From Verrucomicrobiota bacterium (GTDB taxonomy: Bacteria; Verrucomicrobiota; Verrucomicrobiia; Verrucomicrobiales; DEV007): DNA of 64,000 nucleotides. A model generated the notes under the pieces. That model made no database searches, was not told where the DNA came from, and saw nothing but the letters and a program-made list of their open reading frames with translations. Location: positions 138,474 through 202,473 of the forward strand of contig JAHDID010000003.1 of assembly GCA_020630975.1 (NCBI GenBank). Direction: 5' to 3'. Below, piece after piece: positions 1-64,000 of the stretch (position 1 is its first letter; the number at the start of each line of letters is the position of its first letter). A program made the translations under genes and the position numbers.

Positions 1-1
1 C

Positions 2-232
2 AATGAGTGGGTCAGCTGGGGTGCTGGCACACGAGCCGCTCAGTATCTGGTGCTAGGCGGCAAGACCCGCGCACTGCTAGAAGGCCGCGCCCATGTCACC
101 CGCGACGATATCGATGCCATGGCTCTACCTGTGCTCCGCCACCGCGTGCTGGTGAACTACCGCGCCGAGGCCGAGGGCATCACAGTGGAGAACGTCGTCG
201 AGAAGCTCACCGATCTAGCCAAGAAAGCGTGA
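2..232 (+). CDS. MoxR-type AAA+ ATPase, C-terminal end (partial)
   Basis: The reading frame is open from the window edge to the stop and encodes about 76 residues. The segment [20 protein letters not shown] followed by [19 protein letters not shown] is the typical C-terminal lid of MoxR-family AAA+ ATPases. These act as chaperone-like ATPases, often next to DUF58 and von Willebrand factor A genes. The Walker motifs lie outside the window, so activity cannot be judged. An internal ATG at 50 opens the same frame but is not a true start, because the conserved lid begins before it. The gene ends just before an inverted repeat that bounds the next gene. Confidence 0.85.
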
Positions 233-240
233 TCAAATAT

Positions 241-268
241 CGCACGCAGAGCCGCGGAGACGCAGAGG
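241..268 (+). repeat. Left inverted repeat of the GxxExxY cassette
   Basis: This 28-bp sequence (core GCAGAGCCGCGGAGACGCAG) matches the reverse complement of 665-692 at 24 of 28 positions. It lies 8 bp after the moxR stop and 8 bp before the ATG at 276. The pair exactly brackets the GxxExxY gene. Confidence 0.85.
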
Positions 269-275
269 CTTGCCG

Positions 276-659
276 ATGGAGGTAAATGAGATAACTGGGA
301 TTGTGGTTGATCGCTGTATTGCGATTCACAAGGAGTTGGGTCCTGGATTATTGGAGTCGGTTTATCAGCGCATCTTGGCATACGAGCTTCGTAAAGCTGG
401 ATTATCAGTGGAAACAGAGGTGCCAATTTCGGTAGAATGGGATGGGCGAGTTATTGATGAAAGCTTTCGAGCCGATATCATCTTCGCAGGCAAAGTTCTA
501 CTAGAACTCAAATCTGTTGAAGACACTCTCCCGGTTCATCAGAAGCAAACGCTGACCTATCTAAAGCTGTCCAAAATACAAATCGGCCTGCTCATCAATT
601 TTGGCGAACCCCTCCTCAAACACGGCATCCACAGAATCGCCAATGACTTCCATCCGTAA
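276..659 (+). CDS. GxxExxY family protein
   Basis: The 127-residue product carries the family signature GPGLLESVY near the N-terminus (G-x-G-x-x-E-x-x-Y). It continues with a conserved core: ELRKAGL, RADIIFAGKVLLELKSVE and QKQTLTYLKLSKIQIGLLINFG. The D...ELK spacing resembles a PD-(D/E)xK nuclease fold, but function in this family is not established. ATG 276 was chosen because it is the first ATG after the left repeat; TTG 270 is in frame but unlikely. The gene is more AT-rich than its neighbours and is enclosed by 28-bp inverted repeats, which suggests it moved as a small unit. No transposase is present. Confidence 0.88.
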   Translation: MEVNEITGIVVDRCIAIHKELGPGLLESVYQRILAYELRKAGLSVETEVPISVEWDGRVIDESFRADIIFAGKVLLELKSVEDTLPVHQKQTLTYLKLSKIQIGLLINFGEPLLKHGIHRIANDFHP

Positions 660-664
660 AAAAA

Positions 665-692
665 TCTCTGCGCCTCAGCGGCTCTGCGTGAG
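665..692 (-). repeat. Right inverted repeat of the GxxExxY cassette
   Basis: This is the inverted partner of 241-268 (24 of 28 positions match). It sits 5 bp after the GxxExxY stop and 16 bp before the sulfatase start at 709, so it forms most of that gene's leader. Confidence 0.85.
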
Positions 693-708
693 ACTTTCTT
701 CTCTGCCT

Positions 709-2217
709 ATGAGAATTGCCCAACTGCTGTCCCTATTCACTTTGCTGCAATTAGCATCAGCCGCCGATGAAAAGCTGAACGTGCTTTTTGTCATCTCGGA
801 TGATCTCAACTACATGCTGAGCCACTCGGGGCATGCGGAGTGTCAGACACCGTATCTCGATGCGTTTGCTCAGCAGGCGGTTTCGTTTTCGCGGGCTTAT
901 TGCCAGTATCCGATCTGCGGACCATCACGGGCGTCGATCATGTCGGGGCAGTATCCTTTCGCTAATGGGGTGGTAAAAAATGGTAGCTACTTGCCAGAAA
1001 GCTGCGTGACGCTGCCAAAGCACTTTGCCGATCATGGCTACTGGACGGCACGTGTCAGCAAGATCTACCACATGGGCATCCCCGGCGATATCGTGCAGGG
1101 CACAGCGGGGACAGATCACGCTCCATCCTGGCACGCGGCTCACAATATAGCCGCTCTCGAGACGATGACGCCTGGGCGCATCCGCGATTACGATAAGCCA
1201 GCCACTCCAGCCGTCTATCCAGTCGAGCGCTCCCGCTGGTCGGCAGCGCAGCGAGGTGAGATAACCAACTACACGGCACCTGCTAGTGCTCGCGGTCAGT
1301 GGTCCGTAGTCGAGGTGGCCGATGCCGATACCGGCCTGCTGGTCGATACCATCGCCGCCGATCAGGCCATCGATATTTTGAGACAGCGTAGTAGCGGCTC
1401 GGCTGATCCGGAGCAGCGGCAGCCTTTCTTCCTAGCAGTTGGTTTTGTCCGGCCACACTTCCCCTTCATCGCCACAGAGAGCACCATCGCCCCCTATGAT
1501 GTCGAGCAGATCGCTTATCCCGCGATGCCAGACGATGATTATGATGATATCCCTAAAGCCGCGATCAACTCCAGGCGCGAAGACCTGAGCGAGGAGGCTG
1601 TCCGCCAGCTGCGTCGCGGCTACTACGGAGCCGTCACTTATATGGACGAGCAGTTCGGTCGCCTGATGGCAGAGCTCGATCGGCTACAACTGCGAGAGAA
1701 AACCATCGTCGTCTTTGTCTCCGACCACGGTTACATGCTCGGCGAGCACCAGATGTGGAAAAAACACAAATTCTGGGAGGAGGCGATCCACGTACCGTTG
1801 CTCATCGATGCGCCAGGTGCCACCGATGCGACAGCAGGCGAGGTCTGCGATAGCTACGTCGAGCTAGTCGATCTCTACCCGACTTTAGCCGAGCTCGCTG
1901 GCCTACCCGAGAGTCCGAGTACTCAGGGTCTGAGTCTAGCCGGCCTGCTGCAGGATACGACCACGAGCCACCCGAGTCGGGGCGACGCACTGATCCAGAC
2001 GACTGGAGGCAACTGCCTGCGCTCTGGCCAATGGGCCTACATGCACTTTCCGAAAAACAAAAAGAAGAAAAGCCCCGCAGCGGCCATGCTCTTCGACATG
2101 GAGGCCGACCCTCAGCAATTTCACAACCTGGCGGAGAATCCCGAGCATGCTCAGACTGTCGAGCGCCTACACCAGCGACTGATGGAGCGAGTCACCGAGG
2201 CTAAAGCCACACAATAG
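709..2217 (+). CDS. Secreted sulfatase, iduronate-2-sulfatase-like
   Basis: The 502-residue product has a signal peptide (about residues 1-18, ending LASA-AD). The sulfatase metal-site motif VLFVISDDLNY follows, with Asp31-Asp32. Cys70 in CGPSRASIMSG is the residue normally converted to formylglycine. FVRPHFPF and FVSDHGYMLGEH, then HVPLLI, complete the alkaline-phosphatase-superfamily core. The order resembles iduronate-2-sulfatases, which remove sulfate from glycosaminoglycan-like sugars. ATG 709 was preferred because upstream in-frame codons lie inside the repeat at 665-692. The maturation enzyme needed for formylglycine is not in the window. The exact substrate is inferred only from overall resemblance. 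Confidence 0.9.
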   Translation: MRIAQLLSLFTLLQLASAADEKLNVLFVISDDLNYMLSHSGHAECQTPYLDAFAQQAVSFSRAYCQYPICGPSRASIMSGQYPFANGVVKNGSYLPESCVTLPKHFADHGYWTARVSKIYHMGIPGDIVQGTAGTDHAPSWHAAHNIAALETMTPGRIRDYDKPATPAVYPVERSRWSAAQRGEITNYTAPASARGQWSVVEVADADTGLLVDTIAADQAIDILRQRSSGSADPEQRQPFFLAVGFVRPHFPFIATESTIAPYDVEQIAYPAMPDDDYDDIPKAAINSRREDLSEEAVRQLRRGYYGAVTYMDEQFGRLMAELDRLQLREKTIVVFVSDHGYMLGEHQMWKKHKFWEEAIHVPLLIDAPGATDATAGEVCDSYVELVDLYPTLAELAGLPESPSTQGLSLAGLLQDTTTSHPSRGDALIQTTGGNCLRSGQWAYMHFPKNKKKKSPAAAMLFDMEADPQQFHNLAENPEHAQTVERLHQRLMERVTEAKATQ

Positions 2218-2288
2218 ACTCTATCATTCAAACTTTGCCGCAATGTCGGATGTGGATGAACGTCTAATCACCCTGTAACGTATTTTTC

Positions 2289-2876
2289 ATGATGAGACAG
2301 ACAATCCCTTTGGCTTTTGCCGCTTTGCTCGTAGGTGTGCTGCTTTTCGGCACGATCGCGAAATCTCAAACCAATCAAGGAGCCCCGATCGAGGTGATGG
2401 AGAAGGAGCCTGAGCAGCCTCAAGGCGAGGTCAAAAAATCCGACGAAGAGTGGAAGAAAATGCTGAACGCGGAGCAATACCGCATCCTCCGCAAAGCTGG
2501 CACTGAGCGCGCCAATGGCGAGGTCTACAAGCAATTCAAAAAGCAGGGCGCTGGCACCTACTACTGCGCAGGCTGCGATGCGGAGCTGTTTTCTAGCAAA
2601 GAGAAATTCGACTCACGCTGTGGGTGGCCCTCCTTCTACGATCCATCAAAGGCTAAGAACGTGAAGCTGGATGTCGACTACCATCTCGGCTACGCTCGCA
2701 CCGAGGTGCGCTGCAATGTCTGCGATGGCCACCTCGGCCATGTCTTCACGGGTGAGGGCTTTGATACGCCGACTGACAAGCGCTACTGCATCAATGGCAC
2801 GGTGCTCAAGTTTGTGCCAGATGCGGAAGCCAAGGACGATAAGAAAGAAGCAGCGGAAAAGAAAAAGGCCGAGTAA
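2289..2876 (+). CDS. msrB: Exported peptide-methionine (R)-S-oxide reductase
   Basis: The 195-residue protein has an N-terminal hydrophobic export segment (residues 7-21) and then a complete MsrB domain. Visible sites are the zinc pairs Cys93/Cys96 (CAGC) and Cys142/Cys145 (CNVC), CGWPSF with Cys111, HLGHVF, and RYCIN with catalytic Cys167. The enzyme reduces methionine-R-sulfoxide in proteins; the signal sequence places it outside the cytoplasm. The C-terminus is a Lys/Glu-rich tail. It sits between two exported sulfatases, so repair of oxidised exported proteins is a reasonable inference. Whether the N-terminus is cleaved or anchors the protein is unclear. Confidence 0.93.
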   Translation: MMRQTIPLAFAALLVGVLLFGTIAKSQTNQGAPIEVMEKEPEQPQGEVKKSDEEWKKMLNAEQYRILRKAGTERANGEVYKQFKKQGAGTYYCAGCDAELFSSKEKFDSRCGWPSFYDPSKAKNVKLDVDYHLGYARTEVRCNVCDGHLGHVFTGEGFDTPTDKRYCINGTVLKFVPDAEAKDDKKEAAEKKKAE

Positions 2877-3047
2877 GGTCGGAACATGCGTACCTTCGGG
2901 AAATGTGTTTTAGCCAGTCTGGCGATCACTGTTTGCTTTGCGTAATTTGGTTGGGCGCTTTCTTTACGATCGCTTTCATCCCCTTACCCACGACTGAGTC
3001 GATCCAAAAAAGGATACGGAAATACAGGATAGCGAAGACCCTTGCCG

Positions 3048-3085
3048 GTAGTAATCACGACGATTACTACTAGAGCATGCGCTCT
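3048..3085 (+). promoter_or_regulatory. Hairpins in the leader and over the start codon of the second sulfatase
   Basis: GTAGTAATC (3048-3056) and GATTACTAC (3062-3070) form a perfect 9-bp stem with a 5-nt loop. AGAGC (3072-3076) and GCTCT (3081-3085) then form a second stem whose loop is ATGC, so the start codon at 3077 lies in the loop. This could be a protein-binding palindrome or an RNA structure that controls translation. Confidence 0.5.
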
Positions 3086-4642
3086 CTGCTTTGCTTCGCC
3101 TCGGCCCTACTATTTCTTGCTTCCAACACGGTAGCCACCGATCGGCCAAATATCCTCTTCGCTATAGCCGACGACTGGTCGCAGGAGCATGCCAGTGCCT
3201 ATGGCTGCGACTGGGTGGAGACTCCTCACTTTGATCGGCTCGCTGCAGAGGGGCTGCTCTTCGACCGCGCCTACACGCCCAATGCCAAGTGCGCGCCCTC
3301 ACGTGCGATCGTGCTGACCGGGCGCAACTCCTGGCAGTTGGAGGAAGCGGGAAACCACGTGTTCTTCTTTCCTGCGAAGTTCGGCGGTTGGATGGAGCGG
3401 CTCAGCGATCATGGCTACCTGACCGGCTACACTGGCAAAGGCTGGGGACCAGGCAAAGCTAACGATGCCGAGGGCAAGCGCCGCGCCATCACTGGCAAAG
3501 CCTACCAGACCAAAAAGCTAAAGCCGCACGCCAAGGCGATGTCGACCACTGACTATGCGGCCAACTTTGGTGACTTCCTAGCCGATGCGACTGCGGATGA
3601 GCAGCCTTGGGCATTTTGGTTTGGCACCTACGAGCCGCACCGCCGCTACGAGTATGGAGCCGGTGTGCGGTTGGGCAAAAAGCTCTCAGATATCGATCGG
3701 GTCCCCACCTACTGGCCAGACACCGAGGTGGTGCGCAATGACATGCTCGACTACGCCGTAGAGGTCGAGCATTTCGACACTCACCTCGGCCGCATCATGC
3801 AGCTGCTGGAGGACGCTGGGCAGCTCGACAATACACTGATCGTCGCCACTTCCGACCATGGCATGCCCTTCCCCCGTGTGAAGGGCAATGTCTACGCACA
3901 CGGCCATCATGTGCCGCTCGCCATCCGCTGGCCGCAGGGCATCGTCGGGCAGGGGCGCCGCATCGCCGACTATGTGACCTTTGCCGATCTTGCGCCGACC
4001 TTTCTGCAAGCCGCTGGCGTCGCTGAGCCAGGGCCGATCATGCAGCCGATCACTGGCCAGAGCTTGTTCGATATCTTCACTCAGGATGGCACTGGCCAGA
4101 TTAATCCCACTCGCGACCACGTGCTGCTGGGCAAAGAGCGCCACGATCTGGGCCGACCCAATAACTGGGGCTACCCGGGCCGCGCCATCATCAAAGACGA
4201 CATGATGTACGTGCGCAACTACGAGCCGAGCCGCTGGCCTGCGGGCAATCCCGAGACCGGCTACCTGAACTGTGATGGCGGTGCCACCAAGACGCAGATC
4301 CTCGAGATGCGCCGCAGCGGCGAAAACACTCACTACTGGGAGCTCTGCTTCGGCAAGCGCGAGGCCGAAGCTCTCTACGACCTCTCTGCCGATCGCGATT
4401 GTGTGAAAAACGAGATCAAGACCGCTAAGTATCAGGAGCTAATCGGCCAGCTCCGAGACCAGATGGAAACCGAGCTCGCAGACCAGGGCGACCCACGCAT
4501 GCAGGGTCAGGGCCACATCTTCGATAGCTACCCCTACGCCGACCCCAGAAGCGACAACTACCACCAGCGCTACACCTCTGGAGAGAAAGTGCCCGCAGGC
4601 TGGGTGAACCCGACAGACTACGAAAAAGAGCCATTAGATTGA
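3077..4642 (+). CDS. Secreted sulfatase, sulfamidase (heparan N-sulfatase)-like
   Basis: The 521-residue product has a signal peptide (about residues 1-20). Then come [14 protein letters not shown] with metal ligands Asp32-Asp33 and [14 protein letters not shown] with the formylglycine-precursor Cys72. [12 protein letters not shown] and HVPLAIRWP form the second half of the active site. The short spacer after DDWS and the PRVK region resemble sulfamidase-type sulfatases acting on N-sulfated glucosamine. This specificity is inferred from resemblance, not shown. The gene follows msrB with a 200-bp gap that contains the hairpins at 3048-3085. Length fits the family and no catalytic residue appears to be missing. 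Confidence 0.9.
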
Positions 4643-4757
4643 CGGATTGAGATCTTTTTCGTAAATATAATAAATTTTAGATATTCTATTGAGACGTTCG
4701 ACGGTAAGAGGTAAATTATAGTGAGTATAGCTCACAGAAACAGCCCCCTGCCTTCTT

Positions 4758-5465
4758 ATGTCATCTCAGTCAGCACCCAAAAAGAGGAAGTACCGCTTTC
4801 CAGTCGCACCGATCACAGAAGCTATCCACTATCTGCCTGCGCTAGCTGCGCTGGAGGACGAGGGGAAATTGGATCGCAACACCATGGCCACAGCCTTGGG
4901 TTTTGAGGCATTGAATGAGCCTGCTCTTCAGGGGTTGGGGGCATTTTTCGCTTACCACATGGTCGAGCCCAAGCCGAGCGGCAAGCTAGCACTCACCGCT
5001 CTATCGAAGAAAATGCTCCAGAACGAGAGCGATCTCGAGGCGTTGCGTATTGCGGCTCTTTCGCCGCTGCTGTTTCGATTCTTTTGGAAGTCACTGCGCC
5101 AGATCTCGCTGGAAGAGCTAACCCAGCTGCTCATCTCGAAAGGCTTGAGCGAAGAGGATGCCGCCAAAGCGGTAGAGGTACACTCGACCAATGCTGAACT
5201 AGCCAAGCTGGACGAAGTGACCGAAGAACCCGCTGGCCTACCAGAGCCAAAGATCAATGCTCGCAGCGCTGCTCAGCGTGCTCGTCGCGCCGAGAAAAAA
5301 GCACAGAAAAACATGCTGAAGCTACCGCTGAAAAACGGGGCCATGATGATCCCTCGGGAAATCAGCGAGGAAGAGTACGAACTCATCCAAAAAACACTGA
5401 CACTCTGGAAAGACCAAATCGTAAAGCCAGAAAACAGTCTACCCGCAGAGGCAGCGACTCTGTAG
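4758..5465 (+). CDS. Unrecognised protein, possible DNA-binding regulator
   Basis: I do not recognise a named family for this 235-residue soluble protein. It has a basic N-terminus (PKKRKYRFP), a helical region around residues 20-130, and a very basic stretch RSAAQRARRAEKKAQKN near residue 175. The C-terminal segment LPLKNGAMMIPREISEEEYELI resembles short regions found at the end of some regulator or antitoxin-like proteins. No signal peptide or membrane segment is seen. The stop codon abuts the 3' end of the group II intron on the other strand, so the insertion may have altered the original 3' end. Confidence 0.65.
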   Translation: MSSQSAPKKRKYRFPVAPITEAIHYLPALAALEDEGKLDRNTMATALGFEALNEPALQGLGAFFAYHMVEPKPSGKLALTALSKKMLQNESDLEALRIAALSPLLFRFFWKSLRQISLEELTQLLISKGLSEEDAAKAVEVHSTNAELAKLDEVTEEPAGLPEPKINARSAAQRARRAEKKAQKNMLKLPLKNGAMMIPREISEEEYELIQKTLTLWKDQIVKPENSLPAEAATL

Positions 5466-5526
5466 TCGAGTAGACAAGGGCCTTCCAGGCTACTCTCGCA
5501 GCCCAGTTGCGCCCAAGCCCCTCTCA

Positions 5527-5560
5527 GAACCGGACAAGAGGATTTCCCTGCATACGGCTC
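5527..5560 (-). ncRNA. Group II intron domain V
   Basis: Read on the minus strand, this 34-nt segment starts GAGCCGTATG, carries a GAAA tetraloop region and ends CCGGTTC. This is the conserved catalytic hairpin with the AGC triad. It lies 14 nt after the reverse-transcriptase stop. Confidence 0.85.
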
Positions 5561-5573
5561 CTCATCTCATCTT

Positions 5574-6911
5574 TCAGAACGCCTGTCTCCATCCTTTCCC
5601 ACGACAGGGACACAGGTCTTTTCGGACTCCATGCATCGGCCAGTCCAGACGACTCTGCACTTGCCGATACCCTTCCCAAGTATAGCTATTTCGCTGACTC
5701 TTACGGTTGAGCCATTTGAACAATATGCGATCAGCATGATAGATATATTCTCCGCATCTCGGGCTGTTATCCGTGATGGCATAGTAGTTTAGATGGCCTA
5801 CGATGCGCCGCCGCGCTCCCCGTAGCATCTCGCCCTTCGTCATCCACCGACGTGATCTCTCACACCATATGGTGAATTTCCTCAAACTTGCCTGCAGCTT
5901 GCTCCGATTTGTCCGGCGTTTGACCTTGAAGTGCCCTTCCTTAGTCTTCCCACAGTAGTGGTCAAAGCCCAAAAAGGTAAACCCTTTGGGCTTCCCGCCT
6001 CGTCTCTTCGCATTGCTCCTGGCAAATCTACCAAACTCTAGCGTCTGGGTCTTTTCCTCTGCTACCTCGAGGTTGAAGCCTTCTAGCCTCTCCCGCAGTA
6101 GCTGCTCGAAGTGATAAGCATCATCTTTGTATTGAAAACAAGCTACAAAATCATCAGCAAAGCGAAAGATATGAGCCTCGCCTCGGCAATGCTTCGCCTT
6201 CACCCGCTTGTTAAACCAGAGGTCTAACACGTAGTGTAGGTATACATTGCTAAGCAACGGGCTCAATATCGATCCCTGTGGGGTGCCTTCCTCGTTTGCC
6301 TTTACTAGACCATCCTCTAGGATACCCGCTATCAAGAAACGCTCTATCAAGCGCAAGATGCGGTCGTCTCCTACTCGGTGGCGAAGAAACTTCATCAGCC
6401 AAGCATGATTCACTCGGTCGAAGAAACTGCGTATATCAGCCTCCACCACATAGCTCACCTTCCTTTTCTGAATCGTCTTACCCAGCTGGTCTAGGCAATC
6501 GTGTGGGCAGCGCCCTGGCCGATACCCGTAGCTACTATCCTCGAAGTCCTCCTCATATATCTGCTCTAAGACGTTTTTGATCGCTTTCTCCACGATCTTG
6601 CCCTCGAAGCTACCTATAGCCAGCGGACGCCCCTTTGCACTCCCCGGCTTGGGGATGTAGGTGCGCCTACTAGGCAGTGGCCGGTAGGCCATATCGCGTA
6701 GCTTCTGCGAGAGTATTCTGAGGTTTTCCTCCAGGTCTTCTGCATAGATGTCTTTATCTACACCATCTATCCCGACTGCCTTGCGGCGCTCGAGACTGTC
6801 GTAGGCGGCACGCAGATTATCGATGTCGTAGACATGGTGATACAGTGAGCTGAAGACTACCTCCGGCTCGTTGCGTGCTTTTGTTACTATCCGTGTCAGT
6901 GCTGTTGCCAT
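5574..6911 (-). CDS. ltrA: Group II intron-encoded reverse transcriptase/maturase
   Basis: The 445-residue protein has reverse-transcriptase blocks in order: RKAVGIDGVD, YIPKPGSAKGRPLAI, KNVLEQIYEEDFEDSSYGYRP, VVEADIRSFFD, EEGTPQGSILSPLLSN, RFADDFV and GFTFLGF. A maturase-like C-terminus follows. No HNH endonuclease domain is visible. The polymerase motif is FADD rather than the usual YADD; both aspartates are present, so activity is plausible. The protein would splice its host intron and prime reverse transcription at the target. ATG 6911 fits the conserved start of the family. It is probably expressed from the intron transcript. Confidence 0.93.
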   Translation of the reverse strand: MATALTRIVTKARNEPEVVFSSLYHHVYDIDNLRAAYDSLERRKAVGIDGVDKDIYAEDLEENLRILSQKLRDMAYRPLPSRRTYIPKPGSAKGRPLAIGSFEGKIVEKAIKNVLEQIYEEDFEDSSYGYRPGRCPHDCLDQLGKTIQKRKVSYVVEADIRSFFDRVNHAWLMKFLRHRVGDDRILRLIERFLIAGILEDGLVKANEEGTPQGSILSPLLSNVYLHYVLDLWFNKRVKAKHCRGEAHIFRFADDFVACFQYKDDAYHFEQLLRERLEGFNLEVAEEKTQTLEFGRFARSNAKRRGGKPKGFTFLGFDHYCGKTKEGHFKVKRRTNRSKLQASLRKFTIWCERSRRWMTKGEMLRGARRRIVGHLNYYAITDNSPRCGEYIYHADRILFKWLNRKSQRNSYTWEGYRQVQSRLDWPMHGVRKDLCPCRGKGWRQAF

Positions 6912-7652
6912 GGTTATATTTCACTCCCTGGGTAGTGTCCATGTTTCCCTGTCCACGGGTGTTGAGACGTGGGGACCTTCGCTCGGCGGGAGTTACACCG
7001 CTTCATCGCTAGACCGCTCCCCATCCCTAAGGGCGGATCATCTCGGCGGCTCCCCGGTGAGGTCGCCACTCGATACTCGGGGAGTTCATCCCCCAAGAAT
7101 CCTACCCTACGCCTGGTTGCTACATAGCCTCTGTCTACCTCGATACTGTCTGTGACCCCGCTGGACCGGAGCTGGCACTCGTCTATCGCGCACCAGCCCA
7201 TATAGGCTGCGCCAATCCGCATAGGATAGCCATCCAGATATTTCATAGACTTTCGGGGCTGTGGTTCAGATTCAAGGCATACACCCTTTACCTCTGTAGA
7301 CTCGGGACAGCAGATCCGTGCGAACACGGTTCTCCCACCCCTACTGGGCGGCTGACTAGGCCTTACCCAGAAGAGTTCAAGCTTTGCTTTACTCTCGCGG
7401 CTATGTTTCATTGCCAGGTTTATCGCAGAAGATCTAAATCTTCCGTCCGCAGCCTCTGAAACTCGGTATTATGAGAAATGCCGCTACGCGCAATAGGCTT
7501 CGATTTACTGGTTCAGTGGAAGCTGCGGGAAAAATGTGGAGGCGAGCGTCAGCGAGTGCCGTTTCGTATGGGGTATGCCTAGGTCTAATCCCCACTGAAT
7601 GGGTCCATTTCTGTCATGCCTCCTGCGCGGTGCTATTCTGTTTGGGCTAGAG

Positions 7653-8972
7653 CTAGTCCAGCACACCCTCCAGACTCGACCAGTCGCCCTGCTCGGCTGC
7701 AGGCAGCAGTCGCATATTTGGATACCAGGCGGTGTAGTCACCATCCTGAGACCAGCGCCAGTCGGCATACGGGGTCTGGATATTCCACACTGGCTTGCCC
7801 ATAGCTCCTGCGGTATGAGCGATCGCCATATCCGTAGAGACCACGAGATCCATGTGTGTCATGGCAGATCCCGCATCGGCCAGATCGGCGATCTCTTTGC
7901 CGAGGTGTTTCACCTGGTGGCGCTTTAGCATCTTGCGCTCGGGGCGAGTCAGGTCTGGCTGTATAGCTACGATTTCTGCCCCTTTAAAGATCTCACTCAT
8001 CCAGCTGAGCAGCTGCTCTAGCTCGTCACCTTTCAGGGAGCAGCAGCTCGCCTCATCGGATCGCCAGGCCACGCCTATCGTCTGGCCTTCGCCAGCAAAT
8101 CTCTCCGCTAGGTCGCTCGAGGCATCGCCAGCTAGGTAGTCGGTATCGCCAAAAGGCAGCTCACCTGGCTCGGTCCCGTAGAGGTGAGGCAGGGCGCTCA
8201 TCGATACCCAGCGATCATACTCCGCATCGCCGAGATCGGTGATGACTCGATCGATGCCATCGACCCGCGCCAGCAGCTCGGCGGTCTCTTCGCTCGCTAG
8301 CAGTAGGACGGTCTCTGGCTCCGCTGAGTCTCGCACCCAGCGAGCGTAGCGGCTGAATAATATCTGATCACTGGGGCTACCCTCTGCTCTTATCAGGATG
8401 CTCTGACCCTCGAGCGAGCCGCCAGTCCACTCGACTACCTCGGCAGGTGTCCGCTCGCTACTCTCTAGCCAGCTGCGGATACGATATTTCTCAAACCCCT
8501 CGCACCAGCGGCCATTTTGCAGCAGGGCTACCGCCAGCAGGTACTGCGCCTGTGGGTGATTGGGGATGCGCTCCAGCAGCTGGGATAGCAGGGCTTCGGC
8601 CTTTGCGATCTGGTTATTTTTCAGCAGGCAGGCGGCATACTTTAGGGATAGCTCAGCTCGCTCGGGCTGCTGCTCACTGGCCTCGCGTAGCGGCTGCAGC
8701 GCCTCGGCATGGCGCTGTGTGTCCATCAGGATCGAGCCATACTCGGCCTGTGCAGCGGCTAGTTTGGGATTCTCGTCGATCACTTCGGAGAGGATCTCCA
8801 GGGCTTCTTGGCTTTTCCCAGTTTTGGAGTAGGCCCATGCTTTTAGGTGCAGGGCCACAGGGTGATGTGGTGTGGTCTTTAGGACGGGGGCTACTTCAGC
8901 CAGGCAGGCATCCGTATCCTGTGACCGATGGGCCTCCAATGCTGGAGTCAGGTCAGGTATCGTGTTGGTCAT
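7653..8972 (-). CDS. TPR protein with C-terminal glycosyltransferase-like domain
   Basis: The 439-residue protein has about five tetratricopeptide repeats in its first 180 residues (for example AYSKTGKSQEALEILSEVID and LKNNQIAKAEALLSQLLERI). A C-terminal domain follows, with GVAWRSDE, HLGKEIADLADAGSAMTHMDLVVSTDMAIAHTAGAMGKPVWNI and WYPNMRLL. That end resembles the sugar-nucleotide domain of GT9/GT41-like proteins found downstream of TPRs in many bacteria. Transferase activity is inferred. ATG 8972 (MTNTIPDL) begins the first helix; the longer frame upstream looks non-coding. No signal peptide is seen, so it is probably cytoplasmic. The group II intron lies after its stop. Confidence 0.8.
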   Translation of the reverse strand: MTNTIPDLTPALEAHRSQDTDACLAEVAPVLKTTPHHPVALHLKAWAYSKTGKSQEALEILSEVIDENPKLAAAQAEYGSILMDTQRHAEALQPLREASEQQPERAELSLKYAACLLKNNQIAKAEALLSQLLERIPNHPQAQYLLAVALLQNGRWCEGFEKYRIRSWLESSERTPAEVVEWTGGSLEGQSILIRAEGSPSDQILFSRYARWVRDSAEPETVLLLASEETAELLARVDGIDRVITDLGDAEYDRWVSMSALPHLYGTEPGELPFGDTDYLAGDASSDLAERFAGEGQTIGVAWRSDEASCCSLKGDELEQLLSWMSEIFKGAEIVAIQPDLTRPERKMLKRHQVKHLGKEIADLADAGSAMTHMDLVVSTDMAIAHTAGAMGKPVWNIQTPYADWRWSQDGDYTAWYPNMRLLPAAEQGDWSSLEGVLD

Positions 8973-9166
8973 CTCGAAACTTTGATATTCAATAAACCCT
9001 AACCAATTACTGTCAATTCCGAGTGTTATCCGGATAGCGCGTCGATTCTTTGAGAAAAACAACCTGCCGCACCATTTGTCGGCATTTACGCCACTACCAT
9101 TCAGCGGCTCTGGGGTTTATCTGTCTGGAGTAGAGTGCCATATCCATCTTTCTTCTTTTTTCTTCC

Positions 9167-11434
9167 ATGAGAACAATCACCCACCAGATCATCTCGCTGC
9201 TAGCGGCTGCCGCCATGGTCAGCAGTCTCGCTGCCGCAGAGCAGACCACCAAAAAGAAGAAGACACCATCTCAGCGTATCGATGCCCTAGTGAAGCAGGG
9301 GCTGTCGGCTCAGGAGATGGAGCCAAACCCTAAGATCGATGATCATACCTTTGTCCGCCGGATCTACCTAGATATCGCGGGCCGCATCCCGACGCAGGAG
9401 GAGACCAGTGCTTTCGTCGAGCAAAAGCACCCCAAAAAGCGCGATCGCCTCATCGATGAGCTGCTCGAGTCCGATGCCTATGTGTCGAACTACTACCACT
9501 TCTGGGCCGATCTGCTGCGTGCCCGCACCGCCATCAATGGCAACAACCTCGGCTCTGGCTCGGGCCGCGCCTACGAGGCCTGGATCAAACAAGCTCTGCG
9601 CGAGAACAAACCCTACGATGAGATGGTGCGCGAGTTGATCACCGCCACCGGCCACAGCTGGGAGAATGGCGCCGTCGGCTACTACCTGCGCGACTACGGT
9701 ATGCCGCTCGACAATACCGCGATGACTGCCCAGGTCTTTCTCGGTACTCAGATCGTCTGTGCCCAGTGTCACAACCACCCTTTCGATAAGTGGACGCAGA
9801 TGGACTACTACCACATGGCGGCATTCACCTACGGGATGATGACTACCAATAATCTGCCGAGTGGCAACCAATCCGTCCAGCAGGCGATCGGCCAGATGCC
9901 GCGTACTAAGAACTTTTCTCAGGATCAGCAGCGCGAGCTGCGCCGCTCTTTCTCCGAGATCCTCAAGCCTGTGCGCTTCAACAACGTCATCGAGACCAAG
10001 CGCCGCGTGAAGCTGCCGCATGACTATGCCTACAGCGATGCCAAGCCCAAGAGCACCGTCAAGCCAGCCTCCATCATGGGGCCGGAGGCGGTCATCAGTC
10101 CCAACACACCGCTCTCCGAGAGTTTTGCCGATTGGCTGACCTCGCCGGAGAATCCGCGCTTTACCAAAGTCATCGCCAATCGCCTGTGGAAGCGTGCCTT
10201 TGGTCTGGGGCTGATCGAGCCGGTCGACAATATCACCGATCGCACCACCGCATCGAATCCCGAGCTACTCGATTACCTCGAGCAGCTATTACGCGATCTC
10301 GACTACGATATGCGCGCCTACCTGGCTGCTATCTACAAGTCGCAGTCCTACCAGCGTGCCGCCACGCTCGAGGAGCACCCGCTCGGGGCGCCCTACTACT
10401 TTCAGGGCCCTATCCTGCGCCGCATGACGTCTGAGCAGGTGTGGGATTCGCTAGTCGGTATGTTTCGCGAAGATCCCGATAGTCCCGACGAGATGTGGGA
10501 GCTGAAAGGCCGCGGCGAGATCCTGCGCCGCCAGATAGTCGGCGAGGCGATCTACAACCAGCCTGCCAAAGCTATCGTCAAGCACGGGCTCAATATCCGC
10601 GAGGTGCAGGGTCAGCTATCCGAGCGTATCGATGCAGCGGTAGCTCAGCTCACCGAGGCGCGAGAGACTGGCGATCAGGAAAAGATCTCTGCGGCCACTA
10701 GAGAAGTGCAGAAGGTGCGCCGCGAGCTGGTCGTGCAGATCGAGCGCCAGGTCTACCTAGCAGGGCTGCAGCACGGTCTCGACAAGCCGCAGAGCCTTAG
10801 CTCCGAGGAGTCAGAGCAGCTATTCACCGAGCTAGCCGCCTACATCCAGGAGCAAAAGCCCGATAGCGAGATGACCAGTGTCGAGTCGGTCATCGATGCC
10901 GAGGGCGGTATCATCCGCGATATCACTCAGGGACTACTGGCCAAAGACCTTAAAGCGCTGCGCTCCAAGCAAGAGAAGCAGAAGGATGCGGCTATCGAGC
11001 GCTGGGGTGTCGATACCAAGCAAGAGAAAGTCTCATTCAAAAATTTTGCCCTCGGCTACACGCGCTTCATCCGCGCCTCCGAGATGCCATCGCCAGCACC
11101 CGCAGGTCACTTTCTCCGCGAGTTTGGCCAGAGCGACCGCGAGATGATCAATAACTCTAATGACCAAGCCGCTGTCACCCAGGCACTGACCATGCTCAAT
11201 GGTCAGCTAGGCTTCGCCCTAGCCAATCCCTACTCCAAGCTCTCCCGAGCGATGAAAGGTATGAATGGCAAAGAGCGGCTCGAGCATCTTTACCTATCTT
11301 TCTACAGCCGCCCGCCGAGCGACTACGAGCTAAAGCTATTTCAACAATCCTGGAAATCCGATCCCGAAGCCGCTTCCTTTTCCAGTATGGCCTGGACGCT
11401 GCTGAATACTAGGCAATTCCTCTTCGTAAACTAA
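9167..11434 (+). CDS. Secreted DUF1549/DUF1553 protein
   Basis: The 755-residue product has a signal peptide (residues 1-23, SLAAAEQ). The DUF1549 region starts at DHTFVRRIYLDIAGRIPTQEE. A single CAQCHNHPFDKW (CxxCH, possible heme c site) precedes a DUF1553 region: ESFADWLTSPENPRFTKVIANRLWKRAFG, NPELLDYLEQLL, then a conserved C-terminal NTRQFLFVN. These families are large exported proteins of planctomycetes and verrucomicrobia, of unknown biochemistry and often next to sulfatases. Unlike the paralogue at 40933 it lacks the N-terminal PSCyt1 cytochrome domain. It forms a pair with the following DUF1501 gene, separated by 58 bp that hold the 21-bp repeats. Confidence 0.92.
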   Translation: MRTITHQIISLLAAAAMVSSLAAAEQTTKKKKTPSQRIDALVKQGLSAQEMEPNPKIDDHTFVRRIYLDIAGRIPTQEETSAFVEQKHPKKRDRLIDELLESDAYVSNYYHFWADLLRARTAINGNNLGSGSGRAYEAWIKQALRENKPYDEMVRELITATGHSWENGAVGYYLRDYGMPLDNTAMTAQVFLGTQIVCAQCHNHPFDKWTQMDYYHMAAFTYGMMTTNNLPSGNQSVQQAIGQMPRTKNFSQDQQRELRRSFSEILKPVRFNNVIETKRRVKLPHDYAYSDAKPKSTVKPASIMGPEAVISPNTPLSESFADWLTSPENPRFTKVIANRLWKRAFGLGLIEPVDNITDRTTASNPELLDYLEQLLRDLDYDMRAYLAAIYKSQSYQRAATLEEHPLGAPYYFQGPILRRMTSEQVWDSLVGMFREDPDSPDEMWELKGRGEILRRQIVGEAIYNQPAKAIVKHGLNIREVQGQLSERIDAAVAQLTEARETGDQEKISAATREVQKVRRELVVQIERQVYLAGLQHGLDKPQSLSSEESEQLFTELAAYIQEQKPDSEMTSVESVIDAEGGIIRDITQGLLAKDLKALRSKQEKQKDAAIERWGVDTKQEKVSFKNFALGYTRFIRASEMPSPAPAGHFLREFGQSDREMINNSNDQAAVTQALTMLNGQLGFALANPYSKLSRAMKGMNGKERLEHLYLSFYSRPPSDYELKLFQQSWKSDPEAASFSSMAWTLLNTRQFLFVN

Positions 11435-11447
11435 CCAAATCGCCCAA

Positions 11448-11485
11448 TTCAATAGGGTACAATTTTTATTCAATAGGGTACAATC
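11448..11485 (+). repeat. 21-bp-periodic repeat, locus 1 (two units)
   Basis: Two copies of TTCAATAGGGTACAAT(T/C) begin at 11448 and 11469, exactly 21 bp apart. They fill the gap between the DUF1549/DUF1553 stop and the DUF1501 start, ending 7 bp before the ATG. The same unit recurs at 40853 and, inverted, at 51506. Confidence 0.85.
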
Positions 11486-11492
11486 AAAGAAT

Positions 11493-12776
11493 ATGAGCCA
11501 AAGTGACCTATCCAGACGCCACTTCGTAAATCGCGCCGCGAAGACTTTCCTAGGAGTATCGGCTCTAGGCGGACTACCTGCAGGTCTACACGCTGCGGGC
11601 AAAGGCGCCTCCGATCTGCGCATGGAGAATCCCACCGCCAAACGAGTCATCTACCTATACATGACTGGTGGCATGTCGCATATCGACACCCTAGATCCAA
11701 AGAAGCCAGGTAGCGAAGTGATGGGGCCTAATAAGCGCCTATCCACCGCAGTCGATGGTATGCGCTTCACCGACAATCTGCAACGCCTGCGCAAACACGC
11801 CGACAAGCTGGCTGTGATCAATAGCATGACGTCGACCCAGGGCGCGCACAAACAGGGCAACTACTACATGCACACCAGCTACGAGATGCGTAGCTCCATC
11901 CGCCACCCAGCCATGGGAGCGTGGATGCTCCAGTTTCAGGGCAAGGGCAATCCCGAGATACCGGGCAATGTGCTCCTAGGTAATGATTCCAATCACCCCG
12001 GTGCAGGCTTTCTGCCCTCGCGCCTCTCTCCCGTATCGCTCACCGACCCGGCTGGAGGTCTGCGCAATGTCGAGCAGCGCCTAGCTGATGATCGATTCGA
12101 TTTTCACCTCGATCTCGCTCAGAAGCTCGATCAACCATTCGTCGAGAAGTACGATCAAAAAAACGTGCGTGCCTACACCGACATGTACGACGACGCCATC
12201 ACCCTGATGAAGAGCAAAGACCTCAAGGCATTTGATCTATCTCAGGAGCCGGAGAAGCTCAAAAAAGCCTACGGCACCGGCCGCTTTGGTCAGGGCTGTC
12301 TACTCGCCCGCCGCCTGATCGAGCACGATGTCCGCTACGTCGAGGTCTCCTACGGCAGCTGGGATACCCATGCCTCGAACTTTGTGAATGTGCCCGAGCG
12401 CGCCGAAGAGCTCGACCAAGGCATGAGCACCCTACTAGCCGATCTAGAGCGCCGCGGACTACTAGAGGATACCCTAGTCGTCCTAGCCACCGAGTTTGGT
12501 CGCACCCCAGAGATCAACCAGAATGAGGGCCGCGACCACCATCCCCAAGCCTTTTCCTGTGCCCTAGCCGGCGGCGGCATCAAAGGCGGCACCGTCTACG
12601 GCAAGACCGACGAGCGCGGCGCCGAGATTCTAGAAAATCCAGTAGAGATACCCGACCTAAACGCCACCATCGCCTACGCCCTAGGCATGCCCCTCAATCA
12701 GGTAGTATATAGCCCCAGCATGCGACCATTCACCATTGCTGATAAGGGTAAGCCTGTGGTGGATTTGTTTGGGTAG
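11493..12776 (+). CDS. DUF1501 protein with Tat signal
   Basis: The 427-residue product begins with a twin-arginine signal (SRRHFVNRAAKTFLG, cleavage after LHAAG), so folded export is likely. Family landmarks are VIYLYMTGGMSHIDTLDPKKPG, the cluster GRFGQGCLLARRLIEHDVRYVEV, WDTHASNF, LATEFGRTPEIN, GRDHHPQAFSCALAGGGIKGGTVYG and IPDLNATIAYALG. DUF1501 proteins belong to the alkaline phosphatase/sulfatase superfamily but lack the formylglycine motif; the substrate is unknown. It is almost certainly co-expressed with the preceding gene, since the two families are repeatedly found together. The start follows the 21-bp repeats by 7 bp, with no clear Shine-Dalgarno sequence. Confidence 0.92.
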   Translation: MSQSDLSRRHFVNRAAKTFLGVSALGGLPAGLHAAGKGASDLRMENPTAKRVIYLYMTGGMSHIDTLDPKKPGSEVMGPNKRLSTAVDGMRFTDNLQRLRKHADKLAVINSMTSTQGAHKQGNYYMHTSYEMRSSIRHPAMGAWMLQFQGKGNPEIPGNVLLGNDSNHPGAGFLPSRLSPVSLTDPAGGLRNVEQRLADDRFDFHLDLAQKLDQPFVEKYDQKNVRAYTDMYDDAITLMKSKDLKAFDLSQEPEKLKKAYGTGRFGQGCLLARRLIEHDVRYVEVSYGSWDTHASNFVNVPERAEELDQGMSTLLADLERRGLLEDTLVVLATEFGRTPEINQNEGRDHHPQAFSCALAGGGIKGGTVYGKTDERGAEILENPVEIPDLNATIAYALGMPLNQVVYSPSMRPFTIADKGKPVVDLFG

Positions 12777-12938
12777 GGCAGCTTAGGGTAGCTTCAAATC
12801 CTGCAGTAAGTCCTATAGGAGTCTTTCGGGATCGCTCAAATCAAAATGGCTGCGCCCAAAAACTGCTCTCAGTATCCCTAGTGTTATATTTAATTCTTGG
12901 TTGAAAAAATAATCCGAGATCGATACAATCAGCATTTG

Positions 12939-14624
12939 ATGCAAAGACCTTGTTTCCTAATTGTTTTATTGTTAACTGCGTTCTCACATTATAGCACCGC
13001 TTTTAGCGCACCTTCTGGAGCTAAAGAGTTTGGCGGCAACCATTACCAAGTAGAGAAGGTTAGAGATCCGGTCACTTGGGATGAGGCGCAGGCTAAGGCA
13101 GAGGAGTTGGGTGGTCACCTTGTTAGCATTGAAGCGCCGAGCGAACTGGACTTCGTAAAAGAGTTAACCGAAAGTGAAAGAGGTGAGAGGATTTGGATTG
13201 GTGCCTTCAGAGATTCGGGTCAGAAATGGCAGTGGGTCAATGGAGAGCCAGTAACACTCCAAGTGAATGGGTCTTTTTCGGATTGGCGCACGCGTGTGAT
13301 GTTAGGGCCAAAAGGGGTTATATGGGGAGCTAGAGATACTAGCCTGTTCGAGTATTTCGTTGTGGAATATCCAAAAGAAAAGCCAACGCTCACGCTGCCT
13401 GCGCAAGAGACTCCAACAGAAGAGGATGCGGATACATCCGAGGATGAAATCGAGTTAACAGATGCATTTATTGCTGGTAATGAGTTTGCTAATGAGATTC
13501 CATTAGTAAGATCGCAAACCAAGGTGAACGGTCTTTTGGTGCTGTCTTTGTTGAGTTCTGAGCAGGCAGGCTCTGCTTCACCTATGACGCTTTCTGCTCT
13601 AAGTGGCGATAAATCCGCAGCTGCTTCAGTCAAGTTTAATCAAGGTGTTGGCCCCATGATGAGTAAAGCCTTGCATGAGGTTGTTAAATTCACGGAGCTG
13701 CGCCATGAAGGCTGGCCAAAGGGCAAGCAGATAGAGATTTCATTTGAAAACAAATACAATCCCAAAGATGGCCCCTCTGCTGCTGTCGCATGTGCTCTGC
13801 TACTCGAATCAGCTATCAAAGGGCACGATATTGATCCAGGTTTCGCGGTGACAGGGGACTTGAATGCAGACGGCTCCGTCCAACCTGTCGGCGGTATTGA
13901 TGCTAAAGTTCGCGGGGCAAGCAAGAGGAGTTGTACACACGTCGCAATCCCCGAGAAGAATACCGTTGATGTTTATGATACTGTGCTAATGAAGGGCTAT
14001 GGTCCGATCACCGAAATACAGGTATTTTCGATCAGTGACTTCGATCAAGCCGATGCCTTGGCTAAGGTTGAGAAAGATCAGATCGTCGCAAACAGCATAG
14101 CAAATTTCCAGAAGATCACTAGTGTATACGAAAAAAATCCGACTGGGTTTGCTCGAACCCTTTCGCATCCAAAGATGATCTTACTACTTGAAGAGATTCT
14201 CGAGGGAACGCCTAATCATCTATCGGCGAAAATTTTATTGGATCATGCAAAGGGTAATGCTCCCAAGTCGTTATCTGTCCACGGTTCGACGGCATTCATC
14301 GAGCGGGAAGCTTATTCTATTACTGATGTTATTGATAATAAAGGCAAGGTGGGTAAACTAAGCGCGCTCAGTGGTAACCAGGTTGTTGAGGCTATAAGCC
14401 TTCTCCGTAACAGCAAAAATAAACTTGATGAGCGTACTTGGAAGTGGGCGGGGCAGTTGATTCATTTTGGCACACTGCTCAATAGGCTGCAGACAAATCC
14501 CCCCAGCTCTGTGAATCAGCACAATAAACTAGTAGCGGAGATTAATGCAGCCGGTGACGCTGTCCGAGCAGAAAGACGAAATTTATTCAACAGCCCTGAG
14601 GTGATGGAGGAGCTTCTCCAGTAG
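12939..14624 (+). CDS. Exported C-type lectin / Lon-type (S16) protease fusion
   Basis: The 561-residue product starts with a signal peptide (MQRPCFLIVLLLTAF...AFSA). A C-type lectin-like domain follows (about 30-150: TWDEAQAKAEELGGHLVSIEAPSE, IWIGAFRD, WQWVNGEP, FVVEYP). After an acidic linker (about 160-180) comes an S16 Lon-type proteolytic domain. Ser280 in KDGPSAAVACALL and Lys323 in PVGGIDAKVRGA form the dyad; their 43-residue spacing equals that of E. coli Lon (S679/K722). No AAA+ domain is present. The last 150 residues are helical and unassigned. Start 12939 was chosen because it opens the signal peptide. Base composition is AT-richer than in flanking genes. Confidence 0.85.
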   Translation: MQRPCFLIVLLLTAFSHYSTAFSAPSGAKEFGGNHYQVEKVRDPVTWDEAQAKAEELGGHLVSIEAPSELDFVKELTESERGERIWIGAFRDSGQKWQWVNGEPVTLQVNGSFSDWRTRVMLGPKGVIWGARDTSLFEYFVVEYPKEKPTLTLPAQETPTEEDADTSEDEIELTDAFIAGNEFANEIPLVRSQTKVNGLLVLSLLSSEQAGSASPMTLSALSGDKSAAASVKFNQGVGPMMSKALHEVVKFTELRHEGWPKGKQIEISFENKYNPKDGPSAAVACALLLESAIKGHDIDPGFAVTGDLNADGSVQPVGGIDAKVRGASKRSCTHVAIPEKNTVDVYDTVLMKGYGPITEIQVFSISDFDQADALAKVEKDQIVANSIANFQKITSVYEKNPTGFARTLSHPKMILLLEEILEGTPNHLSAKILLDHAKGNAPKSLSVHGSTAFIEREAYSITDVIDNKGKVGKLSALSGNQVVEAISLLRNSKNKLDERTWKWAGQLIHFGTLLNRLQTNPPSSVNQHNKLVAEINAAGDAVRAERRNLFNSPEVMEELLQ

Positions 14625-14860
14625 TAGTATCGCGGATTGTTGGTCAATAAATATGGGCTTCGATGTTTTTGGTGAAATTTATTGCGGTATGTACCATATG
14701 TTCATCTTGATGGTCGGGAAACAGTTGTGTCTCGGTTTTCAGATATAGCAGTAGCCGATCAATGTATGCCTAGAGTGCAATTTCCTGAGTGTTAGGCAGG
14801 TTCGCTATGGATGCGCCATTTTTTGGTCATGTTTATGGATGTTGGTGATTTGTAGATGTC

Positions 14861-14903
14861 TGATTGAGTTGTTGCCTATGATTTTCCGAAATTAACTCAA
14901 TCA
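14861..14903 (+). promoter_or_regulatory. Perfect 10-bp inverted repeat over the SGNH gene start
   Basis: TGATTGAGTT (14861-14870) and AACTCAATCA (14894-14903) are perfect inverted copies, 23 nt apart. The second arm includes the first base of the ATG at 14903. It may be an operator or an RNA stem that hides the ribosome-binding region. Confidence 0.5.
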
Positions 14904-16021
14904 TGAAATACTATCTAAATGTAAGGCATTTTCTCGCGATCGCTATCCTAGCGATAGGTGGGGCGGTATCACTTGCCTCCCCGTTCACTCCACCTGTGGA
15001 GATGCAGTCGATCTTCTTAGACGAGGTCTCTTCGACTGAGTGGTACTGGATGGAAGATTTCTACGGTTTAGCTGAAGGGCGGATCTACGAGTTTTCTTTT
15101 GAGATCCGAAAAGAGCCGGGCTGCTCTGCCCAGGGTGCTTTCGTCAGCGTCATGTCTTATGTGGCTGACACAGGAAAAAAGAAAGAAAACTACCTGCTAG
15201 CAGAACGCCTCGGATCGGATGTGCCTGCCGACGGAAAATGGCATAAGGTATCCGGAAAGTTCAAAACTGAGGCTCCGGCAGGCAAAACATTCGTCCGCAA
15301 TGTGAATGATGCATTCCGCGCCTCCCTGATCCTCTACAACAAGGGGAGAACAGGTAAGGCGGTTTCGATACGAGAGTTCTCGGGGGCTCCGAAATACGTC
15401 ACCTATGATTACCTAGGTGAAAAAGATCCTGATCTGCCCCAGATCCTGCTGATCGGCGATAGTACGATGATGCATACCTACACAGCCAAAGTGAAGGCTT
15501 TTGCCGGACAGGCTGCGATCTATTACATCCCTGTGAACGCTGGATTAACCAAAACATCGATCCGCAAATACCGTCGCTGGGTAGGCGAAAAGAGATGGGA
15601 TGTGATCTATTTCAACAGCGGTATCCACGATCTCACTAGGCAGGATGACAAAGGCAAAAAGTCCGACGACCAGCCCAATCGAACGCCTATCGATGAGTAT
15701 CAAGAAAACCTAAGGCTGATCGCGGACTTCTTAAAGACCACAGATGCCGATCTCATCTGGAGAAGTATCACGCCATTCCGGGATGGTGTAGCAGGGCGGT
15801 CGAACACAGATATGGAAATCTACAACGCCCGCGCGGAAAAGGTGATGAAGGCTGCGGGTATCCCGATACACGCTGTCACTGCATCCCATCGAGATGAGCT
15901 GCGCGCCCTGTCCAGCGATGGTGTGCATTTCAGCCGTGAAGGTAACGAACTACTCGCACAGCTATTGAAGGATTATCTCGCTGAAACGGGGATACTCAGT
16001 GCGGATCAGCACCCCAAATAG
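14903..16021 (+). CDS. Exported SGNH/GDSL hydrolase with N-terminal beta domain
   Basis: The 372-residue product has a signal peptide (about 1-25). An N-terminal beta-rich region (about 30-165) looks like a carbohydrate-binding module (GRIYEFSFEIRKEPG, DGKWHKVSGKFKT). An SGNH hydrolase domain follows. The catalytic residues are Ser187 in LLIGDSTMM, and Asp339 and His342 in SSDGVHFS. The Asn/Gly-type block is FNSGIHDL, with Gly-Ile in place of the common Gly-x-Asn. The family includes acetyl-xylan and other carbohydrate esterases, so de-acetylation of a glycan is inferred. A perfect inverted repeat spans its start. A palindromic element follows the stop. Confidence 0.85.
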   Translation: MKYYLNVRHFLAIAILAIGGAVSLASPFTPPVEMQSIFLDEVSSTEWYWMEDFYGLAEGRIYEFSFEIRKEPGCSAQGAFVSVMSYVADTGKKKENYLLAERLGSDVPADGKWHKVSGKFKTEAPAGKTFVRNVNDAFRASLILYNKGRTGKAVSIREFSGAPKYVTYDYLGEKDPDLPQILLIGDSTMMHTYTAKVKAFAGQAAIYYIPVNAGLTKTSIRKYRRWVGEKRWDVIYFNSGIHDLTRQDDKGKKSDDQPNRTPIDEYQENLRLIADFLKTTDADLIWRSITPFRDGVAGRSNTDMEIYNARAEKVMKAAGIPIHAVTASHRDELRALSSDGVHFSREGNELLAQLLKDYLAETGILSADQHPK

Positions 16022-16042
16022 AAGGCAAAGTCGGCTGATCCA

Positions 16043-16250
16043 GTGCTCATGGGCGACGCCTGATGGGCTTATGCAGTCCGGCGACGGGACGTGCGCCGCT
16101 CCTTGAGCGTGAGTCTGCGTAGTCCAGCCTACGAGTACAAGGAGGGGCTGCCTTCAGCTGCCCGGCTACCTCCGCCGAAGCCTATGGCTCAGCCTGCCGG
16201 GCAGCTGAAGGCAGCCCCTCCTTGATTTTGATTCTTCGCCCTTATCACGG
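16043..16250 (+). repeat. Palindromic element, copy A
   Basis: Arms 16138-16166 and 16196-16224 (CAAGGAGGGGCTGCCTTCAG... and its inverse) are perfectly complementary over 29 bp around a 29-nt loop. Upstream, 16043-16140 matches, inverted, the segment 18490-18590 of copy B. The trailing TTGATTCTTCGCCCTT is shared with copies B and C. It lies between the SGNH esterase and the third sulfatase. Confidence 0.9.
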
Positions 16251-16290
16251 TCTATTCCTTGAGGGGATTTCTGATTATGATACGCCATCT

Positions 16291-17781
16291 ATGATTCGAT
16301 TTTTCCATACTATTGCTGTGGGTCTTTTCACCCTATCGCCAGCAGTCGCCGAGTCCGATCGGCCCAATATCATCTTCCTGCTGGCTGATGACATGGGCTA
16401 CGGCGATTTGGGGTGTTATGGTTCGCCGGTGATCCAGTCTCCTCATCTGGACCAGCTCGCATCCGGGGGTATACGACTGACTCAGTGCTACGCTGCCAGT
16501 CCGAATTGCTCGCCAGCGCGCGCTGGTATGCTGACGGGGCGGTCACCCTACCGAGTGGGTATGTATGACTTTGCCCGGTTCCCGGCTTTGCACATCCCGA
16601 CCGCCGAGACCACGGTGGCAGAGTTGTTGAAGGACGCGGGGTACGCGACTCTGTTTGCGGGGAAATGGCATTGCTCGGGAGATTTTAGCTCGGGCAAGCA
16701 GCCCTACCCAGGTGATCATGGCTTTGATCATTGGCTGGCGGCGAAAAGCAACTTTGGTAAAGATCCCAAGGGATTCCTGCGCAATGGTGAGCCTGTCGAA
16801 AAGCTAGAGGGCTGGATGAGCGAGATCGTCGTCGACGAGGCGATCGAGTGGCTCGACCAGCGGGATAAAGAGCAGCCGTTTTTCACTTGCCTGTGGTTTA
16901 GCGAGCCGCACACCCCAGTGCTAGCTGCCGATGAATTTCGCGAGCTGTATCCAAAGGAGGTCATAGCACCCCATCTCGAGGCGCTGAAGATCTCTGGCGG
17001 TCCACAAGTGGTCCGCCGGGACAAGCTGCGCGACCCCGATCTCTACTTTGGCTGTGTGAGTATGCTCGATCATCATATCGGCCGCCTGATGAGTTATCTC
17101 AATGAGCACGGACTCGCAGAAAATACCCTGGTGGTATTCACCTCGGACAATGGCCCCGAGCATCGCACGGCCACCGCATTCGGCAGCTCCGGACATCTGC
17201 GCGGTGCCAAGGGGCACATCCACGAGGGCGGCATCCACGTGCCGGGTATCGTCCGCTGGCCAGCTCGCCTGAAAGAGGCGGGCACTTCTAGTGCAGAGCC
17301 GGTCAATGGCACAGACTGGCTACCCACCCTATGCGCGGCGGCCGGCATCACTCCCGAGCCGGTAGCCGACAAGCACATAGATGGGGCAAATGTCCTGCCC
17401 GCTCTCCTAGGCACTGGCGATACTCAGCGCCCACACCCCATGCTCTGGTGGCTGTGGCACGCCCGAGGCGGCTACGAGGTAGCGATGCGCGATGGCGATT
17501 ACAAGCTGCTGGCCACCATGCTACCGCAGAAAAATCCCGGCGACATCAGAGATGCCGTGCAGCCCGATGACTGGACCGTCATGGAGTTTATCAAGAAAGC
17601 GGACCTCGGCCGCTTCGAGATGTTTGATCTCGCCAAAGATCCATCAGAAACCACCAGCCTCGCTGAGGTAGAGAAAGAGACCTTTGAAAGACTAAAGCAA
17701 AAGATGATCAAGTTACACGCAGAGATCCGAGCCGAAGGTCCTAGCTATTCTTTATCGCGCAAACCGAAAAAGCAGAAGTAG
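16291..17781 (+). CDS. Secreted arylsulfatase-like sulfatase
   Basis: The 496-residue product has a signal peptide (1-20, SPAVA-ES). It then shows NIIFLLADDMGYGDLGCYG with Asp33-Asp34 and NCSPARAGMLTGRSPYRVG with formylglycine-precursor Cys73. GKWHCSGDF, FTSDNGPEHR and GGIHVPGIVRWP complete the sulfatase core. The C-S-P-A-R variant and ADDMGYGDLGCYG are typical of the arylsulfatase A/N-acetylgalactosamine sulfatase branch. ATG 16291 opens the signal peptide, and the 23 upstream in-frame codons partly overlap the palindromic element. It may act on the same glycan as the esterase upstream, but this is inference. Confidence 0.92.
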   Translation: MIRFFHTIAVGLFTLSPAVAESDRPNIIFLLADDMGYGDLGCYGSPVIQSPHLDQLASGGIRLTQCYAASPNCSPARAGMLTGRSPYRVGMYDFARFPALHIPTAETTVAELLKDAGYATLFAGKWHCSGDFSSGKQPYPGDHGFDHWLAAKSNFGKDPKGFLRNGEPVEKLEGWMSEIVVDEAIEWLDQRDKEQPFFTCLWFSEPHTPVLAADEFRELYPKEVIAPHLEALKISGGPQVVRRDKLRDPDLYFGCVSMLDHHIGRLMSYLNEHGLAENTLVVFTSDNGPEHRTATAFGSSGHLRGAKGHIHEGGIHVPGIVRWPARLKEAGTSSAEPVNGTDWLPTLCAAAGITPEPVADKHIDGANVLPALLGTGDTQRPHPMLWWLWHARGGYEVAMRDGDYKLLATMLPQKNPGDIRDAVQPDDWTVMEFIKKADLGRFEMFDLAKDPSETTSLAEVEKETFERLKQKMIKLHAEIRAEGPSYSLSRKPKKQK

Positions 17782-17783
17782 GC

Positions 17784-17807
17784 AAAACGTGATTACCAGC
17801 GTTTTTT
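17784..17807 (+). terminator. Possible weak terminator after the third sulfatase
   Basis: AAAACG and CGTTTT form a 6-bp stem with a 10-nt loop, running into a T6 tract just after the stop at 17781. Confidence 0.4.
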
Positions 17808-17850
17808 AACTGCCAAATTGATACCAGGGATTGAAGGCCTCACTTCTGAA

Positions 17851-18306
17851 ATGGAAAGCCTCATCTTTATTGTCTCTTTACTTGGGTTGGGGTACATATG
17901 GATTCTCGTTTCTAATCGCCTTGACGAATACAGAACAAAGAGGCTCCTTGCTAGATTAGCTCTTGAGAGAAAAGAGGGCTTTGATGAATTTTGGAAATTT
18001 TCCTCTCAGGCATTCTCGAAAGAAGTTGGGGAATTTATGTACTCGCTGATAAGAGAGTTTATAAATGAACTCGATTTCCATCCCGACTTCCCATTACGTC
18101 CAGGCGACAAGCTATTGAAAATCTTGGGCAATAATGAGTATTACTCCGAATACATCTTCGATATTACGGTAGAAGAGTTTGTAGAAAGTGAATTTGAGGA
18201 GAACTTTTTTGTTTTCCCTCAACTAGTCAACAAGACAGTCGAAGAGTTGATCTCCTTCACTGAGTCTTTCATTTTGAAACACCCGAATATGGCAAAGCAG
18301 AACTAG
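17851..18306 (+). CDS. Unrecognised small membrane-anchored acidic protein
   Basis: No family is recognised for this 151-residue protein. It has one N-terminal hydrophobic segment (SLIFIVSLLGLGYIWILVS, about residues 3-21), a basic stop-transfer region (RTKRLLARL) and an acidic helical body. The middle, FPLRPGDKLLKILG...ITVEEFVESEF, loosely resembles the acyl-carrier-like DUF1493 layout, but I cannot assign it. ATG 17851 is chosen; an in-frame TTG at 17818 would add 11 residues. The gene is clearly more AT-rich than the sulfatase before it, which suggests separate ancestry. Confidence 0.6.
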   Translation: MESLIFIVSLLGLGYIWILVSNRLDEYRTKRLLARLALERKEGFDEFWKFSSQAFSKEVGEFMYSLIREFINELDFHPDFPLRPGDKLLKILGNNEYYSEYIFDITVEEFVESEFEENFFVFPQLVNKTVEELISFTESFILKHPNMAKQN

Positions 18307-18410
18307 CGACCAACTACATGCTAGGAGCCTTTTGGCGCAATCCATTGGGTACATCCAAAGGCTTTGGCAAACCTGCCTGTGATATTTTTTGAGCCTGCAT
18401 CTATATGGCT

Positions 18411-18653
18411 CAGGGAGGGGCTGCCTTCAGCTACCCGGCAGGCTGAGCCATACCCTTCGGCCGAGGTAGCCGGGCGACGAGACGTCGCCCCTCCTTGTGC
18501 CTGTAGGCGAGACTGCGCAGACTCACGCCCAAGGAGCGGCGCACGTCCCGTCGCCGGGCTTGCATTAGCCTATCAGCCGTCGTGCATGGGCAACGGGCTC
18601 AGCCTGCTAGGCAGCTAAAAGCAGCCCCTCCTTGGGCTTGATTCCTTGCCCTT
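18411..18653 (+). repeat. Palindromic element, copy B (longest, with nested palindrome)
   Basis: The ends 18411-18449 and 18595-18634 are imperfect inverted copies of about 40 bp (CA(A/G)GGAGGGGCTGC...GCAGGCTGAGCC). Inside, 18469-18497 and 18530-18560 form a second inverted pair around the core GCGACG(A/G)GACGT. The interior 18490-18590 is the reverse complement of 16043-16140. The whole 18307-18663 gap is otherwise without a gene. Confidence 0.88.
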
Positions 18654-18663
18654 TTCCAGCTGA

Positions 18664-19494
18664 CTATAGACAACTGTTCCTCTCCCGCCAATCACTAGGT
18701 GAATAGCCGGTCTGTTTCTTAAACCAACGGCAAAAGTAATTTTGATCCGCTAGCCCCACCTCGGTAGCCACCTCACCCACTGGTCTATCCGGAGATTCCC
18801 TCAACTGCTGCTGGGCGATGCGTAGCCGCTCTCTGCCGATCAGTTGGCCGACGCTCGGCGAGCCTTCCTGCGTCAACTGGCGAGTGAGCTGATTAGGCTC
18901 AGTATCCAGAGCCTGCGCCACAGTCCTAGGCGACCATGCTTCGGTGGATGTCTTTTTCAGAAGTCGTAGCACTTGCCACTCGCAGCTACCTTTACTCGGG
19001 GCGGTCGCTTCTTTACTCGGTGCAGCTGCTTCTACCAGCGCAGCGACCATTCGCAAGATCTCAGCAGCAGCGGCATAACTACTGGGTGCAGGCTGCTGCG
19101 CCAACCTGAGCAAGCTCCGCTCCACCGTTTTCATGGCATTGGGCGGTAGCCGCTGCACCCCAGCGAAGGGCAAGCCACTGCCAGTGCAGGTGATCGTAAG
19201 CACGAGAGGTGGATACTTTCGCCGCTTGCGAAAGCCGTGCCGTACACCTGCTGGGATCACAAAGAAATCACCCCGCTGCGCTGCATACTCCTCTTGGTGA
19301 TCTGGAAACGATTGAGTCCCCTCGCCTTTCAGATACAAAAGCAATTGGTCGGAGTCATGTTGATGAGCCGCCACCTTTTGCGTGGTTGGCAGGTGCTGGT
19401 TCACTTGGAGACTCTGCACACGCAAGCCTTCCACCTCGATCTCCAGATCGCTGAAAAGGAGTGAGCGAAACAACTCAGGATCGAGGTTTTTCAT
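18664..19494 (-). CDS. AraC-family transcriptional regulator with cupin domain
   Basis: The 276-residue protein has an N-terminal cupin-like sensor (HQHDSDQLLLYLKGEG, RGDFFVIPAGVRHGF). The C-terminal AraC/XylS DNA-binding domain (about 180-275) has the two helix-turn-helix regions SPRTVAQALDTEPNQLTRQL and EVATEVGLADQNYFCRWFKKQTGYSPSDWR. It would bind a small, probably sugar-derived, ligand and control nearby glycan genes; the target is unknown. ATG 19494 is chosen over GTG 19500. It is divergent from the chondroitin-lyase remnant at 19570. An inverted repeat, ATTAGCAC/GTGCTAAT, overlaps its start. Confidence 0.9.
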   Translation of the reverse strand: MKNLDPELFRSLLFSDLEIEVEGLRVQSLQVNQHLPTTQKVAAHQHDSDQLLLYLKGEGTQSFPDHQEEYAAQRGDFFVIPAGVRHGFRKRRKYPPLVLTITCTGSGLPFAGVQRLPPNAMKTVERSLLRLAQQPAPSSYAAAAEILRMVAALVEAAAPSKEATAPSKGSCEWQVLRLLKKTSTEAWSPRTVAQALDTEPNQLTRQLTQEGSPSVGQLIGRERLRIAQQQLRESPDRPVGEVATEVGLADQNYFCRWFKKQTGYSPSDWRERNSCL

Positions 19495-19526
19495 TAGCAC
19501 ACATTTTCATGTTTTATGGTGCTAAT
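19493..19526. promoter_or_regulatory. 8-bp inverted repeat at the araC-type start, possible autoregulatory site
   Basis: ATTAGCAC (19493-19500) and GTGCTAAT (19519-19526) are perfect inverted copies, 18 bp apart, between divergent genes. The left arm overlaps the start codon of the regulator. Confidence 0.45.
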
Positions 19527-19569
19527 CAAGCCGCTAATCTCGGTCATAGTGGCAAAGTTCTAAGACCTA

Positions 19570-20484
19570 ATGAAATTCCTCCGACGTACCGTTCTGATTC
19601 TATCTTGGATGGGGGTAGCAACGATCCTACGGAGCGCTTCTGTTTCAGCACAGACCACTAACTCCGTGAAGATGACTCCTTCAGAGCTGGTTCGGCTCGA
19701 ACCCGAGGATGTCCCCGAGAAGGTGCATCTGACTGAAGTCAAATCCAGCTACTCAGGGTATGACCTAGTGACGCCTGTTGATATAGAGGCCTACATCCTA
19801 GACACGATTCCGAGATACTGGGTGTGCGAGGGAGGTGGAAAACTGACTGTAAGCTCCGAGCGATCAGGAGCTGGGCTTAAGTCGATTCGCTGGGACTGGG
19901 TGAAAGGGAGCGTACTGAGGATAAAAAACCTAGGGATGATGACTCACTCGGAGATCACCAATCAAGATGGCCGTGGTCTCGGCAATGGTGAGGCCTATCG
20001 GCCTCCGTTTAGCTTGGCTGGATATCAGGAGGCTAAGGCTCAAGAAAACATGGCGTTTCACCTGTATTACCAGCGCATCCACAAGGAGCATAAGCATGGA
20101 GAGTTCGAGCCTGTGAAGATGCAGCTGCGCCAATACGCTAATCCAGTGAATTTTTGGTTCGACCTATCTGGTGTGGCGTTTGATAAGCAGGAAAGGCGTT
20201 TCTACAACCAAGAGGTACTTCGAGAGATGCCGACGGGAGTACCAGAGCCTGAGATAAATGAGCTGATCATTCAAGCCCCGAGCGATGTTGCCTCGGGCAC
20301 ACTGTTCCTCGATCGGCTGCTGGTAGCCGCCTCTAAGGTGTCTAACCTAAAGTCCAACCTTTGTCTTGCCCAAGAACTGATTTGCGAAATGCGACGCTAT
20401 TTCAGGGTGTCGGTTACTTTTTGCGATATTTTGTGTCAGCTAGACAGTTCCTTACAGTTAAGGGTAGGGAATGGACGAATTTGA
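19570..20484 (+). pseudogene. Truncated chondroitin/polysaccharide lyase (N-terminal domain only)
   Basis: The 304-residue ORF has a signal peptide (about 1-28). A domain matching the N-terminal jelly-roll of chondroitin ABC-type lyases (PL8 group) follows. Landmarks are GGGKLTVSSERSGAGLKSIRWDW, FSLAGY, NMAFHLYYQ, NFWFDLSGVAF, LREMPTGVPEPEINELIIQ and GTLFLDRLLVA. After about residue 258 the resemblance ends and the last 46 residues look like read-through of non-coding DNA. The catalytic alpha-toroid and C-terminal domains (roughly 700 further residues) are missing. The reading frame also runs 14 bp past the start of the sigma-factor gene at 20471. It is most likely a gene remnant; a stand-alone binding protein is less likely. 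Confidence 0.72.
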
Positions 20485-21025
20485 CCCAAAACAGACTTCC
20501 AGCTTGGAGGCATTTGCCCTACTGGTGAAGGAACACCAGGGTGCGGTACGGTCTTTTGTGACGGCTCGGATCGATGATCCTTTTGAGGCGGAAGACCTCG
20601 CCCAGGAAACGTTTTTGATCGCTTACCGAAAACTGGACGAAGTTGACCTGTCGCGCCCCATTCGGCCCTGGCTCTGCACCATCGCTGGGAACTTGGTGAA
20701 GAATTACCGGCGCAAACGTCGAGCCAAGCCGCTAAGTAACAGCTATGATAGCATCCTCGACCTACTCGATTCAGAGGTAGAATCTCTCGACTCATCCTGG
20801 CATACGACACCTGTGGGTGAGGCGCTGGAGCAGTGTCTTGGTAAATTAAGCGAAGCGGCCAGGGAGCTAGTTCGGCTGCGCTACGAGGAAAGCATGGGGA
20901 TCGCCGAAATTGGCAATACTACGGGTGGCAAGCACTCTGCGATCACCATGAAACTGCATCGAATCCGAGATCAATTGCGGGTCTGCATTGAGACCCAACT
21001 CAAACAGGAAGAGGCCCATGGATAA
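20471..21025 (+). CDS. ECF-type RNA polymerase sigma factor
   Basis: The 184-residue protein has region 2 (VKEHQGAVRSFVTARIDDPFEAEDLAQETFLIAYRKL, then RPWLCTIAGNLVKNYRRKRR) and region 4 (LGKLSEAARELVRLRYEESMGIAEIGNTTGGKHSAITMKLHRIRDQLR). It lacks regions 1 and 3, as expected of ECF factors. It would direct transcription of its own cluster. Its stop overlaps the start of the FecR-LamG gene by 8 bp (ATGGATAA), so the two are translationally coupled. It is the first gene of a five-gene operon, and the FecR-like partner is its likely membrane regulator. Confidence 0.93.
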   Translation: MDEFDPKQTSSLEAFALLVKEHQGAVRSFVTARIDDPFEAEDLAQETFLIAYRKLDEVDLSRPIRPWLCTIAGNLVKNYRRKRRAKPLSNSYDSILDLLDSEVESLDSSWHTTPVGEALEQCLGKLSEAARELVRLRYEESMGIAEIGNTTGGKHSAITMKLHRIRDQLRVCIETQLKQEEAHG

Positions 21026-22562
21026 ATCAACGCGCGATAGCTTACTGGCCGACTGGTATGATAAAGAGCTCTCTGAATCAGAAGCCGAGCAATTGCAGTC
21101 GGCGCTCCGTGCAGACAATGCCTTTCGGGAAATGGCTGCCAAGGAACTGGTCGTTCACAGGCACTTGGCCCAGCAACGAGTGCCAGACGGCGATTTTGTC
21201 GCACAAGTCTTGGGCACATTACAAAGGGACGACGAGTCGGATGCTATCTCTACAGCGGTCATAGCCAATCTTCAGCTGCAGAAAAAGCGAAATCGGAAAC
21301 GACTCTTTATCAGTTTGGCTACAGGTGCCGCTATCATGCTGGCTGTGGGATTCTTTCTAAACCAGCCAAAGGATAACCGTGTCAGGGTAATTGCTACCGA
21401 AGGAATTGGCACTTTGAAAACAGAACGCCTCTATGCCGGAAAACGGGTCCGTCTCGGTCGCGGTATCATAGAGCTGGAGCTAGGTAATGATGCCCGTGTG
21501 GTGATTGAGGCTCCGGCTGCGTTTGACCTCCGGTCGCCCGATCATATCTACCTAAACCGAGGGCGATGTTTCGCCGAGATGAAGAAGGGAACCTCAGGAT
21601 TGGTGATTGAGACCCCTACAGGCAGAGTGCTCGACCTGGGCACGACATTTGGAGTCGAGGTAGATGACTCGAAGGGCATGGAGGTCCATGTATTTGATGG
21701 TAAAGTCGAACTATCGAGAGCCGACCTGAAAAAAGAAATCGAGCAGGGTGATGCAATAGCCTTTGACGAAATGGGAACGCGCACTGAGTTCGATGCGGTC
21801 CCCCAACATTTTGTATCGCATATCCCGAGAGGAACCGAAACCACCCCAGACTACATGCACTGGTGTTTTGATGAGGGGGTAGGGTCTGTTGTTTCAGTAG
21901 CCGGGAAAGACCCGAACCTCGCTTTAGCGAATGGGCAACTGAATGGCGACGGTAGAGCATGGGTAGATGGCGTCCATGGATCAGCCTTAGCGTTCGATGG
22001 GGCCAGTCATTGGGTAGACACCGGTCACCCTGGGATATCCGGTAGTGTAGCCCGCACGGTCGCCGCCTGGGTCAAAATACCTGCCAATTGGGGCGAACAC
22101 GAAAAAGAAGCGGCCCCTATCATGTCGTGGGGCAAGATCGACGGTGAATCGGTAGGCCAAGGCTGGATGATGTCGGTAGGCAGGAAGAATAAACGCGATC
22201 CTGAAAAGTTTGGCAGGCTACGTCTGAGTGTGGGTGAGCAAGTCATCCTCGGGACGACTGATCTTCGCGATGGGCGTTGGCATCATATCGCCGCTGTCGC
22301 CGATAGCGGAGAGAATGGCGCTAGCGTATTGCTCTATGTTGATGGTAACTTGGAAAATGTGATTCGGAACTCGATCGATTTCATCGATACTGAAATAGGC
22401 AAAGCTAGTTCCGAAACGATTCGGTTCGGGCGTCAGGTTTTCTGGGATCATCTGTATATGCGTGGCTCGTTGGACGATGTTTGGTTGTTTAGAGCAGCGC
22501 TCTCTGGCGATGAGATTCGCGCCCTTATGAATGGCGAGGGTGCCCCTAGCTACACCGAATAA
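21018..22562 (+). CDS. FecR-domain membrane protein with C-terminal LamG domain
   Basis: The 514-residue protein has a cytoplasmic N-terminus like an anti-sigma region (LLADWYDKELSESEAEQLQSALRADNAFREMAAKELVVHRHL). A transmembrane helix (about 97-113, LFISLATGAAIMLAVGFFL) follows. The FecR domain (about 130-260) carries ETPTGRVLDLGTTFGVEV and VFDGKVELS. The C-terminal concanavalin-like LamG domain (about 280-510) carries ALAFDGASHWVDTG, TVAAWVKIPAN, DGRWHHIAAVAD and YVDGNLE. It probably senses or binds a glycan outside and controls the ECF factor, as in other FecR/sigma pairs; this role is inferred. ATG 21018, overlapping the sigma-factor stop, is preferred. Confidence 0.9.
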   Translation: MDKSTRDSLLADWYDKELSESEAEQLQSALRADNAFREMAAKELVVHRHLAQQRVPDGDFVAQVLGTLQRDDESDAISTAVIANLQLQKKRNRKRLFISLATGAAIMLAVGFFLNQPKDNRVRVIATEGIGTLKTERLYAGKRVRLGRGIIELELGNDARVVIEAPAAFDLRSPDHIYLNRGRCFAEMKKGTSGLVIETPTGRVLDLGTTFGVEVDDSKGMEVHVFDGKVELSRADLKKEIEQGDAIAFDEMGTRTEFDAVPQHFVSHIPRGTETTPDYMHWCFDEGVGSVVSVAGKDPNLALANGQLNGDGRAWVDGVHGSALAFDGASHWVDTGHPGISGSVARTVAAWVKIPANWGEHEKEAAPIMSWGKIDGESVGQGWMMSVGRKNKRDPEKFGRLRLSVGEQVILGTTDLRDGRWHHIAAVADSGENGASVLLYVDGNLENVIRNSIDFIDTEIGKASSETIRFGRQVFWDHLYMRGSLDDVWLFRAALSGDEIRALMNGEGAPSYTE

Positions 22563-22574
22563 AACACTTACGAA

Positions 22575-25154
22575 ATGTATCGAAAATTCTTCATCACTGT
22601 GAGCTCGATTTTTTCGATAGGCGTTGTGCCTATCGGGGCCTCTGAGTTCTATTCAGTCATCCAGCCGTTTTTCGAGGAGCACTGCATCAAGTGCCATGGC
22701 CCGGACAAGGCAAAGAGTGGTGTGAGACTGGACGAACTGCCAGCTCATATCGAGGATGACTACACGGCAGAGGATTGGCAGGAGATCTTGGATGTCCTCA
22801 ATGGGGCGGAGATGCCACCAGAGGATGAGCCGCAGCCGAGCACTGAGGAATTGGCCGAAGTCATCGCCGCAATGACAGACTCACTTTTCGAAGCCCGCAA
22901 ACGCATGGTCGATCCCAAGTCGGTGACCATTCGACGGCTCAACAAAAGGGAATACGCCAATACCATCCGAGATTTGCTCGGGGTGCATGTCGATACCACT
23001 GGCTTACCAGTAGATGGCACACTAGATGGCTTCGATACCGTCGGCGATGCCCATTTCATGTCGGTGCCCCAGTTCGAGAAATACCTAGACCTGGCGAAAG
23101 CAGCTCTGGATCGTGCGTTGGTCAATGGCCCTCGTCCGGAGACCTTCACTGTGCGCAAAGAAGTCGAGTTGGCTCGAAATGAAAAAGCTGAAGAGTCCGT
23201 TTCTCGTATGAAGGACCTGGCGGCTCAGTATGACCAGATAATCAGCAATCCGGAAAGTAACACAGACGAGATCAAGCATGCGGAAACTCGAAAGACTAAG
23301 ATGCTGGACTCGATGCTGCGAGCGAAGGGCTACCTAGATCAGGTTGCTTCGGAAACGGGTGCCATACTGGATATTACCCAGGCACCGTTTGGAGGGCAGG
23401 CTCACGACAAGGTGTCAATCGATCGTCCAGGTAGCGACCGAGGGCGACCAGAAGAAGGAACACCCAAAATCGCAACGCTTGGTGCTCCTATTGGTAGGTA
23501 TATCGCTAGGTTTCGAGCGGGGCTGACTTGCTCACCATCTGATGGTGAGCGGCTAGTCGTGGAAGTCACTCGATCTGATACCTTTAATATGCAAGTGAGC
23601 TACCGTCATTCTCTAGGTGTGTTTGAGATCACTCAGACCTGGGATGATCCCCATCTGATCGAAGTCCCATTTGAAAACCTTGGTGAACTTGATGATAGGA
23701 TAGCGGTACGAGTCGATAAATATAACGAGTCGCAATACCAATCGAAGGTTCGCGGGCGAGGCAACTTTCAGTTCCCTGACTCTGCAAAAACACCCTACGT
23801 ATGGATCGATTGGCTGGAAGTTGAGGGGCCGCTGATTGAGGAGTGGCCGCCACCGGCTTGGAAAGCGACATTCTTCGATGGTGATACACCCAGCGAGTCC
23901 GAAGAATTGAGTTATGCCCGCGAGGTTATTGCTGAGTTCGCTGGCAGAGCATTTCGCGGGCGTGATGCCAAGCCTGAGTTCCTTGATAGATTACTCGGCA
24001 TCTATACCGACTACCGTACCACGGGATCTTCATTCACCGAATCTATAAAAGAATCATTGGCGGTGGTGTTGGCTTCACCGAGCTTTGTCTATCTAGTGGA
24101 ACCTAACAACACCGATCAGAGGCGTGCTCTATCCGATCAAGAGTTAGCGTCCAGGTTGTCTTATTTTCTCTGGAGCCACCCGCCTGATGCTGAGTTGCTT
24201 AAATTGGCTCAGGAAGATCGTTTGTCGAATTCCTTATTGGGCCAGGTAGATAGACTACTGAATGATCCGAAGGCAGATCACTTCACACACGCTTTTATCA
24301 GTCAATGGCTAGAGCTGGATTGGCTAGACATGATCGTTATCAACAAGAGTTTCACGGAATTCAATGAGGCGGTGCGCCAGTCGATGCGCGACGAACCTGT
24401 CGAGATGTTTCGCGAACTCATTCGTCAGAACAGCAGTGTGACAGACTTTATCGATTGCGATTACACCATGGCGGATGGATTGCTATCACGCTACTACGGC
24501 TTCCCAGCGCAAGAGGGGGTTCGATTTCGGAAAGTGAATTTGCCTGCAGACTCTCCTCGTGGTGGCCTGCTAGGTATGGGGTCGGTATTGACGATGACAG
24601 GGACAGGAGACCGAACCTCGCCAGTCGAGCGTGGCGTTTTTGTCTATGAGCATATGTTGGGAAAACATATATCTCCACCACCGCCTAATGTACCCCAGCT
24701 CGTCGTAGAGGATGGTAGTGGGCTCACGGTCCGACAGTTGCTCGAGGCACATACCAGTCAGGCGCAATGCGCGTCCTGCCATCGACGCATGGATCCTCTC
24801 GGCTTTGGTCTGGAGCACTTTGATGCGGTGGGGCAATGGCGAGATTTCGAAGCGGCAAGTAATGAACGCGGTCGACCGGTCAAAGGAAACGCAATCGATG
24901 CCCGTGGAGCTATGCCAGACCGCAAACGGACATTTAGCGGTCACGAACAATTGAAAACCTATCTGATGGAGGACCACGACCAGATGGCGTACGGTTTTTT
25001 GAAATCGATGCTAACTTACGCTTTGGGACGTCGGGTCGGGTTTTCAGACGGGCAATTCGTCGAAGAGATGCAAGCAGAGTGGAAGCAGCAAAACTATGGA
25101 ATGCGCAGTCTCATACATCTCATCGTAAATAGTGAGGAATTTAGAAGTAAGTAA
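22575..25154 (+). CDS. Exported PSCyt1 / DUF1587-DUF1592-DUF1588-DUF1585 protein
   Basis: The 859-residue protein has a signal peptide (1-22). PSCyt1 with heme motif CIKCHG comes first (about 37-42), with MPPEDEPQPSTEEL nearby. DUF1587 (VTIRRLNKREYANTIRDLLGV), a middle part with a carbohydrate-binding look, DUF1592 (LASRLSYFLWSHPPDAELL), DUF1588 (RGGLLGMGSVLTMTGTGDRTSPVERG, then CASCHRRMDPLGFGLEHFD) and DUF1585 (YGFLKSMLTYALGRRVGF) follow. This set is one of the two typical PVC cytochrome-like architectures. Its biochemical role is unknown but it is found with DUF1552 proteins, as here. It is 12 bp from the FecR-LamG gene and probably co-transcribed. Confidence 0.93.
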   Translation: MYRKFFITVSSIFSIGVVPIGASEFYSVIQPFFEEHCIKCHGPDKAKSGVRLDELPAHIEDDYTAEDWQEILDVLNGAEMPPEDEPQPSTEELAEVIAAMTDSLFEARKRMVDPKSVTIRRLNKREYANTIRDLLGVHVDTTGLPVDGTLDGFDTVGDAHFMSVPQFEKYLDLAKAALDRALVNGPRPETFTVRKEVELARNEKAEESVSRMKDLAAQYDQIISNPESNTDEIKHAETRKTKMLDSMLRAKGYLDQVASETGAILDITQAPFGGQAHDKVSIDRPGSDRGRPEEGTPKIATLGAPIGRYIARFRAGLTCSPSDGERLVVEVTRSDTFNMQVSYRHSLGVFEITQTWDDPHLIEVPFENLGELDDRIAVRVDKYNESQYQSKVRGRGNFQFPDSAKTPYVWIDWLEVEGPLIEEWPPPAWKATFFDGDTPSESEELSYAREVIAEFAGRAFRGRDAKPEFLDRLLGIYTDYRTTGSSFTESIKESLAVVLASPSFVYLVEPNNTDQRRALSDQELASRLSYFLWSHPPDAELLKLAQEDRLSNSLLGQVDRLLNDPKADHFTHAFISQWLELDWLDMIVINKSFTEFNEAVRQSMRDEPVEMFRELIRQNSSVTDFIDCDYTMADGLLSRYYGFPAQEGVRFRKVNLPADSPRGGLLGMGSVLTMTGTGDRTSPVERGVFVYEHMLGKHISPPPPNVPQLVVEDGSGLTVRQLLEAHTSQAQCASCHRRMDPLGFGLEHFDAVGQWRDFEAASNERGRPVKGNAIDARGAMPDRKRTFSGHEQLKTYLMEDHDQMAYGFLKSMLTYALGRRVGFSDGQFVEEMQAEWKQQNYGMRSLIHLIVNSEEFRSK

Positions 25155-25183
25155 TAAGTAACAGGATCTAAGCCGCCAACGAG

Positions 25184-26461
25184 ATGAACAGTCTATCACG
25201 TAGAACCCTGCTCAGAGGAGCGGGAGCCTCAGTCATGCTGCCGCTACTGGAGTCATACGCGGCAGCGGGGGCAGCTCCGCCTCGCCGCCTTATTTTTCTT
25301 AACTTTGGTTACGGCCCATCGGAGTCGTGGTATCCCACTGAAGCTGGCGCGGGCTTTACCCTACCCGAGGCCATGCAGCCGCTTGAGAGGCTGCGTGATT
25401 CGTTCTCGGTCGTTAGTAACCTAACCAATATTCAATCATCGGGGACGGGAGCGCACTGGGGAGCGACTACATTTCTCACCGGTGCCAACGTCCGTCGAAC
25501 TCCTGGTCGAGAATTCCACAATGATATCTCCTGCGACCAAGTAGCAGCCGCCCATCTGGGGAGGGATGTTCGCTATGCTTCGCTAGCTCTTTCGGGAACC
25601 GATGATGATGTGCAAGGAGCAGGTCCAGGGTCCTCGCTTTCATGGGATGCTCTCGGCAATCCTATCCAGGGAATCAGCGATCCAGTAGCGCTTTTCAGCC
25701 AACTCTTTGGAGACGGCGGTATGAGCCTGGAAGAGCGGCGTTTGCTTCTGGATAGAAAGCGCAGCGTGCTCGATGCCGTACGATCCGATGCCACCGGAGT
25801 CTTCGGGGAAGTGGGAAAGCGGGACAAGGAAAAAGTCGATGAATACTTTACCCTGATCCGAAATATCGAAAAGCGACTCGCCCGCAGCGAAGCTTGGCTC
25901 GACAAACCCAAACCCGACGCTCCCATGTCTCTACCTAGTCCCGTGCTAGAAGGAACACCCGAGATTGAGCTGATGTTCGACTTAATGGTGGCCGCACTGC
26001 GCACCGATTCGACCAGAGTGATCAGCTATCGGATGCCTACCAAGAGCCTATTCGCTGAGTTCGAGAAGGAAACAGGGAATAGCGCCGTTGGCTCACACCC
26101 CATGACCCACTTTGGTGCCAAGACATCAGTCGCCTACAAGCAGCTCGTCTGGAGAGATAAAAAAATCTGTAGCTTGTTCGCGACCCTACTCAATAAAATG
26201 AAAGTGATCGAAGAAGTCGATGGTAGCAGTCTACTCGATAATACGTTGATCGCTATGGGTAGCGGCCTGCACACTGGTCACAAGCGGAGAAATCTGCCAA
26301 TTCTCTTAGGTGGTGGTGGTCTCAACCATGGGATCAATCATGTCTACAAGGCTGACGAAACTCCTTTAGGTAATCTGTGGCTGAGCATGCTCAAGCACTC
26401 CGGTTGCCCCGTAGATTCGTTTGCGGATAGTGATGGGCCTTTGAGCGGTATATTTGGCTAG
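25184..26461 (+). CDS. DUF1552 protein with Tat-type signal
   Basis: The 425-residue protein has a twin-arginine signal (SRRTLLRGAGASVMLPLLE). Conserved DUF1552 blocks follow: RLIFLNFGYGPSESWYPT, GTGAHWGATTFLTGA, SCDQVAAAHLG, ALSGTDDD, RVISYRMPTKSLFAEFE and GSGLHTGHKRRNLPILLGGGGL. The family resembles DUF1501 and is exported; its chemistry is not known. It lies 29 bp after the PSCyt1/DUF1592 gene, its usual partner in planctomycetes and verrucomicrobia. Sequence and length look complete. Confidence 0.92.
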   Translation: MNSLSRRTLLRGAGASVMLPLLESYAAAGAAPPRRLIFLNFGYGPSESWYPTEAGAGFTLPEAMQPLERLRDSFSVVSNLTNIQSSGTGAHWGATTFLTGANVRRTPGREFHNDISCDQVAAAHLGRDVRYASLALSGTDDDVQGAGPGSSLSWDALGNPIQGISDPVALFSQLFGDGGMSLEERRLLLDRKRSVLDAVRSDATGVFGEVGKRDKEKVDEYFTLIRNIEKRLARSEAWLDKPKPDAPMSLPSPVLEGTPEIELMFDLMVAALRTDSTRVISYRMPTKSLFAEFEKETGNSAVGSHPMTHFGAKTSVAYKQLVWRDKKICSLFATLLNKMKVIEEVDGSSLLDNTLIAMGSGLHTGHKRRNLPILLGGGGLNHGINHVYKADETPLGNLWLSMLKHSGCPVDSFADSDGPLSGIFG

Positions 26462-26472
26462 CCTTGATAAAC

Positions 26473-27561
26473 ATGAATGTATTTTATTTTCTAGTCCTTT
26501 TCCTGGCATTCGGTTGGGCAACAGCCACGGATTCTTACCTATTCATAGGATCTCGTAGCTCAGATTCGGAGCTAGCAGGGATCTACTCGGCGAAACTGTC
26601 CGATGGGCAGCTTACTACGCCTAGCAGAGAATTCCCCCTGAAATACGGAGCGACTCTAGAGCTGAACCACAGACGTGATGTCTTATACGCCAGCGAAAGT
26701 GCAGGGGCAAAGAATACTGGCATGGTAATCGCGCTCAAGGTTTTACCAGGTGGCGATCTGGTGGAGATCAATCGGGTCGACTCTGGTGTCGATCACTTTT
26801 GCAGCTTAGCCGTTTCGAAAGATGGGAGATATTTAATAGGTACATCCTTTGGTTTAGGGGTGGTTAGTTGTTTTCGTCTGGCTGAGGATGGTGAAATTCA
26901 GAACGAAACTTCCCGAATCACACTACCACGCTTCCCCAAAGGCAATAAGGTGTTGGCTCGCGCGCACGATGCGGAAATTACCGACGATGGTCGATTCGTG
27001 TTCGTTACTGATATTGCAAACAATCGCTTGTACACCTTTACCCTAGATTCGAGATCAGGATTGCTAGAACAAAAAAGCTTCATCACGTCTGATTCCTTTG
27101 AGGGCCCTAGGCACCTGATCTTGAACAAGGACGAAACCTGCGTCTACATCTTGAATCAAAAAGGTTCTTCAATTGTTGTGTTTGGGCATGATGGCGAAGG
27201 TAGTTTGGTTGAACGCCAATCCATTTCCACCCTGCCCTCGGACTACGAAGGCAAACAAAACCACTCAGCTGAAATCCTTATACATCCAAGCCAAAAATTT
27301 CTCTACGCTTCCAACCGAAATCACGATCACTTCAGTAGCTTCCAGGTGTCCGAGACAGGCACGCTGACAAAAGTTCAGTCCATCGGATCAGGGGGTGAAA
27401 GTCCTTGGAGTTTTGTACTCAATCAATCAGGATCGCATCTGATCGGGTCTAACCTTAAAACAAGTAATCTAATCGTGTTTGAAATAGATCAAAAGACTGG
27501 GGTTCTCACTCGGACCCAGTCAGAGGTAGAAATACCAGAGCCGGTGTCTCTTGTGCTATGA
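26473..27561 (+). CDS. Exported lactonase-type seven-bladed beta-propeller
   Basis: The 362-residue protein has a signal peptide (1-20, GWATATDS). Propeller repeats follow: SYLFIGSRSSDSELAGIYSAKL, VDHFCSLAVSKDGRYLIGTSFG, ARAHDAEITDDGRFVFVTDIANNRLYTF, PRHLILNKDETCVYILNQ, HSAEILIHPSQKFLYASNRNHDH and SPWSFVLNQSGSHLIGSN. This is the pattern of the 6-phosphogluconolactonase-like family. Export makes a role in the pentose phosphate pathway unlikely; a periplasmic sugar lactone is more plausible, but unproven. ATG 26473 begins the signal peptide, 11 bp after the DUF1552 stop. It is the last gene of the ECF operon. Confidence 0.85.
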   Translation: MNVFYFLVLFLAFGWATATDSYLFIGSRSSDSELAGIYSAKLSDGQLTTPSREFPLKYGATLELNHRRDVLYASESAGAKNTGMVIALKVLPGGDLVEINRVDSGVDHFCSLAVSKDGRYLIGTSFGLGVVSCFRLAEDGEIQNETSRITLPRFPKGNKVLARAHDAEITDDGRFVFVTDIANNRLYTFTLDSRSGLLEQKSFITSDSFEGPRHLILNKDETCVYILNQKGSSIVVFGHDGEGSLVERQSISTLPSDYEGKQNHSAEILIHPSQKFLYASNRNHDHFSSFQVSETGTLTKVQSIGSGGESPWSFVLNQSGSHLIGSNLKTSNLIVFEIDQKTGVLTRTQSEVEIPEPVSLVL

Positions 27562-27596
27562 TGTACCGACAGACAATAATCGGCCAATTTTGGGCC

Positions 27597-27675
27597 AGCC
27601 GGGCACGACCCCGGCTTGACTCAGCCCGCCAGTCAGCCGGAGGCTGACACTTCGTAGGATCAGCCTCCGGCTGAT
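27597..27675 (+). repeat. Two stacked hairpins after the lactonase gene
   Basis: AGCCGGG (27597-27603) pairs with CCCGGCT (27610-27616). GTCAGCCGGAGGCTGA (27632-27647) pairs with TCAGCCTCCGGCTGAT (27660-27675) at 15 of 16 positions. No T-tract follows, so it is more like a REP-type repeat than an intrinsic terminator. The rest of 27562-27841 shows nothing clear. Confidence 0.7.
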
Positions 27676-27841
27676 CGACTGCATACCTACGAGATCAATC
27701 ATCGCCGATATTTGATTGAAAGATTAGCACAGATTGTTTTATGGAATCATGCTAACCAAATCCTACAATTAGTGAATACTCATGGTTGAGAGCGATCTCG
27801 AATCAAGACTTAAAACCTCTCTCGCCCCGTAACTTGTAACC

Positions 27842-28930
27842 ATGATAGAATTTCTAGACGACCTGAAACCCGAAACCGAATGGAACGAGACGGTCTGGTC
27901 GCGCGCCTCCGAGGAGCAATTGGCGACTCATACTGAGAGCGGTCGCCTCTGTGTGGCGACGCTGCTACCATTTAAAGACGGGCAACCAGATTGGGCTGGC
28001 TTTGAGCGCAGTGTACAGTGGATGATCGACTGCGGGCATGCCTATGGTATCGATTTGGCTTTTGTGCTAAATGCTGACACTGGCTACATCTTCAATCTCA
28101 GCCTAGATCTCTACGAGGAGGTATTGCGCCGCTTTCGGGCTACCTTCCCTGATACACCTGTCATCGGCGGGGTGACTGCGGTTGATGGTCACGGTAAGCC
28201 CTTTCACGCCGATACCTACCGCCGCCAGTTAGATAGGTTGCAGCAGTTCGATCACACCGAGGCGATGATCATGACCTCGCAGCCGCTCAATGCGCTGGAG
28301 GACGAGGCGCGTCGCGATGCCTACTTTCAGATAGCCGAGCACATCACCATACCCGCTCTCGTACATGCGCTGGAGCCGGCCTTTGTACCGTGGGCTACAC
28401 CCTTTCGACCCTGGCTGCTCAAAGAGCTAGCAGGTCATGAGAAATTCGTAGGTGGAAAGATCTCTACCCTAGACGAGCCTCACTTTCTCTACTGGGCCGC
28501 CATGTGTCGTGGCGAGGGGTTGGACTTTGCTCCACATAGTGGCGACGACTATGGCATAGCCAGCGCGATCAAGATGGGGCTGCCGCTGCTCATCGGTGCC
28601 GGAGTCTCTGCCTGCCCACTGATCTGTTCGGCTAAGAAGCTATGGCTGGAAGACAGCTACGACCCCAGGGTCTATAAACTATTCGAAGCTATCCAGTCGC
28701 TGGAGGATGCCGTCTTCCGGCTCGATGCAAAGGGTAGCGCTGCTGCTTACAAGCATTCCACCGCTGTGATATTGAAACTCCTCGGATTGATCGATTCGTC
28801 CGATATCCACCCCGACTGTGAGGATCGTAGGCTCGGTGATGAAGAGGCTCGTATGCGCGAGGCTCTGATCAGGCCGCTACGTATCGCGGAGCGGTTGGGT
28901 ATTGTGAACTTTACCTTAGCGTGTGGATAA
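27842..28930 (+). CDS. DHDPS/aldolase-superfamily TIM-barrel protein (DUF993-like)
   Basis: The 362-residue cytoplasmic protein shows the class I aldolase barrel of the dihydrodipicolinate synthase/N-acetylneuraminate lyase superfamily: RLCVATLLPFKDGQPDWAGFERSVQWMIDCGHAYGIDLAFVLNADTGY, VIGGVTAVDG, a strand FVGGKIS holding the likely Schiff-base lysine, and FAPHSGDDYGIASAIKMGLPLLIGAG. It lies ahead of an isomerase and a Gfo/Idh/MocA gene, so cleavage of a 2-keto-3-deoxy sugar acid or similar compound is inferred. True DapA is less likely given the neighbours and the extra length. A palindromic element separates it from the next gene. Confidence 0.75.
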   Translation: MIEFLDDLKPETEWNETVWSRASEEQLATHTESGRLCVATLLPFKDGQPDWAGFERSVQWMIDCGHAYGIDLAFVLNADTGYIFNLSLDLYEEVLRRFRATFPDTPVIGGVTAVDGHGKPFHADTYRRQLDRLQQFDHTEAMIMTSQPLNALEDEARRDAYFQIAEHITIPALVHALEPAFVPWATPFRPWLLKELAGHEKFVGGKISTLDEPHFLYWAAMCRGEGLDFAPHSGDDYGIASAIKMGLPLLIGAGVSACPLICSAKKLWLEDSYDPRVYKLFEAIQSLEDAVFRLDAKGSAAAYKHSTAVILKLLGLIDSSDIHPDCEDRRLGDEEARMREALIRPLRIAERLGIVNFTLACG

Positions 28931-28951
28931 ATGGAAACTGATGACTATGGC

Positions 28952-29060
28952 CAAGGAGGGGCTGCCTTTAGCTGCCCGACAACCTCGGCCGAAGCATATG
29001 GCTCAGCCTGCCGGGCAGCTGAAGGCAGCCCCTCCTTGAGCTGAATTCTTCGGCTTTAAT
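28952..29060 (+). repeat. Palindromic element, copy C
   Basis: Arms 28952-28979 and 29011-29038 are inverted copies over about 28 bp with one or two mismatches (CAAGGAGGGGCTGCC...). The trailing TGAATTCTTCGGCTTT matches the tail of copies A and B. It sits inside a probable operon, 14 bp before the next start codon at the nearest point. Confidence 0.9.
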
Positions 29061-29073
29061 ATACGAATAACCT

Positions 29074-29892
29074 ATGAGCGATTACTCCAAACTGTGCATC
29101 CACACCATCACCACCAAGCCGTGGGATATCTGGACGGCTATCGAAAAGTATCAAGCTGCCGGGGTGGGTGGTATCACCGTGTGGCGGCAGTGGCTGGACG
29201 GGCAGGATATCGAGCAGGTGGGTCAGGCGATTCGTGCCGCTGGTATCGAGATCGTTTCTCTATGTCGTGGAGGTTTCTTTCCGGCCAGTGAACAATCTGA
29301 TCTCGATGCGGCTATCGCCGATAACGAGCTGGCTATCCGTGAGGCAGCGGCTTTGGGTGCACCGATGATTGTGCTGGTCTGTGGTGCAGTGCCTGGCCAA
29401 AGCTTGGGCACCTCTCGCGAGCAGATCATAGCCGGCATCCGAGCGGTACTGCCTCTAGCTGAGCAGCATGGTATTAAGCTAGCGATCGAGCCGCTACATC
29501 CTCTATACGCCGATGATCGCAGTGCCATCAATACCATGGAGACGGCCAATGATGTCTGCGACGAGATCAATCACCCGCTGGTGGGTATCGCTGCGGATGT
29601 CTACCACATCTGGTGGGATCCCAATCTGGAGAGAGAACTCGCGCGCACGGCTGCAGCCGACCGGCTCTTTGCTTTCCACATCTGCGACTGGCGGACACCG
29701 ACTACCGATCTATTGAACGATCGCGGTTTGATGGGGGAGGGTTGCATCGACCTATCAGGCATTCGGCAGATGGTGGAGTCGCATGGCTTCGACGGCTTTC
29801 ACGAGGTCGAAGTTTTTTCCGATCGTTGGTGGTCGAAAGATCAGGATGAGTATTTAGCGGCGATACAGGAGGCATGGCGAGCGTACTGGTAA
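29074..29892 (+). CDS. Sugar phosphate isomerase/epimerase (xylose isomerase-like barrel)
   Basis: The 272-residue protein matches the AP-endonuclease-2/xylose isomerase-like TIM-barrel family: LCIHTITTKPWDIWTAIEKYQAAGVGGITVWRQW, EIVSLCRGGFFP, LGAPMIVLVCGA, HGIKLAIEPLHPLY, GIAADVYHIWWDP, FAFHICDWRTP and GFHEVEVFSDRWW. Glu and His/Asp ligands for a divalent metal are in the expected strands. The family includes epimerases and dehydratases for sugars and inositols. It is 15 bp upstream of the Gfo/Idh/MocA gene, so the two are probably translated from one message. Substrate unknown. Confidence 0.87.
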   Translation: MSDYSKLCIHTITTKPWDIWTAIEKYQAAGVGGITVWRQWLDGQDIEQVGQAIRAAGIEIVSLCRGGFFPASEQSDLDAAIADNELAIREAAALGAPMIVLVCGAVPGQSLGTSREQIIAGIRAVLPLAEQHGIKLAIEPLHPLYADDRSAINTMETANDVCDEINHPLVGIAADVYHIWWDPNLERELARTAAADRLFAFHICDWRTPTTDLLNDRGLMGEGCIDLSGIRQMVESHGFDGFHEVEVFSDRWWSKDQDEYLAAIQEAWRAYW

Positions 29893-29907
29893 AACAACTT
29901 TCTATCT

Positions 29908-31059
29908 ATGAAGACACATAAACTAGGCATCATCCTAAATGGTGTGACGGGCCGTATGGGCACCAATCAGCATCTGATCCGCTCGATTCTCGCGATTCGT
30001 GAGCAGGGAGGCATACGACTATCGGCAGACGAGGTGATCGAGGTCGACCCGATCCTGTGTGGTCGCAATGAGAATAAACTAAAGGATCTAGCCGAGAAAC
30101 ACGGCGTCGAGCGCTGGACCACCGATATCGATGCCGCTCTGGCGGATCCGAATAATCAGGTATTTTTCGATGCCAGCTCCACGCTGCATCGTGCTAGGTT
30201 TGTTGAAAAAGCGGCGGCGGCGGGCAAAGCTATCTACTGCGAAAAACCCACCGCCGTCACCACCGACGAAGCCCTGCGCTTAGCAGAGGTATGTGAAAAG
30301 GCTGGTGTGAAAAACGGCGTAGTCGCCGACAAACTTTGGCTACCGGGTATCCGCAAGGTAAAGACCCTGATCGACCAAGGCTTCTTTGGAGATATCCTCT
30401 CCGTGCGGGGTGAGTTTGGCTATTGGGTATTCACTGGGCACGATTGCGATCAGCCTGCTCAGCGGCCGAGCTGGAACTATCGGAAAGAGGACGGTGGAGG
30501 TATCATCATCGATATGCTCTGCCACTGGCGCTACGTCATCGACAATACCTTTGGCCCAGTGAAAAGCGTCTCCTGCCTAGGGGCTACTCATATACCCGAG
30601 CGTATCGATGAGTCTGGCAATGCCTATGACTGCACCGCAGACGACGCCTGCTACGCCACCTTCGAGCTGGAGAGTGGTGTGATCTGCCAGTTCAATAGCT
30701 CCTGGGATGTGCGCGTGCGTCGCGACGATCTATTCGTGATGCAGGTAGATGGTACCAAAGGCTCCGCCGTGGCGGGCCTACGCAAATGCTGGGTGCAGCC
30801 TCTGGGGGCAACTCCAAAGCCGGTGTGGAATCCCGACATCGAGCAACCGATCAACTTCTACGAAGGCTGGCAGGAGGTCCCGGATGCTACCGAGTATGAC
30901 AATGCCTTTAAGATTCAGTGGGAACTATTCCTGAAACACGTCGTCACCGACGAGCCATTCCCCTACACCCTGCGCGAAGGCGCGAAAGGTGTGCAGCTCG
31001 CCGAGGTCGGTATCGAGTCGTGGCAGGATCGGGCGTGGAAAGATCTACCAAGTCTCTAG
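29908..31059 (+). CDS. Gfo/Idh/MocA-family NAD(P)-dependent oxidoreductase
   Basis: The 383-residue protein begins with a Rossmann fold; the usual GxGxxG is replaced by [15 protein letters not shown]. The catalytic-lysine motif [14 protein letters not shown] is present, followed by the C-terminal beta-sheet domain ([37 protein letters not shown]). Members oxidise or reduce sugars such as inositols and glucuronides; this one is likely to work with the aldolase and isomerase before it. No sugar transporter lies beside the trio. The next gene is convergent, with only 4 bp between the stops. Confidence 0.88.
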
Positions 31060-31063
31060 CAGC

Positions 31064-32119
31064 TTATTCAGATGCCTTGGGTTGAGGCTTCTTCTTGCCG
31101 CCTTTGCCCTTGGCTTTTCCACCTCCTCCGCGGATTTGCTTCAGTTGGGCTTTGTAGTCCTGATTATCAGGCTCGGACTCGATGGCTCTTTTGATGTAGT
31201 CGATAGCCTCGCTGCGATTGCCTAGCTTTAGAAAGGTGAGCGCCATGTGACTGAGGATCTCGCCGTCCATGTCGCCTTCCTCGAGGAGGGACTCGGCGCG
31301 CATTAGCTCGTGCATCGCATCGCGGTACTGGCCCTTTTTGTAATAGAACCAACCGACACTGTCTGCGATCGCGCCACTACCAGGGTCGAGTTTGGCGGCA
31401 CGCTTCACTAGGGCTCCAGCGACATCGAGATTTTCATCGTTGTCGATCCACATGTACCCGAGGTAGTTCAGGGTGCGCGCTCGAGATTCGTTGAACTCTT
31501 TGCCCTCCGGGATTAGCTCCAGACTCCGCTGGAGTGACTGTGCAGCTTTCTCGATGTCTCCTTCGCGCTCTTGCTCGGCACCTAGTACAAAGACGGTGCG
31601 GCTATACTGATCGTAGAAATTAGCGTTCAGTGTCTGCTCTTCACCAGCGGTGAGTTTTTCGACTTTCTCAAACTTCTCGACCGCCCCTGTCCAGTCGCCT
31701 TGGTCGCGTAGAGGATAAGTCATGAGCATGGCGATATCTGTGGACTCTGGGTAAGCTTCTTCACCCCGAGTCAGCACCTCCAGAGCGTCTTCGATTTTGT
31801 TTTGGCCGAGCAGCATGCGTCCGACTGCCTGAAATTCTTTGATCGATGGGGCATCCTGTTGGTCTAGAGATTGTTTGAGATAATCGGAAGCTTTGTCCAC
31901 GTCCTCTAGAGTCAGATAGATCTGAGCGAGTTGTTGTAGGGCTGCCGCGCGTTCCTGAGAGGTGCTATCGGGATTGGCCAGGCGGTCCTTGAGCTCGGTG
32001 ATAGTCGCTAGGGTAGCTGTATCTGGCTGGATCTGTGAGCTGTCGTCCTCTGCTTGAGTGGCAGTGGCTAGGAAAACGAGGAAGGCTAGGCAGAAGGTGG
32101 TGAGGATGTTCTTCGTCAT
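31064..32119 (-). CDS. Exported TPR protein, third of a tandem set
   Basis: The 351-residue product has a signal peptide (MTKNILTTFCLAFLVFLATATQA) and about six tetratricopeptide repeats. The diagnostic block is LNYLGYMWIDNDENLDVAGALVKRAAKLDP then AIADSVGWFYYKKGQYRDA. The C-terminus is a Gly/Lys-rich basic tail (KAKGKGGKKKPQPK). TPR proteins scaffold other proteins; no partner can be named. Its ATG overlaps the stop of the preceding gene by 4 bp, so translation is coupled. It shares its conserved block with the two upstream genes. Confidence 0.88.
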   Translation of the reverse strand: MTKNILTTFCLAFLVFLATATQAEDDSSQIQPDTATLATITELKDRLANPDSTSQERAAALQQLAQIYLTLEDVDKASDYLKQSLDQQDAPSIKEFQAVGRMLLGQNKIEDALEVLTRGEEAYPESTDIAMLMTYPLRDQGDWTGAVEKFEKVEKLTAGEEQTLNANFYDQYSRTVFVLGAEQEREGDIEKAAQSLQRSLELIPEGKEFNESRARTLNYLGYMWIDNDENLDVAGALVKRAAKLDPGSGAIADSVGWFYYKKGQYRDAMHELMRAESLLEEGDMDGEILSHMALTFLKLGNRSEAIDYIKRAIESEPDNQDYKAQLKQIRGGGGKAKGKGGKKKPQPKASE

Positions 32120-33315
32120 GGCTTAGATTTTTTCTGATACTGCTCGAGGCGCTGCCGGTAGGCCGCATTCTCAGGTTCGGAGTCGAGTGCTAGCGTGCCG
32201 TATTTTATCGCGCTCTCGTATTTCTCCAAGTGATAGTACGCCTGAGCGAGGTGATCGACTATTACGGGATCGGGTGCCTCACTGGGCAAATCTGCCTCGT
32301 GAAGCTCCACAGCTCGTTTCAGATGAGTTTCGGCCTGCTCGTAATCGCCAAGTTTGAAATAATACCAGCCGACACTGTCGGCGATCGCGTAATTCGCAGG
32401 ATCGAGCTCGGCGGCTTCAAGGACCAGTTCGCCTCCTTTGGGAATATCGAGTCCTCGCTCGATCAGCATGTAGCCATGATAATTTAGAACTGCCGCTTTG
32501 AAGTTATGGGCATCGGGATCCTCTGATAAAAGCGACAGAGCCTTGCCAAATCGCTCGCTAGCTTGCTCGTATTTACCCGATTGCTCGAGAGCCGAACCAT
32601 AGCGAAAGTGGAAGTCGGGTCCCAAGTGCTTGGCTTCGCTATGCGTCTCGACGATTGCCAAGTGTTCGGCAACTTTTGTGTGTTCACCAGTGTAGCTGTA
32701 GGCAAAGGCGATGGATTGATGTAGCTGCGGATCTTGGGGGTATTTCTCAATGGCTTCGGTTAGAAAGTCGATCGCATGGTTCGCCTGCTCTTTTCCTTCA
32801 GATAAATACTGGTTCGCATATTTTAGGTATTCCGCTGGTCCGGCATTTCCGGCCTGGAGGGCGATGCGCTGGTACTTTTTGGTCTCTTCTCGATGCCCCA
32901 GATTCCGGTGAGCGACTTCTAGCTGTCGAATAAAGCGAATATGCTTCGGCCATTCGCGATGGGCGAGCTCTAGGAGCGGAATGGCCTCTGTGTACATTTG
33001 CAGGAGTAGCATCTCCCGAGTAGTCGAATAATACTCTGGCGAGTCTCTACCTGCCAGTAGCATGAGCGCTGACTTCTGGTGTAGTAGTCTCTTTTTCTTC
33101 AGGCGGATGATCTCATCGTCGAGTCGATCGACCTCTCGATAGTGCTCATCTACCTGGCTTTGAAGCTTTTCGAGTTTGGCTTTGAGCGCCTCATCCCACT
33201 CGGTAGTCGGTGTGGTCAGGATGTCTTGTATCGTTGGCTCGTTTTCTTCTCCAGCCACTACAGCTACCTGCAGGCTGAAAACGAGTGTAGCGATCGCTAG
33301 TCTTTGTATCATCAC
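32116..33315 (-). CDS. Exported TPR protein, second of a tandem set
   Basis: The 399-residue product has a signal peptide (MMIQRLAIATLVFSLQVAVVAG). A coiled-coil-like stretch follows at about 38-75 (AKLEKLQSQVDEHYREVDRLDDEIIRLKKKR), then TPRs. The shared block is LNYHGYMLIERGLDIPKGGELVLEAAELDP then AIADSVGWYYFKLGDYEQAE. It is 5 bp from the upstream TPR gene and overlaps the downstream one by 4 bp. Export and repeats suggest a periplasmic or outer-membrane scaffold. The coiled coil is not present in its two paralogues. Confidence 0.88.
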   Translation of the reverse strand: MMIQRLAIATLVFSLQVAVVAGEENEPTIQDILTTPTTEWDEALKAKLEKLQSQVDEHYREVDRLDDEIIRLKKKRLLHQKSALMLLAGRDSPEYYSTTREMLLLQMYTEAIPLLELAHREWPKHIRFIRQLEVAHRNLGHREETKKYQRIALQAGNAGPAEYLKYANQYLSEGKEQANHAIDFLTEAIEKYPQDPQLHQSIAFAYSYTGEHTKVAEHLAIVETHSEAKHLGPDFHFRYGSALEQSGKYEQASERFGKALSLLSEDPDAHNFKAAVLNYHGYMLIERGLDIPKGGELVLEAAELDPANYAIADSVGWYYFKLGDYEQAETHLKRAVELHEADLPSEAPDPVIVDHLAQAYYHLEKYESAIKYGTLALDSEPENAAYRQRLEQYQKKSKP

Positions 33316-33320
33316 TAGCG

Positions 33321-35225
33321 TTACGGGGCTTCGACGGGCTCTTCTTTCACTTGAGTTTGCTGCTTCGACTGTTCGAGTGCTTTCCGGTACTCAGCGAGTC
33401 GATCGATAAACTCTTGTTTACCTTCCTTATCCTCCTTCACCGTTAGCTCCATGTATTGCACGGCTTTCTCGTGATCACCGAGAGCATGGTAAACTTGACC
33501 GATATGGTCGGCGATCACAGGATCCACATCGTATCCGGCTTTTTTGATTAGATCTTCGGACTTCAGTAGGGCTTCCAAAGCTTCTTTATACTTTTCTTTT
33601 TTGAAGTAGAACCAGCCTAGGCTATCGGCAATGGCATAGTTGGTAGGATCTAGATCGAAGGCTTCTTTGATCAGTTCGCCGCCTTCGTCGATCTTCATAT
33701 CGTTCTCGATCCACATGTAGCCGAGGTAATTGTAAACTTCAGCAGTGAATTCCTGGTTCTCTTCCTGGTTCGATTGCTGGCCAATCTTCTTTATAGAAGT
33801 ACGAAAGCGTTCGGCTGCTTTTTCTATATCCCCTGCCCGCTCTAATGAAGCCCCGAACTTAAAATGAAAACGGGCATTGAGTCTTTCGGGCGACTTTTTC
33901 TTCACCTTTTCTTCGTATTGCTGAAAAAACTTCACTGCATCCTTGTGTTGACTAAGGGCTCCCAGTGGACCTGTGATATATAGAAGAAACTCAGGACGAT
34001 TGGGGAATCGGTAAGCTGCTTCTTTGATAAATGAAACGATATCTTTTAACTCAGCCTCCCTTTCATCGATACTTATCTTTGAGATCTGTTGGATCATGTC
34101 ATCGGCGAGCTTGAGGTAATCATCCGATGAACCTTTACCAATACGCAACGCACTCCGACGATGTTTCAATGAATTAGGTATGTCATTGATCCCGGCATAA
34201 GCCTTAGCGAGATTTTGATGCGTCTGCACATCCTTGGGATCGATCTTGATGATCTTTTTCAGAGTATCGATGTAGGCCACTATATTCCCCTGAGCGTGAT
34301 AGACGCGCGCTAGTTTGCGTCGGACATCGAGACGATCTGTATTCCTGTCGATGATCGAGCGAAAGATATTTTCGGCATTATCATGCTGCTGGCTCTGATG
34401 GTAAAAGTCACCGACTCGCTCGTTCACGTAGTCGTCAGAGCCGGCATGAGCGAGAGCTTTGCTGTAAAAGCGGTTTAGTTTGTTGATGGTCTGCTCGATC
34501 TCACCTGCGTTGCCGCGCACTAGCCATGCCTTGCGCGAGAGGTCGCCCAGCTGCAGCCAAAAATAAGGATTGGTTTGCTCTACGGTCAGAGCCTTGTCGA
34601 GCATGGTGCGGATATCATCGCGGCGCTTGCTGAGCAGGTATAGGCCGCCTAGATGTTTGTATCCGATCACTTCTGTGGGAAATTTTTCGACAGCGTCTTT
34701 GGCCAGCGACAAGGCGCGGTCTTTATTGTCCTGCTTGCCATTGTGATAGGTCGAGAGGAATTCGGAAAGGATAACGTAGGCGAAGGCTTGATCTGTATTG
34801 TTCTTCAGAGTGCCCTCTAGTAGGTGTCTGCCCTGCGCCTGCTGTCCAGATCTGGCCAGCATCTGCGAGACGCGTCGCGCCAGATCGAGCTGGCTGGGTT
34901 GTAGCTCGAGGACGCTCAGGTAGCGCTGGATCGCCTCATCGGTGTCGCCTGCATTGTCGAGCATGGTGCCCACCGCGTAGTGGGCCAGTGCATCGGCACG
35001 CGATTGGCCCTCGGTAGACAGCTCGGTGCTCAGATCAGGCTCGATGTAGCGGTGCACATAGACTTCTGCGAGGTCATTTACGCTGACTGCAGGCGAGATC
35101 GTGACCTGTGCGCACAAAAAAGCCGCTAAAGCCAAAACTGACCAAAGCGACCCGAAATTTGGATAGGGTGGGGTGATGCGATACGTCGATCTACAGAACC
35201 CGCTACACCCTTTATCCATAAACAC
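33321..35225 (-). CDS. Large exported TPR protein, first of a tandem set
   Basis: The 634-residue protein has an unusually long N-terminus before a hydrophobic segment (SLWSVLALAAFLCAQVTISP, about residues 26-45), which may be a signal or an anchor. More than ten TPR-like repeats follow, for example AIQRYLSVLELQPSQLDLARRVSQML and RRKLARVYHAQGNIVAYIDTLKKII. The shared block VYNYLGYMWIENDMKIDEGGELIKEAFDLDP then AIADSLGWFYFKKEKYKEAL is near the C-terminus. MDKG at 35219 is an alternative start 6 bp downstream. It begins 11 bp after the small basic gene, suggesting one transcript from hisG. Confidence 0.87.
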   Translation of the reverse strand: MFMDKGCSGFCRSTYRITPPYPNFGSLWSVLALAAFLCAQVTISPAVSVNDLAEVYVHRYIEPDLSTELSTEGQSRADALAHYAVGTMLDNAGDTDEAIQRYLSVLELQPSQLDLARRVSQMLARSGQQAQGRHLLEGTLKNNTDQAFAYVILSEFLSTYHNGKQDNKDRALSLAKDAVEKFPTEVIGYKHLGGLYLLSKRRDDIRTMLDKALTVEQTNPYFWLQLGDLSRKAWLVRGNAGEIEQTINKLNRFYSKALAHAGSDDYVNERVGDFYHQSQQHDNAENIFRSIIDRNTDRLDVRRKLARVYHAQGNIVAYIDTLKKIIKIDPKDVQTHQNLAKAYAGINDIPNSLKHRRSALRIGKGSSDDYLKLADDMIQQISKISIDEREAELKDIVSFIKEAAYRFPNRPEFLLYITGPLGALSQHKDAVKFFQQYEEKVKKKSPERLNARFHFKFGASLERAGDIEKAAERFRTSIKKIGQQSNQEENQEFTAEVYNYLGYMWIENDMKIDEGGELIKEAFDLDPTNYAIADSLGWFYFKKEKYKEALEALLKSEDLIKKAGYDVDPVIADHIGQVYHALGDHEKAVQYMELTVKEDKEGKQEFIDRLAEYRKALEQSKQQTQVKEEPVEAP

Positions 35226-35236
35226 TAAGCTAGCCG

Positions 35237-35341
35237 TTAGCTCTTGTAGCGCAAACGCTTCTTATGGCGATTCGCCTTCATGCGTTTGCGACGCTTGTGC
35301 TTATTGATTTTTGTTTTCCTGCGCTTTTTGAGAGATCCCAT
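35237..35341 (-). CDS. 34-residue basic AURKAIP1/COX24-type protein
   Basis: This short gene encodes MGSLKKRRKTKINKHKRRKR followed by MKANRHKKRLRYKS: 34 residues, more than half Lys, Arg or His. It matches the bacterial AURKAIP1/COX24-domain pattern (MGS, then KKRR-KxxKHKxRKxxKxxRHKKR), thought to be a small ribosome-associated protein related to mitochondrial mS38. The reading was checked codon by codon from ATG to TAA. It lies between hisG (53 bp upstream) and the TPR genes (11 bp downstream), in the same direction. Its size means automated annotation could miss it. Confidence 0.82.
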   Translation of the reverse strand: MGSLKKRRKTKINKHKRRKRMKANRHKKRLRYKS

Positions 35342-35394
35342 GATTAAAGATTTCCGGTATTATAGTCTGTTTGTGAGAAATGGAAACCCCGAGA

Positions 35395-36288
35395 TTAATC
35401 GATCACCTTGTTTAGAGGGAATTCGATGATGCCCTCCGCTCCACGTGCTCGTAGCTCAGGTATGATGTCTCTCACCTGACGCTCGTCCGAAACCGTCTCC
35501 ACTGCTACCCAACCTTCCTGTGCCAGCTTGGACACGGTAGGATTGCGGAGGGATGGTATGCATTCGAGCAGCGATTGCAAATTCTTTTCCTCGATGTTCA
35601 TCTTCAGGCCCACCATGTCGCGAGCGGTGAGGGCGCCTTTCAGCAGCAGAGCGATACGCTCCATCTTCTCGCGCTTCCAGCCATCTGCCCAGCTCTCGTG
35701 CTTGGAGATAAACTGTGGGTAGCTCTGCATCAGCTCGTCTACGATGCGCAGATTATTAGCACGGAGGGAGGATCCCGTCTCGGTGATGTCGACGATCGCG
35801 TCTACCAGCTCAGGGACTTTCACCTCGGTGGCACCCCAGCTAAACTCGACTTCGGCCTGCACGCCTTTTTCCTCGAGGTATTTTTCGACGATACCAACTG
35901 CCTCGGCAGCGATACGCTTGCCCTGCAGGTCCTGCACAGTCTGCACAGGAGAGTCATTAGGCACGACCAGCACCCAGCGAGTCGGATTGCTGGTGGCTCG
36001 GCTGTAGGGCAGATCGCAGATCACTTCCACATCGGCGTGATTCTCGGCGATCCAGTCTTTGCCGGTGATGCCGCAGTCTAGGAAACCATGGTCGACATAG
36101 CGCCCGATCTCCTGAGCTCTGATCAAGCGGAGCTGGATCTCGGGATCGTCGATGGTGGGGCGGTATGAGCGCGATGCACCTGTGATGTTGAAGCCGGCTT
36201 TCTCAAAAAGATCCAAGGTAGGAGCCGAGAGGCTACCCTTGGGTAAGCCGATCTTTAGGATTTTGTCTGTGTCGTCTGGAGTCGCCAT
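35395..36288 (-). CDS. hisG: ATP phosphoribosyltransferase
   Basis: The 297-residue protein catalyses the first step of histidine synthesis, joining ATP and PRPP. It shows [57 protein letters not shown], the PRPP-binding region [27 protein letters not shown], and the C-terminal regulatory ACT-like part ([27 protein letters not shown]). It is therefore the long, HisZ-independent form. No other his gene is in the window. It is probably the first gene of a minus-strand transcript that runs into the TPR genes. Confidence 0.94.
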
Positions 36289-36442
36289 CTCTATAGGGCG
36301 GCTATTATGTCCCGAAAAAGCGCTCTGTCATGCGTATTTTCGGCATTTGCCGCATCCGTCACGAAGCCGGAGCTTGATCCTTTGAATTAATTCGCTAAAG
36401 CTGGCCCAAATTTTGCATAAACTTACCAAAGAATTTTTAAAT

Positions 36443-38434
36443 ATGAGTGAACTAGATACCAGCTCCCTATCTCGCGCAGCGACTGAAGCTCGCGGCCTCG
36501 CAATCGATGCTATCCACGCCTGCAGCTCAGGCCACCTAGGCCTGCCTCTAGGTTCTGCGGAGATCGGTGCAGTCCTCTACGGAAAAGCTCTAAATTACAA
36601 TCCTGATGAGCCAAAATGGCTGAACCGCGACCGCTTCATCCTATCTGCAGGTCACGGTAGTATGTTCCTCTACAGCTGGCTGCACCTGTCTGGCTACGAT
36701 CTACCTCTGGAGCAGGTGAAAAATTTCCGCCAGCTGCACAGCACCACTCCTGGGCACCCAGAGTTCGACGAAACTCCTGGCGTAGAGGCGACCACTGGCC
36801 CTCTTGGTCAGGGTGTGGGCAATGCTGTCGGCTACGCGCTGTCCGCTAAGATGGCAGCCGCTAAGTACAACACAGCGGATCACACGATTTTCGATCAAAA
36901 CATCGTCGCCCTCGCTGGTGACGGCTGTCTGCAGGAAGGTGTCGCCTACGAGGCGATCTCATTCGCCGGTCACAATCAGCTCGATAATCTGATCCTGATC
37001 TATGATAGCAATGATGTGACACTCGATGCCATGGCCGACAAGACACAGAGCGAGAATGCTTGTGATCGCTTCGCCGCCATGGGCTGGGACACCGTGCAGG
37101 TGGATGGTCACGACCTAGGTGCTGTGCTCGAGGCAGTCGAGGCGGCCAAGACCAACAAAAACGGCAAGCCAAAGCTAATCGAGGCCAAGACTGAGATCGG
37201 ACGCGGTATCCCAGAGGTGGCTGGAACAGCAGCTGGCCACGGCGAAGGCGGTGCCAAGTTTGCCGAGGCAGCTCGCGAGGGCCTAGGTCTGCCGGCTGAG
37301 ACATTCTATGTGTCCGAGGAGACCCGCGCCTACTTCCAGCAGCACACCGATCAGCTGCGCGAGGGCTATCAGGCCTGGCAGGCGACATACGATGCGTGGA
37401 AAGCTGCCAACCCAGAGATGGCAAGTGAGCTGGAAGGTGCGGTAGCGGGTGATACCCCTGCCGACCTGATCGACTCGATCCCAGAGTTCGCTGCAGACTA
37501 CGCCAATGCGACCCGTGCTGCTGGTGGCGATGTGATCCAGGCCGTAGCTGACGCTGTGCCAAACTTGATCACCGGTAGTGCTGACCTCTACGGCTCGACT
37601 AAGAACTACATCAAGTCCTCTGGCGACTTTGGACCTGCAGACTACAGTGGTCGCAATATCTGGTACGGTATCCGCGAGCACGCTATGGGTGCGATCTGCA
37701 ATGGTATCGCTTACGATGGAGTTTTTCGCACCACTGGCGCGACTTTCGCCGTGTTTGCCGATTACCTCAGACCTTCTATCCGCCTAGCGGCTCTGGCTCA
37801 CTTGCCAGTGGGTTACATTTTCACTCACGACTCTGTCGGTGTCGGCGAAGATGGCCCGACTCACCAGCCAGTCGAGACGGTCAGTGGCCTGCGCGTGATC
37901 CCGAATCTCGATGTGATCCGTCCCGGTGATCCTGAGGAGACTGCCGGAGCTTTTGCCGCTATGATCGAGCGCAAAGATGGCCCTACAGCGATTATCCTGA
38001 CCCGTCAGAAAGTCGGTACGCAGAGCGATATCCCTGTAAAGACCCGCCGCGAAGGCGCGCTCAAAGGTGGCTACATCGCCAAGCAAGAGACTGGTGATCT
38101 AAAGGCAATCCTACTGGCCTCCGGCTCTGAGCTCGACCACATCATCGATGCCGCCAAAGAGCTGGGCGACGGTATCCGCGTGGTGTCGATGCCATGCATG
38201 GAGCGATTCGATCGTCAGGACGAAGCTTACCGCGAGTCAGTGCTACCAGCAGCCTGCACCACACGCGTCGCTATCGAGGCAGGTGTATCTGGCCTCTGGT
38301 GGAAATACGTCGGTTCAGCGGGTCAAGTGATCGGTATCAACCGCTTCGGCATCAGTGCTCCAGGTGGAACAGTGATGAAAGAGCTAGGCATGACCCCCGA
38401 GAATGTGGTAAACACTCTAAAAACTATGATTTGA
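36443..38434 (+). CDS. tkt: Transketolase
   Basis: The 663-residue cytoplasmic enzyme of the pentose phosphate pathway transfers two-carbon units using thiamine diphosphate. Visible motifs are [54 protein letters not shown], the cofactor motif [72 protein letters not shown] and GHGEGG. ATG 36443 (MSELDTSS) fits the family start better than the in-frame ATG 30 bp earlier. Length and residues look complete. The 154-bp leader, shared with the divergent hisG, shows no clear riboswitch. Confidence 0.95.
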
Positions 38435-38573
38435 TTAATATTCACTATGGTGTTTGAAATATTGTGATTACAAACGCCTCCTGAATTTGTAGTCGATAGT
38501 TTCTTCGAAAGTCTAAACTATAAACAATACTTAACCACACACACGGGACACGGGACAAGCCCTCACACCAAAC

Positions 38574-39239
38574 ATGGAAAAAGACGAAAAAAAGAAAGCT
38601 GGGTTCCCTAATCTACTAGGCCGACCAAAATCCGACGAGCAAGATACTCCGCCACCGGCGGCTGCACCTGCTCCGCAGAGCAATAATCTGCAAAAGCAGC
38701 AAGAAGAGCAAAAGAAGCGTGAAGCGGAAGAGGCTCAGAAGGCTGAAGACAAAAAAGAGACTACCACCACTACCACTAAAAAAATGAACGACGACGAAGT
38801 AACAAACAACATCTCCGCTGATCTCAGTGAGCAGGACAAAAAAGAAATCTACGACGCGATGGATCTGATCCGCCGCAAGCTGGCATTCGCCAAAGATTTC
38901 GATGATGATGAGAAAGAGGGCCTCATGCGCCTCGGCAAGACTGGTCGCAGCTTTGTAGAAAAAGCTCAGGACCTCGTGAAGCGCTCACCTGGCATCCTGC
39001 CTCGCTCATTCGACACAGACGAGTTCCACCGCGATGCTGAGCTCTACCAGGAGCTGGGTGATATCTCTGACGAGCTGCAGAAGCTATCAGAGAAGGTGGC
39101 TGACTCAGAGGCAGCTGTAGGTAGCGATGCTTTCACAGCAGCACTTGTGGTATACCAGTCCGGTAAGCTTGCTCGTGTCGGCGACGACATGGACAATCAC
39201 CTCACCGGTTGGCGCCGCAAGCTGACTATCGACGACTAA
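38574..39239 (+). CDS. Conserved soluble protein of unknown function, disordered N-terminus
   Basis: The 221-residue protein has a low-complexity first third: Pro/Ala (PPPAAAPAP), Gln/Lys/Glu-rich coiled-coil-like (QKQQEEQKKREAEEAQKAEDK), and a run of Thr (TTTTTTKK). An ordered helical domain follows: IYDAMDLIRRKLAFAKDFDDDEKEGLMRLGKTGRSFVEKAQDLVKRSPGILPRSFDTDEF, then AVGSDAFTAALVVYQSGKLA. This domain looks like a family seen in several phyla with no known role. There is no signal peptide. It follows tkt by 139 bp and ends before a terminator, so it is probably its own unit. Confidence 0.8.
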   Translation: MEKDEKKKAGFPNLLGRPKSDEQDTPPPAAAPAPQSNNLQKQQEEQKKREAEEAQKAEDKKETTTTTTKKMNDDEVTNNISADLSEQDKKEIYDAMDLIRRKLAFAKDFDDDEKEGLMRLGKTGRSFVEKAQDLVKRSPGILPRSFDTDEFHRDAELYQELGDISDELQKLSEKVADSEAAVGSDAFTAALVVYQSGKLARVGDDMDNHLTGWRRKLTIDD

Positions 39240-39283
39240 ATACAGTTTTTAGTTTTTTACCTGCCAAAGGTACTTTCGAAAGT

Positions 39284-39320
39284 AAAAGCCCTTTCCGTCG
39301 TATAGATGGAAGGGGTTTTT
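39284..39320 (+). terminator. Rho-independent terminator
   Basis: AAAAGCCCTTTCC and GGAAGGGGTTTTT form an imperfect stem around an 11-nt loop, ending in a T-tract. A perfect 14-bp palindrome, TACTTTCGAAAGTA (39271-39284), lies just upstream. Confidence 0.7.
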
Positions 39321-39354
39321 TATTTCGCCTTATCTACGATTCCTTTCTATTACC

Positions 39355-40182
39355 ATGCTCGCTTCGCTACTCAGACGCTACTGGCTGCTGCTACTGCCGA
39401 CCGTATTCTTTATCTTGCTCGTGTTACTCGCGGGGCAGCCGCTACTGATGCGCAAAGTGGTGGTATTCCTCGTGTTACCGGCTGGGTTTACCTGGGTATT
39501 GCTCACATACCTCATCTGCTGGCCAGGTATCAAGCTGCGGATGCGTTCGGTGTTGGTCGTCGTCTGGCTACTATATTCACTGGCTGGCAATCCGATCATC
39601 GGCAATCGACTGATGGCGGCGCTCGAGCGCCCGATGGTGCCGTATGAGTCGCCGACGGAGACATTTGATATCCTCTTTGTCCTCGGTGGAGGGACCACGG
39701 CGACTCCCGGTGGACATGCCCAGATGGGTGTAGCAGGCGATCGAGTGATGAAAGCCGTGCGGCTCTACAAGGCCGGGCAAGTCAAAACCCTGGCTGCTAG
39801 TGGCCGCAGTATGACCGAGGTCTGGGGCGATCGCGATCTCTCGGCTGAGACCATGGGGATCTGGCGCGAGATGGGCGTGCCAGATGCGGACATGATCGGC
39901 TTTTCCGATCCGGCCAATACCAAATCGGAACTCATAGCCTATCGAGACTATCTGCAGTCCTTGCCGGAGCAGCCAGAGCGCATCGGTATCTGCACCTCGG
40001 CATGGCACATGCAGCGCGCTCAGAAGCTCTGGCAGCGACTCGGCATCGAGGCGACTCCGGTGCCTGCAGATTTCCGGTCTACCCGTATACCCGTTATTTC
40101 CACCTACCTCATCCCCAAGAAAAGAGGCTTCGCCGACATGCAGGTCGCCCTTTGGGAATACCTCGGACTACTAGTCGAGTAG
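39355..40182 (+). CDS. YdcF/SanA/ElyC-type DUF218 membrane protein
   Basis: The 275-residue protein has three N-terminal hydrophobic segments (about 10-30, 35-57, 60-80). A DUF218 domain follows with FDILFVLGGGTTATPGG, VMKAVRLYKAGQVKTLAASG, SDPANTKSELIAYRDYL and IGICTSAWHMQRAQKLWQRLGIEATPVPADF. DUF218 proteins include ElyC and SanA, linked to envelope integrity and lipid-carrier metabolism. The domain is probably periplasmic. The hairpin AAATACTA/TAGTATTT after the stop may end the transcript. No operon partner is evident. Confidence 0.87.
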   Translation: MLASLLRRYWLLLLPTVFFILLVLLAGQPLLMRKVVVFLVLPAGFTWVLLTYLICWPGIKLRMRSVLVVVWLLYSLAGNPIIGNRLMAALERPMVPYESPTETFDILFVLGGGTTATPGGHAQMGVAGDRVMKAVRLYKAGQVKTLAASGRSMTEVWGDRDLSAETMGIWREMGVPDADMIGFSDPANTKSELIAYRDYLQSLPEQPERIGICTSAWHMQRAQKLWQRLGIEATPVPADFRSTRIPVISTYLIPKKRGFADMQVALWEYLGLLVE

Positions 40183-40248
40183 TCATTTGCACGATCTCGC
40201 TCCCTCAAACCACTGGGTTTTTAGGGTTTTAGCCACTTTATCGACAAA

Positions 40249-40273
40249 AAATACTATAAAAGTAGTATTTTGG
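40249..40273 (+). terminator. Probable terminator after the DUF218 gene
   Basis: AAATACTA (40249-40256) and TAGTATTT (40263-40270) form a perfect 8-bp stem with a 6-nt loop, AT-rich and flanked by A and T tracts. It could end transcription in either direction. Confidence 0.5.
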
Positions 40274-40344
40274 GTTGCAATAATATTTGTCAATGTAAAA
40301 TAAAGCTCGCCTTTTTATATTTATCACATTTAAACAAGATTATT

Positions 40345-40677
40345 ATGGCTGCTAAGAAAAGAAAGACATTGGATGCGAAATACACCAAAACCGCAATCGT
40401 GAACCAAATCGCTGAGGACAACGATCTGACTAAAGCTCAGGTCAATGGAGTACTCGAATCACTCGAAGAAATCATTCAGCTGCACATCAACAAGCGCTCT
40501 GTCGGCGAGTTTGTCCTGCCAGGCCTGTTGAAGATCCAGACCGTGAAGAAGCCTGCTGTGAAAGCTCGCAAGGGTGTGAACCCATTCACTGGTGAAGAGC
40601 AGATGTTCAAGGCTAAGCCTGCATCGATCGCAGTGAAGGTTCGTCCGCTGAAGAAACTCAAGGATATGGCAAACTAA
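40345..40677 (+). CDS. HU/IHF-like DNA-binding protein
   Basis: The 110-residue protein matches the HU/IHF fold: KTAIVNQIAEDNDLTKAQVNGVLESLEEIIQLHINKRSVGEFVLPGLLKIQTVKKPAVKARKGVNPFTGEEQMFKAKPASIAVKVRPLKKLK. The usual RxGRNPxTG arm is present as RKGVNPFTGEE. It has a basic N-terminal extension (MAAKKRKTLDAKY). Such proteins bend and compact DNA. ATG 40345 is the start, preceded by an AT-rich leader that looks like a strong promoter region. A clear terminator follows 35 bp after the stop, so it is a single-gene unit. Confidence 0.92.
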   Translation: MAAKKRKTLDAKYTKTAIVNQIAEDNDLTKAQVNGVLESLEEIIQLHINKRSVGEFVLPGLLKIQTVKKPAVKARKGVNPFTGEEQMFKAKPASIAVKVRPLKKLKDMAN

Positions 40678-40712
40678 ACCCTCGGATTAAGAGATTTTAT
40701 TTTATTCCGATG

Positions 40713-40746
40713 CCCACGACCGCGAGACGGTCGTGGGTATTTTTTT
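40713..40746 (+). terminator. Strong Rho-independent terminator of the HU-like gene
   Basis: CCCACGACCG (40713-40722) and CGGTCGTGGG (40728-40737) form a perfect 10-bp stem with a 5-nt loop, followed by a T7 tract. Confidence 0.92.
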
Positions 40747-40852
40747 GCCCACCAATCGGCATCGGCGACTTAGATAGGCCAATCAAAATTCAAAAATCCA
40801 ACTCGTCATTCTCTATTCAGCTCAACCCCGCGAGCCAGAGCCCTGGGCCAAA

Positions 40853-40890
40853 TTCAATAGGGTACAGTTTTGAGTGAATAGGGTACAATT
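40853..40890 (+). repeat. 21-bp-periodic repeat, locus 2 (two units)
   Basis: TTCAATAGGGTACAGTT (40853) and GTGAATAGGGTACAATT (40874) are 21 bp apart. They match the units at 11448. They end 42 bp before the start of the PSCyt1/DUF1549 gene. Confidence 0.85.
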
Positions 40891-40932
40891 TATTCGAATC
40901 ACATTCGAGCTTCTGGAGTTTACTCCTTTGTG

Positions 40933-43368
40933 ATGATGAGTAGGAGCTGCGCGATTTTTAAAACGATCATCGGGATGCTGGCAGGATTAATGGTAGCTCC
41001 ACTCTGTCTGGCTGATCTATCGCAGGAGCAGATCGATTTCTTTGAGGCCAAGATCCGCCCGGTGCTGATCGACTCGTGCTACGAGTGCCACTCGCAGGAG
41101 GATGGCGTGAGCAAAGGTGGGCTGACTCTGGATAGCCGCTATGGTCTGCGCCAGGGTGGCAATACCGGGCCGGGAGTGGTGCCGGGTGATCTGGAGGAGA
41201 GCTGGCTATGGCTGGCGATCTCGCACAGCGAGCCGGACTATGAGATGCCGCCTAAAAGCAAGCTGCCCGATGAGGTGCTGGCCGACTTTCGCACCTGGAT
41301 CGAGATGGGCGCACCCGACCCGCGCGAGGGCGAGGCCGATGTGATCAGCGAGATCGACATCGAGGCGGGTAAGCAACACTGGGCCTTTCAGCGGCCAGTC
41401 GCAGCGGCAGCTCCCACTGTAGCAGATGGTGAGTGGCCCCGGAACGATGTCGACCGCTACATCCTAGCCGAGCTAGAGGAGCAGGGGCTGCAGCCAGTGG
41501 CCGATGCCCCGGCGCGGGCGATGGTGCGGCGGCTGAGCTACGATCTGGTAGGGCTGCCGCCTACTGCAGATTTTGCCCGCACCTTTCACCGGCTGTGGCA
41601 GCAGGATGGCCCAGAGCGGGCGATCGAGGCGGCTATCGATAAGCTCATGCGCAGCCGCCAGTATGGCGAGCGCTGGGGCCGCCACTGGCTGGATGTAGCG
41701 CGCTATGCCGAGAGTAATGGCAAGGGCTCGAACCAAGCCTACCCGCACGCCTGGCGCTACCGCGACTATGTGATCGACTCGATCAATGCCGACAAATCCT
41801 GGCAGCGGATGATCCGCGAGCAGCTCGCTGGCGATCTGCTACCTGCGGCGAATGATCGGCAGCGACAGGAGCAGCTGATCGCTACCGGCTTCCTAGCGTT
41901 GGGTGCAAAGGACTTTCGGCAAAAGAATAGCCGCCAGTTTTTGATGGATCTGGTCGATGAGCAGATCGATGCGACTAGCCAGGCATTTCTCGGGCTCACA
42001 GTATCGTGCGCACGCTGTCATGACCACAAGTTCGACCCGATACCGACAGTCGATTACTACGCCATGGCGGGGGTCTTTCAGAGTACCTACACCTACTACG
42101 GCACTTCGGGCTCGGGCCACCGCTACAATGTCGGCGAACTGATCGAGCTGCCGATCGCCACCCAGCCCAATGTCGCCTACACCGAGGCCGATATCGCCAA
42201 GCTGAGAGCCGAGCTGGAGCAGGTGAATGAGGACCTGCGGCTCTTCCACGAAGATAAGAAAGAGAAGATGCGCAACGGTGGCGTCAGCGACGATGACAAA
42301 CGTGGCAGCGCGCGCCGCCTGCGCACCACACAGAGCCGCCTAGAGGAGGAGCTAGCGGCTATCGATGGCACGGGGGGCCGGATCTCGCAGGCGATGGGTG
42401 TGCTCGATCGAGATAGCATGGTGGAGGCCGCTGTGCTGGTGCGCGGCGAGATCGATAGCCCAGCGCAGAGTGTGCCGCGCGGCTTTCTACAAGTGCTGCA
42501 GGATCGCCCCGTGGCCGTGCCAGAGGACCACAGCGGTAGACTGGAGATGGCGGGCTGGATCAGCTCAGACAAAAATCCACTGACCGCGCGGGTGCTGGTG
42601 AACCGCTTTTGGCAAAAGCTATTCGGCCGCGGGCTGGTCTACACCACGGAAAATTTTGGCACCACGGGGCAGGCCGCATCGCACCCCGAGCTGCTCGACT
42701 ACCTAGCGCTGCGCTTCGTAGAGGGCGGCTGGCAGCTGAAGCCGCTACTAAAGGAGATCATGCTATCGCGCACCTACCAGCTGGCGACTACCTATAGCGA
42801 GGCGGCCTATGCCGTCGATCCGGATAATACCTACCTATGGCGCTCTGCACCGCGCCGTCTCGATGCCGAGGCGCTGCGCGACTCGATACTCGCGGTGAGC
42901 GGCCAGCTCGACTACCAGCGCCCCTACGGATCGGTAGTATCGGACTATGGCGATGGCGAGCTGGGCAGGCGTAGCAGTCCCGATCTGGTCACCGACTTTC
43001 CCTCGATCCGCTCGGTCTATCTGCCACCTATCCGCGATGCGATGCCCGAGCTGATCGATCTATTCGACGGGGCGGATCCCGGCATCGTCACAGGAGCGCG
43101 AGTGCTGTCGAATGGACCTGAGCAGTCGCTATTTATGATGAATGACCGCTTTGTGCTGGCTCAGGCCGAGCACTTTGCCCAGCTGCTGGAGACTAGCTAC
43201 GAGCAGGTGGACGATCAGATCCGGGCTGGCTTTCTCCGCGCCTATGGCAGACCGCCCACGCCGGCCGAGCAGCAGGGGGCTGAGACTCTGCTACGCAGCC
43301 AGCCCGATCGATTTTTGCGTTTGTTTTGTCAGGGGCTATTGGCCTCGGCAGAGTTTCGCTATTTGTAA
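40933..43368 (+). CDS. Exported PSCyt1 / DUF1549 / DUF1553 protein
   Basis: The 811-residue protein has a signal peptide (about 1-26). A PSCyt1 domain with heme motif CYECHS follows, then GGLTLDSRYGLRQGG, ESWLWLAISHSEPDYEMPPKSKL and FRTWIEMGAPDPR. DUF1549 (VDRYILAELEEQGLQPVADAPARAMVRRLSYDLVGLPPT) includes a second CxxCH (CARCHDHKFDPI). DUF1553 is SDKNPLTARVLVNRFWQKLFGRGLVYTTENFG, HPELLDYLALRFVEGGW and YLWRSAPRRLDAEALRDSILA. It is exported and probably heme-binding; the reaction is unknown. Start is ATG 40933, with GTG 40930 and ATG 40936 as alternatives. The DUF1501 gene follows after 35 bp. Confidence 0.94.
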   Translation: MMSRSCAIFKTIIGMLAGLMVAPLCLADLSQEQIDFFEAKIRPVLIDSCYECHSQEDGVSKGGLTLDSRYGLRQGGNTGPGVVPGDLEESWLWLAISHSEPDYEMPPKSKLPDEVLADFRTWIEMGAPDPREGEADVISEIDIEAGKQHWAFQRPVAAAAPTVADGEWPRNDVDRYILAELEEQGLQPVADAPARAMVRRLSYDLVGLPPTADFARTFHRLWQQDGPERAIEAAIDKLMRSRQYGERWGRHWLDVARYAESNGKGSNQAYPHAWRYRDYVIDSINADKSWQRMIREQLAGDLLPAANDRQRQEQLIATGFLALGAKDFRQKNSRQFLMDLVDEQIDATSQAFLGLTVSCARCHDHKFDPIPTVDYYAMAGVFQSTYTYYGTSGSGHRYNVGELIELPIATQPNVAYTEADIAKLRAELEQVNEDLRLFHEDKKEKMRNGGVSDDDKRGSARRLRTTQSRLEEELAAIDGTGGRISQAMGVLDRDSMVEAAVLVRGEIDSPAQSVPRGFLQVLQDRPVAVPEDHSGRLEMAGWISSDKNPLTARVLVNRFWQKLFGRGLVYTTENFGTTGQAASHPELLDYLALRFVEGGWQLKPLLKEIMLSRTYQLATTYSEAAYAVDPDNTYLWRSAPRRLDAEALRDSILAVSGQLDYQRPYGSVVSDYGDGELGRRSSPDLVTDFPSIRSVYLPPIRDAMPELIDLFDGADPGIVTGARVLSNGPEQSLFMMNDRFVLAQAEHFAQLLETSYEQVDDQIRAGFLRAYGRPPTPAEQQGAETLLRSQPDRFLRLFCQGLLASAEFRYL

Positions 43369-43403
43369 GAGGACATCACCGATATAGAAAGAAAACCACG
43401 ACT

Positions 43404-44867
43404 ATGATTCACTCACGTCGCCGCATACTGCAGACATCTGGCACGGGATTTGGTTGGTTGGCCTTTGCAGCGCTGGCGCATCGCGAGGCGCAGGCCAGTG
43501 CCAAAGGGCTGGCACCGAAGCAGCCGCATCACCCAGCACGGGCCAAGCGTGTGATCATGCTGACGATGCCGGGCGGGCCGTCGCATCTCGATACATTCGA
43601 CTACAAGCCACAGCTGATCGCCGATGCAGGCAAGCCCGGGCTAGTCGGCAAGGCGCGGGGTGCGAAACTCATGGCCTCGCCGTTTGAGTTTTCGCAGCAT
43701 GGCGAGAGTGGCTTGTGGATATCTTCGCTATTTCCCCATGTCGCACAGATGGCCGACGAGCTGTGTCTGCTGCGCAGCATGCATACCGATATACCGGACC
43801 ACACGCGCGCTCAGCTGCAGATGCACACCGGCAAGTTTCAGTTCGCCAGACCATCGCTGGGCGTGTGGTCGCTATACGGGCTGGGCACCGTCAGTCAAAA
43901 TCTACCCGGCTACGTGTGGCTAGACCCGGGCAAGGGCAACAGCCAAATCCTGGGCAATAGCTTTCTCCCGCCCGAGTACCGTGGCACCGGAGTCGAGACC
44001 AGCGGCATCACCATCCAGGAGCAAGACTCGATGGGCGCCATGACCAAGGGCAAAGGCAAGAAAGGCGGCAAGTCCAAGGGCAAAGGCAAGGGCCGTCGTG
44101 GCCAGGCCGAGGAGGACTCCACCGGCATCGCCAATCTAAACAACCCACAGATCGATCGCAGCACCCAGCGCCAGCAGCTCGACTTTATCCAATCGCTGAA
44201 CCGCGCTAAACTTCAGCGCGAGAGCCAGCACCCTGGGGTGGAGGGCATCATCGAGTCGTACGAGCTCGCCTTTCGCATGCAGGATGAGCTGCCCCGTGCG
44301 CTGAATCTGAGCAGCGAGTCGGCCCAGACCCGAGAGATGTATGGCATCGGCGATTCGGTCACCGATAAGTTTGGCAAGCAGTGCCTGACCGCGCGCAAAC
44401 TAGCCGAGTCGGGGGTGCGCTTCATCGAACTCAGCCATGGCCCCGGCTGGGATACTCACGCTGGTATCGCCACTCGCATGCCCGAGATCTGTGCCGGCTG
44501 CGACAAGCCGATCGCCGGGCTGCTGCGCGATCTGAAGCAGCGCGACATGCTCAAAGATACCCTCGTAGTCTGGTCCGGCGAGTTTGGCCGCACCCCGCAC
44601 AGCCAGGGTGGCAGTGGCCGCGATCACAATGCCAACGGCTACACCTCGTGGATGGCAGGCGGCGGTGTGAAAGGCGGCTTCAGCTACGGCTCGACCGATG
44701 AGTATGGCTACGAGGCCGTGGAGGATAAAATGCACATCCACGACTGGCACGCCACCATCCTCCACCTACTAGGTCTCGACCATGAGCGTCTGACCTATCG
44801 CTACGCTGGTAGAGACTTCCGCCTGACCGATGTGTATGGTCATGTGGCGAAAGATATCTTGGCTTAG
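43404..44867 (+). CDS. DUF1501 protein with Tat signal and Lys/Gly-rich insert
   Basis: The 487-residue protein starts with a twin-arginine signal (MIHSRRRILQTSGTGFGWLAF). It shares the DUF1501 blocks with the paralogue at 11493: RVIMLTMPGGPSHLDTFDYKP, GKQCLTARKLAESGVRFIELSHGPGWDTHAG, VVWSGEFGRTPHSQGGSGRDHNANGYTSWMAGGGVKGGFSYG and HIHDWHATILHLLGLDHERLTYRYAGRDFRLTDV. A run of Lys and Gly (TKGKGKKGGKSKGKGKGRRG, about residues 214-233) interrupts the fold and is absent from the paralogue. The upstream in-frame ATG at 43326 overlaps the previous gene and is rejected, as the Tat signal starts at 43404. Confidence 0.93.
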   Translation: MIHSRRRILQTSGTGFGWLAFAALAHREAQASAKGLAPKQPHHPARAKRVIMLTMPGGPSHLDTFDYKPQLIADAGKPGLVGKARGAKLMASPFEFSQHGESGLWISSLFPHVAQMADELCLLRSMHTDIPDHTRAQLQMHTGKFQFARPSLGVWSLYGLGTVSQNLPGYVWLDPGKGNSQILGNSFLPPEYRGTGVETSGITIQEQDSMGAMTKGKGKKGGKSKGKGKGRRGQAEEDSTGIANLNNPQIDRSTQRQQLDFIQSLNRAKLQRESQHPGVEGIIESYELAFRMQDELPRALNLSSESAQTREMYGIGDSVTDKFGKQCLTARKLAESGVRFIELSHGPGWDTHAGIATRMPEICAGCDKPIAGLLRDLKQRDMLKDTLVVWSGEFGRTPHSQGGSGRDHNANGYTSWMAGGGVKGGFSYGSTDEYGYEAVEDKMHIHDWHATILHLLGLDHERLTYRYAGRDFRLTDVYGHVAKDILA

Positions 44868-44871
44868 CAGT

Positions 44872-45297
44872 TTATGTTACTGCGTTTTTGGGGCGGCGTA
44901 ATAGTTCGCTAACTTTCCCAAATATATCTCCTTCAAGCCCATCTAGATCATGTTCGATATCTTTATCTGAGCCGAGCTTACTGGTCCATCTTCCAGACTC
45001 CAATTGTCTAGCAACATGGGTAACTTCTCCATCTAGAGAGTAGAGGGCTATTTTTTCAGTATCACACTCTAATCTAGGGGAGTCACACTCCGAAAAACCT
45101 AAAGCCTTTAGAGTTTCAAAATATGAGGTAAGTGAAAAATCGTAACAATCAGTAGGCCAATATCCCGCATCACTGGGTTCCCACCACTTAGTATTGTCTT
45201 CCATTGCCCATGCCATACAGTTGTACTGGATGTCGGATGGGCTAGTGACTTTGAAGTATCCTTTATTGAGTTGAGGGAAGTCTTCTTCTATACTCAT
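44872..45297 (-). CDS. Conserved protein of unknown function, second gene of an orphan pair
   Basis: The 141-residue protein has conserved-looking blocks: YNCMAWAMEDNTKWWEP, YWPTDCYDFSLTSYFETLKALGFSECDSPRLE, EKIALYSLDGEVTHVARQLESGRWTSKLGSDKDIEHDLDGLEGDIFGKVSELLRRP. The NCxAWA...H...W pattern hints at a Cys-His hydrolase fold, but this is a guess. Proteins of this kind occur in diverse bacteria without known function. ATG 45297 (MSIEEDFPQL) is chosen; the frame is open further upstream but overlaps the partner gene. It is AT-rich compared with the DUF1501 gene, with which it converges. Confidence 0.75.
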   Translation of the reverse strand: MSIEEDFPQLNKGYFKVTSPSDIQYNCMAWAMEDNTKWWEPSDAGYWPTDCYDFSLTSYFETLKALGFSECDSPRLECDTEKIALYSLDGEVTHVARQLESGRWTSKLGSDKDIEHDLDGLEGDIFGKVSELLRRPKNAVT

Positions 45298-45314
45298 TTC
45301 TGTTTGCGGTAGGG

Positions 45315-45710
45315 CTAGATCACTCCAGCTTTGCGTCCCCAATCTAACCAGCACTCTGACATGGCTTTCATATTGCCCTGTATCTCGTCCGGAGCAGGAT
45401 TTTCACCTGAGATCGACTTGAGCGCCCAGAACCAGTGATGCGGTGCAGATTCGAGCTCTCTCAGAATTAGAGGTAAAGCCTCTCTCCCCATTCCAATGAT
45501 TCTTTGGTATGCAGGGTGAATAGCAATTTGTTGCGAAAAAGAAAGGTATTTGGTCTCTTTTTGCCAGGTATCCTTCAATTGATGGAATTCCCTTTCGCGT
45601 TCTTCAGGAGTGTGAGCCACTACCACTAATTCAGTTCCATTCCCCCAGTCACTGGGAAGCGGCTCTTCAGTCTCCAGTCTACCATTCTTCACGAGAACTT
45701 TAAGTTCCAT
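45315..45710 (-). CDS. Conserved protein of unknown function, first gene of an orphan pair
   Basis: The 131-residue protein begins with a short beta segment typical of small antitoxin-like N-termini (MELKVLVKNGRLETEEPLP). An acidic helix follows, then the characteristic HPAYQRIIGMGREALPLILRELESAPHHWFWALKSISGENPAPDEIQGNMKAMSECWLDWGRK. That C-terminal part recurs in bacteria beside proteins like the one at 44872. Only 17 bp separate the two genes, so they form one transcript. The N-terminus could be a promoter-binding element, making the pair resemble a toxin-antitoxin module, but nothing shows toxicity. Confidence 0.75.
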   Translation of the reverse strand: MELKVLVKNGRLETEEPLPSDWGNGTELVVVAHTPEEREREFHQLKDTWQKETKYLSFSQQIAIHPAYQRIIGMGREALPLILRELESAPHHWFWALKSISGENPAPDEIQGNMKAMSECWLDWGRKAGVI

Positions 45711-45760
45711 GATTAAAAATTAAGTCGTTTCTCCATTGAATCAATCCCAATCGTTTATAC

Positions 45761-45806
45761 AAAAAAGCGCCTCGAGTCAGGCACTATCGGCTCTGCTCGA
45801 GGCGCT
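45761..45806 (-). terminator. Strong terminator downstream of the structured RNA
   Basis: AGCGCCTCGAG (45766-45776) and CTCGAGGCGCT (45796-45806) form a perfect 11-bp stem with a 19-nt loop. On the minus strand the stem is followed by a T6 tract, as expected of a terminator for an RNA coming from about 46000. Confidence 0.85.
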
Positions 45807-45811
45807 AATTT

Positions 45812-46006
45812 TGATTTCCCACATTGTGCCGTCTCCGACGGATAGGCTCACGTTCCCGTTCCTCAATAGAGCGGGAGCTTCTCGTCTAAGCCATTTGCCT
45901 TCCAGTAAAGGCCTGACAGCTGACGACGTACTTGCTCCCTTGAACGTAACAACGGTCCGGGCCTTTAGTTGGTCGCAAAGGGGCGGACACCGCAGGAAAA
46001 GTGTCT
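45812..46006 (-). ncRNA. ssrS: Candidate 6S-like regulatory RNA
   Basis: No protein explains this conserved-looking, GC-rich segment in an AT-rich gap. On the minus strand it opens TTTTCCTGCGGTGTCCGCC, close to the 5' end common in 6S RNAs (CCTGCGGTGTTCG). It contains GTTCAAGGGAGC and closes GGAGACGG...GTGGGAAA, which can pair with the 5' end. Internal pairs are AAAGGCC/GGCCTTT and GGGAGC/GCTCCC. A -10-like TATAAA lies at 46012-46017 and a strong terminator at 45761-45806, giving about 190 nt, the usual 6S size. 6S RNA binds the housekeeping polymerase. A small competing hairpin (CCGTCGGAGACGG) lowers certainty. Confidence 0.5.
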
Positions 46007-46108
46007 AAAATTTTATAGGTTGGAAAAGATCAAATTCAGTCTCGGGGGACTTCGATGATAATACGTAAAAAGCAAAGCAAAAGTCACGCCAAAAATGTTT
46101 ATATCGGT

Positions 46109-49100
46109 TTATTTTGCGATTTTTTTATCACCGTGAGCCTCGGCATCGTTGGTGGATTTCTTGCTTTTCTTTACTTGAGCAGAGACGTAAGCCACAAGAT
46201 CGCGTAGATCATGCGATGGCAGTGCAGCGCCCAGCGGTGGCATGGCAGAGATCGGATCTGTCATGGTAGCGATGTCTTTGCGTAGCACGGTACGCTCTTT
46301 GCCATCGGGCGAGATCACTTGGACCTGTTTTTTATCCGATTTAGCCAAGCGACCGACGACAGCTTCGCCATTTTTGAGTATGACACTGGTGGTGCCATAG
46401 CCCTTGGCGATCTCGAGACCGGGATTGTAAATGGAGGTGAGCACTTGACGTGGGCTGAGGCGTGAGCCGACTGTGGTTAGATTTGGGCCCTGCATACCGC
46501 CGTCTTTGCCGATCTGGTGGCATTGGCGACAGGCGCCTTGATTGTTGTAGACCAGCTCGCCGCGCTCGACATTGCCACCGAGTTCGGACAGATCAAAGAC
46601 CGCGTGAGGATCGCTGGCGGCAAATGCCTGGGTCAGCTCCGGAGCCGTCCGCTGCGCGGCTAGGTAGCCATCGAGCTGTAGCTCGGGGCGCAGAGCATCG
46701 CGGGCGATCTGCCAGATCGCTGTCCAGCGTGCCGGGCTATGCTCGGCCATACCGGATATAGCGGCTCGTGCTACGGGTATCGGTCCGCCGCTGATCGCGG
46801 CAAAAGCACGGTCGCCTAGGCTGCCCACCATATCTGGCTGAGCGTATGCCTGGGTGAGGGCGGCTGCTTGCACAGGGGCATCGGAGTCGTCCAGTAGGCT
46901 TTGGATCACACTTTTGGCCTTGGCTGGGTTGGCTTTTACCAAGCTATTCAGAGCCGCTATGCGCACGGTAGAGTCGAGAGTGGTTTTCTGAGCTTGGGCG
47001 ATCAGTGTATCGGCATTGAGCTCCACGCCGGTGTCGCTGGCTAGCTGCATGGCTAGCGAGATCAGCTCTGGGGCATGATCACCGGCTAGGAATGCCTCTA
47101 GCTCGGAGCCCATGTTTTCGCCGAGGCTGGCTAGGCTGCGCTCTTTCTGCGGGATCGGGCGGTAGTGGCCGTGCACGGGATCAGTGACGATCTCGGTCTC
47201 CCATTTTAGCAAGCCCTGTAGGGCGGCTTTCTTCACAGTGCTGTCGATCTCGTCAGCCGCTGCCATGGTGAGAAGAGACTGGGCATTGTCGATACCGCCG
47301 AGGCGGTAATTGGCAGCCGCTACACGGCGCTGGACAGTGGCGGGAAACTCGCTGGAATGCTCGCCCATCGAAGCGAGCACGGCACCAGCTGGGCCATCCA
47401 TGGCATCGGTGTCGTAGATGGCTATGACGGCCTCGCGGCGTACTTTCAGCGATGGATCGTCGAGAAAGCTAGTCAGCTCGGGGCTGGCGTGGCGGCGGAG
47501 ATAGAGCACGGCAGTGAGCCGCTCCTCTTCGGATTTGGAGCGATTTCTCTCAGCCGCAGCGGCTACGGTGCTGATCGTATCGAGGCCGCTCAGTATCGCA
47601 TGGCGCAGCACCGGATCGATCTCTTTGCCTTTGCCATTGTCGACGGCGGCTTGGTAGAGCGCATCGATCACCTGTTGATCGCCAGGCTCGGCGATGCGGC
47701 TCAGGGCGATAGCGGCTAATGATCGGACGCGAGCGGAGTCGTCTTTCTGTAGCCGCTCGAGGACGAGCTCTGCGGCATCAGCCACGCGGCAGTCGCCGAG
47801 TACGCGCACCACATTGGCGCGGACCTCGGGGTCGGCATCGTTGAGTAGCTCTACTAGCTTGCTGGTCTGGTGGCCAGAGGTGCGCACCAGCTGGCCTAGC
47901 CCCCATACGGCGTGTAGACGTGCGGGTAGGTTGTCGGCAGTCTTGGCGATCTTGGCGAGGGTCTCGGCACCGCCTTCCTTCTCGACCAGAGCGAACTGAG
48001 CGGCTTGGCGCACGCGCTTGTCCTTGCTGTTCATCAGCAGGGTCAGCTCGGTGTTGTCACGATCGGCAAATCCTTCCTCGAAGAGAGCGGCTACTTTTTC
48101 GCCTGCTGAGCGCTGAGCGGCATCGGTGGACTCGAGCACTTGGATAGAGCCGTTGGTATTGATGCTCCAGCCACCGCCGAAATCGCAGAGGTAGATGCGG
48201 CCATCGTAGCCCAGCTCTACGTCCGAAGCGGCTACGCCGTCGATGAGAGTGGAGACTTCGCTAGGCTCATAGCCAGCGCCTTTGGGCTGATGAGCGACCA
48301 CCCAGGTACTGCTGTTGGTAGCGGCTCCCTGATAGTCGGTGACGAGAAATTTGCCGCGCAGTTCATCTGGTACCGACTCGCCAGTCACGAGTGTGATACC
48401 GCTAGGGCCCTTTGAGACATTGGCGGCTGGTGGGTAGACCCACTGTGGCTGCTCTTCGTTGAAGGGGGCGTACATCTTCTCCACCACCCACATGGCGGTA
48501 TCTGGACGAAAGTCACCCCAGTCGAGGATCTCGGCGTAGTGGTGTGGCGACTGGTGCGACATATCCCAGCCAGAGTCTGTGCCGTAGAGGGCGTAGACCA
48601 TGCGAGCTTTGTCGCCGATATCGCCGGTATTGTCGAAGGTGAATAAATTCCCCCACTCGTCGAAGACTAGCTCCTGAGGATTGCGCAGGCCACGGCAGTA
48701 GCGCTCTAGGCCGGAGCCATCGGGCTCGCAGCGGAAGATCGCGCCCTCGCCTGGTCCGGAGAGCACTTCACCGTCATCGGTGGTCACGTGGTAGCCGCGA
48801 TCGCCCACGGAGAAATACAGCATACCATCTGGCCCGCGAGTGATGCCATGCAGATCGTGTCCGATAAAGGATACTCGCACGCCGTAGCCCTCGGAGATGG
48901 CCTCGTGAGTATCGGCTACACCATCGTCGTCCTTATCCGTCATCTTCCAGACATTTGGGATACAGGTGAAGTAGACGGTATTGTCCTCGTCGGCGAGCAG
49001 GGAGAAGCCGATGCCATCCGCAGGCTTATTGAAGTGATCGGAGAAAAGGGTGCGCTGATCGGCGACCAGATTGCCATCGCTATCCTCGAGGCGGATGATG

Positions 49101-49528
49101 CGGTCTGAGATACTGTCGAACCACCCCTCTGGGTAGTTGTCTTTGTGTCTTTCATACATATCCAGACGGTCTTGCACCGTCAGCGATTGAAAGTCCTCCC
49201 GAACCATGAAGTTTGCCCCGCGTAGGTCAGGCACACCTAGCCAGAAGCGGTTTGCCTCGGACACGTAGAGGCGGCCTTTGCGATCGAAACTGAAGCTGGC
49301 CGGATTTTCGATAAAAGGGAAGCTCACCCAAGTGTGACCCTGGAGACCCTCGGTGTGTAGCTTGCCACGTAGGTCGCCGCGCTTGTTTTCCATCTTTGGC
49401 AGTTCAGCCTCTGGCACGGTAGGTAGCTGTCTCCAGCGTTTTGCCAGTTCTTCTTTGTCCAGCGACCAGGCTAGCCCCGCGCAGCCCACGCCGAGAGAGA
49501 TAGTCAGTAGGGAGATGATGTTTTTCAT
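46109..49528 (-). CDS. Exported propeller dehydrogenase / HEAT / cytochrome c fusion
   Basis: The 1139-residue protein has a signal peptide (1-22). A PVC 'membrane-bound dehydrogenase' beta-propeller follows (about 55-470: WVSFPFIENPASFSFDRKGRLYV, DEDNTVYFTCIPNVWKM, DLHGITRGPDGMLYFSVGDRG, YCRGLRNPQELVFDEWGNLFTFDN). A long run of HEAT-type helical repeats comes next (about 490-960). The C-terminal cytochrome c domain (about 985-1120) has CRQCHQIG and GPNLTTVGSRLSPRQVLTSIYNPGLEIAKGYG, then a late MPPLG methionine. It is probably a periplasmic sugar or alcohol dehydrogenase that passes electrons to the heme; the substrate is unknown. It seems monocistronic. Confidence 0.92.
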   Translation of the reverse strand: MKNIISLLTISLGVGCAGLAWSLDKEELAKRWRQLPTVPEAELPKMENKRGDLRGKLHTEGLQGHTWVSFPFIENPASFSFDRKGRLYVSEANRFWLGVPDLRGANFMVREDFQSLTVQDRLDMYERHKDNYPEGWFDSISDRIIRLEDSDGNLVADQRTLFSDHFNKPADGIGFSLLADEDNTVYFTCIPNVWKMTDKDDDGVADTHEAISEGYGVRVSFIGHDLHGITRGPDGMLYFSVGDRGYHVTTDDGEVLSGPGEGAIFRCEPDGSGLERYCRGLRNPQELVFDEWGNLFTFDNTGDIGDKARMVYALYGTDSGWDMSHQSPHHYAEILDWGDFRPDTAMWVVEKMYAPFNEEQPQWVYPPAANVSKGPSGITLVTGESVPDELRGKFLVTDYQGAATNSSTWVVAHQPKGAGYEPSEVSTLIDGVAASDVELGYDGRIYLCDFGGGWSINTNGSIQVLESTDAAQRSAGEKVAALFEEGFADRDNTELTLLMNSKDKRVRQAAQFALVEKEGGAETLAKIAKTADNLPARLHAVWGLGQLVRTSGHQTSKLVELLNDADPEVRANVVRVLGDCRVADAAELVLERLQKDDSARVRSLAAIALSRIAEPGDQQVIDALYQAAVDNGKGKEIDPVLRHAILSGLDTISTVAAAAERNRSKSEEERLTAVLYLRRHASPELTSFLDDPSLKVRREAVIAIYDTDAMDGPAGAVLASMGEHSSEFPATVQRRVAAANYRLGGIDNAQSLLTMAAADEIDSTVKKAALQGLLKWETEIVTDPVHGHYRPIPQKERSLASLGENMGSELEAFLAGDHAPELISLAMQLASDTGVELNADTLIAQAQKTTLDSTVRIAALNSLVKANPAKAKSVIQSLLDDSDAPVQAAALTQAYAQPDMVGSLGDRAFAAISGGPIPVARAAISGMAEHSPARWTAIWQIARDALRPELQLDGYLAAQRTAPELTQAFAASDPHAVFDLSELGGNVERGELVYNNQGACRQCHQIGKDGGMQGPNLTTVGSRLSPRQVLTSIYNPGLEIAKGYGTTSVILKNGEAVVGRLAKSDKKQVQVISPDGKERTVLRKDIATMTDPISAMPPLGAALPSHDLRDLVAYVSAQVKKSKKSTNDAEAHGDKKIAK

Positions 49529-49594
49529 AGCAAAAGGAAATTACGAGGGCAGCCGTTAGACGGATGATGACTCAATTGGTGCGGCCTTCTCGTT

Positions 49595-50233
49595 CTAAGA
49601 GCGTTGGGCCTCGAGGCGATACGCTCCTAGAAGTGAGCGGTACTCATGCCAAACCCACTGTGAACTGTCCAGACCCAATGCATACGGCAACTCGCCCTCA
49701 CGAAAGCCTGCTTCGATGCTGACGATCATGTCGTGGCGGGTGACGCGATTGATAAACGGGTAGATCGCCAAGCCCTGCCAGATATGGGCAGAGGAGCGAG
49801 CGGGCTCGCAGATCAGCAGCCGCTCGATAGTATCGGGGATCAGGGTGCCGATGGTGGCGAGTTGCTCATCGGTGAAGTGGTGGAGAAACAGATTGGCCAC
49901 CAGGCCGGTAGGCTGCCTATCCGCCGCTAGCTTGGGTAGCAGGGCAAAGAGATCGCCCTGCTGCCAGCCCCACTCCGCAGGCCAGTCCTCTGGACGTGGC
50001 GCGAGATCTAGCCCATCGATGTGTAGGCCAGCTCGACTGCCGACCTGAGCGGCTAGGCTGCCGTCGCCTGCACCCAGCTCCAGCCAGCGCCCCGGCGTGA
50101 TCTGGCTAGCGATCCATTGGTAGTTGCCCATTGCCATATTGATCCAGCGCAGATCGCGGCGGCTACGGATCGCTTCGGGATCGTCTGCGGGCAGTTCGTC
50201 GAGGATCTCGGGTGTCAGTTTGCGATCTTTCAT
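49595..50233 (-). CDS. Class I SAM-dependent methyltransferase
   Basis: The 212-residue protein has the SAM-binding motif GRWLELGAGDGSLAAQVG, an acidic strand end (IDGLDLAPRP), and LVANLFLHHFTDEQLATIG as motif IV. Substrate cannot be told; it resembles small Rossmann methyltransferases of unknown target found beside cofactor genes. It is divergent from folC with only 29 bp between start codons, so the two promoters must overlap or lie within the genes. Its gene ends 66 bp from the start of the dehydrogenase gene. Confidence 0.82.
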   Translation of the reverse strand: MKDRKLTPEILDELPADDPEAIRSRRDLRWINMAMGNYQWIASQITPGRWLELGAGDGSLAAQVGSRAGLHIDGLDLAPRPEDWPAEWGWQQGDLFALLPKLAADRQPTGLVANLFLHHFTDEQLATIGTLIPDTIERLLICEPARSSAHIWQGLAIYPFINRVTRHDMIVSIEAGFREGELPYALGLDSSQWVWHEYRSLLGAYRLEAQRS

Positions 50234-50262
50234 TTTTCCACCATGGTAAACTCCTACTACCC

Positions 50263-51498
50263 ATGTCCGCTACCCCGTATCAGACCTCACTCGACTGGCT
50301 CTACAGTACTCAGACCTTTGGCATAAAGCTGGGCCTGGAGAATGTGACCAAACTCATCGAAGCCCTAGGCCTGCCCGATCAGCTGGAGGGTAGACGCATT
50401 CTGCATGTGGCGGGCACCAATGGCAAGGGCTCGGTCTGCGCCTTTGCCGACCAGATCCTGCGCGATGCAGGCATCCGCACCGGCCTATTCACCAGTCCGC
50501 ATCTGATCGCCTTTCCCGAGCGCATGCGGGTGGATGGCGAGATGGTGCCCGAGGATTTTTTGGCAGAAAAGCTGAGCGATGTCAGAGCTCTGGTCGCTAA
50601 GTGGGACCCGCATCCGACCTTTTTTGAGATCACTCTCGCAGTGGCGCTGCAGTATTTCTGCGTGCAGCAGTGCGATGTGATCATCCTAGAGACCGGCATG
50701 GGCGGACGGCTCGATGCCACCAATGCGCTGAAAGCCGACGTGAGCGTGATCACCCAGATCGCGATGGATCACCAGCAGTGGCTGGGCGAGGACATTCGCG
50801 CGATCGCTGGTGAGAAAGCCGGTATCTTGAAGCGCGACGTGCCAGTGGTCGTGGCTGATGTACACCCCGATGCTCGCGACGTGATCGGCCGTCGAGCGCT
50901 GGAGCTGGGCATCCCCTATATCGAGGCGCACCCACTGCCGACCGAGTGGCCGCTAGGTTTGCCGGGTCCGCATCAGCGGGAGAATGCAGCTCTAGCCGTC
51001 GAGGCCGCTTGCCGACTAGAGGACGAGCGGCTCACGCAGGATGGTATCCGCGAGTCTCTGGAGCGTACCAGCTGGCCAGGCCGCTTTCAGCGTGTGGGCA
51101 AAGATCTGGTGCTAGACGGTGCGCACAATGCGGCAGCAGCAGAGGCACTCGCGGCTAGCTGGCGAGAGACCTTCGGTGACCTGCCTGCTACACTGATCTT
51201 TGGCATCGCTCAGGGCAAAGAAGTGGTCGAGATCCTGTCGCATCTCGGGCCGCTAGCGGCACGGGTGATACTGGTGCCGATCAAATCCGAGCGGCGGCTC
51301 TCCGCTACCGATATGAGCGCTGCTCTCACCGAGGCCGGGCATGCCGATGTGTCTGTCTACACCGCCGTGGATGTGGCTGACGCTCTCGAGCTTTCTGTGG
51401 AGTTTGGCAGCAAACGTCTAGTCGCAGGCTCCCTATTTTTAGTCGGCGAGGCTTTGGCTGAGCTTCAGGGGGGGGCGCTGGAGGTCAGCGAGCAGTGA
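50263..51498 (+). CDS. folC: Bifunctional folylpolyglutamate/dihydrofolate synthase
   Basis: The 411-residue cytoplasmic Mur-ligase-type enzyme adds glutamate to dihydropteroate and folates. The ATP site is ILHVAGTNGKGSVCAFADQIL. TGLFTSPHLIAFPERMRVDGEMV, DVIILETGMGGRLDATNAL, ITQIAMDHQQWLGEDIRAIAGEKAGIL, WPGRFQRVGKDLVLDGAHNAAAAEALAASW and the C-terminal FGIAQGKEVVEILSHL complete the family signature. ATG 50263 (MSATPYQTSLDWLYS) is preferred over the upstream ATG 50212, which overlaps the divergent methyltransferase. A copy of the 21-bp repeat follows 7 bp after its stop. Confidence 0.94.
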   Translation: MSATPYQTSLDWLYSTQTFGIKLGLENVTKLIEALGLPDQLEGRRILHVAGTNGKGSVCAFADQILRDAGIRTGLFTSPHLIAFPERMRVDGEMVPEDFLAEKLSDVRALVAKWDPHPTFFEITLAVALQYFCVQQCDVIILETGMGGRLDATNALKADVSVITQIAMDHQQWLGEDIRAIAGEKAGILKRDVPVVVADVHPDARDVIGRRALELGIPYIEAHPLPTEWPLGLPGPHQRENAALAVEAACRLEDERLTQDGIRESLERTSWPGRFQRVGKDLVLDGAHNAAAAEALAASWRETFGDLPATLIFGIAQGKEVVEILSHLGPLAARVILVPIKSERRLSATDMSAALTEAGHADVSVYTAVDVADALELSVEFGSKRLVAGSLFLVGEALAELQGGALEVSEQ

Positions 51499-51505
51499 AG
51501 TAGGT

Positions 51506-51564
51506 GATTGTACCCTATTGACTGAAAATTGTACCCTATTGAATCTTTTTTATACCCTATTTAA
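51506..51564 (-). repeat. 21-bp-periodic repeat, locus 3 (three units, inverted)
   Basis: In reverse orientation to loci 1 and 2, units start at 51506, 51527 and 51548, each 21 bp apart. The first two read ATTGTACCCTATTGA; the third, TTATACCCTATTTAA, is degenerate. They fill the folC to esterase gap, ending 1 bp before the ATG at 51566. Confidence 0.85.
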
Positions 51565-51565
51565 A

Positions 51566-53086
51566 ATGCTATCTCGATTCATCTTTTCTCTACTTCTGAT
51601 TTGGTCGACTGTCGTGCAGGCAGAGTTACGATTGTCACCTCCATTTACCGATCACATGGTCCTGCAGCGGGATATGCCGGTGTCGGTGTGGGGAGTGGCG
51701 GATGCGGGTGCCGATGTGTCAGTGATGTTTGCGGATCAGACCGTGTCGACTACGGCGGATGCCGATGGAGCGTGGCGCTGCACTTTAGCGGCTATGAAAG
51801 GAGCAGCTACTGGTGCGGATCTGATCGTGAAGGCTGGTACCGATACGGTGACGCTAAGCGATGTGGTAGTTGGCGAGGTATGGATCTGCTCTGGCCAGTC
51901 GAATATGCAATTCGGTGCATCAAGTGTAGGTGCGCTCAAAGATCTATCTGCAGATGGGCTGCGCTGCCTGGAGGTAAAGCGGACCACGGCATTCACTGAG
52001 CAAGCTGCAGTGCAGGGCGAGTGGCAAGTGGCGGGACCTAGTAGTGCGGTGGCTTTTGGGTTTGCTCATCATTTAGCAAAGTACACCGAGGGTGTACCGG
52101 TAGGTATCATTTTATCAGCATGGGGTAGCACATCGATCGAGGCCTGGATGCCTCGGGATATGACAGAGGAGCTGCCGCTTTTTGCCCAGATCATGGCGGA
52201 GTGGGATGCGGATACAGCTGCGCAGGCAAAGGTGCGTGCGGCTCTAGAAAAGGACAAATGGGAGCGAGGAGACGATGTCTTTATGCGTAGGCAGTCCAGT
52301 ATTGTATACAATGCGATGATGGCACCACTGGTGTCCTATGCGTGTCGAGGGCTGATATGGTATCAAGGCGAGCGAAATGCTAGATACATGAGCGGTATGC
52401 CGGAAACTCCGTGGTATCATCGCGTATCCAGTATCGAGGATTATGATGAGACTCTGAAGGCTTGGATCCAGCGCTACCGCAAAGGCTGGGGGAGAGATGA
52501 TATGCGATTTTATATGGTGATGCTACCGGGGTTTGGGTCCGTGCTGTCGACATCATCGGAAAAGGATCAGCTACACCCTGAGGCTCACACTTGGGCATGG
52601 ATGCGCGAGTCGCAGATGGCGGCTCTCGACTTGCCGCATACGGCGGTAGCGAATACGATCGATCTCGGGGATGTCAAAAATATCCACCCGCGGGATAAAG
52701 CTCCTATTGGTGAAAGGTTGGCGCGATTGGCAGCTAAAGATACCCTGGGCGTGAGTATCTCGGACCGAGGCCCGGTATTCGATAAAGTCGAAAAGCAGGG
52801 CGGAAAGCTAATTGTGTACTATCAGCATGCAGAGGGTCTAAAGACGATAAATGGAGAGGCGCCCCAAGGCTTCTGGGTTTATGATTCCAATGTAAAGAAA
52901 TGGTTTCCAGCTCAGGCTGAGATCGCTGGAGACACGGTGCAACTGACCTCCCCGCTCTGTCCCGATCCAGAGCACGTGAGGTATGCCTGGGCGGGTAAGC
53001 CGGAGGTCAATCTCGTCAATGGCGCTGGATTGCCTGCTTATCCGTTTCGCACGGATGACTTTGATCCATTGGCGGATGGGCGGTGA
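51566..53086 (+). CDS. Exported sialate O-acetylesterase-like protein
   Basis: The 506-residue protein has a signal peptide (MLSRFIFSLLLIWSTVVQA). SASA-family landmarks follow: LSPPFTDHMVLQRDMPVSVWGVAD, VGEVWICSGQSNMQFG (nucleophile Ser in SGQSN), GVPVGIILSAWGSTSIEAWMP, YNAMMAPLVSYACRGLIWYQGERNA and FYMVMLPGFG. The N-terminal beta domain is typical. The enzyme removes acetyl groups from sialic acids or plant/algal glycans. ATG 51566 opens the signal peptide and lies right after the third 21-bp repeat unit; an earlier in-frame ATG would translate the repeats. The next gene starts 2 bases after its stop. Confidence 0.9.
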   Translation: MLSRFIFSLLLIWSTVVQAELRLSPPFTDHMVLQRDMPVSVWGVADAGADVSVMFADQTVSTTADADGAWRCTLAAMKGAATGADLIVKAGTDTVTLSDVVVGEVWICSGQSNMQFGASSVGALKDLSADGLRCLEVKRTTAFTEQAAVQGEWQVAGPSSAVAFGFAHHLAKYTEGVPVGIILSAWGSTSIEAWMPRDMTEELPLFAQIMAEWDADTAAQAKVRAALEKDKWERGDDVFMRRQSSIVYNAMMAPLVSYACRGLIWYQGERNARYMSGMPETPWYHRVSSIEDYDETLKAWIQRYRKGWGRDDMRFYMVMLPGFGSVLSTSSEKDQLHPEAHTWAWMRESQMAALDLPHTAVANTIDLGDVKNIHPRDKAPIGERLARLAAKDTLGVSISDRGPVFDKVEKQGGKLIVYYQHAEGLKTINGEAPQGFWVYDSNVKKWFPAQAEIAGDTVQLTSPLCPDPEHVRYAWAGKPEVNLVNGAGLPAYPFRTDDFDPLADGR

Positions 53087-53087
53087 T

Positions 53088-53348
53088 ATGAGCTATTTAT
53101 CCAAGGATCAAATCGCTCAACTGAAGTACAGAACAGCTCTGCGAAAAGCGAAGCGACCGCCTTATAGTTGGTTCAAGGTTCTAGGCGTTACGCTTTTGGC
53201 GGTGTTTTTCGCGTGGTTGTTTTTGAGTCTAGGTGCCGCAGTAATCGTAGGTTTGGTCGCTTATATCCTCATCGATCGTCGTAATAGAAGACTGGTCGAA
53301 AACCAAGTCGCTGAGGTTAGGGTGCGGTTTGGCAAGTTGGAGGAGTGA
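53088..53348 (+). CDS. Small membrane protein of unknown function
   Basis: The 86-residue protein has a basic N-terminus (QLKYRTALRKAKRPPYS), two closely spaced hydrophobic segments (WFKVLGVTLLAVFFAWLFLSL and AAVIVGLVAYILI) and a charged C-terminus (DRRNRRLVENQVAEVRVRFGKLEE). It is likely a two-helix inner-membrane hairpin with both ends in the cytoplasm. The ATG comes one base after the esterase stop, so it is probably translated by coupling. No family is recognised. Confidence 0.7.
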   Translation: MSYLSKDQIAQLKYRTALRKAKRPPYSWFKVLGVTLLAVFFAWLFLSLGAAVIVGLVAYILIDRRNRRLVENQVAEVRVRFGKLEE

Positions 53349-53389
53349 TGTCGCTAGTGTTTGGTGTATCACTTCCGCTAAATCGATAG

Positions 53390-55123
53390 CTAGGCGATAG
53401 CGGCTTTCACCTCTTCTAGAGACAGGCAGTTGACCACATCGTCGGCAGTCAGCCAGCCTTTGCGGGCTTGTTTGATGCCGAACCACAGGTAGTCGAAGTG
53501 GCTGGTGCGGTGGGCGTCGGGGTTGATGGAGCATTTCACGCCTTTGTCGCGGGCCAGCTTCCACCAGCGCCAGTCCATGTCTAGGCGCCAAGGGTTGGCA
53601 TTGAGCTCGATGATGGTGCCGGTCTCGGCGCAGGCGTCGATGATCTTGGGGATATTCACGGCGTAGGCTTCGCGCTGCAGGAGTAGGCGGCCGCTGACGT
53701 GGCCGAGCATGGTGACGTGCGGATTCTCGATGGCTCTGATGATACGCTTGGTCATGGCCGACTCGGAGAGGGTCATGGCATTGTGCACGGAGGCGACGGT
53801 GTAGTCGAGCTGGGCGAGCAGCTCGTCGTCGTAGTCGAGTGAGCCATCTTTGAGGATGTCGACCTCGTTGCCGGTGAAGATGTGGAAGTCTTCGCCCTCG
53901 GCTTTGAGTTTGGCATTGAGCTCGCCGATCTCCTCGATTTGGGCGAGGAGCCGCTCTTCGCTGAGGCCGTTGGCCTGAAAGGAGCTTTTCGAGTGATCGG
54001 CGATACCGAGGTACTGCAGGCCATGGTCGATGCAGGCGCGGGCCATCTCTTCGAGCGTGTTTTTGCCATCGGAGGCGGTGGTGTGGTTGTGAAAGGTGCC
54101 TTTGAGCTGCTCGAGACGGATCAGATCTGGCAGGTCGCTGCTGGTAGCGGCCTCTACCTCGCCGGTATTCTCCCGTAGCTCGGGCTCGACGTAGGCCATA
54201 CCCATGTAGTCGTATAGCTCGGCCTCGGTCTGAAAAGTGGGCGGCGCATCTTTGCCGCTACCTTCTTTGGGCGCGAGGCGGTATTCATTGAGCGTGTAGC
54301 CCTGATCGATAGCGCGGCCGCGCATGGCCACATTGTGCTCTTTGCTACCGGTGAAGTAGGCGAGGGCGCAGGCGAATTCGTCATTCTTCACAGCGCGCAG
54401 ATCGCATTGCAGGCCATTCTCGAGGTAGACGCTGCTCTTGGTCTCGCCATGGGCGATGACTTTCTGTACCCACTCCTGACCGACGAAGTAGTCCATGATG
54501 GCTGCTGGCTGGCTGGTGGCGACGAGAAAGTCGACATCGTGCACGATTTCTTTGCCCCGGCGGTAGCTGCCAGCGGCCTCTACCTGATGACTCTCGGGGT
54601 GGGCGCGCAGGCAGTCGAGTATCATCTGCACAGGGGCGGCGACATCGCCCAGGCGAAAAAACTCAGCATTGGCCTCGCGGAACTCGATCGCCTCGATAAG
54701 TTTTTCAGCGGTCTTTTTGCCAAAGCCAGATAGCTCGGAGATCTCGCCGCTCTCGCACACAGCTTTGAGCTTGGCGATGGAGTCGACGCCGAGCATCTCG
54801 TAGACGGCTTTTACTTTCTTGGGGCCTAGGCCCTGGACTTTGAACAGCTCGAATAGGGTATCGGGGAAGTCTTTGCGCAGGTTTTCGTAAAACTCTAGCT
54901 TCCCGGTAGAGGCTAGCTCGTGCAGCTTTTGCTGGAGCGCGTCGCCAATGCCTTTGATGCCCTTTAGGTCGTCGTTTTTGGCTTTCTCAAAGATATCGCC
55001 GCTGTACTGGCGCACGGTATCGGCCCCGGTGCGGTAGGCACGGATCTTAAATGGATTCTCTCCCTTCAGCTCGAGGAGGAGGGCGATTTGCTCTAGGGTA
55101 TCGGCTAAGTCGTCGCGGGTCAT
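53390..55123 (-). CDS. polX: PolX-type DNA polymerase beta with PHP phosphoesterase domain
   Basis: The 577-residue protein has an N-terminal helix-hairpin-helix region (LKGIKGIGDALQQKLHELASTGKLEF, VQGLGPKKVKAVYEMLG, LSGFGKKTAEKLIEAIE) and a polymerase X palm. Active-site AGSYRRGKEIVHDVDFLVAT has the two aspartates; a third acidic site lies in LQCDLRAV. The C-terminal PHP domain (about 345-575) carries GTFHNHTTASDGKNTLEEMARACIDHGLQYLGIADHSKSS and HIFTGNEVDILKDGSLDYDDELL. Bacterial PolX repairs gapped DNA and the PHP part is a 3'-5' nuclease. Length fits the family; nothing is missing. Confidence 0.93.
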   Translation of the reverse strand: MTRDDLADTLEQIALLLELKGENPFKIRAYRTGADTVRQYSGDIFEKAKNDDLKGIKGIGDALQQKLHELASTGKLEFYENLRKDFPDTLFELFKVQGLGPKKVKAVYEMLGVDSIAKLKAVCESGEISELSGFGKKTAEKLIEAIEFREANAEFFRLGDVAAPVQMILDCLRAHPESHQVEAAGSYRRGKEIVHDVDFLVATSQPAAIMDYFVGQEWVQKVIAHGETKSSVYLENGLQCDLRAVKNDEFACALAYFTGSKEHNVAMRGRAIDQGYTLNEYRLAPKEGSGKDAPPTFQTEAELYDYMGMAYVEPELRENTGEVEAATSSDLPDLIRLEQLKGTFHNHTTASDGKNTLEEMARACIDHGLQYLGIADHSKSSFQANGLSEERLLAQIEEIGELNAKLKAEGEDFHIFTGNEVDILKDGSLDYDDELLAQLDYTVASVHNAMTLSESAMTKRIIRAIENPHVTMLGHVSGRLLLQREAYAVNIPKIIDACAETGTIIELNANPWRLDMDWRWWKLARDKGVKCSINPDAHRTSHFDYLWFGIKQARKGWLTADDVVNCLSLEEVKAAIA

Positions 55124-55186
55124 AAGCGGCGCAGCTTAGCCGAATATCTGCGATCTACCGCTAGAAAAAATACGCGAATGGTGGCA

Positions 55187-56203
55187 TCAGTTTTTCACTC
55201 GCTCCAGCACCATGAAGCCGCCTGGATTCCAGGCGTAGACGAGGAGGTAGATGGTGTCGCCGACTTGGGTCCAATTGGTGTGGTGGATGTGCTCGACATG
55301 TGTGTGGCCACTATCGAGACCGAGCTCGAGCTTGGGTTTGATTACCGATAGGACCTGGCCAGCGGGGTCGAGTATGTAGATCTCGCCGGGGGCATTATTG
55401 GCGCCGCGCAGGCAGCCTGCTACAGATATGCCGTCGGGGAGAAACTCGATGTCGCACGGGCGGGCGCCGCCTGGCAGTGGGTGAACCACTGGGGATTTGC
55501 CGTTCATGATCGGGCTGCCTTTTTTGTCGAAGTAGTAGATCTTTGCACCCTCGCGATCGGCGACTGCGATCTGGTCGGTGGCTGGATTGTGCGAGATGCC
55601 GTGATTGGTCACAAAGGCGGAGCGGCCGCCGTAGATGCCTTTGACCCACTTGCCAAATGGCTCAGCGGGGAAGACGAACTTACTACCGTAGCCATCGGAG
55701 ACCAGCATCTGGCCATCGACGATGATGACGTCGGTAGGATTGTAGCGGCTGCCTTTGAACCAATCCAGTATCTCTGGTCGCTCGAGCCTGGAGAGGATCT
55801 TGCCCTCGGTATCGGCGTAGTAGATGATCCCGCGGCGATTGTCGGGGATGAGAAGGTAGGGCTGGCCGGTATCGTCGTAGCTCACGCTGACATTGTGGCC
55901 GCTGATTTTACTGAGCTCGGCGTCGCCGATGAGCTTGCGGGTGGAGGTGAGGTCGGGGCTCATGTGGATGATGCCATAGCCGCCTAGCTGGTAGTAGACA
56001 TCGCCAGTCTGGCGATCGACGGCGACTCCACCGTGGGCCCGCTTCATAGCGGTGTCGGCTCCGGGCGGTAAAACCGATAGATCGGGGCGGAATTTGAACA
56101 CCCAATCGCCCTGCCCGCTGGTCTTTTCGCCTTCTTCTTGAGCTCGCATCTCGCAGGTCAGACAGATGGCAGTGATGGCTGACAAAAGAAGACGCATTCT
56201 CAT
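55187..56203 (-). CDS. Exported NHL-type beta-propeller protein
   Basis: The 338-residue protein has a signal peptide (MRMRLLLSAITAICLTCEMRAQ). Repeats of propeller strands follow: HGGVAVDRQTGDVYYQLGGYGIIHMSPD, VSYDDTGQPYLLIPDNRRGIIYYADTEGKIL, PTDVIIVDGQMLVSDGYGSKFV, HGISHNPATDQIAVADREGAKIYYF, RPCDIEFLPDGISVAGCLRG and GEIYILDPAGQVLSVI. The DGYG...N..I block is typical of secreted PVC NHL proteins. Function, perhaps binding or cleaving a sugar, is unknown. It is followed by polX on the same strand (63 bp) and is divergent from the kinase gene. Confidence 0.82.
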   Translation of the reverse strand: MRMRLLLSAITAICLTCEMRAQEEGEKTSGQGDWVFKFRPDLSVLPPGADTAMKRAHGGVAVDRQTGDVYYQLGGYGIIHMSPDLTSTRKLIGDAELSKISGHNVSVSYDDTGQPYLLIPDNRRGIIYYADTEGKILSRLERPEILDWFKGSRYNPTDVIIVDGQMLVSDGYGSKFVFPAEPFGKWVKGIYGGRSAFVTNHGISHNPATDQIAVADREGAKIYYFDKKGSPIMNGKSPVVHPLPGGARPCDIEFLPDGISVAGCLRGANNAPGEIYILDPAGQVLSVIKPKLELGLDSGHTHVEHIHHTNWTQVGDTIYLLVYAWNPGGFMVLERVKN

Positions 56204-56398
56204 GGGGCGGTTCTCTCATTTCTGAGAATATCGCACAAGCGCCTGATCGCGTGCCACTTACTTGCGTTAGCTAAGGTCTGGGTGGGGCTTATTTCAAAAG
56301 TATTAGGTTTTTTTCAATAAAATCATGGCAAAGCGACTCTCGCTGCTCATAGTGCTCCTAGGCCCTTGGTGGCCGATTATTTATACACCTCTGCTCGG

Positions 56399-58999
56399 AT
56401 GAATTCACGCTACGAAGTTCGCGATCGAATCGGACAAGGCGGCTTAGGCTCCGTCTTCAAGGCCTATGACCATCAGCTACAGCGCGATGTGGCGATGAAA
56501 CGAGTGCTGACGACAGGTCAGGGCACGCAGGAGGAGATCATGGCTGCGGGTCAAAAGCTGATCGCTGAGGCTCAGACACTCTCCTCTCTGAATCACCCCA
56601 ATATCATCACAGTGTTTGATGTGGGTCAGGATGAGCAGGGTGGTTTCGTAGTGATGGAGCTGCTGGACGGTGAGACGCTGGATCAGACAGTCGAGCGTGG
56701 CGTGCTGACGGTGGAGGATTTCACCGAGGTGGTCTATCAGACGATGGAAGGCCTGGTGACTGCGCAGGACAAAAATGTGATCCACCGCGATATCAAGCCG
56801 ACTAACATCATGCTGATCTGGCAGGCGAGTGGCAGATTTCAGCTAAAGATCCTCGACTTTGGTCTGGCAAAATTCAGCAAAAACCCATCGGTGCAGACCA
56901 TGGATCAGGACGATGCCGTGATGGGGTCGATTTTCTTCATGGCGCCGGAGCAGTTCGAGCGAGGTGAGCTAGATGCCCGTACGGATCTGTACCAGATGGG
57001 CTGTGTGTACTACAATTCGCTCACTGGGCAGTACCCATTCAATGGCGAGACCGCTCCGCAGGTGATGAATGCGCACCTGCAGCACAAGGTAGTCCCTATC
57101 GAGCAGCTACGCCCAGACCTGCCGCCGGCACTGGCTCAGTGGGTGATGTGGCTGATCAATCGCGATATCGAGAGCCGCCCGTCGAATGCCAAGGAGGCTC
57201 TAAAGTACTTTCCCAAAAGCTCAGGGCAGGCTCCGGCACTACCCACGCAGGCGCAGCAAGCGCCAGCTCCTGCCAGCCCGCAGACTGGTAGCAGTAAGGT
57301 AAAGGTAGCCACTCCCGGGGCCAAAGCCTCTGCACCGCCGAACCTACGAGTCGGAGCGACCCCTGGTAATACGACCGGTCGACTGCAGACCGGTGCCCCA
57401 GCCGCTGGTGCTGCGCCTGCTGCTCGCACAACCGCAGCGACCGGAGCAGGGGCTGCGGCTGCCGCAGGTGCTAGACCGGGTGCTGCTGCAGCCGGAGCTG
57501 GAGCAGCTGGTAGGCAGATGGCTGCGTCTCCGGAGAAAAAGAAGCTGCCCATAGCGACGATCATCGTCAGTGCGGTGGGGGCTGTCCTCATCCTAGGCAT
57601 CGTCGGATTCATGGTGATGAAGAATAAGGCGGCTGCAAAGAATGAGCAGCGTCTGGAGGCGCTTTACTCAGCAGACGAGCCCTCTGGTAATTCCGAGGAT
57701 GTGCAGATGCTGGTAGGCTTTATGATAAGTGATAAGTCGACTACCGCTCAGAAGAGCGAAGCGGCTAAAGCGCTGCGCAAGCTGGATGGTAGCGACGTCG
57801 ATCGCGAGATCACTTCCCAGATGCAGGCAGCCACTGGCTCGCTGCTACGCAAGACATTGGCAGGCATCATCGCCGATCGAGGCTATGGTCCGGCGGCCGA
57901 TTCCATCATCGGCTATGCGACCAGCACCAAAAAGACGAGCGATAAGAAGATCTATCTGAGCGCGGCTAAATCGATCGCAGGATCGAAGAATCTACCTGTC
58001 TACCTGCAGGGTCTGAAGAGTGCTCAGGATCTGGCTCTGCGCCGGATATACGAAGACTCGATCCTATCTCTGATCCAGCGCGCACCGAACTCCTCCTCTA
58101 TGCTGAAGGATCTGCGCACTAAGGTGAACGGTACCTCTGGAGGAGAGCGCCGCAGTATCCTCCGCATCCTCGGAGTGGCTGGCGGAGCGGAAACTGCTGC
58201 CATGCTGGATGGTATCTTCGCTGGCAGTGACCAGTCGCTAAAGCAGGATGCGATGGCGGCCTACACCGCCTGGCCCAATCGTGAGCCGCTGCCTGCTGTG
58301 GCACAGATCATCACCAATGCGACACCTGAGGAGCGCTCGCTCAAGACCACTGCGCAGCGTGCCTATGTGGAGCTGACCGGTAAGCCTGGCCCAGTGACTA
58401 TCGACCAAGAGATAGCAGACTGGCAAAAAGGTCTGGAGCTGCTCGAAGGTAATGGTAGCGACATCGGTCGACTGCTACAAAAGACCAACGAATCGCCCCA
58501 CCCCAAGACAGTGGAGATGCTAGAGGGATTGAAAGATAACGCTAGCTACGGTCGTGTCGCCAATGCGATGGCTCAAGGCGTGCAGAAATCGATCGGCAAG
58601 CTGCCTGTTCTAGGTGCAGGTGATGAGCTGAAAGGTAACAAAGCGCGGGTCAATGGCAAAGGCGCGGGATTCGATTCGTTTCTCGAGTCTGCCTCGTGGA
58701 GCTCTGCCGATACATCGTTTACCTGGAACTTTAAAGCGAAGGAAGCCGGTAACTACAGTGTAGCTGTGAATCAGGCCGATCTGAATGATGAGGCCAGTGA
58801 TTTCATTATTTACCTGAATGGTGCGACCTTTACTGGGAAGTCATCAAAAACACCGAACCGGGAAGATTTCACGACAGTGGTGACCACTGGTCAGGTGGCG
58901 CTGGAAGCGGGTGCTGTCTACAAGCTCACCCTAGTGGCTGGGCCAAAGGTCCAGCCGCGGATGATGGATATCGGTTCAGTTACTTTGGTGAAGGAGTAG
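56399..58999 (+). CDS. Transmembrane Ser/Thr protein kinase with extracytoplasmic HEAT-like and carbohydrate-binding regions
   Basis: The 866-residue protein begins with a PknB-like kinase domain (about 5-265): IGQGGLGSVFKAYD, VAMKRV with ATP-lysine 34, IHRDIKPTNIM with catalytic Asp131, DFGLAKF (153-159) and MGSIFFMAPEQF. A Pro/Ala/Thr-rich linker (about 280-380, many AAG/AAA repeats) leads to a transmembrane helix (about 383-405, ATIIVSAVGAVLILGIVGFMV). The outside portion has helical repeats and a beta-rich C-terminus resembling a carbohydrate-binding module (SASWSSADTSFTWNFKAKEAGNYSVAVNQ). It may sense a ligand outside and phosphorylate inside. ATG 56399 is the start. Confidence 0.9.
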   Translation: MNSRYEVRDRIGQGGLGSVFKAYDHQLQRDVAMKRVLTTGQGTQEEIMAAGQKLIAEAQTLSSLNHPNIITVFDVGQDEQGGFVVMELLDGETLDQTVERGVLTVEDFTEVVYQTMEGLVTAQDKNVIHRDIKPTNIMLIWQASGRFQLKILDFGLAKFSKNPSVQTMDQDDAVMGSIFFMAPEQFERGELDARTDLYQMGCVYYNSLTGQYPFNGETAPQVMNAHLQHKVVPIEQLRPDLPPALAQWVMWLINRDIESRPSNAKEALKYFPKSSGQAPALPTQAQQAPAPASPQTGSSKVKVATPGAKASAPPNLRVGATPGNTTGRLQTGAPAAGAAPAARTTAATGAGAAAAAGARPGAAAAGAGAAGRQMAASPEKKKLPIATIIVSAVGAVLILGIVGFMVMKNKAAAKNEQRLEALYSADEPSGNSEDVQMLVGFMISDKSTTAQKSEAAKALRKLDGSDVDREITSQMQAATGSLLRKTLAGIIADRGYGPAADSIIGYATSTKKTSDKKIYLSAAKSIAGSKNLPVYLQGLKSAQDLALRRIYEDSILSLIQRAPNSSSMLKDLRTKVNGTSGGERRSILRILGVAGGAETAAMLDGIFAGSDQSLKQDAMAAYTAWPNREPLPAVAQIITNATPEERSLKTTAQRAYVELTGKPGPVTIDQEIADWQKGLELLEGNGSDIGRLLQKTNESPHPKTVEMLEGLKDNASYGRVANAMAQGVQKSIGKLPVLGAGDELKGNKARVNGKGAGFDSFLESASWSSADTSFTWNFKAKEAGNYSVAVNQADLNDEASDFIIYLNGATFTGKSSKTPNREDFTTVVTTGQVALEAGAVYKLTLVAGPKVQPRMMDIGSVTLVKE

Positions 59000-59030
59000 G
59001 GAGCCGAAGGCTCTAGAAATAATCCGTGTC

Positions 59031-59112
59031 ATCCATGTTCAATCCGTCCTAATCCATGTAAAAATTCTCAGGCTTTGCTATCAAGCATGGATTGAGAGGG
59101 ATTAGTATGGAT
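59031..59112 (+). repeat. Imperfect inverted repeat of GGATT units
   Basis: 59031-59058 (AATCCATG-ending) and 59086-59112 (CATGGATTGAGAGGGATTAG start) are inverted copies with several mismatches and one gap. The innermost 8 bp are perfect (AATCCATG/CATGGATT). It fills most of the gap after the kinase gene. Confidence 0.65.
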
Positions 59113-59142
59113 TTCAAAATCTAAGTTCGCAGATCGGGAACA

Positions 59143-59487
59143 ATGCTGCCTGACGAATACTATAGAGAAGTCGATGCATTGATGGATGCTTTCGATGCTT
59201 CTGTAGGTAGTTTAGTCAAAGCGAGTGTGTTAGATAAACGGGCGTTTGATTGCTATCGAGATGTCGTAGATCGTTTTGTATCGTGTTCGACGTCCTATTC
59301 AGTTGTCTCTAAGCGAGCGCTTCAAACCATCCGAAGTTCGATTTCTCTTTGTGAGTCCAAGGTCGACTGCGTAGATGATCCTGATTTTATTCGAGAATTC
59401 TGTCAGTATATGAAGCACGCGTTTGGATGTGTCATTGGTGGAGAAAAGTTGAGCGATCGAAAGAGCGGAGTGCCTAGGATCGTTTAG
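59143..59487 (+). CDS. Unrecognised small protein
   Basis: The 114-residue protein has no signal peptide or known motif. It is helical and acidic at the start (PDEYYREVDALMDAFDASVG) with five cysteines scattered through the middle and end (YRDVVD, SLCESKVDCVDD, FCQYMKHAFGCVIGG). It is more AT-rich than the kinase gene before it. It is probably a real gene given length and codon pattern, but the evidence is limited to the open frame; the ATG at 59143 has no clear ribosome-binding site. Confidence 0.5.
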   Translation: MLPDEYYREVDALMDAFDASVGSLVKASVLDKRAFDCYRDVVDRFVSCSTSYSVVSKRALQTIRSSISLCESKVDCVDDPDFIREFCQYMKHAFGCVIGGEKLSDRKSGVPRIV

Positions 59488-59550
59488 TGTATAAGCATAG
59501 CTATGAAGTGAAGGTGCCTCGGTTAAGTCTAGCGAAGCTAGTGTGCAAAG

Positions 59551-59583
59551 CCTGCCGGGCGACGAGACATGCGCCCCTCCTTG
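59551..59583 (+). repeat. Palindromic element, truncated copy D
   Basis: CCTGCCGGGCGACGAGACAT and the following GCGCCCCTCCTTG match the interior of copy B at 18467-18497. The long inverted arms are missing. It lies between the small protein at 59143 and the lipoprotein at 59621. Confidence 0.75.
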
Positions 59584-59620
59584 AATACAATTTCAACGCA
59601 ACTGGCTGAATCCGCCTGTG

Positions 59621-60034
59621 TCACCACCGATCCAATAGTCGCCACATAGCTCTGGGAAGTATCGTCCGACTAAGCTGAGAATGCGGGGGGTCGCGAGAGA
59701 TATCCTGCCCGTGGCAGTATCCGGCTGGATGAAAGATCTTGCCGCTGTAGTGGCCTTTGATGCGAAGGAATCCATTTACGTAGATATTAGATCCAGGTAG
59801 GCAGTAACCATTGCGATGGCTGCGGCTGTAGATCGCGACGTAGCCGCCATCATGCCCGTGATAGTGATCAACTATCCGAGCCCCGCGGATATGTCCTGCA
59901 CTAGTGTTGCGACAGGGGCTGTGCGCATAGTGATGATCGTCGTACTGTCGAGTGGTAGTCGAAGTGGTCGTGACGGTACAAGCGGAGAGGGTCAGACCAA
60001 TGGTGAGCAGGGCGATGACTGGCAGAAACTTCAT
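59621..60034 (-). CDS. Small His/Tyr-rich lipoprotein
   Basis: The 137-residue protein has a lipoprotein signal (MKFLPVIALLTIGLTLSAC, lipobox LSAC with Cys19). A Thr-rich spacer (TVTTTSTTTRQ) and a His- and Tyr-rich region (YDDHHYAHSPCRN, DHYHGHDGGYVAIYSRSHRNGYCLPG) follow. It may bind metal, but this is inference. The C-terminus after about residue 105 looks less regular, and could reflect an old frameshift. It is downstream of and convergent with the small gene at 59143. Confidence 0.7.
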   Translation of the reverse strand: MKFLPVIALLTIGLTLSACTVTTTSTTTRQYDDHHYAHSPCRNTSAGHIRGARIVDHYHGHDGGYVAIYSRSHRNGYCLPGSNIYVNGFLRIKGHYSGKIFHPAGYCHGQDISRDPPHSQLSRTILPRAMWRLLDRW

Positions 60035-60099
60035 AAAGCTGAAGAGTCCGACGGATGGGAATACAGCTCAGTCTGATTATTATATCTTTTCTCGGTATA

Positions 60100-60137
60100 T
60101 AAAAAAAGAAAGAGGCGGTCGTGAACACGACCGCCTC
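60100..60137 (-). terminator. Strong terminator of glycogen phosphorylase
   Basis: GAGGCGGTCGTG (60112-60123) and CACGACCGCCTC (60126-60137) are a perfect 12-bp stem. On the minus strand it is followed by a T-rich tract, beginning 43 bp after the glgP stop. Confidence 0.9.
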
Positions 60138-60180
60138 AATCTCATAAGGAAAGTAGATAGATGAATCTGTATCTAAAGCG

Positions 60181-62652
60181 CTATGCCTCCACGCGGTGTG
60201 CTGGTACGCTCCAGATCTCTTCGGCGTACTGCCTGATGGTCCGGTCGCTGGAGAATTTACCCACGCGAGCGGTATTCAGGATGGCGCTCTTGGCCCATGC
60301 CTTCTTATCCTTGAAGAATGCGTCGACTTTGTCCTGAGTCTCGACGTAGCTGGCATAGTCGGCGAGGACTAGGAATGGATCGCCGCCCTCGAGCAGGCTG
60401 TGGCGAAGCTGATCGAATGAGCCGCGTGGTGCGAAGTAGTCGCTGGTCAGCCACTCGATGGTGTCTTTCAGCTCTTGGTTTGCCCAGTAGTAGTCCATGG
60501 AGCTGTAGCCATTGGCGCGGAGCTCTTCGACTTCCTCTACAGTCAGTCCGAAGATGAAGCAGTGTTCTTTGCCCACCTCTTCCTCGATCTCGACATTGGC
60601 ACCGTCTAGGGTACCGATAGTGAGTGCGCCGTTGAGCGCTAGCTTCATGTTACCCGTGCCGGAGGCTTCTTTACCGGCAGTAGAGATCTGCTCGGACAGG
60701 TCGGCTGCCGGGATGATCGTCTCTGCGACGCTGACGCCGTAGTTGGGTAGGAAAGCGACCTTCAGTTTGCCTTGGATACGCTCGTCGTGATTGATCTTTT
60801 CGCCCACAGCATTGATCGCGTGGATGATCTCTTTGGCCAGAGTGTAGCCCGGAGCGGCTTTCGCGCCAAAGACGAACACGCGAGGCGCCACATCGAGGTC
60901 TGGATTGTTGAGCAGACGACGATACTGGGTGACGATGTTTAGCAGGTTCAGGTGCTGGCGCTTGTACTCGTGCAGACGCTTGATCTGTACATCGAACAGG
61001 GCCGATGGATCCACCTCGATACCGCAGCGCTCCTGGATCATCGCGGCTAGACGCTGCTTATTGCGATGCTTGATTTCCATGAACTCGTTGGTCCAGCTTT
61101 CGTCATCTGTGAAGCGCTCGAGATCGCGGAGTTTGTCGAGATTCTTTGGCCAATCATTGCCGATGCTTCGATCGATCAGACCGGATAGCTCAGGGTTACA
61201 GGCCTTTAGCCAGCGGCGTGGTGTGATGCCGTTGGTTTTGTTTTGTAGGCGGCCCGGGTAGAGCTCGTCGAAAGATTTGAATAGGTCGGCACGCAGTAGC
61301 TGAGTGTGCAGAGCGGCCACACCATTGGTCGTGTGACTGGCGACCACAGCCATGTAGGCCATGCGCACCTGCTGAGGCATGCTCTCCTCGATGAGAGAGA
61401 GCTCGGCTTTCTTGGAGGAATCTCCGGGCCAGCGAGCCTCGACATCGTTCTCGAGGAATTGCTTATTTATCTCGAAGATGATTTGCATGTGGCGCGGCAG
61501 CACCTTCTCCATGAGCGGCACACTCCACTTCTCGAGGGCCTCGGGTAGTAGGGTGTGGTTGGTGTAGGAGAAAGTTTTGGTACAGATCGCCCAGGCATCG
61601 TCCCACTCGAGGCGCTCCTCATCTACCAGCAGGCGCATCAGCTCTGGCACGGCGATAGCGGGGTGCGTATCGTTTAGCTGGATAGCGGCTTTGTCGGGGA
61701 GTTGCTCCCACGTATTGCCTGCAGCTTGGTGGCGGCGCATGATGTCGCGCAGCGAGCAGGTGACGAAGAAGTACTGTTGCACGAGGCGTAGCTCTTTACC
61801 GGCCTGAGTCGAGTCATTCGGGTAAAGGACTTTTGAGATCGTCTCGCTTTCGGCTTTCTCACGGACCGCATCGACATAGCCGCCGCGGTTGAAGACGCCG
61901 AGGTCGAAGTCCTGACCGGCACGGCTCTCCCAGAGGCGCAGAAAGTTGACGGTAGACGTGTCGTAGCCATTCACTGGGATATCCCAAGGTACGCCGAGGA
62001 TAGAGCGGTGATCTTTCCAGATCGGGCGGCCGTGGCCAAACTCGTCGAACTCCAGCTCGACGCGACCGTAGATGGGCACTTCCATGGCATACTCGGCGCG
62101 GCAGATACCCCACGGAGTACCGAAGCGGCGCCAGCCATCGGGCAGCTCGACTTGCTGGTTTTCAGAAAAAGCCTGTCGGAATAGACCGAACTCGTAATTG
62201 ATACCGTAGCCGATCGCTGGGTAGTCGAGCGTCGACAGGGAGTCCATGAAACATGCTGCCAGTCGGCCGAGGCCGCCATTGCCCAGACCCATGTCCGGTG
62301 CTTCCTCGATGAGCTGGTCCAGATCCTGCCCGAGCTCCTTCAGCGCCTCGCGCACATTGTCGAGGTGACCGATGTTCACGAGATTATTTTCCAGCAGGCG
62401 CCCCATGAGGTACTCCAGAGATAGGTAGTAGACTCGCTTCACATTCTCCTGAGTGTGGACCCGGCGGACTTCGCAGGCGTCCTCCATGATCATGTCGCGA
62501 GTGGTCAGACAGACTGCAGTCCACCAGTCGTGCGGTGTGGCAGTGTCTGGGGTATGTGCCTGCTTGCGGATGAGATTGGCTAGGATCTCTTTTTTAAAAT
62601 ATTCCACATCAGCAGGGGTTTTTGTGGCAGTCGAGGCAGCATTTTCGTTCAT
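60181..62652 (-). CDS. glgP: Glycogen/alpha-glucan phosphorylase
   Basis: The 823-residue protein releases glucose-1-phosphate from glycogen. It shows [132 protein letters not shown] and the pyridoxal-phosphate lysine site [31 protein letters not shown] 62652 (MNENAAST) is preferred. A clear terminator follows. Length and active-site residues match the maltodextrin/glycogen phosphorylase family; no other glycogen gene is nearby. Confidence 0.96.
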
Positions 62653-62745
62653 ATATCTTAACTTTATAAAAATTCCCACCTTTTTGGGTTCTGCGCAAGC
62701 AAAGGTCTCACTTGCTTGATCGTTTCAGCTGGCTAGTTTGAGAGC

Positions 62746-63122
62746 ATGAACTGGGCCTTTTGGGTGGGATTTTTGAGTTGTATGTCGCTGAGTAGCTGTG
62801 CTTACCACGTGCGCGAGGCGGCCTACACCCCTACGCCAGGCAAGGAGGTCCATGTCAGCCAGCAGATAAAAAACCTAGCTGTATCAGCCCTAGAGGATGA
62901 GCAGGCGCCTACCTTACTGCGTGTGCGGCGTGCATTCCGCTATCTGGTGGACGACCCTATCACCTCGAGCTGGAGCTAAAAACCGCAGATGGCGCGATCT
63001 GGAAAGCCAAACTCCGCCAACCGCATGGAGGCCGCTACGAAGTGTGGCAGCTCCAGGAAACTTCCAGCCCGGCAGGTATTTTCCGACCATCGGCTTCGGC
63101 GGAGCCTGTTGTGAAGGGGTGA
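62746..63122 (+). pseudogene. Frameshifted lipoprotein gene
   Basis: The first frame encodes 77 residues with a lipoprotein signal (MNWAFWVGFLSCMSLSSC) and ends in VRRAFRYLVDDPITSSWS. One base back, at about 62955, the other frame continues sensibly as YHLELELKTADGAIWKAKLR, then YEVWQLQE, to a stop at 63122. A single missing C in the CCC run at 62955-62957 would join them (VDDPYHLELELK). The gene is therefore either truly disrupted or there is a sequencing error. The product, about 125 residues, would be a small outer-membrane lipoprotein; no family is recognised. Confidence 0.65.
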
Positions 63123-63298
63123 TTTGGATTCAGAGCCTGCGATGGATTCTTAATGTTCTCAATCAATCCTAATCCTAAGGGAAATTAGGCATAATCCAGC
63201 TCGGGAGGTTGGCTACTTGTTCCCGGCGCATACGGATTTCGTATTGGCTCCATGGTGAAATATAGCAAAGTTAGTGCGGTTTATAAGATTCTTATAAA

Positions 63299-64000
63299 CT
63301 ATGTTAATTTCACTAGAATTTCCGTTTCATCCACTTTCACTCGCTCCCAGCTAAGTCCGAATTTCGCCAGATACTTTCGCACTCGGTCGCTGTCGTTAGC
63401 AGTCTTGCGGCGCTCACGCGAGGCGGCGAAGAGGGTGCGACCGGCATCGGATAGGTTGCGGCTTTCCTGGCAGACTCGGATCACTTCGGCGAGCTGGACT
63501 TTGTCGAAGCGATCGATAGCGTCGATCTCCTCAGGGGTGAGATAGCGCCCGAGTATCGATAAATCCGAGCCGCTATTGCTGCCGCCGCCAGCCGATCGGC
63601 GCCATAGGTGGCGGAGCCGCTCGATCTCCTCATCGACTAGGTCCCTGCCGATGCGGCGGGTGCCAGCCAGAGTGGTGAGCCGTGTGATGGCAGCATTGAG
63701 ATCGCGGAAATTCCCTGTCCAGGCGCTGTCTCCCGATTTCGCGAATTGGATGAATCGCTCGTAGCCTTCGCGGTTAAAGCTGACCTTCCGCCCGGTCGTC
63801 TGGGTGAGCTGCTCGAGTTCGTATTGGATATTGGGCTCGATGTCTTCGCGGCGTTGTTTCAGCCCCGGTAGCTGGAAGAGCCACAGATTGATCCGGGCAA
63901 AAAGATCTTCGCGGAAGTCGCCGCTTTCGACTCGCTCGATCAGGTCGCGATTGGTACCTGAGATCAGCTGAAAGTCGCTGCGCACTTCGCGATCTGAGCC
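63299..64000 (-). CDS. rtcR: RNA repair transcriptional activator RtcR, C-terminal part (partial)
   Basis: This frame stays open to the window edge. The 234 residues visible match the end of RtcR, a sigma-54-dependent activator: GSDREVRSDFQLISGTNRDL, REDLFARINLWLFQLPGLKQRREDIEPNIQYELEQ, WTGNFRDLNAAITRLTTLAG and LVDEEIERLRHLWRR. The C-terminal DNA-binding region includes LAEVIRVCQESRNLSDAGRTLFAASRERRK. The ATPase Walker A and CARF-like sensor lie outside. RtcR normally controls rtcB/rtcA RNA-ligase genes, which would be expected nearby, outside this window. Transcription of targets would need sigma-54. Confidence 0.9.
   Translation of the reverse strand, partial: GSDREVRSDFQLISGTNRDLIERVESGDFREDLFARINLWLFQLPGLKQRREDIEPNIQYELEQLTQTTGRKVSFNREGYERFIQFAKSGDSAWTGNFRDLNAAITRLTTLAGTRRIGRDLVDEEIERLRHLWRRSAGGGSNSGSDLSILGRYLTPEEIDAIDRFDKVQLAEVIRVCQESRNLSDAGRTLFAASRERRKTANDSDRVRKYLAKFGLSWERVKVDETEILVKLT

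Follow-up and report, generated by a model that had tools for sequence, protein, structure and literature searches.

The gene at positions 12939 to 14624 of the DNA analysed here raises the question of what a Lon-type (S16) serine protease domain may be doing in a protein which has a signal-peptide-like N-terminus, carries a C-type-lectin-like domain (CTLD) ahead of the protease and shows no AAA+ motor. To our knowledge, studies of extracytoplasmic Lon-type catalysis have centered on a handful of PDZ-S16 proteins from Firmicutes. The window, i.e., the whole stretch of 64,000 nucleotides that was analysed, belongs to the genome of a Verrucomicrobiota bacterium of the order Verrucomicrobiales (assembly GCA_020630975.1, contig JAHDID010000003.1, positions 138,474 to 202,473 of the forward strand), and positions given without a locus name refer to it. 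On balance, we favor the reading that the gene encodes an exported, ATP-independent S16 serine protease, which would be placed by its N-terminal module and would act in the envelope or extracellularly.

Gene and domain architecture of the CTLD-S16 protein

The gene and the features of its product are the following:

12939..14624, +, CDS of the CTLD-S16 protein, 561 aa (ATG start; homologues found)
12939..13010, +, signal-peptide-like N-terminus, residues 1-24 (best 11-residue hydrophobicity, 3.01)
13008..13379, +, CTLD, about residues 24-147 (Pfam, predicted structure, and motif alignment; no Cys, EPN/QPD, or WND)
13380..13505, +, linker, about residues 148-189 (modelled with low confidence)
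13506..14078, +, S16 (Lon-type) protease domain, about residues 190-380 (Pfam, profile against PDB, and fold)
13776..13778, +, codon TCT of Ser280, the presumed catalytic Ser in KDGPSAA
13905..13907, +, codon AAA of Lys323 (presumed catalytic; motif GGIDAK)
14079..14621, +, conserved helical C-terminal domain, about residues 381-561 (models and conservation)

We regard this open reading frame as a real coding gene because its homologues span the whole length; an alternative in-frame TTG at 12897 would extend the product to 575 aa. The first-pass annotation described the gene as AT-rich, which is correct although not extreme, the GC content of 0.470 being the third lowest among the 42 ORFs of the window (mean, 0.548; sd, 0.046).

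An AlphaFold2 model built from a seven-row alignment reached a pLDDT of 70.9 and a pTM of 0.57, with parts of the S16 domain at low confidence, and a second model was weaker (pLDDT, 59.3). In these models of moderate quality, the folds of both domains that had been singled out for structure prediction were recovered. Model residues 1-122 match CTLD folds, the best of them being NKp80 (Z 17.6; rmsd 1.9 over 115 residues). The first model matches the catalytic domain of Escherichia coli Lon (1rr9_A) with a Foldseek E value of 7.5e-8 and a TM score of 0.68 by target length; the rmsd of this top match is 9.2 over 189 columns, while several further Lon entries give 2.5 to 3.6 over about 150. The S16 part of the second model is most similar to mitochondrial Lon 6x27 (Z 10.4; rmsd 4.0 over 159 residues), followed by other Lon proteases at Z 9.4 to 9.9; a Foldseek search with the same model returned no match at E <= 0.001, its best entries being again Lon proteases at 1.2e-3.

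Both models render the C-terminal 180 residues as helical; the structural comparisons made with them barely cover this domain. Profile searches found no convincing relative in the PDB (best E value of a 22-sequence profile, 0.0018, to a designed helical protein), and in Pfam the matches were scattered over 16 families, at E values of up to 0.1, with none for the window's own segment.

The S16 domain and its Ser/Lys dyad

Pfam assigns residues 263-347 to Lon_C (PF05362) with 54 bits against a cut-off of 21.1 (E 2.2e-14). The only further family at E <= 1, apart from the lectin family described below, is ChlI (PF13541), which overlaps the S16 part and remains under its cut-off (21 bits versus 27). 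A profile of the family matches in the PDB the Lon of Thermococcus (E 1.3e-21), the Lon domain of Archaeoglobus fulgidus (1.4e-19), and the TTC1975 peptidase. Together with the Lon folds of the models, these matches bear out the S16 domain that had been proposed. Ser280 and Lys323 align with the dyad of the canonical Lon encoded in the same genome and lie 43 residues apart, exactly as in that Lon, whose spacing is taken up to the second Lys of GGLKEK, so that the Lon-like dyad spacing reported earlier is confirmed. The claim that the AAA+ domain is missing also stands: neither an AAA+ nor a PDZ model of Pfam matches the protein at E <= 1, and the Walker A motif GxxxxGK[ST] is not found in it.

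The conservation of the dyad was evaluated on an alignment of 85 rows (A1) drawn from 89 distinct ORFs, in which locus L001 is replaced by the window protein. The canonical Lon (L005) was left out, as were L062 4950-5585, L092 2253-4313, and L082 742-2616, which are fragments or poorly aligned paralogues; in these last three ORFs, the dyad is absent or its region is not covered. The dyad is complete in 74 of the 85 members, with a spacing of 43 in 73 of these 74 and the K[DG]GPS motif in 70, and both residues are present in all five CTLD-bearing members. The remaining 11 members are without Ser, Lys, or both, and therefore the S16 scaffold can serve without catalysis. The persistence of these 11 in genomes, and the inactivity in vitro of an anchorless S16 protein of Bacillus subtilis, YlbL (see below), would suit an exported S16 fold which is a binding scaffold or a chaperone rather than a working protease. 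We deem this very improbable for the window protein, given that 74 of 85 members and the whole CTLD clade have the dyad and that 9 of the 11 exceptions have replaced both residues, most of these 9 falling into two groups of the tree. Ser280 and Lys323 are presumed to be the catalytic residues.

Predicted export of the protein

The N-terminal sequence MQRPCFLIVLLLTAFSHYSTAFSA resembles a Sec signal, and cleavage would perhaps occur after about residue 21 or 24. By a crude, self-made hydrophobicity criterion, a signal-peptide-like start is found in 65 of 83 family ORFs, compared with 3 of 83 control segments taken from their C-terminal parts; some of the 18 ORFs that failed probably did so through mis-set starts. 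The signal peptide attributed to the protein in the first-pass annotation is therefore in line with the N-termini of its family. A few members carry lipobox-like cysteines, the clearest of seven pattern matches being those of loci L035, L063, and L071.

The protein could instead stay in the cytoplasm, either because its hydrophobic N-terminus is a signal anchor which leaves the domains on the inner side or because the true start lies further downstream. Two members, L042 and L044, do begin with anchor-like stretches, though these too could face outward. Here the hydrophobic core is short and small residues come after it, as is typical of cleaved signals, and this feature, the agreement of 65 of 83 members with a signal, and the lipobox-like sites in some of them leave a cytoplasmic protein with hardly any likelihood. 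The CTLD-S16 protein is apparently exported.

Distribution and modularity of the family

When the CTLD-S16 protein was used as the query, 61 of 141 related genomes had a match at E <= 1e-15, the canonical Lon of its own genome scoring 4.7e-10. Within the order, at least 118 of 386 genomes match at E <= 1e-30, and at least 187 of 387 genomes of the phylum match a profile of the S16 and C-terminal domains at E <= 1e-10; these counts are lower bounds since three and five candidates per genome were scored in the order and phylum searches, respectively. Near end-to-end profile matches (319 bits or more) number at least 13 in nine of the 387 phylum genomes, all of them in the order of the window. 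Those of the weaker matches listed that fall outside the order are confined to parts of the profile between positions 11 and 244, and most of them lie in frames of roughly 800 residues, the picture that canonical Lon would give. The family is apparently uncharacterized and has so far been seen only in Verrucomicrobiales. Among viral contigs, a single weak S16-like locus was detected (L127; 47% over 60 residues).

As judged from the sequences, the architecture of the family is an export signal, an exchangeable N-terminus, the S16 domain, and the helical C-terminal domain. N-termini of at least 60 residues cluster into groups of 24, 14, 5, 5, 4, and 2 members plus 16 singletons, one of which is the canonical Lon; the N-terminal modules vary between groups, while the S16 and C-terminal domains are constant. 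Thirteen members of 390 to 404 residues have a signal-like start, with the S16 core setting in at residue 26 to 40. Ten N-termini were scanned against Pfam, and only one reached a cut-off, that of locus L070 (500-2773), in which a CBM96 carbohydrate-binding module precedes the S16 domain.

Members of the CTLD form fall into a single clade (SH-aLRT, 100) consisting of the window protein, its paralogue L002, and L007 to L009, in a quick tree supported by SH-aLRT only and having several long branches. L007, L008, and L009 each have two CTLDs, whereas L002, which is 56% identical to the window protein, has a degenerate CTLD detected by a local profile alone (E 6.9e-7). Matches reaching into the CTLD occur in at least 4 of 33 genomes of the genus and at least 4 of 386 of the order, so that the homologues with the same domain order that had been called for do exist, in one clade. 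In the titles and abstract openings that we searched, covering few subscription journals, no lectin-S16 fusion was found, Verrucomicrobial or other.

Dyad-less paralogues and tandem pairs

In five genomes (G000, which is that of the window, G004, G041, G042, and G053), a paralogue without the dyad immediately precedes, on the same strand, an intact member, at gaps of -4 to +1 bases, and these upstream copies have both residues replaced. The pair of the window's genome (L040:6157-9416; contig C129:192156-195415) overlaps; in its upstream copy Ser and Lys are replaced by Gly and Arg, and the downstream one is intact. The same tandem arrangement is found in G047 (gap of 3; upstream copy poorly aligned at the dyad), and G024 also has a tandem pair (gap of 2; upstream copy cut off ahead of the dyad); in both genomes, a dyad-less copy ahead of an intact one is probable. 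In other tandem pairs (G008, G101, and G122), both members are intact, while in G115 one of three tandem members has Lys replaced by Arg and in G045 both members are without the motifs. The upstream paralogues L004, L047, L064, and L078 form one clade (SH-aLRT, 100).

From their sequences, the dyad-less upstream copies could be inactive partner subunits, and their pairing makes the regulation of S16 assemblies by inactive subunits testable. No dyad-less partner stands beside the window's CTLD-S16 gene. At the start of contig C97 of the same genome (L039:1-150), there is a 34-residue tail of a family copy, 68% identical to the window protein; since it lies directly upstream of the paralogue L002, tandem copies probably stood there.

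Genomic surroundings

The CTLD-S16 gene stands alone, a DUF1501 gene ending 162 bases before it and an SGNH gene beginning 278 bases after it. It had been placed between glycan-related genes, which is half right according to Pfam: an SGNH/GDSL protein and a sulfatase are encoded downstream, whereas the upstream genes encode DUF1501 and DUF1549/DUF1553 proteins. The proximity of DUF1501 says little because the genome has 65 matches to this family. Genes of the DUF1549/DUF1553, DUF1501, and DUF1585-1595 families recur within the window, at 9167-12776, 22575-25154, and 40930-43368.

The sulfatase, DUF1501, and DUF1549 genes also have relatives near the CTLD-S16 gene of G006, at up to about 6 kb from it, in an order and orientation that differ from those of the window; the CTLD-S16 gene of G031 has none of the three at this distance. 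The loci of G025 and G031 share an ABC-F and an IspE-like neighbor (both named from reading the sequences) and two more. The idea of a conserved operon was discarded, since clustering of the neighbors gave none common to all CTLD-S16 loci and only partial sharing.

The CTLD fold is the usual target of diversity-generating retroelements according to PMC10907252, and therefore we searched for their repeats and reverse transcriptases. Three families of direct repeats were found in positions 8000-20000, none of which touches the CTLD. The genome has six reverse transcriptase matches, of which the one within the window, a 445-aa ORF at 5574-6911 (- strand), is flanked by Rfam group II intron matches (RF02005 at 7146-7378 and RF00029 at 5465-5562; intron at 5465-7378, - strand) and is therefore the reverse transcriptase of the intron. 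A retroelement of this type acting on the CTLD-S16 gene was thus rejected. The window also contains MITE- or REP-like intergenic repeats with inverted ends (16138-16224, 18411-18497, 18596-18656, and 28958-29032), whose 19-base core has six matches with at most three mismatches, compared with a mean of 0.04 in shuffled sequences.

The CTLD and its possible ligand

Pfam Lectin_C matches residues 45-116 with 42.2 bits against a cut-off of 22.6 (E 1.5e-10), in agreement with the predicted fold. The EPN/QPD and WND motifs are the signature of Ca2+-dependent sugar-binding C-type lectins; many CTLDs bind proteins, and sugar-binding CTLDs without these motifs are exceptions. In our alignment, neither EPN/QPD nor WND is in place in any of the eight fused CTLD copies, including that of the window, which is also without cysteine, and the WND string in the first CTLD copy of L009 sits earlier than the place of the motif. 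Hence, calcium-dependent glycan binding by the window CTLD is unlikely, and its ligand may be a protein rather than a glycan. The same genome encodes a 209-aa stand-alone CTLD protein with a signal-like start (L128:1165-1794; contig C129), which in the same alignment has EPT and WND where the sugar and calcium motifs belong.

The earlier proposal that the protease is directed to a glycan or glycoprotein is weakly supported. A true lectin docking the protease on such a ligand would accord with that fold, with the CBM96 module ahead of S16 in one relative, with the SGNH and sulfatase genes downstream, and with the sulfatase relatives near the CTLD-S16 gene of G006. We nevertheless consider it unlikely: the motifs are not in place in any of the fused CTLDs, whereas the stand-alone protein has EPT and WND, CBM96 was the one N-terminal module of ten to reach a Pfam cut-off, and the neighbors differ in order and orientation between G000 and G006 and are other ones in G025 and G031.

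Proposed mode of action

For the exported S16 protease that we favor, the following course can be put forward. The protein would leave the cytoplasm by Sec export. Its S16 domain would probably form a ring-like oligomer, as assumed from Lon, which would be held together by the S16 domain and perhaps by the helical one. The Ser280/Lys323 dyad would then cut proteins of the envelope, of the surface, or outside the cell in segments that are unfolded or accessible, and the CTLD would be the binding module which decides what the protease acts on or where, by contact with a protein more likely than by calcium-dependent contact with a sugar.

A broader proposal, which we put forward only tentatively, is that Verrucomicrobiales possess a dedicated extracytoplasmic, ATP-free counterpart of Lon, made up of S16 rings with exchangeable modules (CTLD, CBM96, helical, or other), in some genomes with a co-translated dyad-less partner, of which the CTLD form might be aimed at a particular surface ligand. 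If true, S16 proteases would have been freed from the ATP motor and be working in the envelope of another phylum.

Comparison with known S16 systems

There are precedents for an extracytoplasmic, ATP-free S16 protease, which the first-pass annotation regarded as unusual: YlbL (PMC6051672) and SepM (PMC11197336) were already known without an AAA+ domain. YlbL of B. subtilis is a transmembrane protein with PDZ and Lon-type S16 domains and no AAA+ domain, likely extracellular according to its authors, and its function needs the putative catalytic residues (PMC6051672). It shares with the window protein an S16 domain with a putative Ser/Lys dyad and a non-ATPase module replacing the motor; like YlbL, the window protein would lie outside the cytoplasm. 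It differs in having PDZ where the window protein has the CTLD, in its membrane anchor as opposed to a cleavable-looking signal, and in the C-terminal helical domain, which is not among the three domains given in the paper. When purified without its membrane anchor, YlbL was inactive as a protease in vitro (PMC6051672), and therefore an intact dyad is no guarantee of an easily shown protease.

SepM of Streptococcus mutans, likewise composed of transmembrane, PDZ, and S16 parts, is located at the cell surface and cleaves the signal peptide CSP-21 (PMC11197336). It resembles the window protein in having an S16 domain with a Ser/Lys dyad and no AAA+ among its listed domains, and differs by its PDZ module and its C-terminal S16 domain. 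Its peptide substrate, along with the solitary position of the CTLD-S16 gene, would fit a narrow processing protease, acting on a precursor or a pheromone or mainly on itself, instead of a degrading enzyme. With the window protein, the NCBIfam model of SepM (NF041438) reaches 18.6 bits, its cut-off being 200, and is outscored by the LonB/LonA models, which yet stay far below their own cut-offs (e.g., 53.3 versus 723.3), and we consider such a processing role decidedly improbable.

The hexameric MtaLonC degrades unfolded proteins without ATP (PMC3391209). The LonC type is thus an ATP-independent S16 protease as well, and the family profile matches the protease part of the TTC1975 peptidase. The difference lies in a large N-terminal fragment of possible AAA-like fold, and export does not appear in the abstract (PMC3391209); about 190 residues (signal, CTLD, and linker) precede S16 in the window protein, while the protease part of TTC1975 starts from about residue 496. 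With LonA and LonB, the window protein has in common the S16 domain, its fold, and the dyad spacing of 43; these enzymes have AAA+, in contrast to the export signal, the CTLD, and the extra C-terminal helical domain found here. A 2008 survey of S16 architectures includes Lon_C alone and PDZ-Lon_C, and the word "lectin" is absent from its main text. Compared with Lectin_C domains in general, the likeness of the window copy is in fold and profile, and the difference in its missing cysteines and motifs. S16 proteases outside the cytoplasm without AAA+ being already known from YlbL and SepM, the CTLD-S16 protein would be a variant of this kind, with the CTLD in the place of PDZ.
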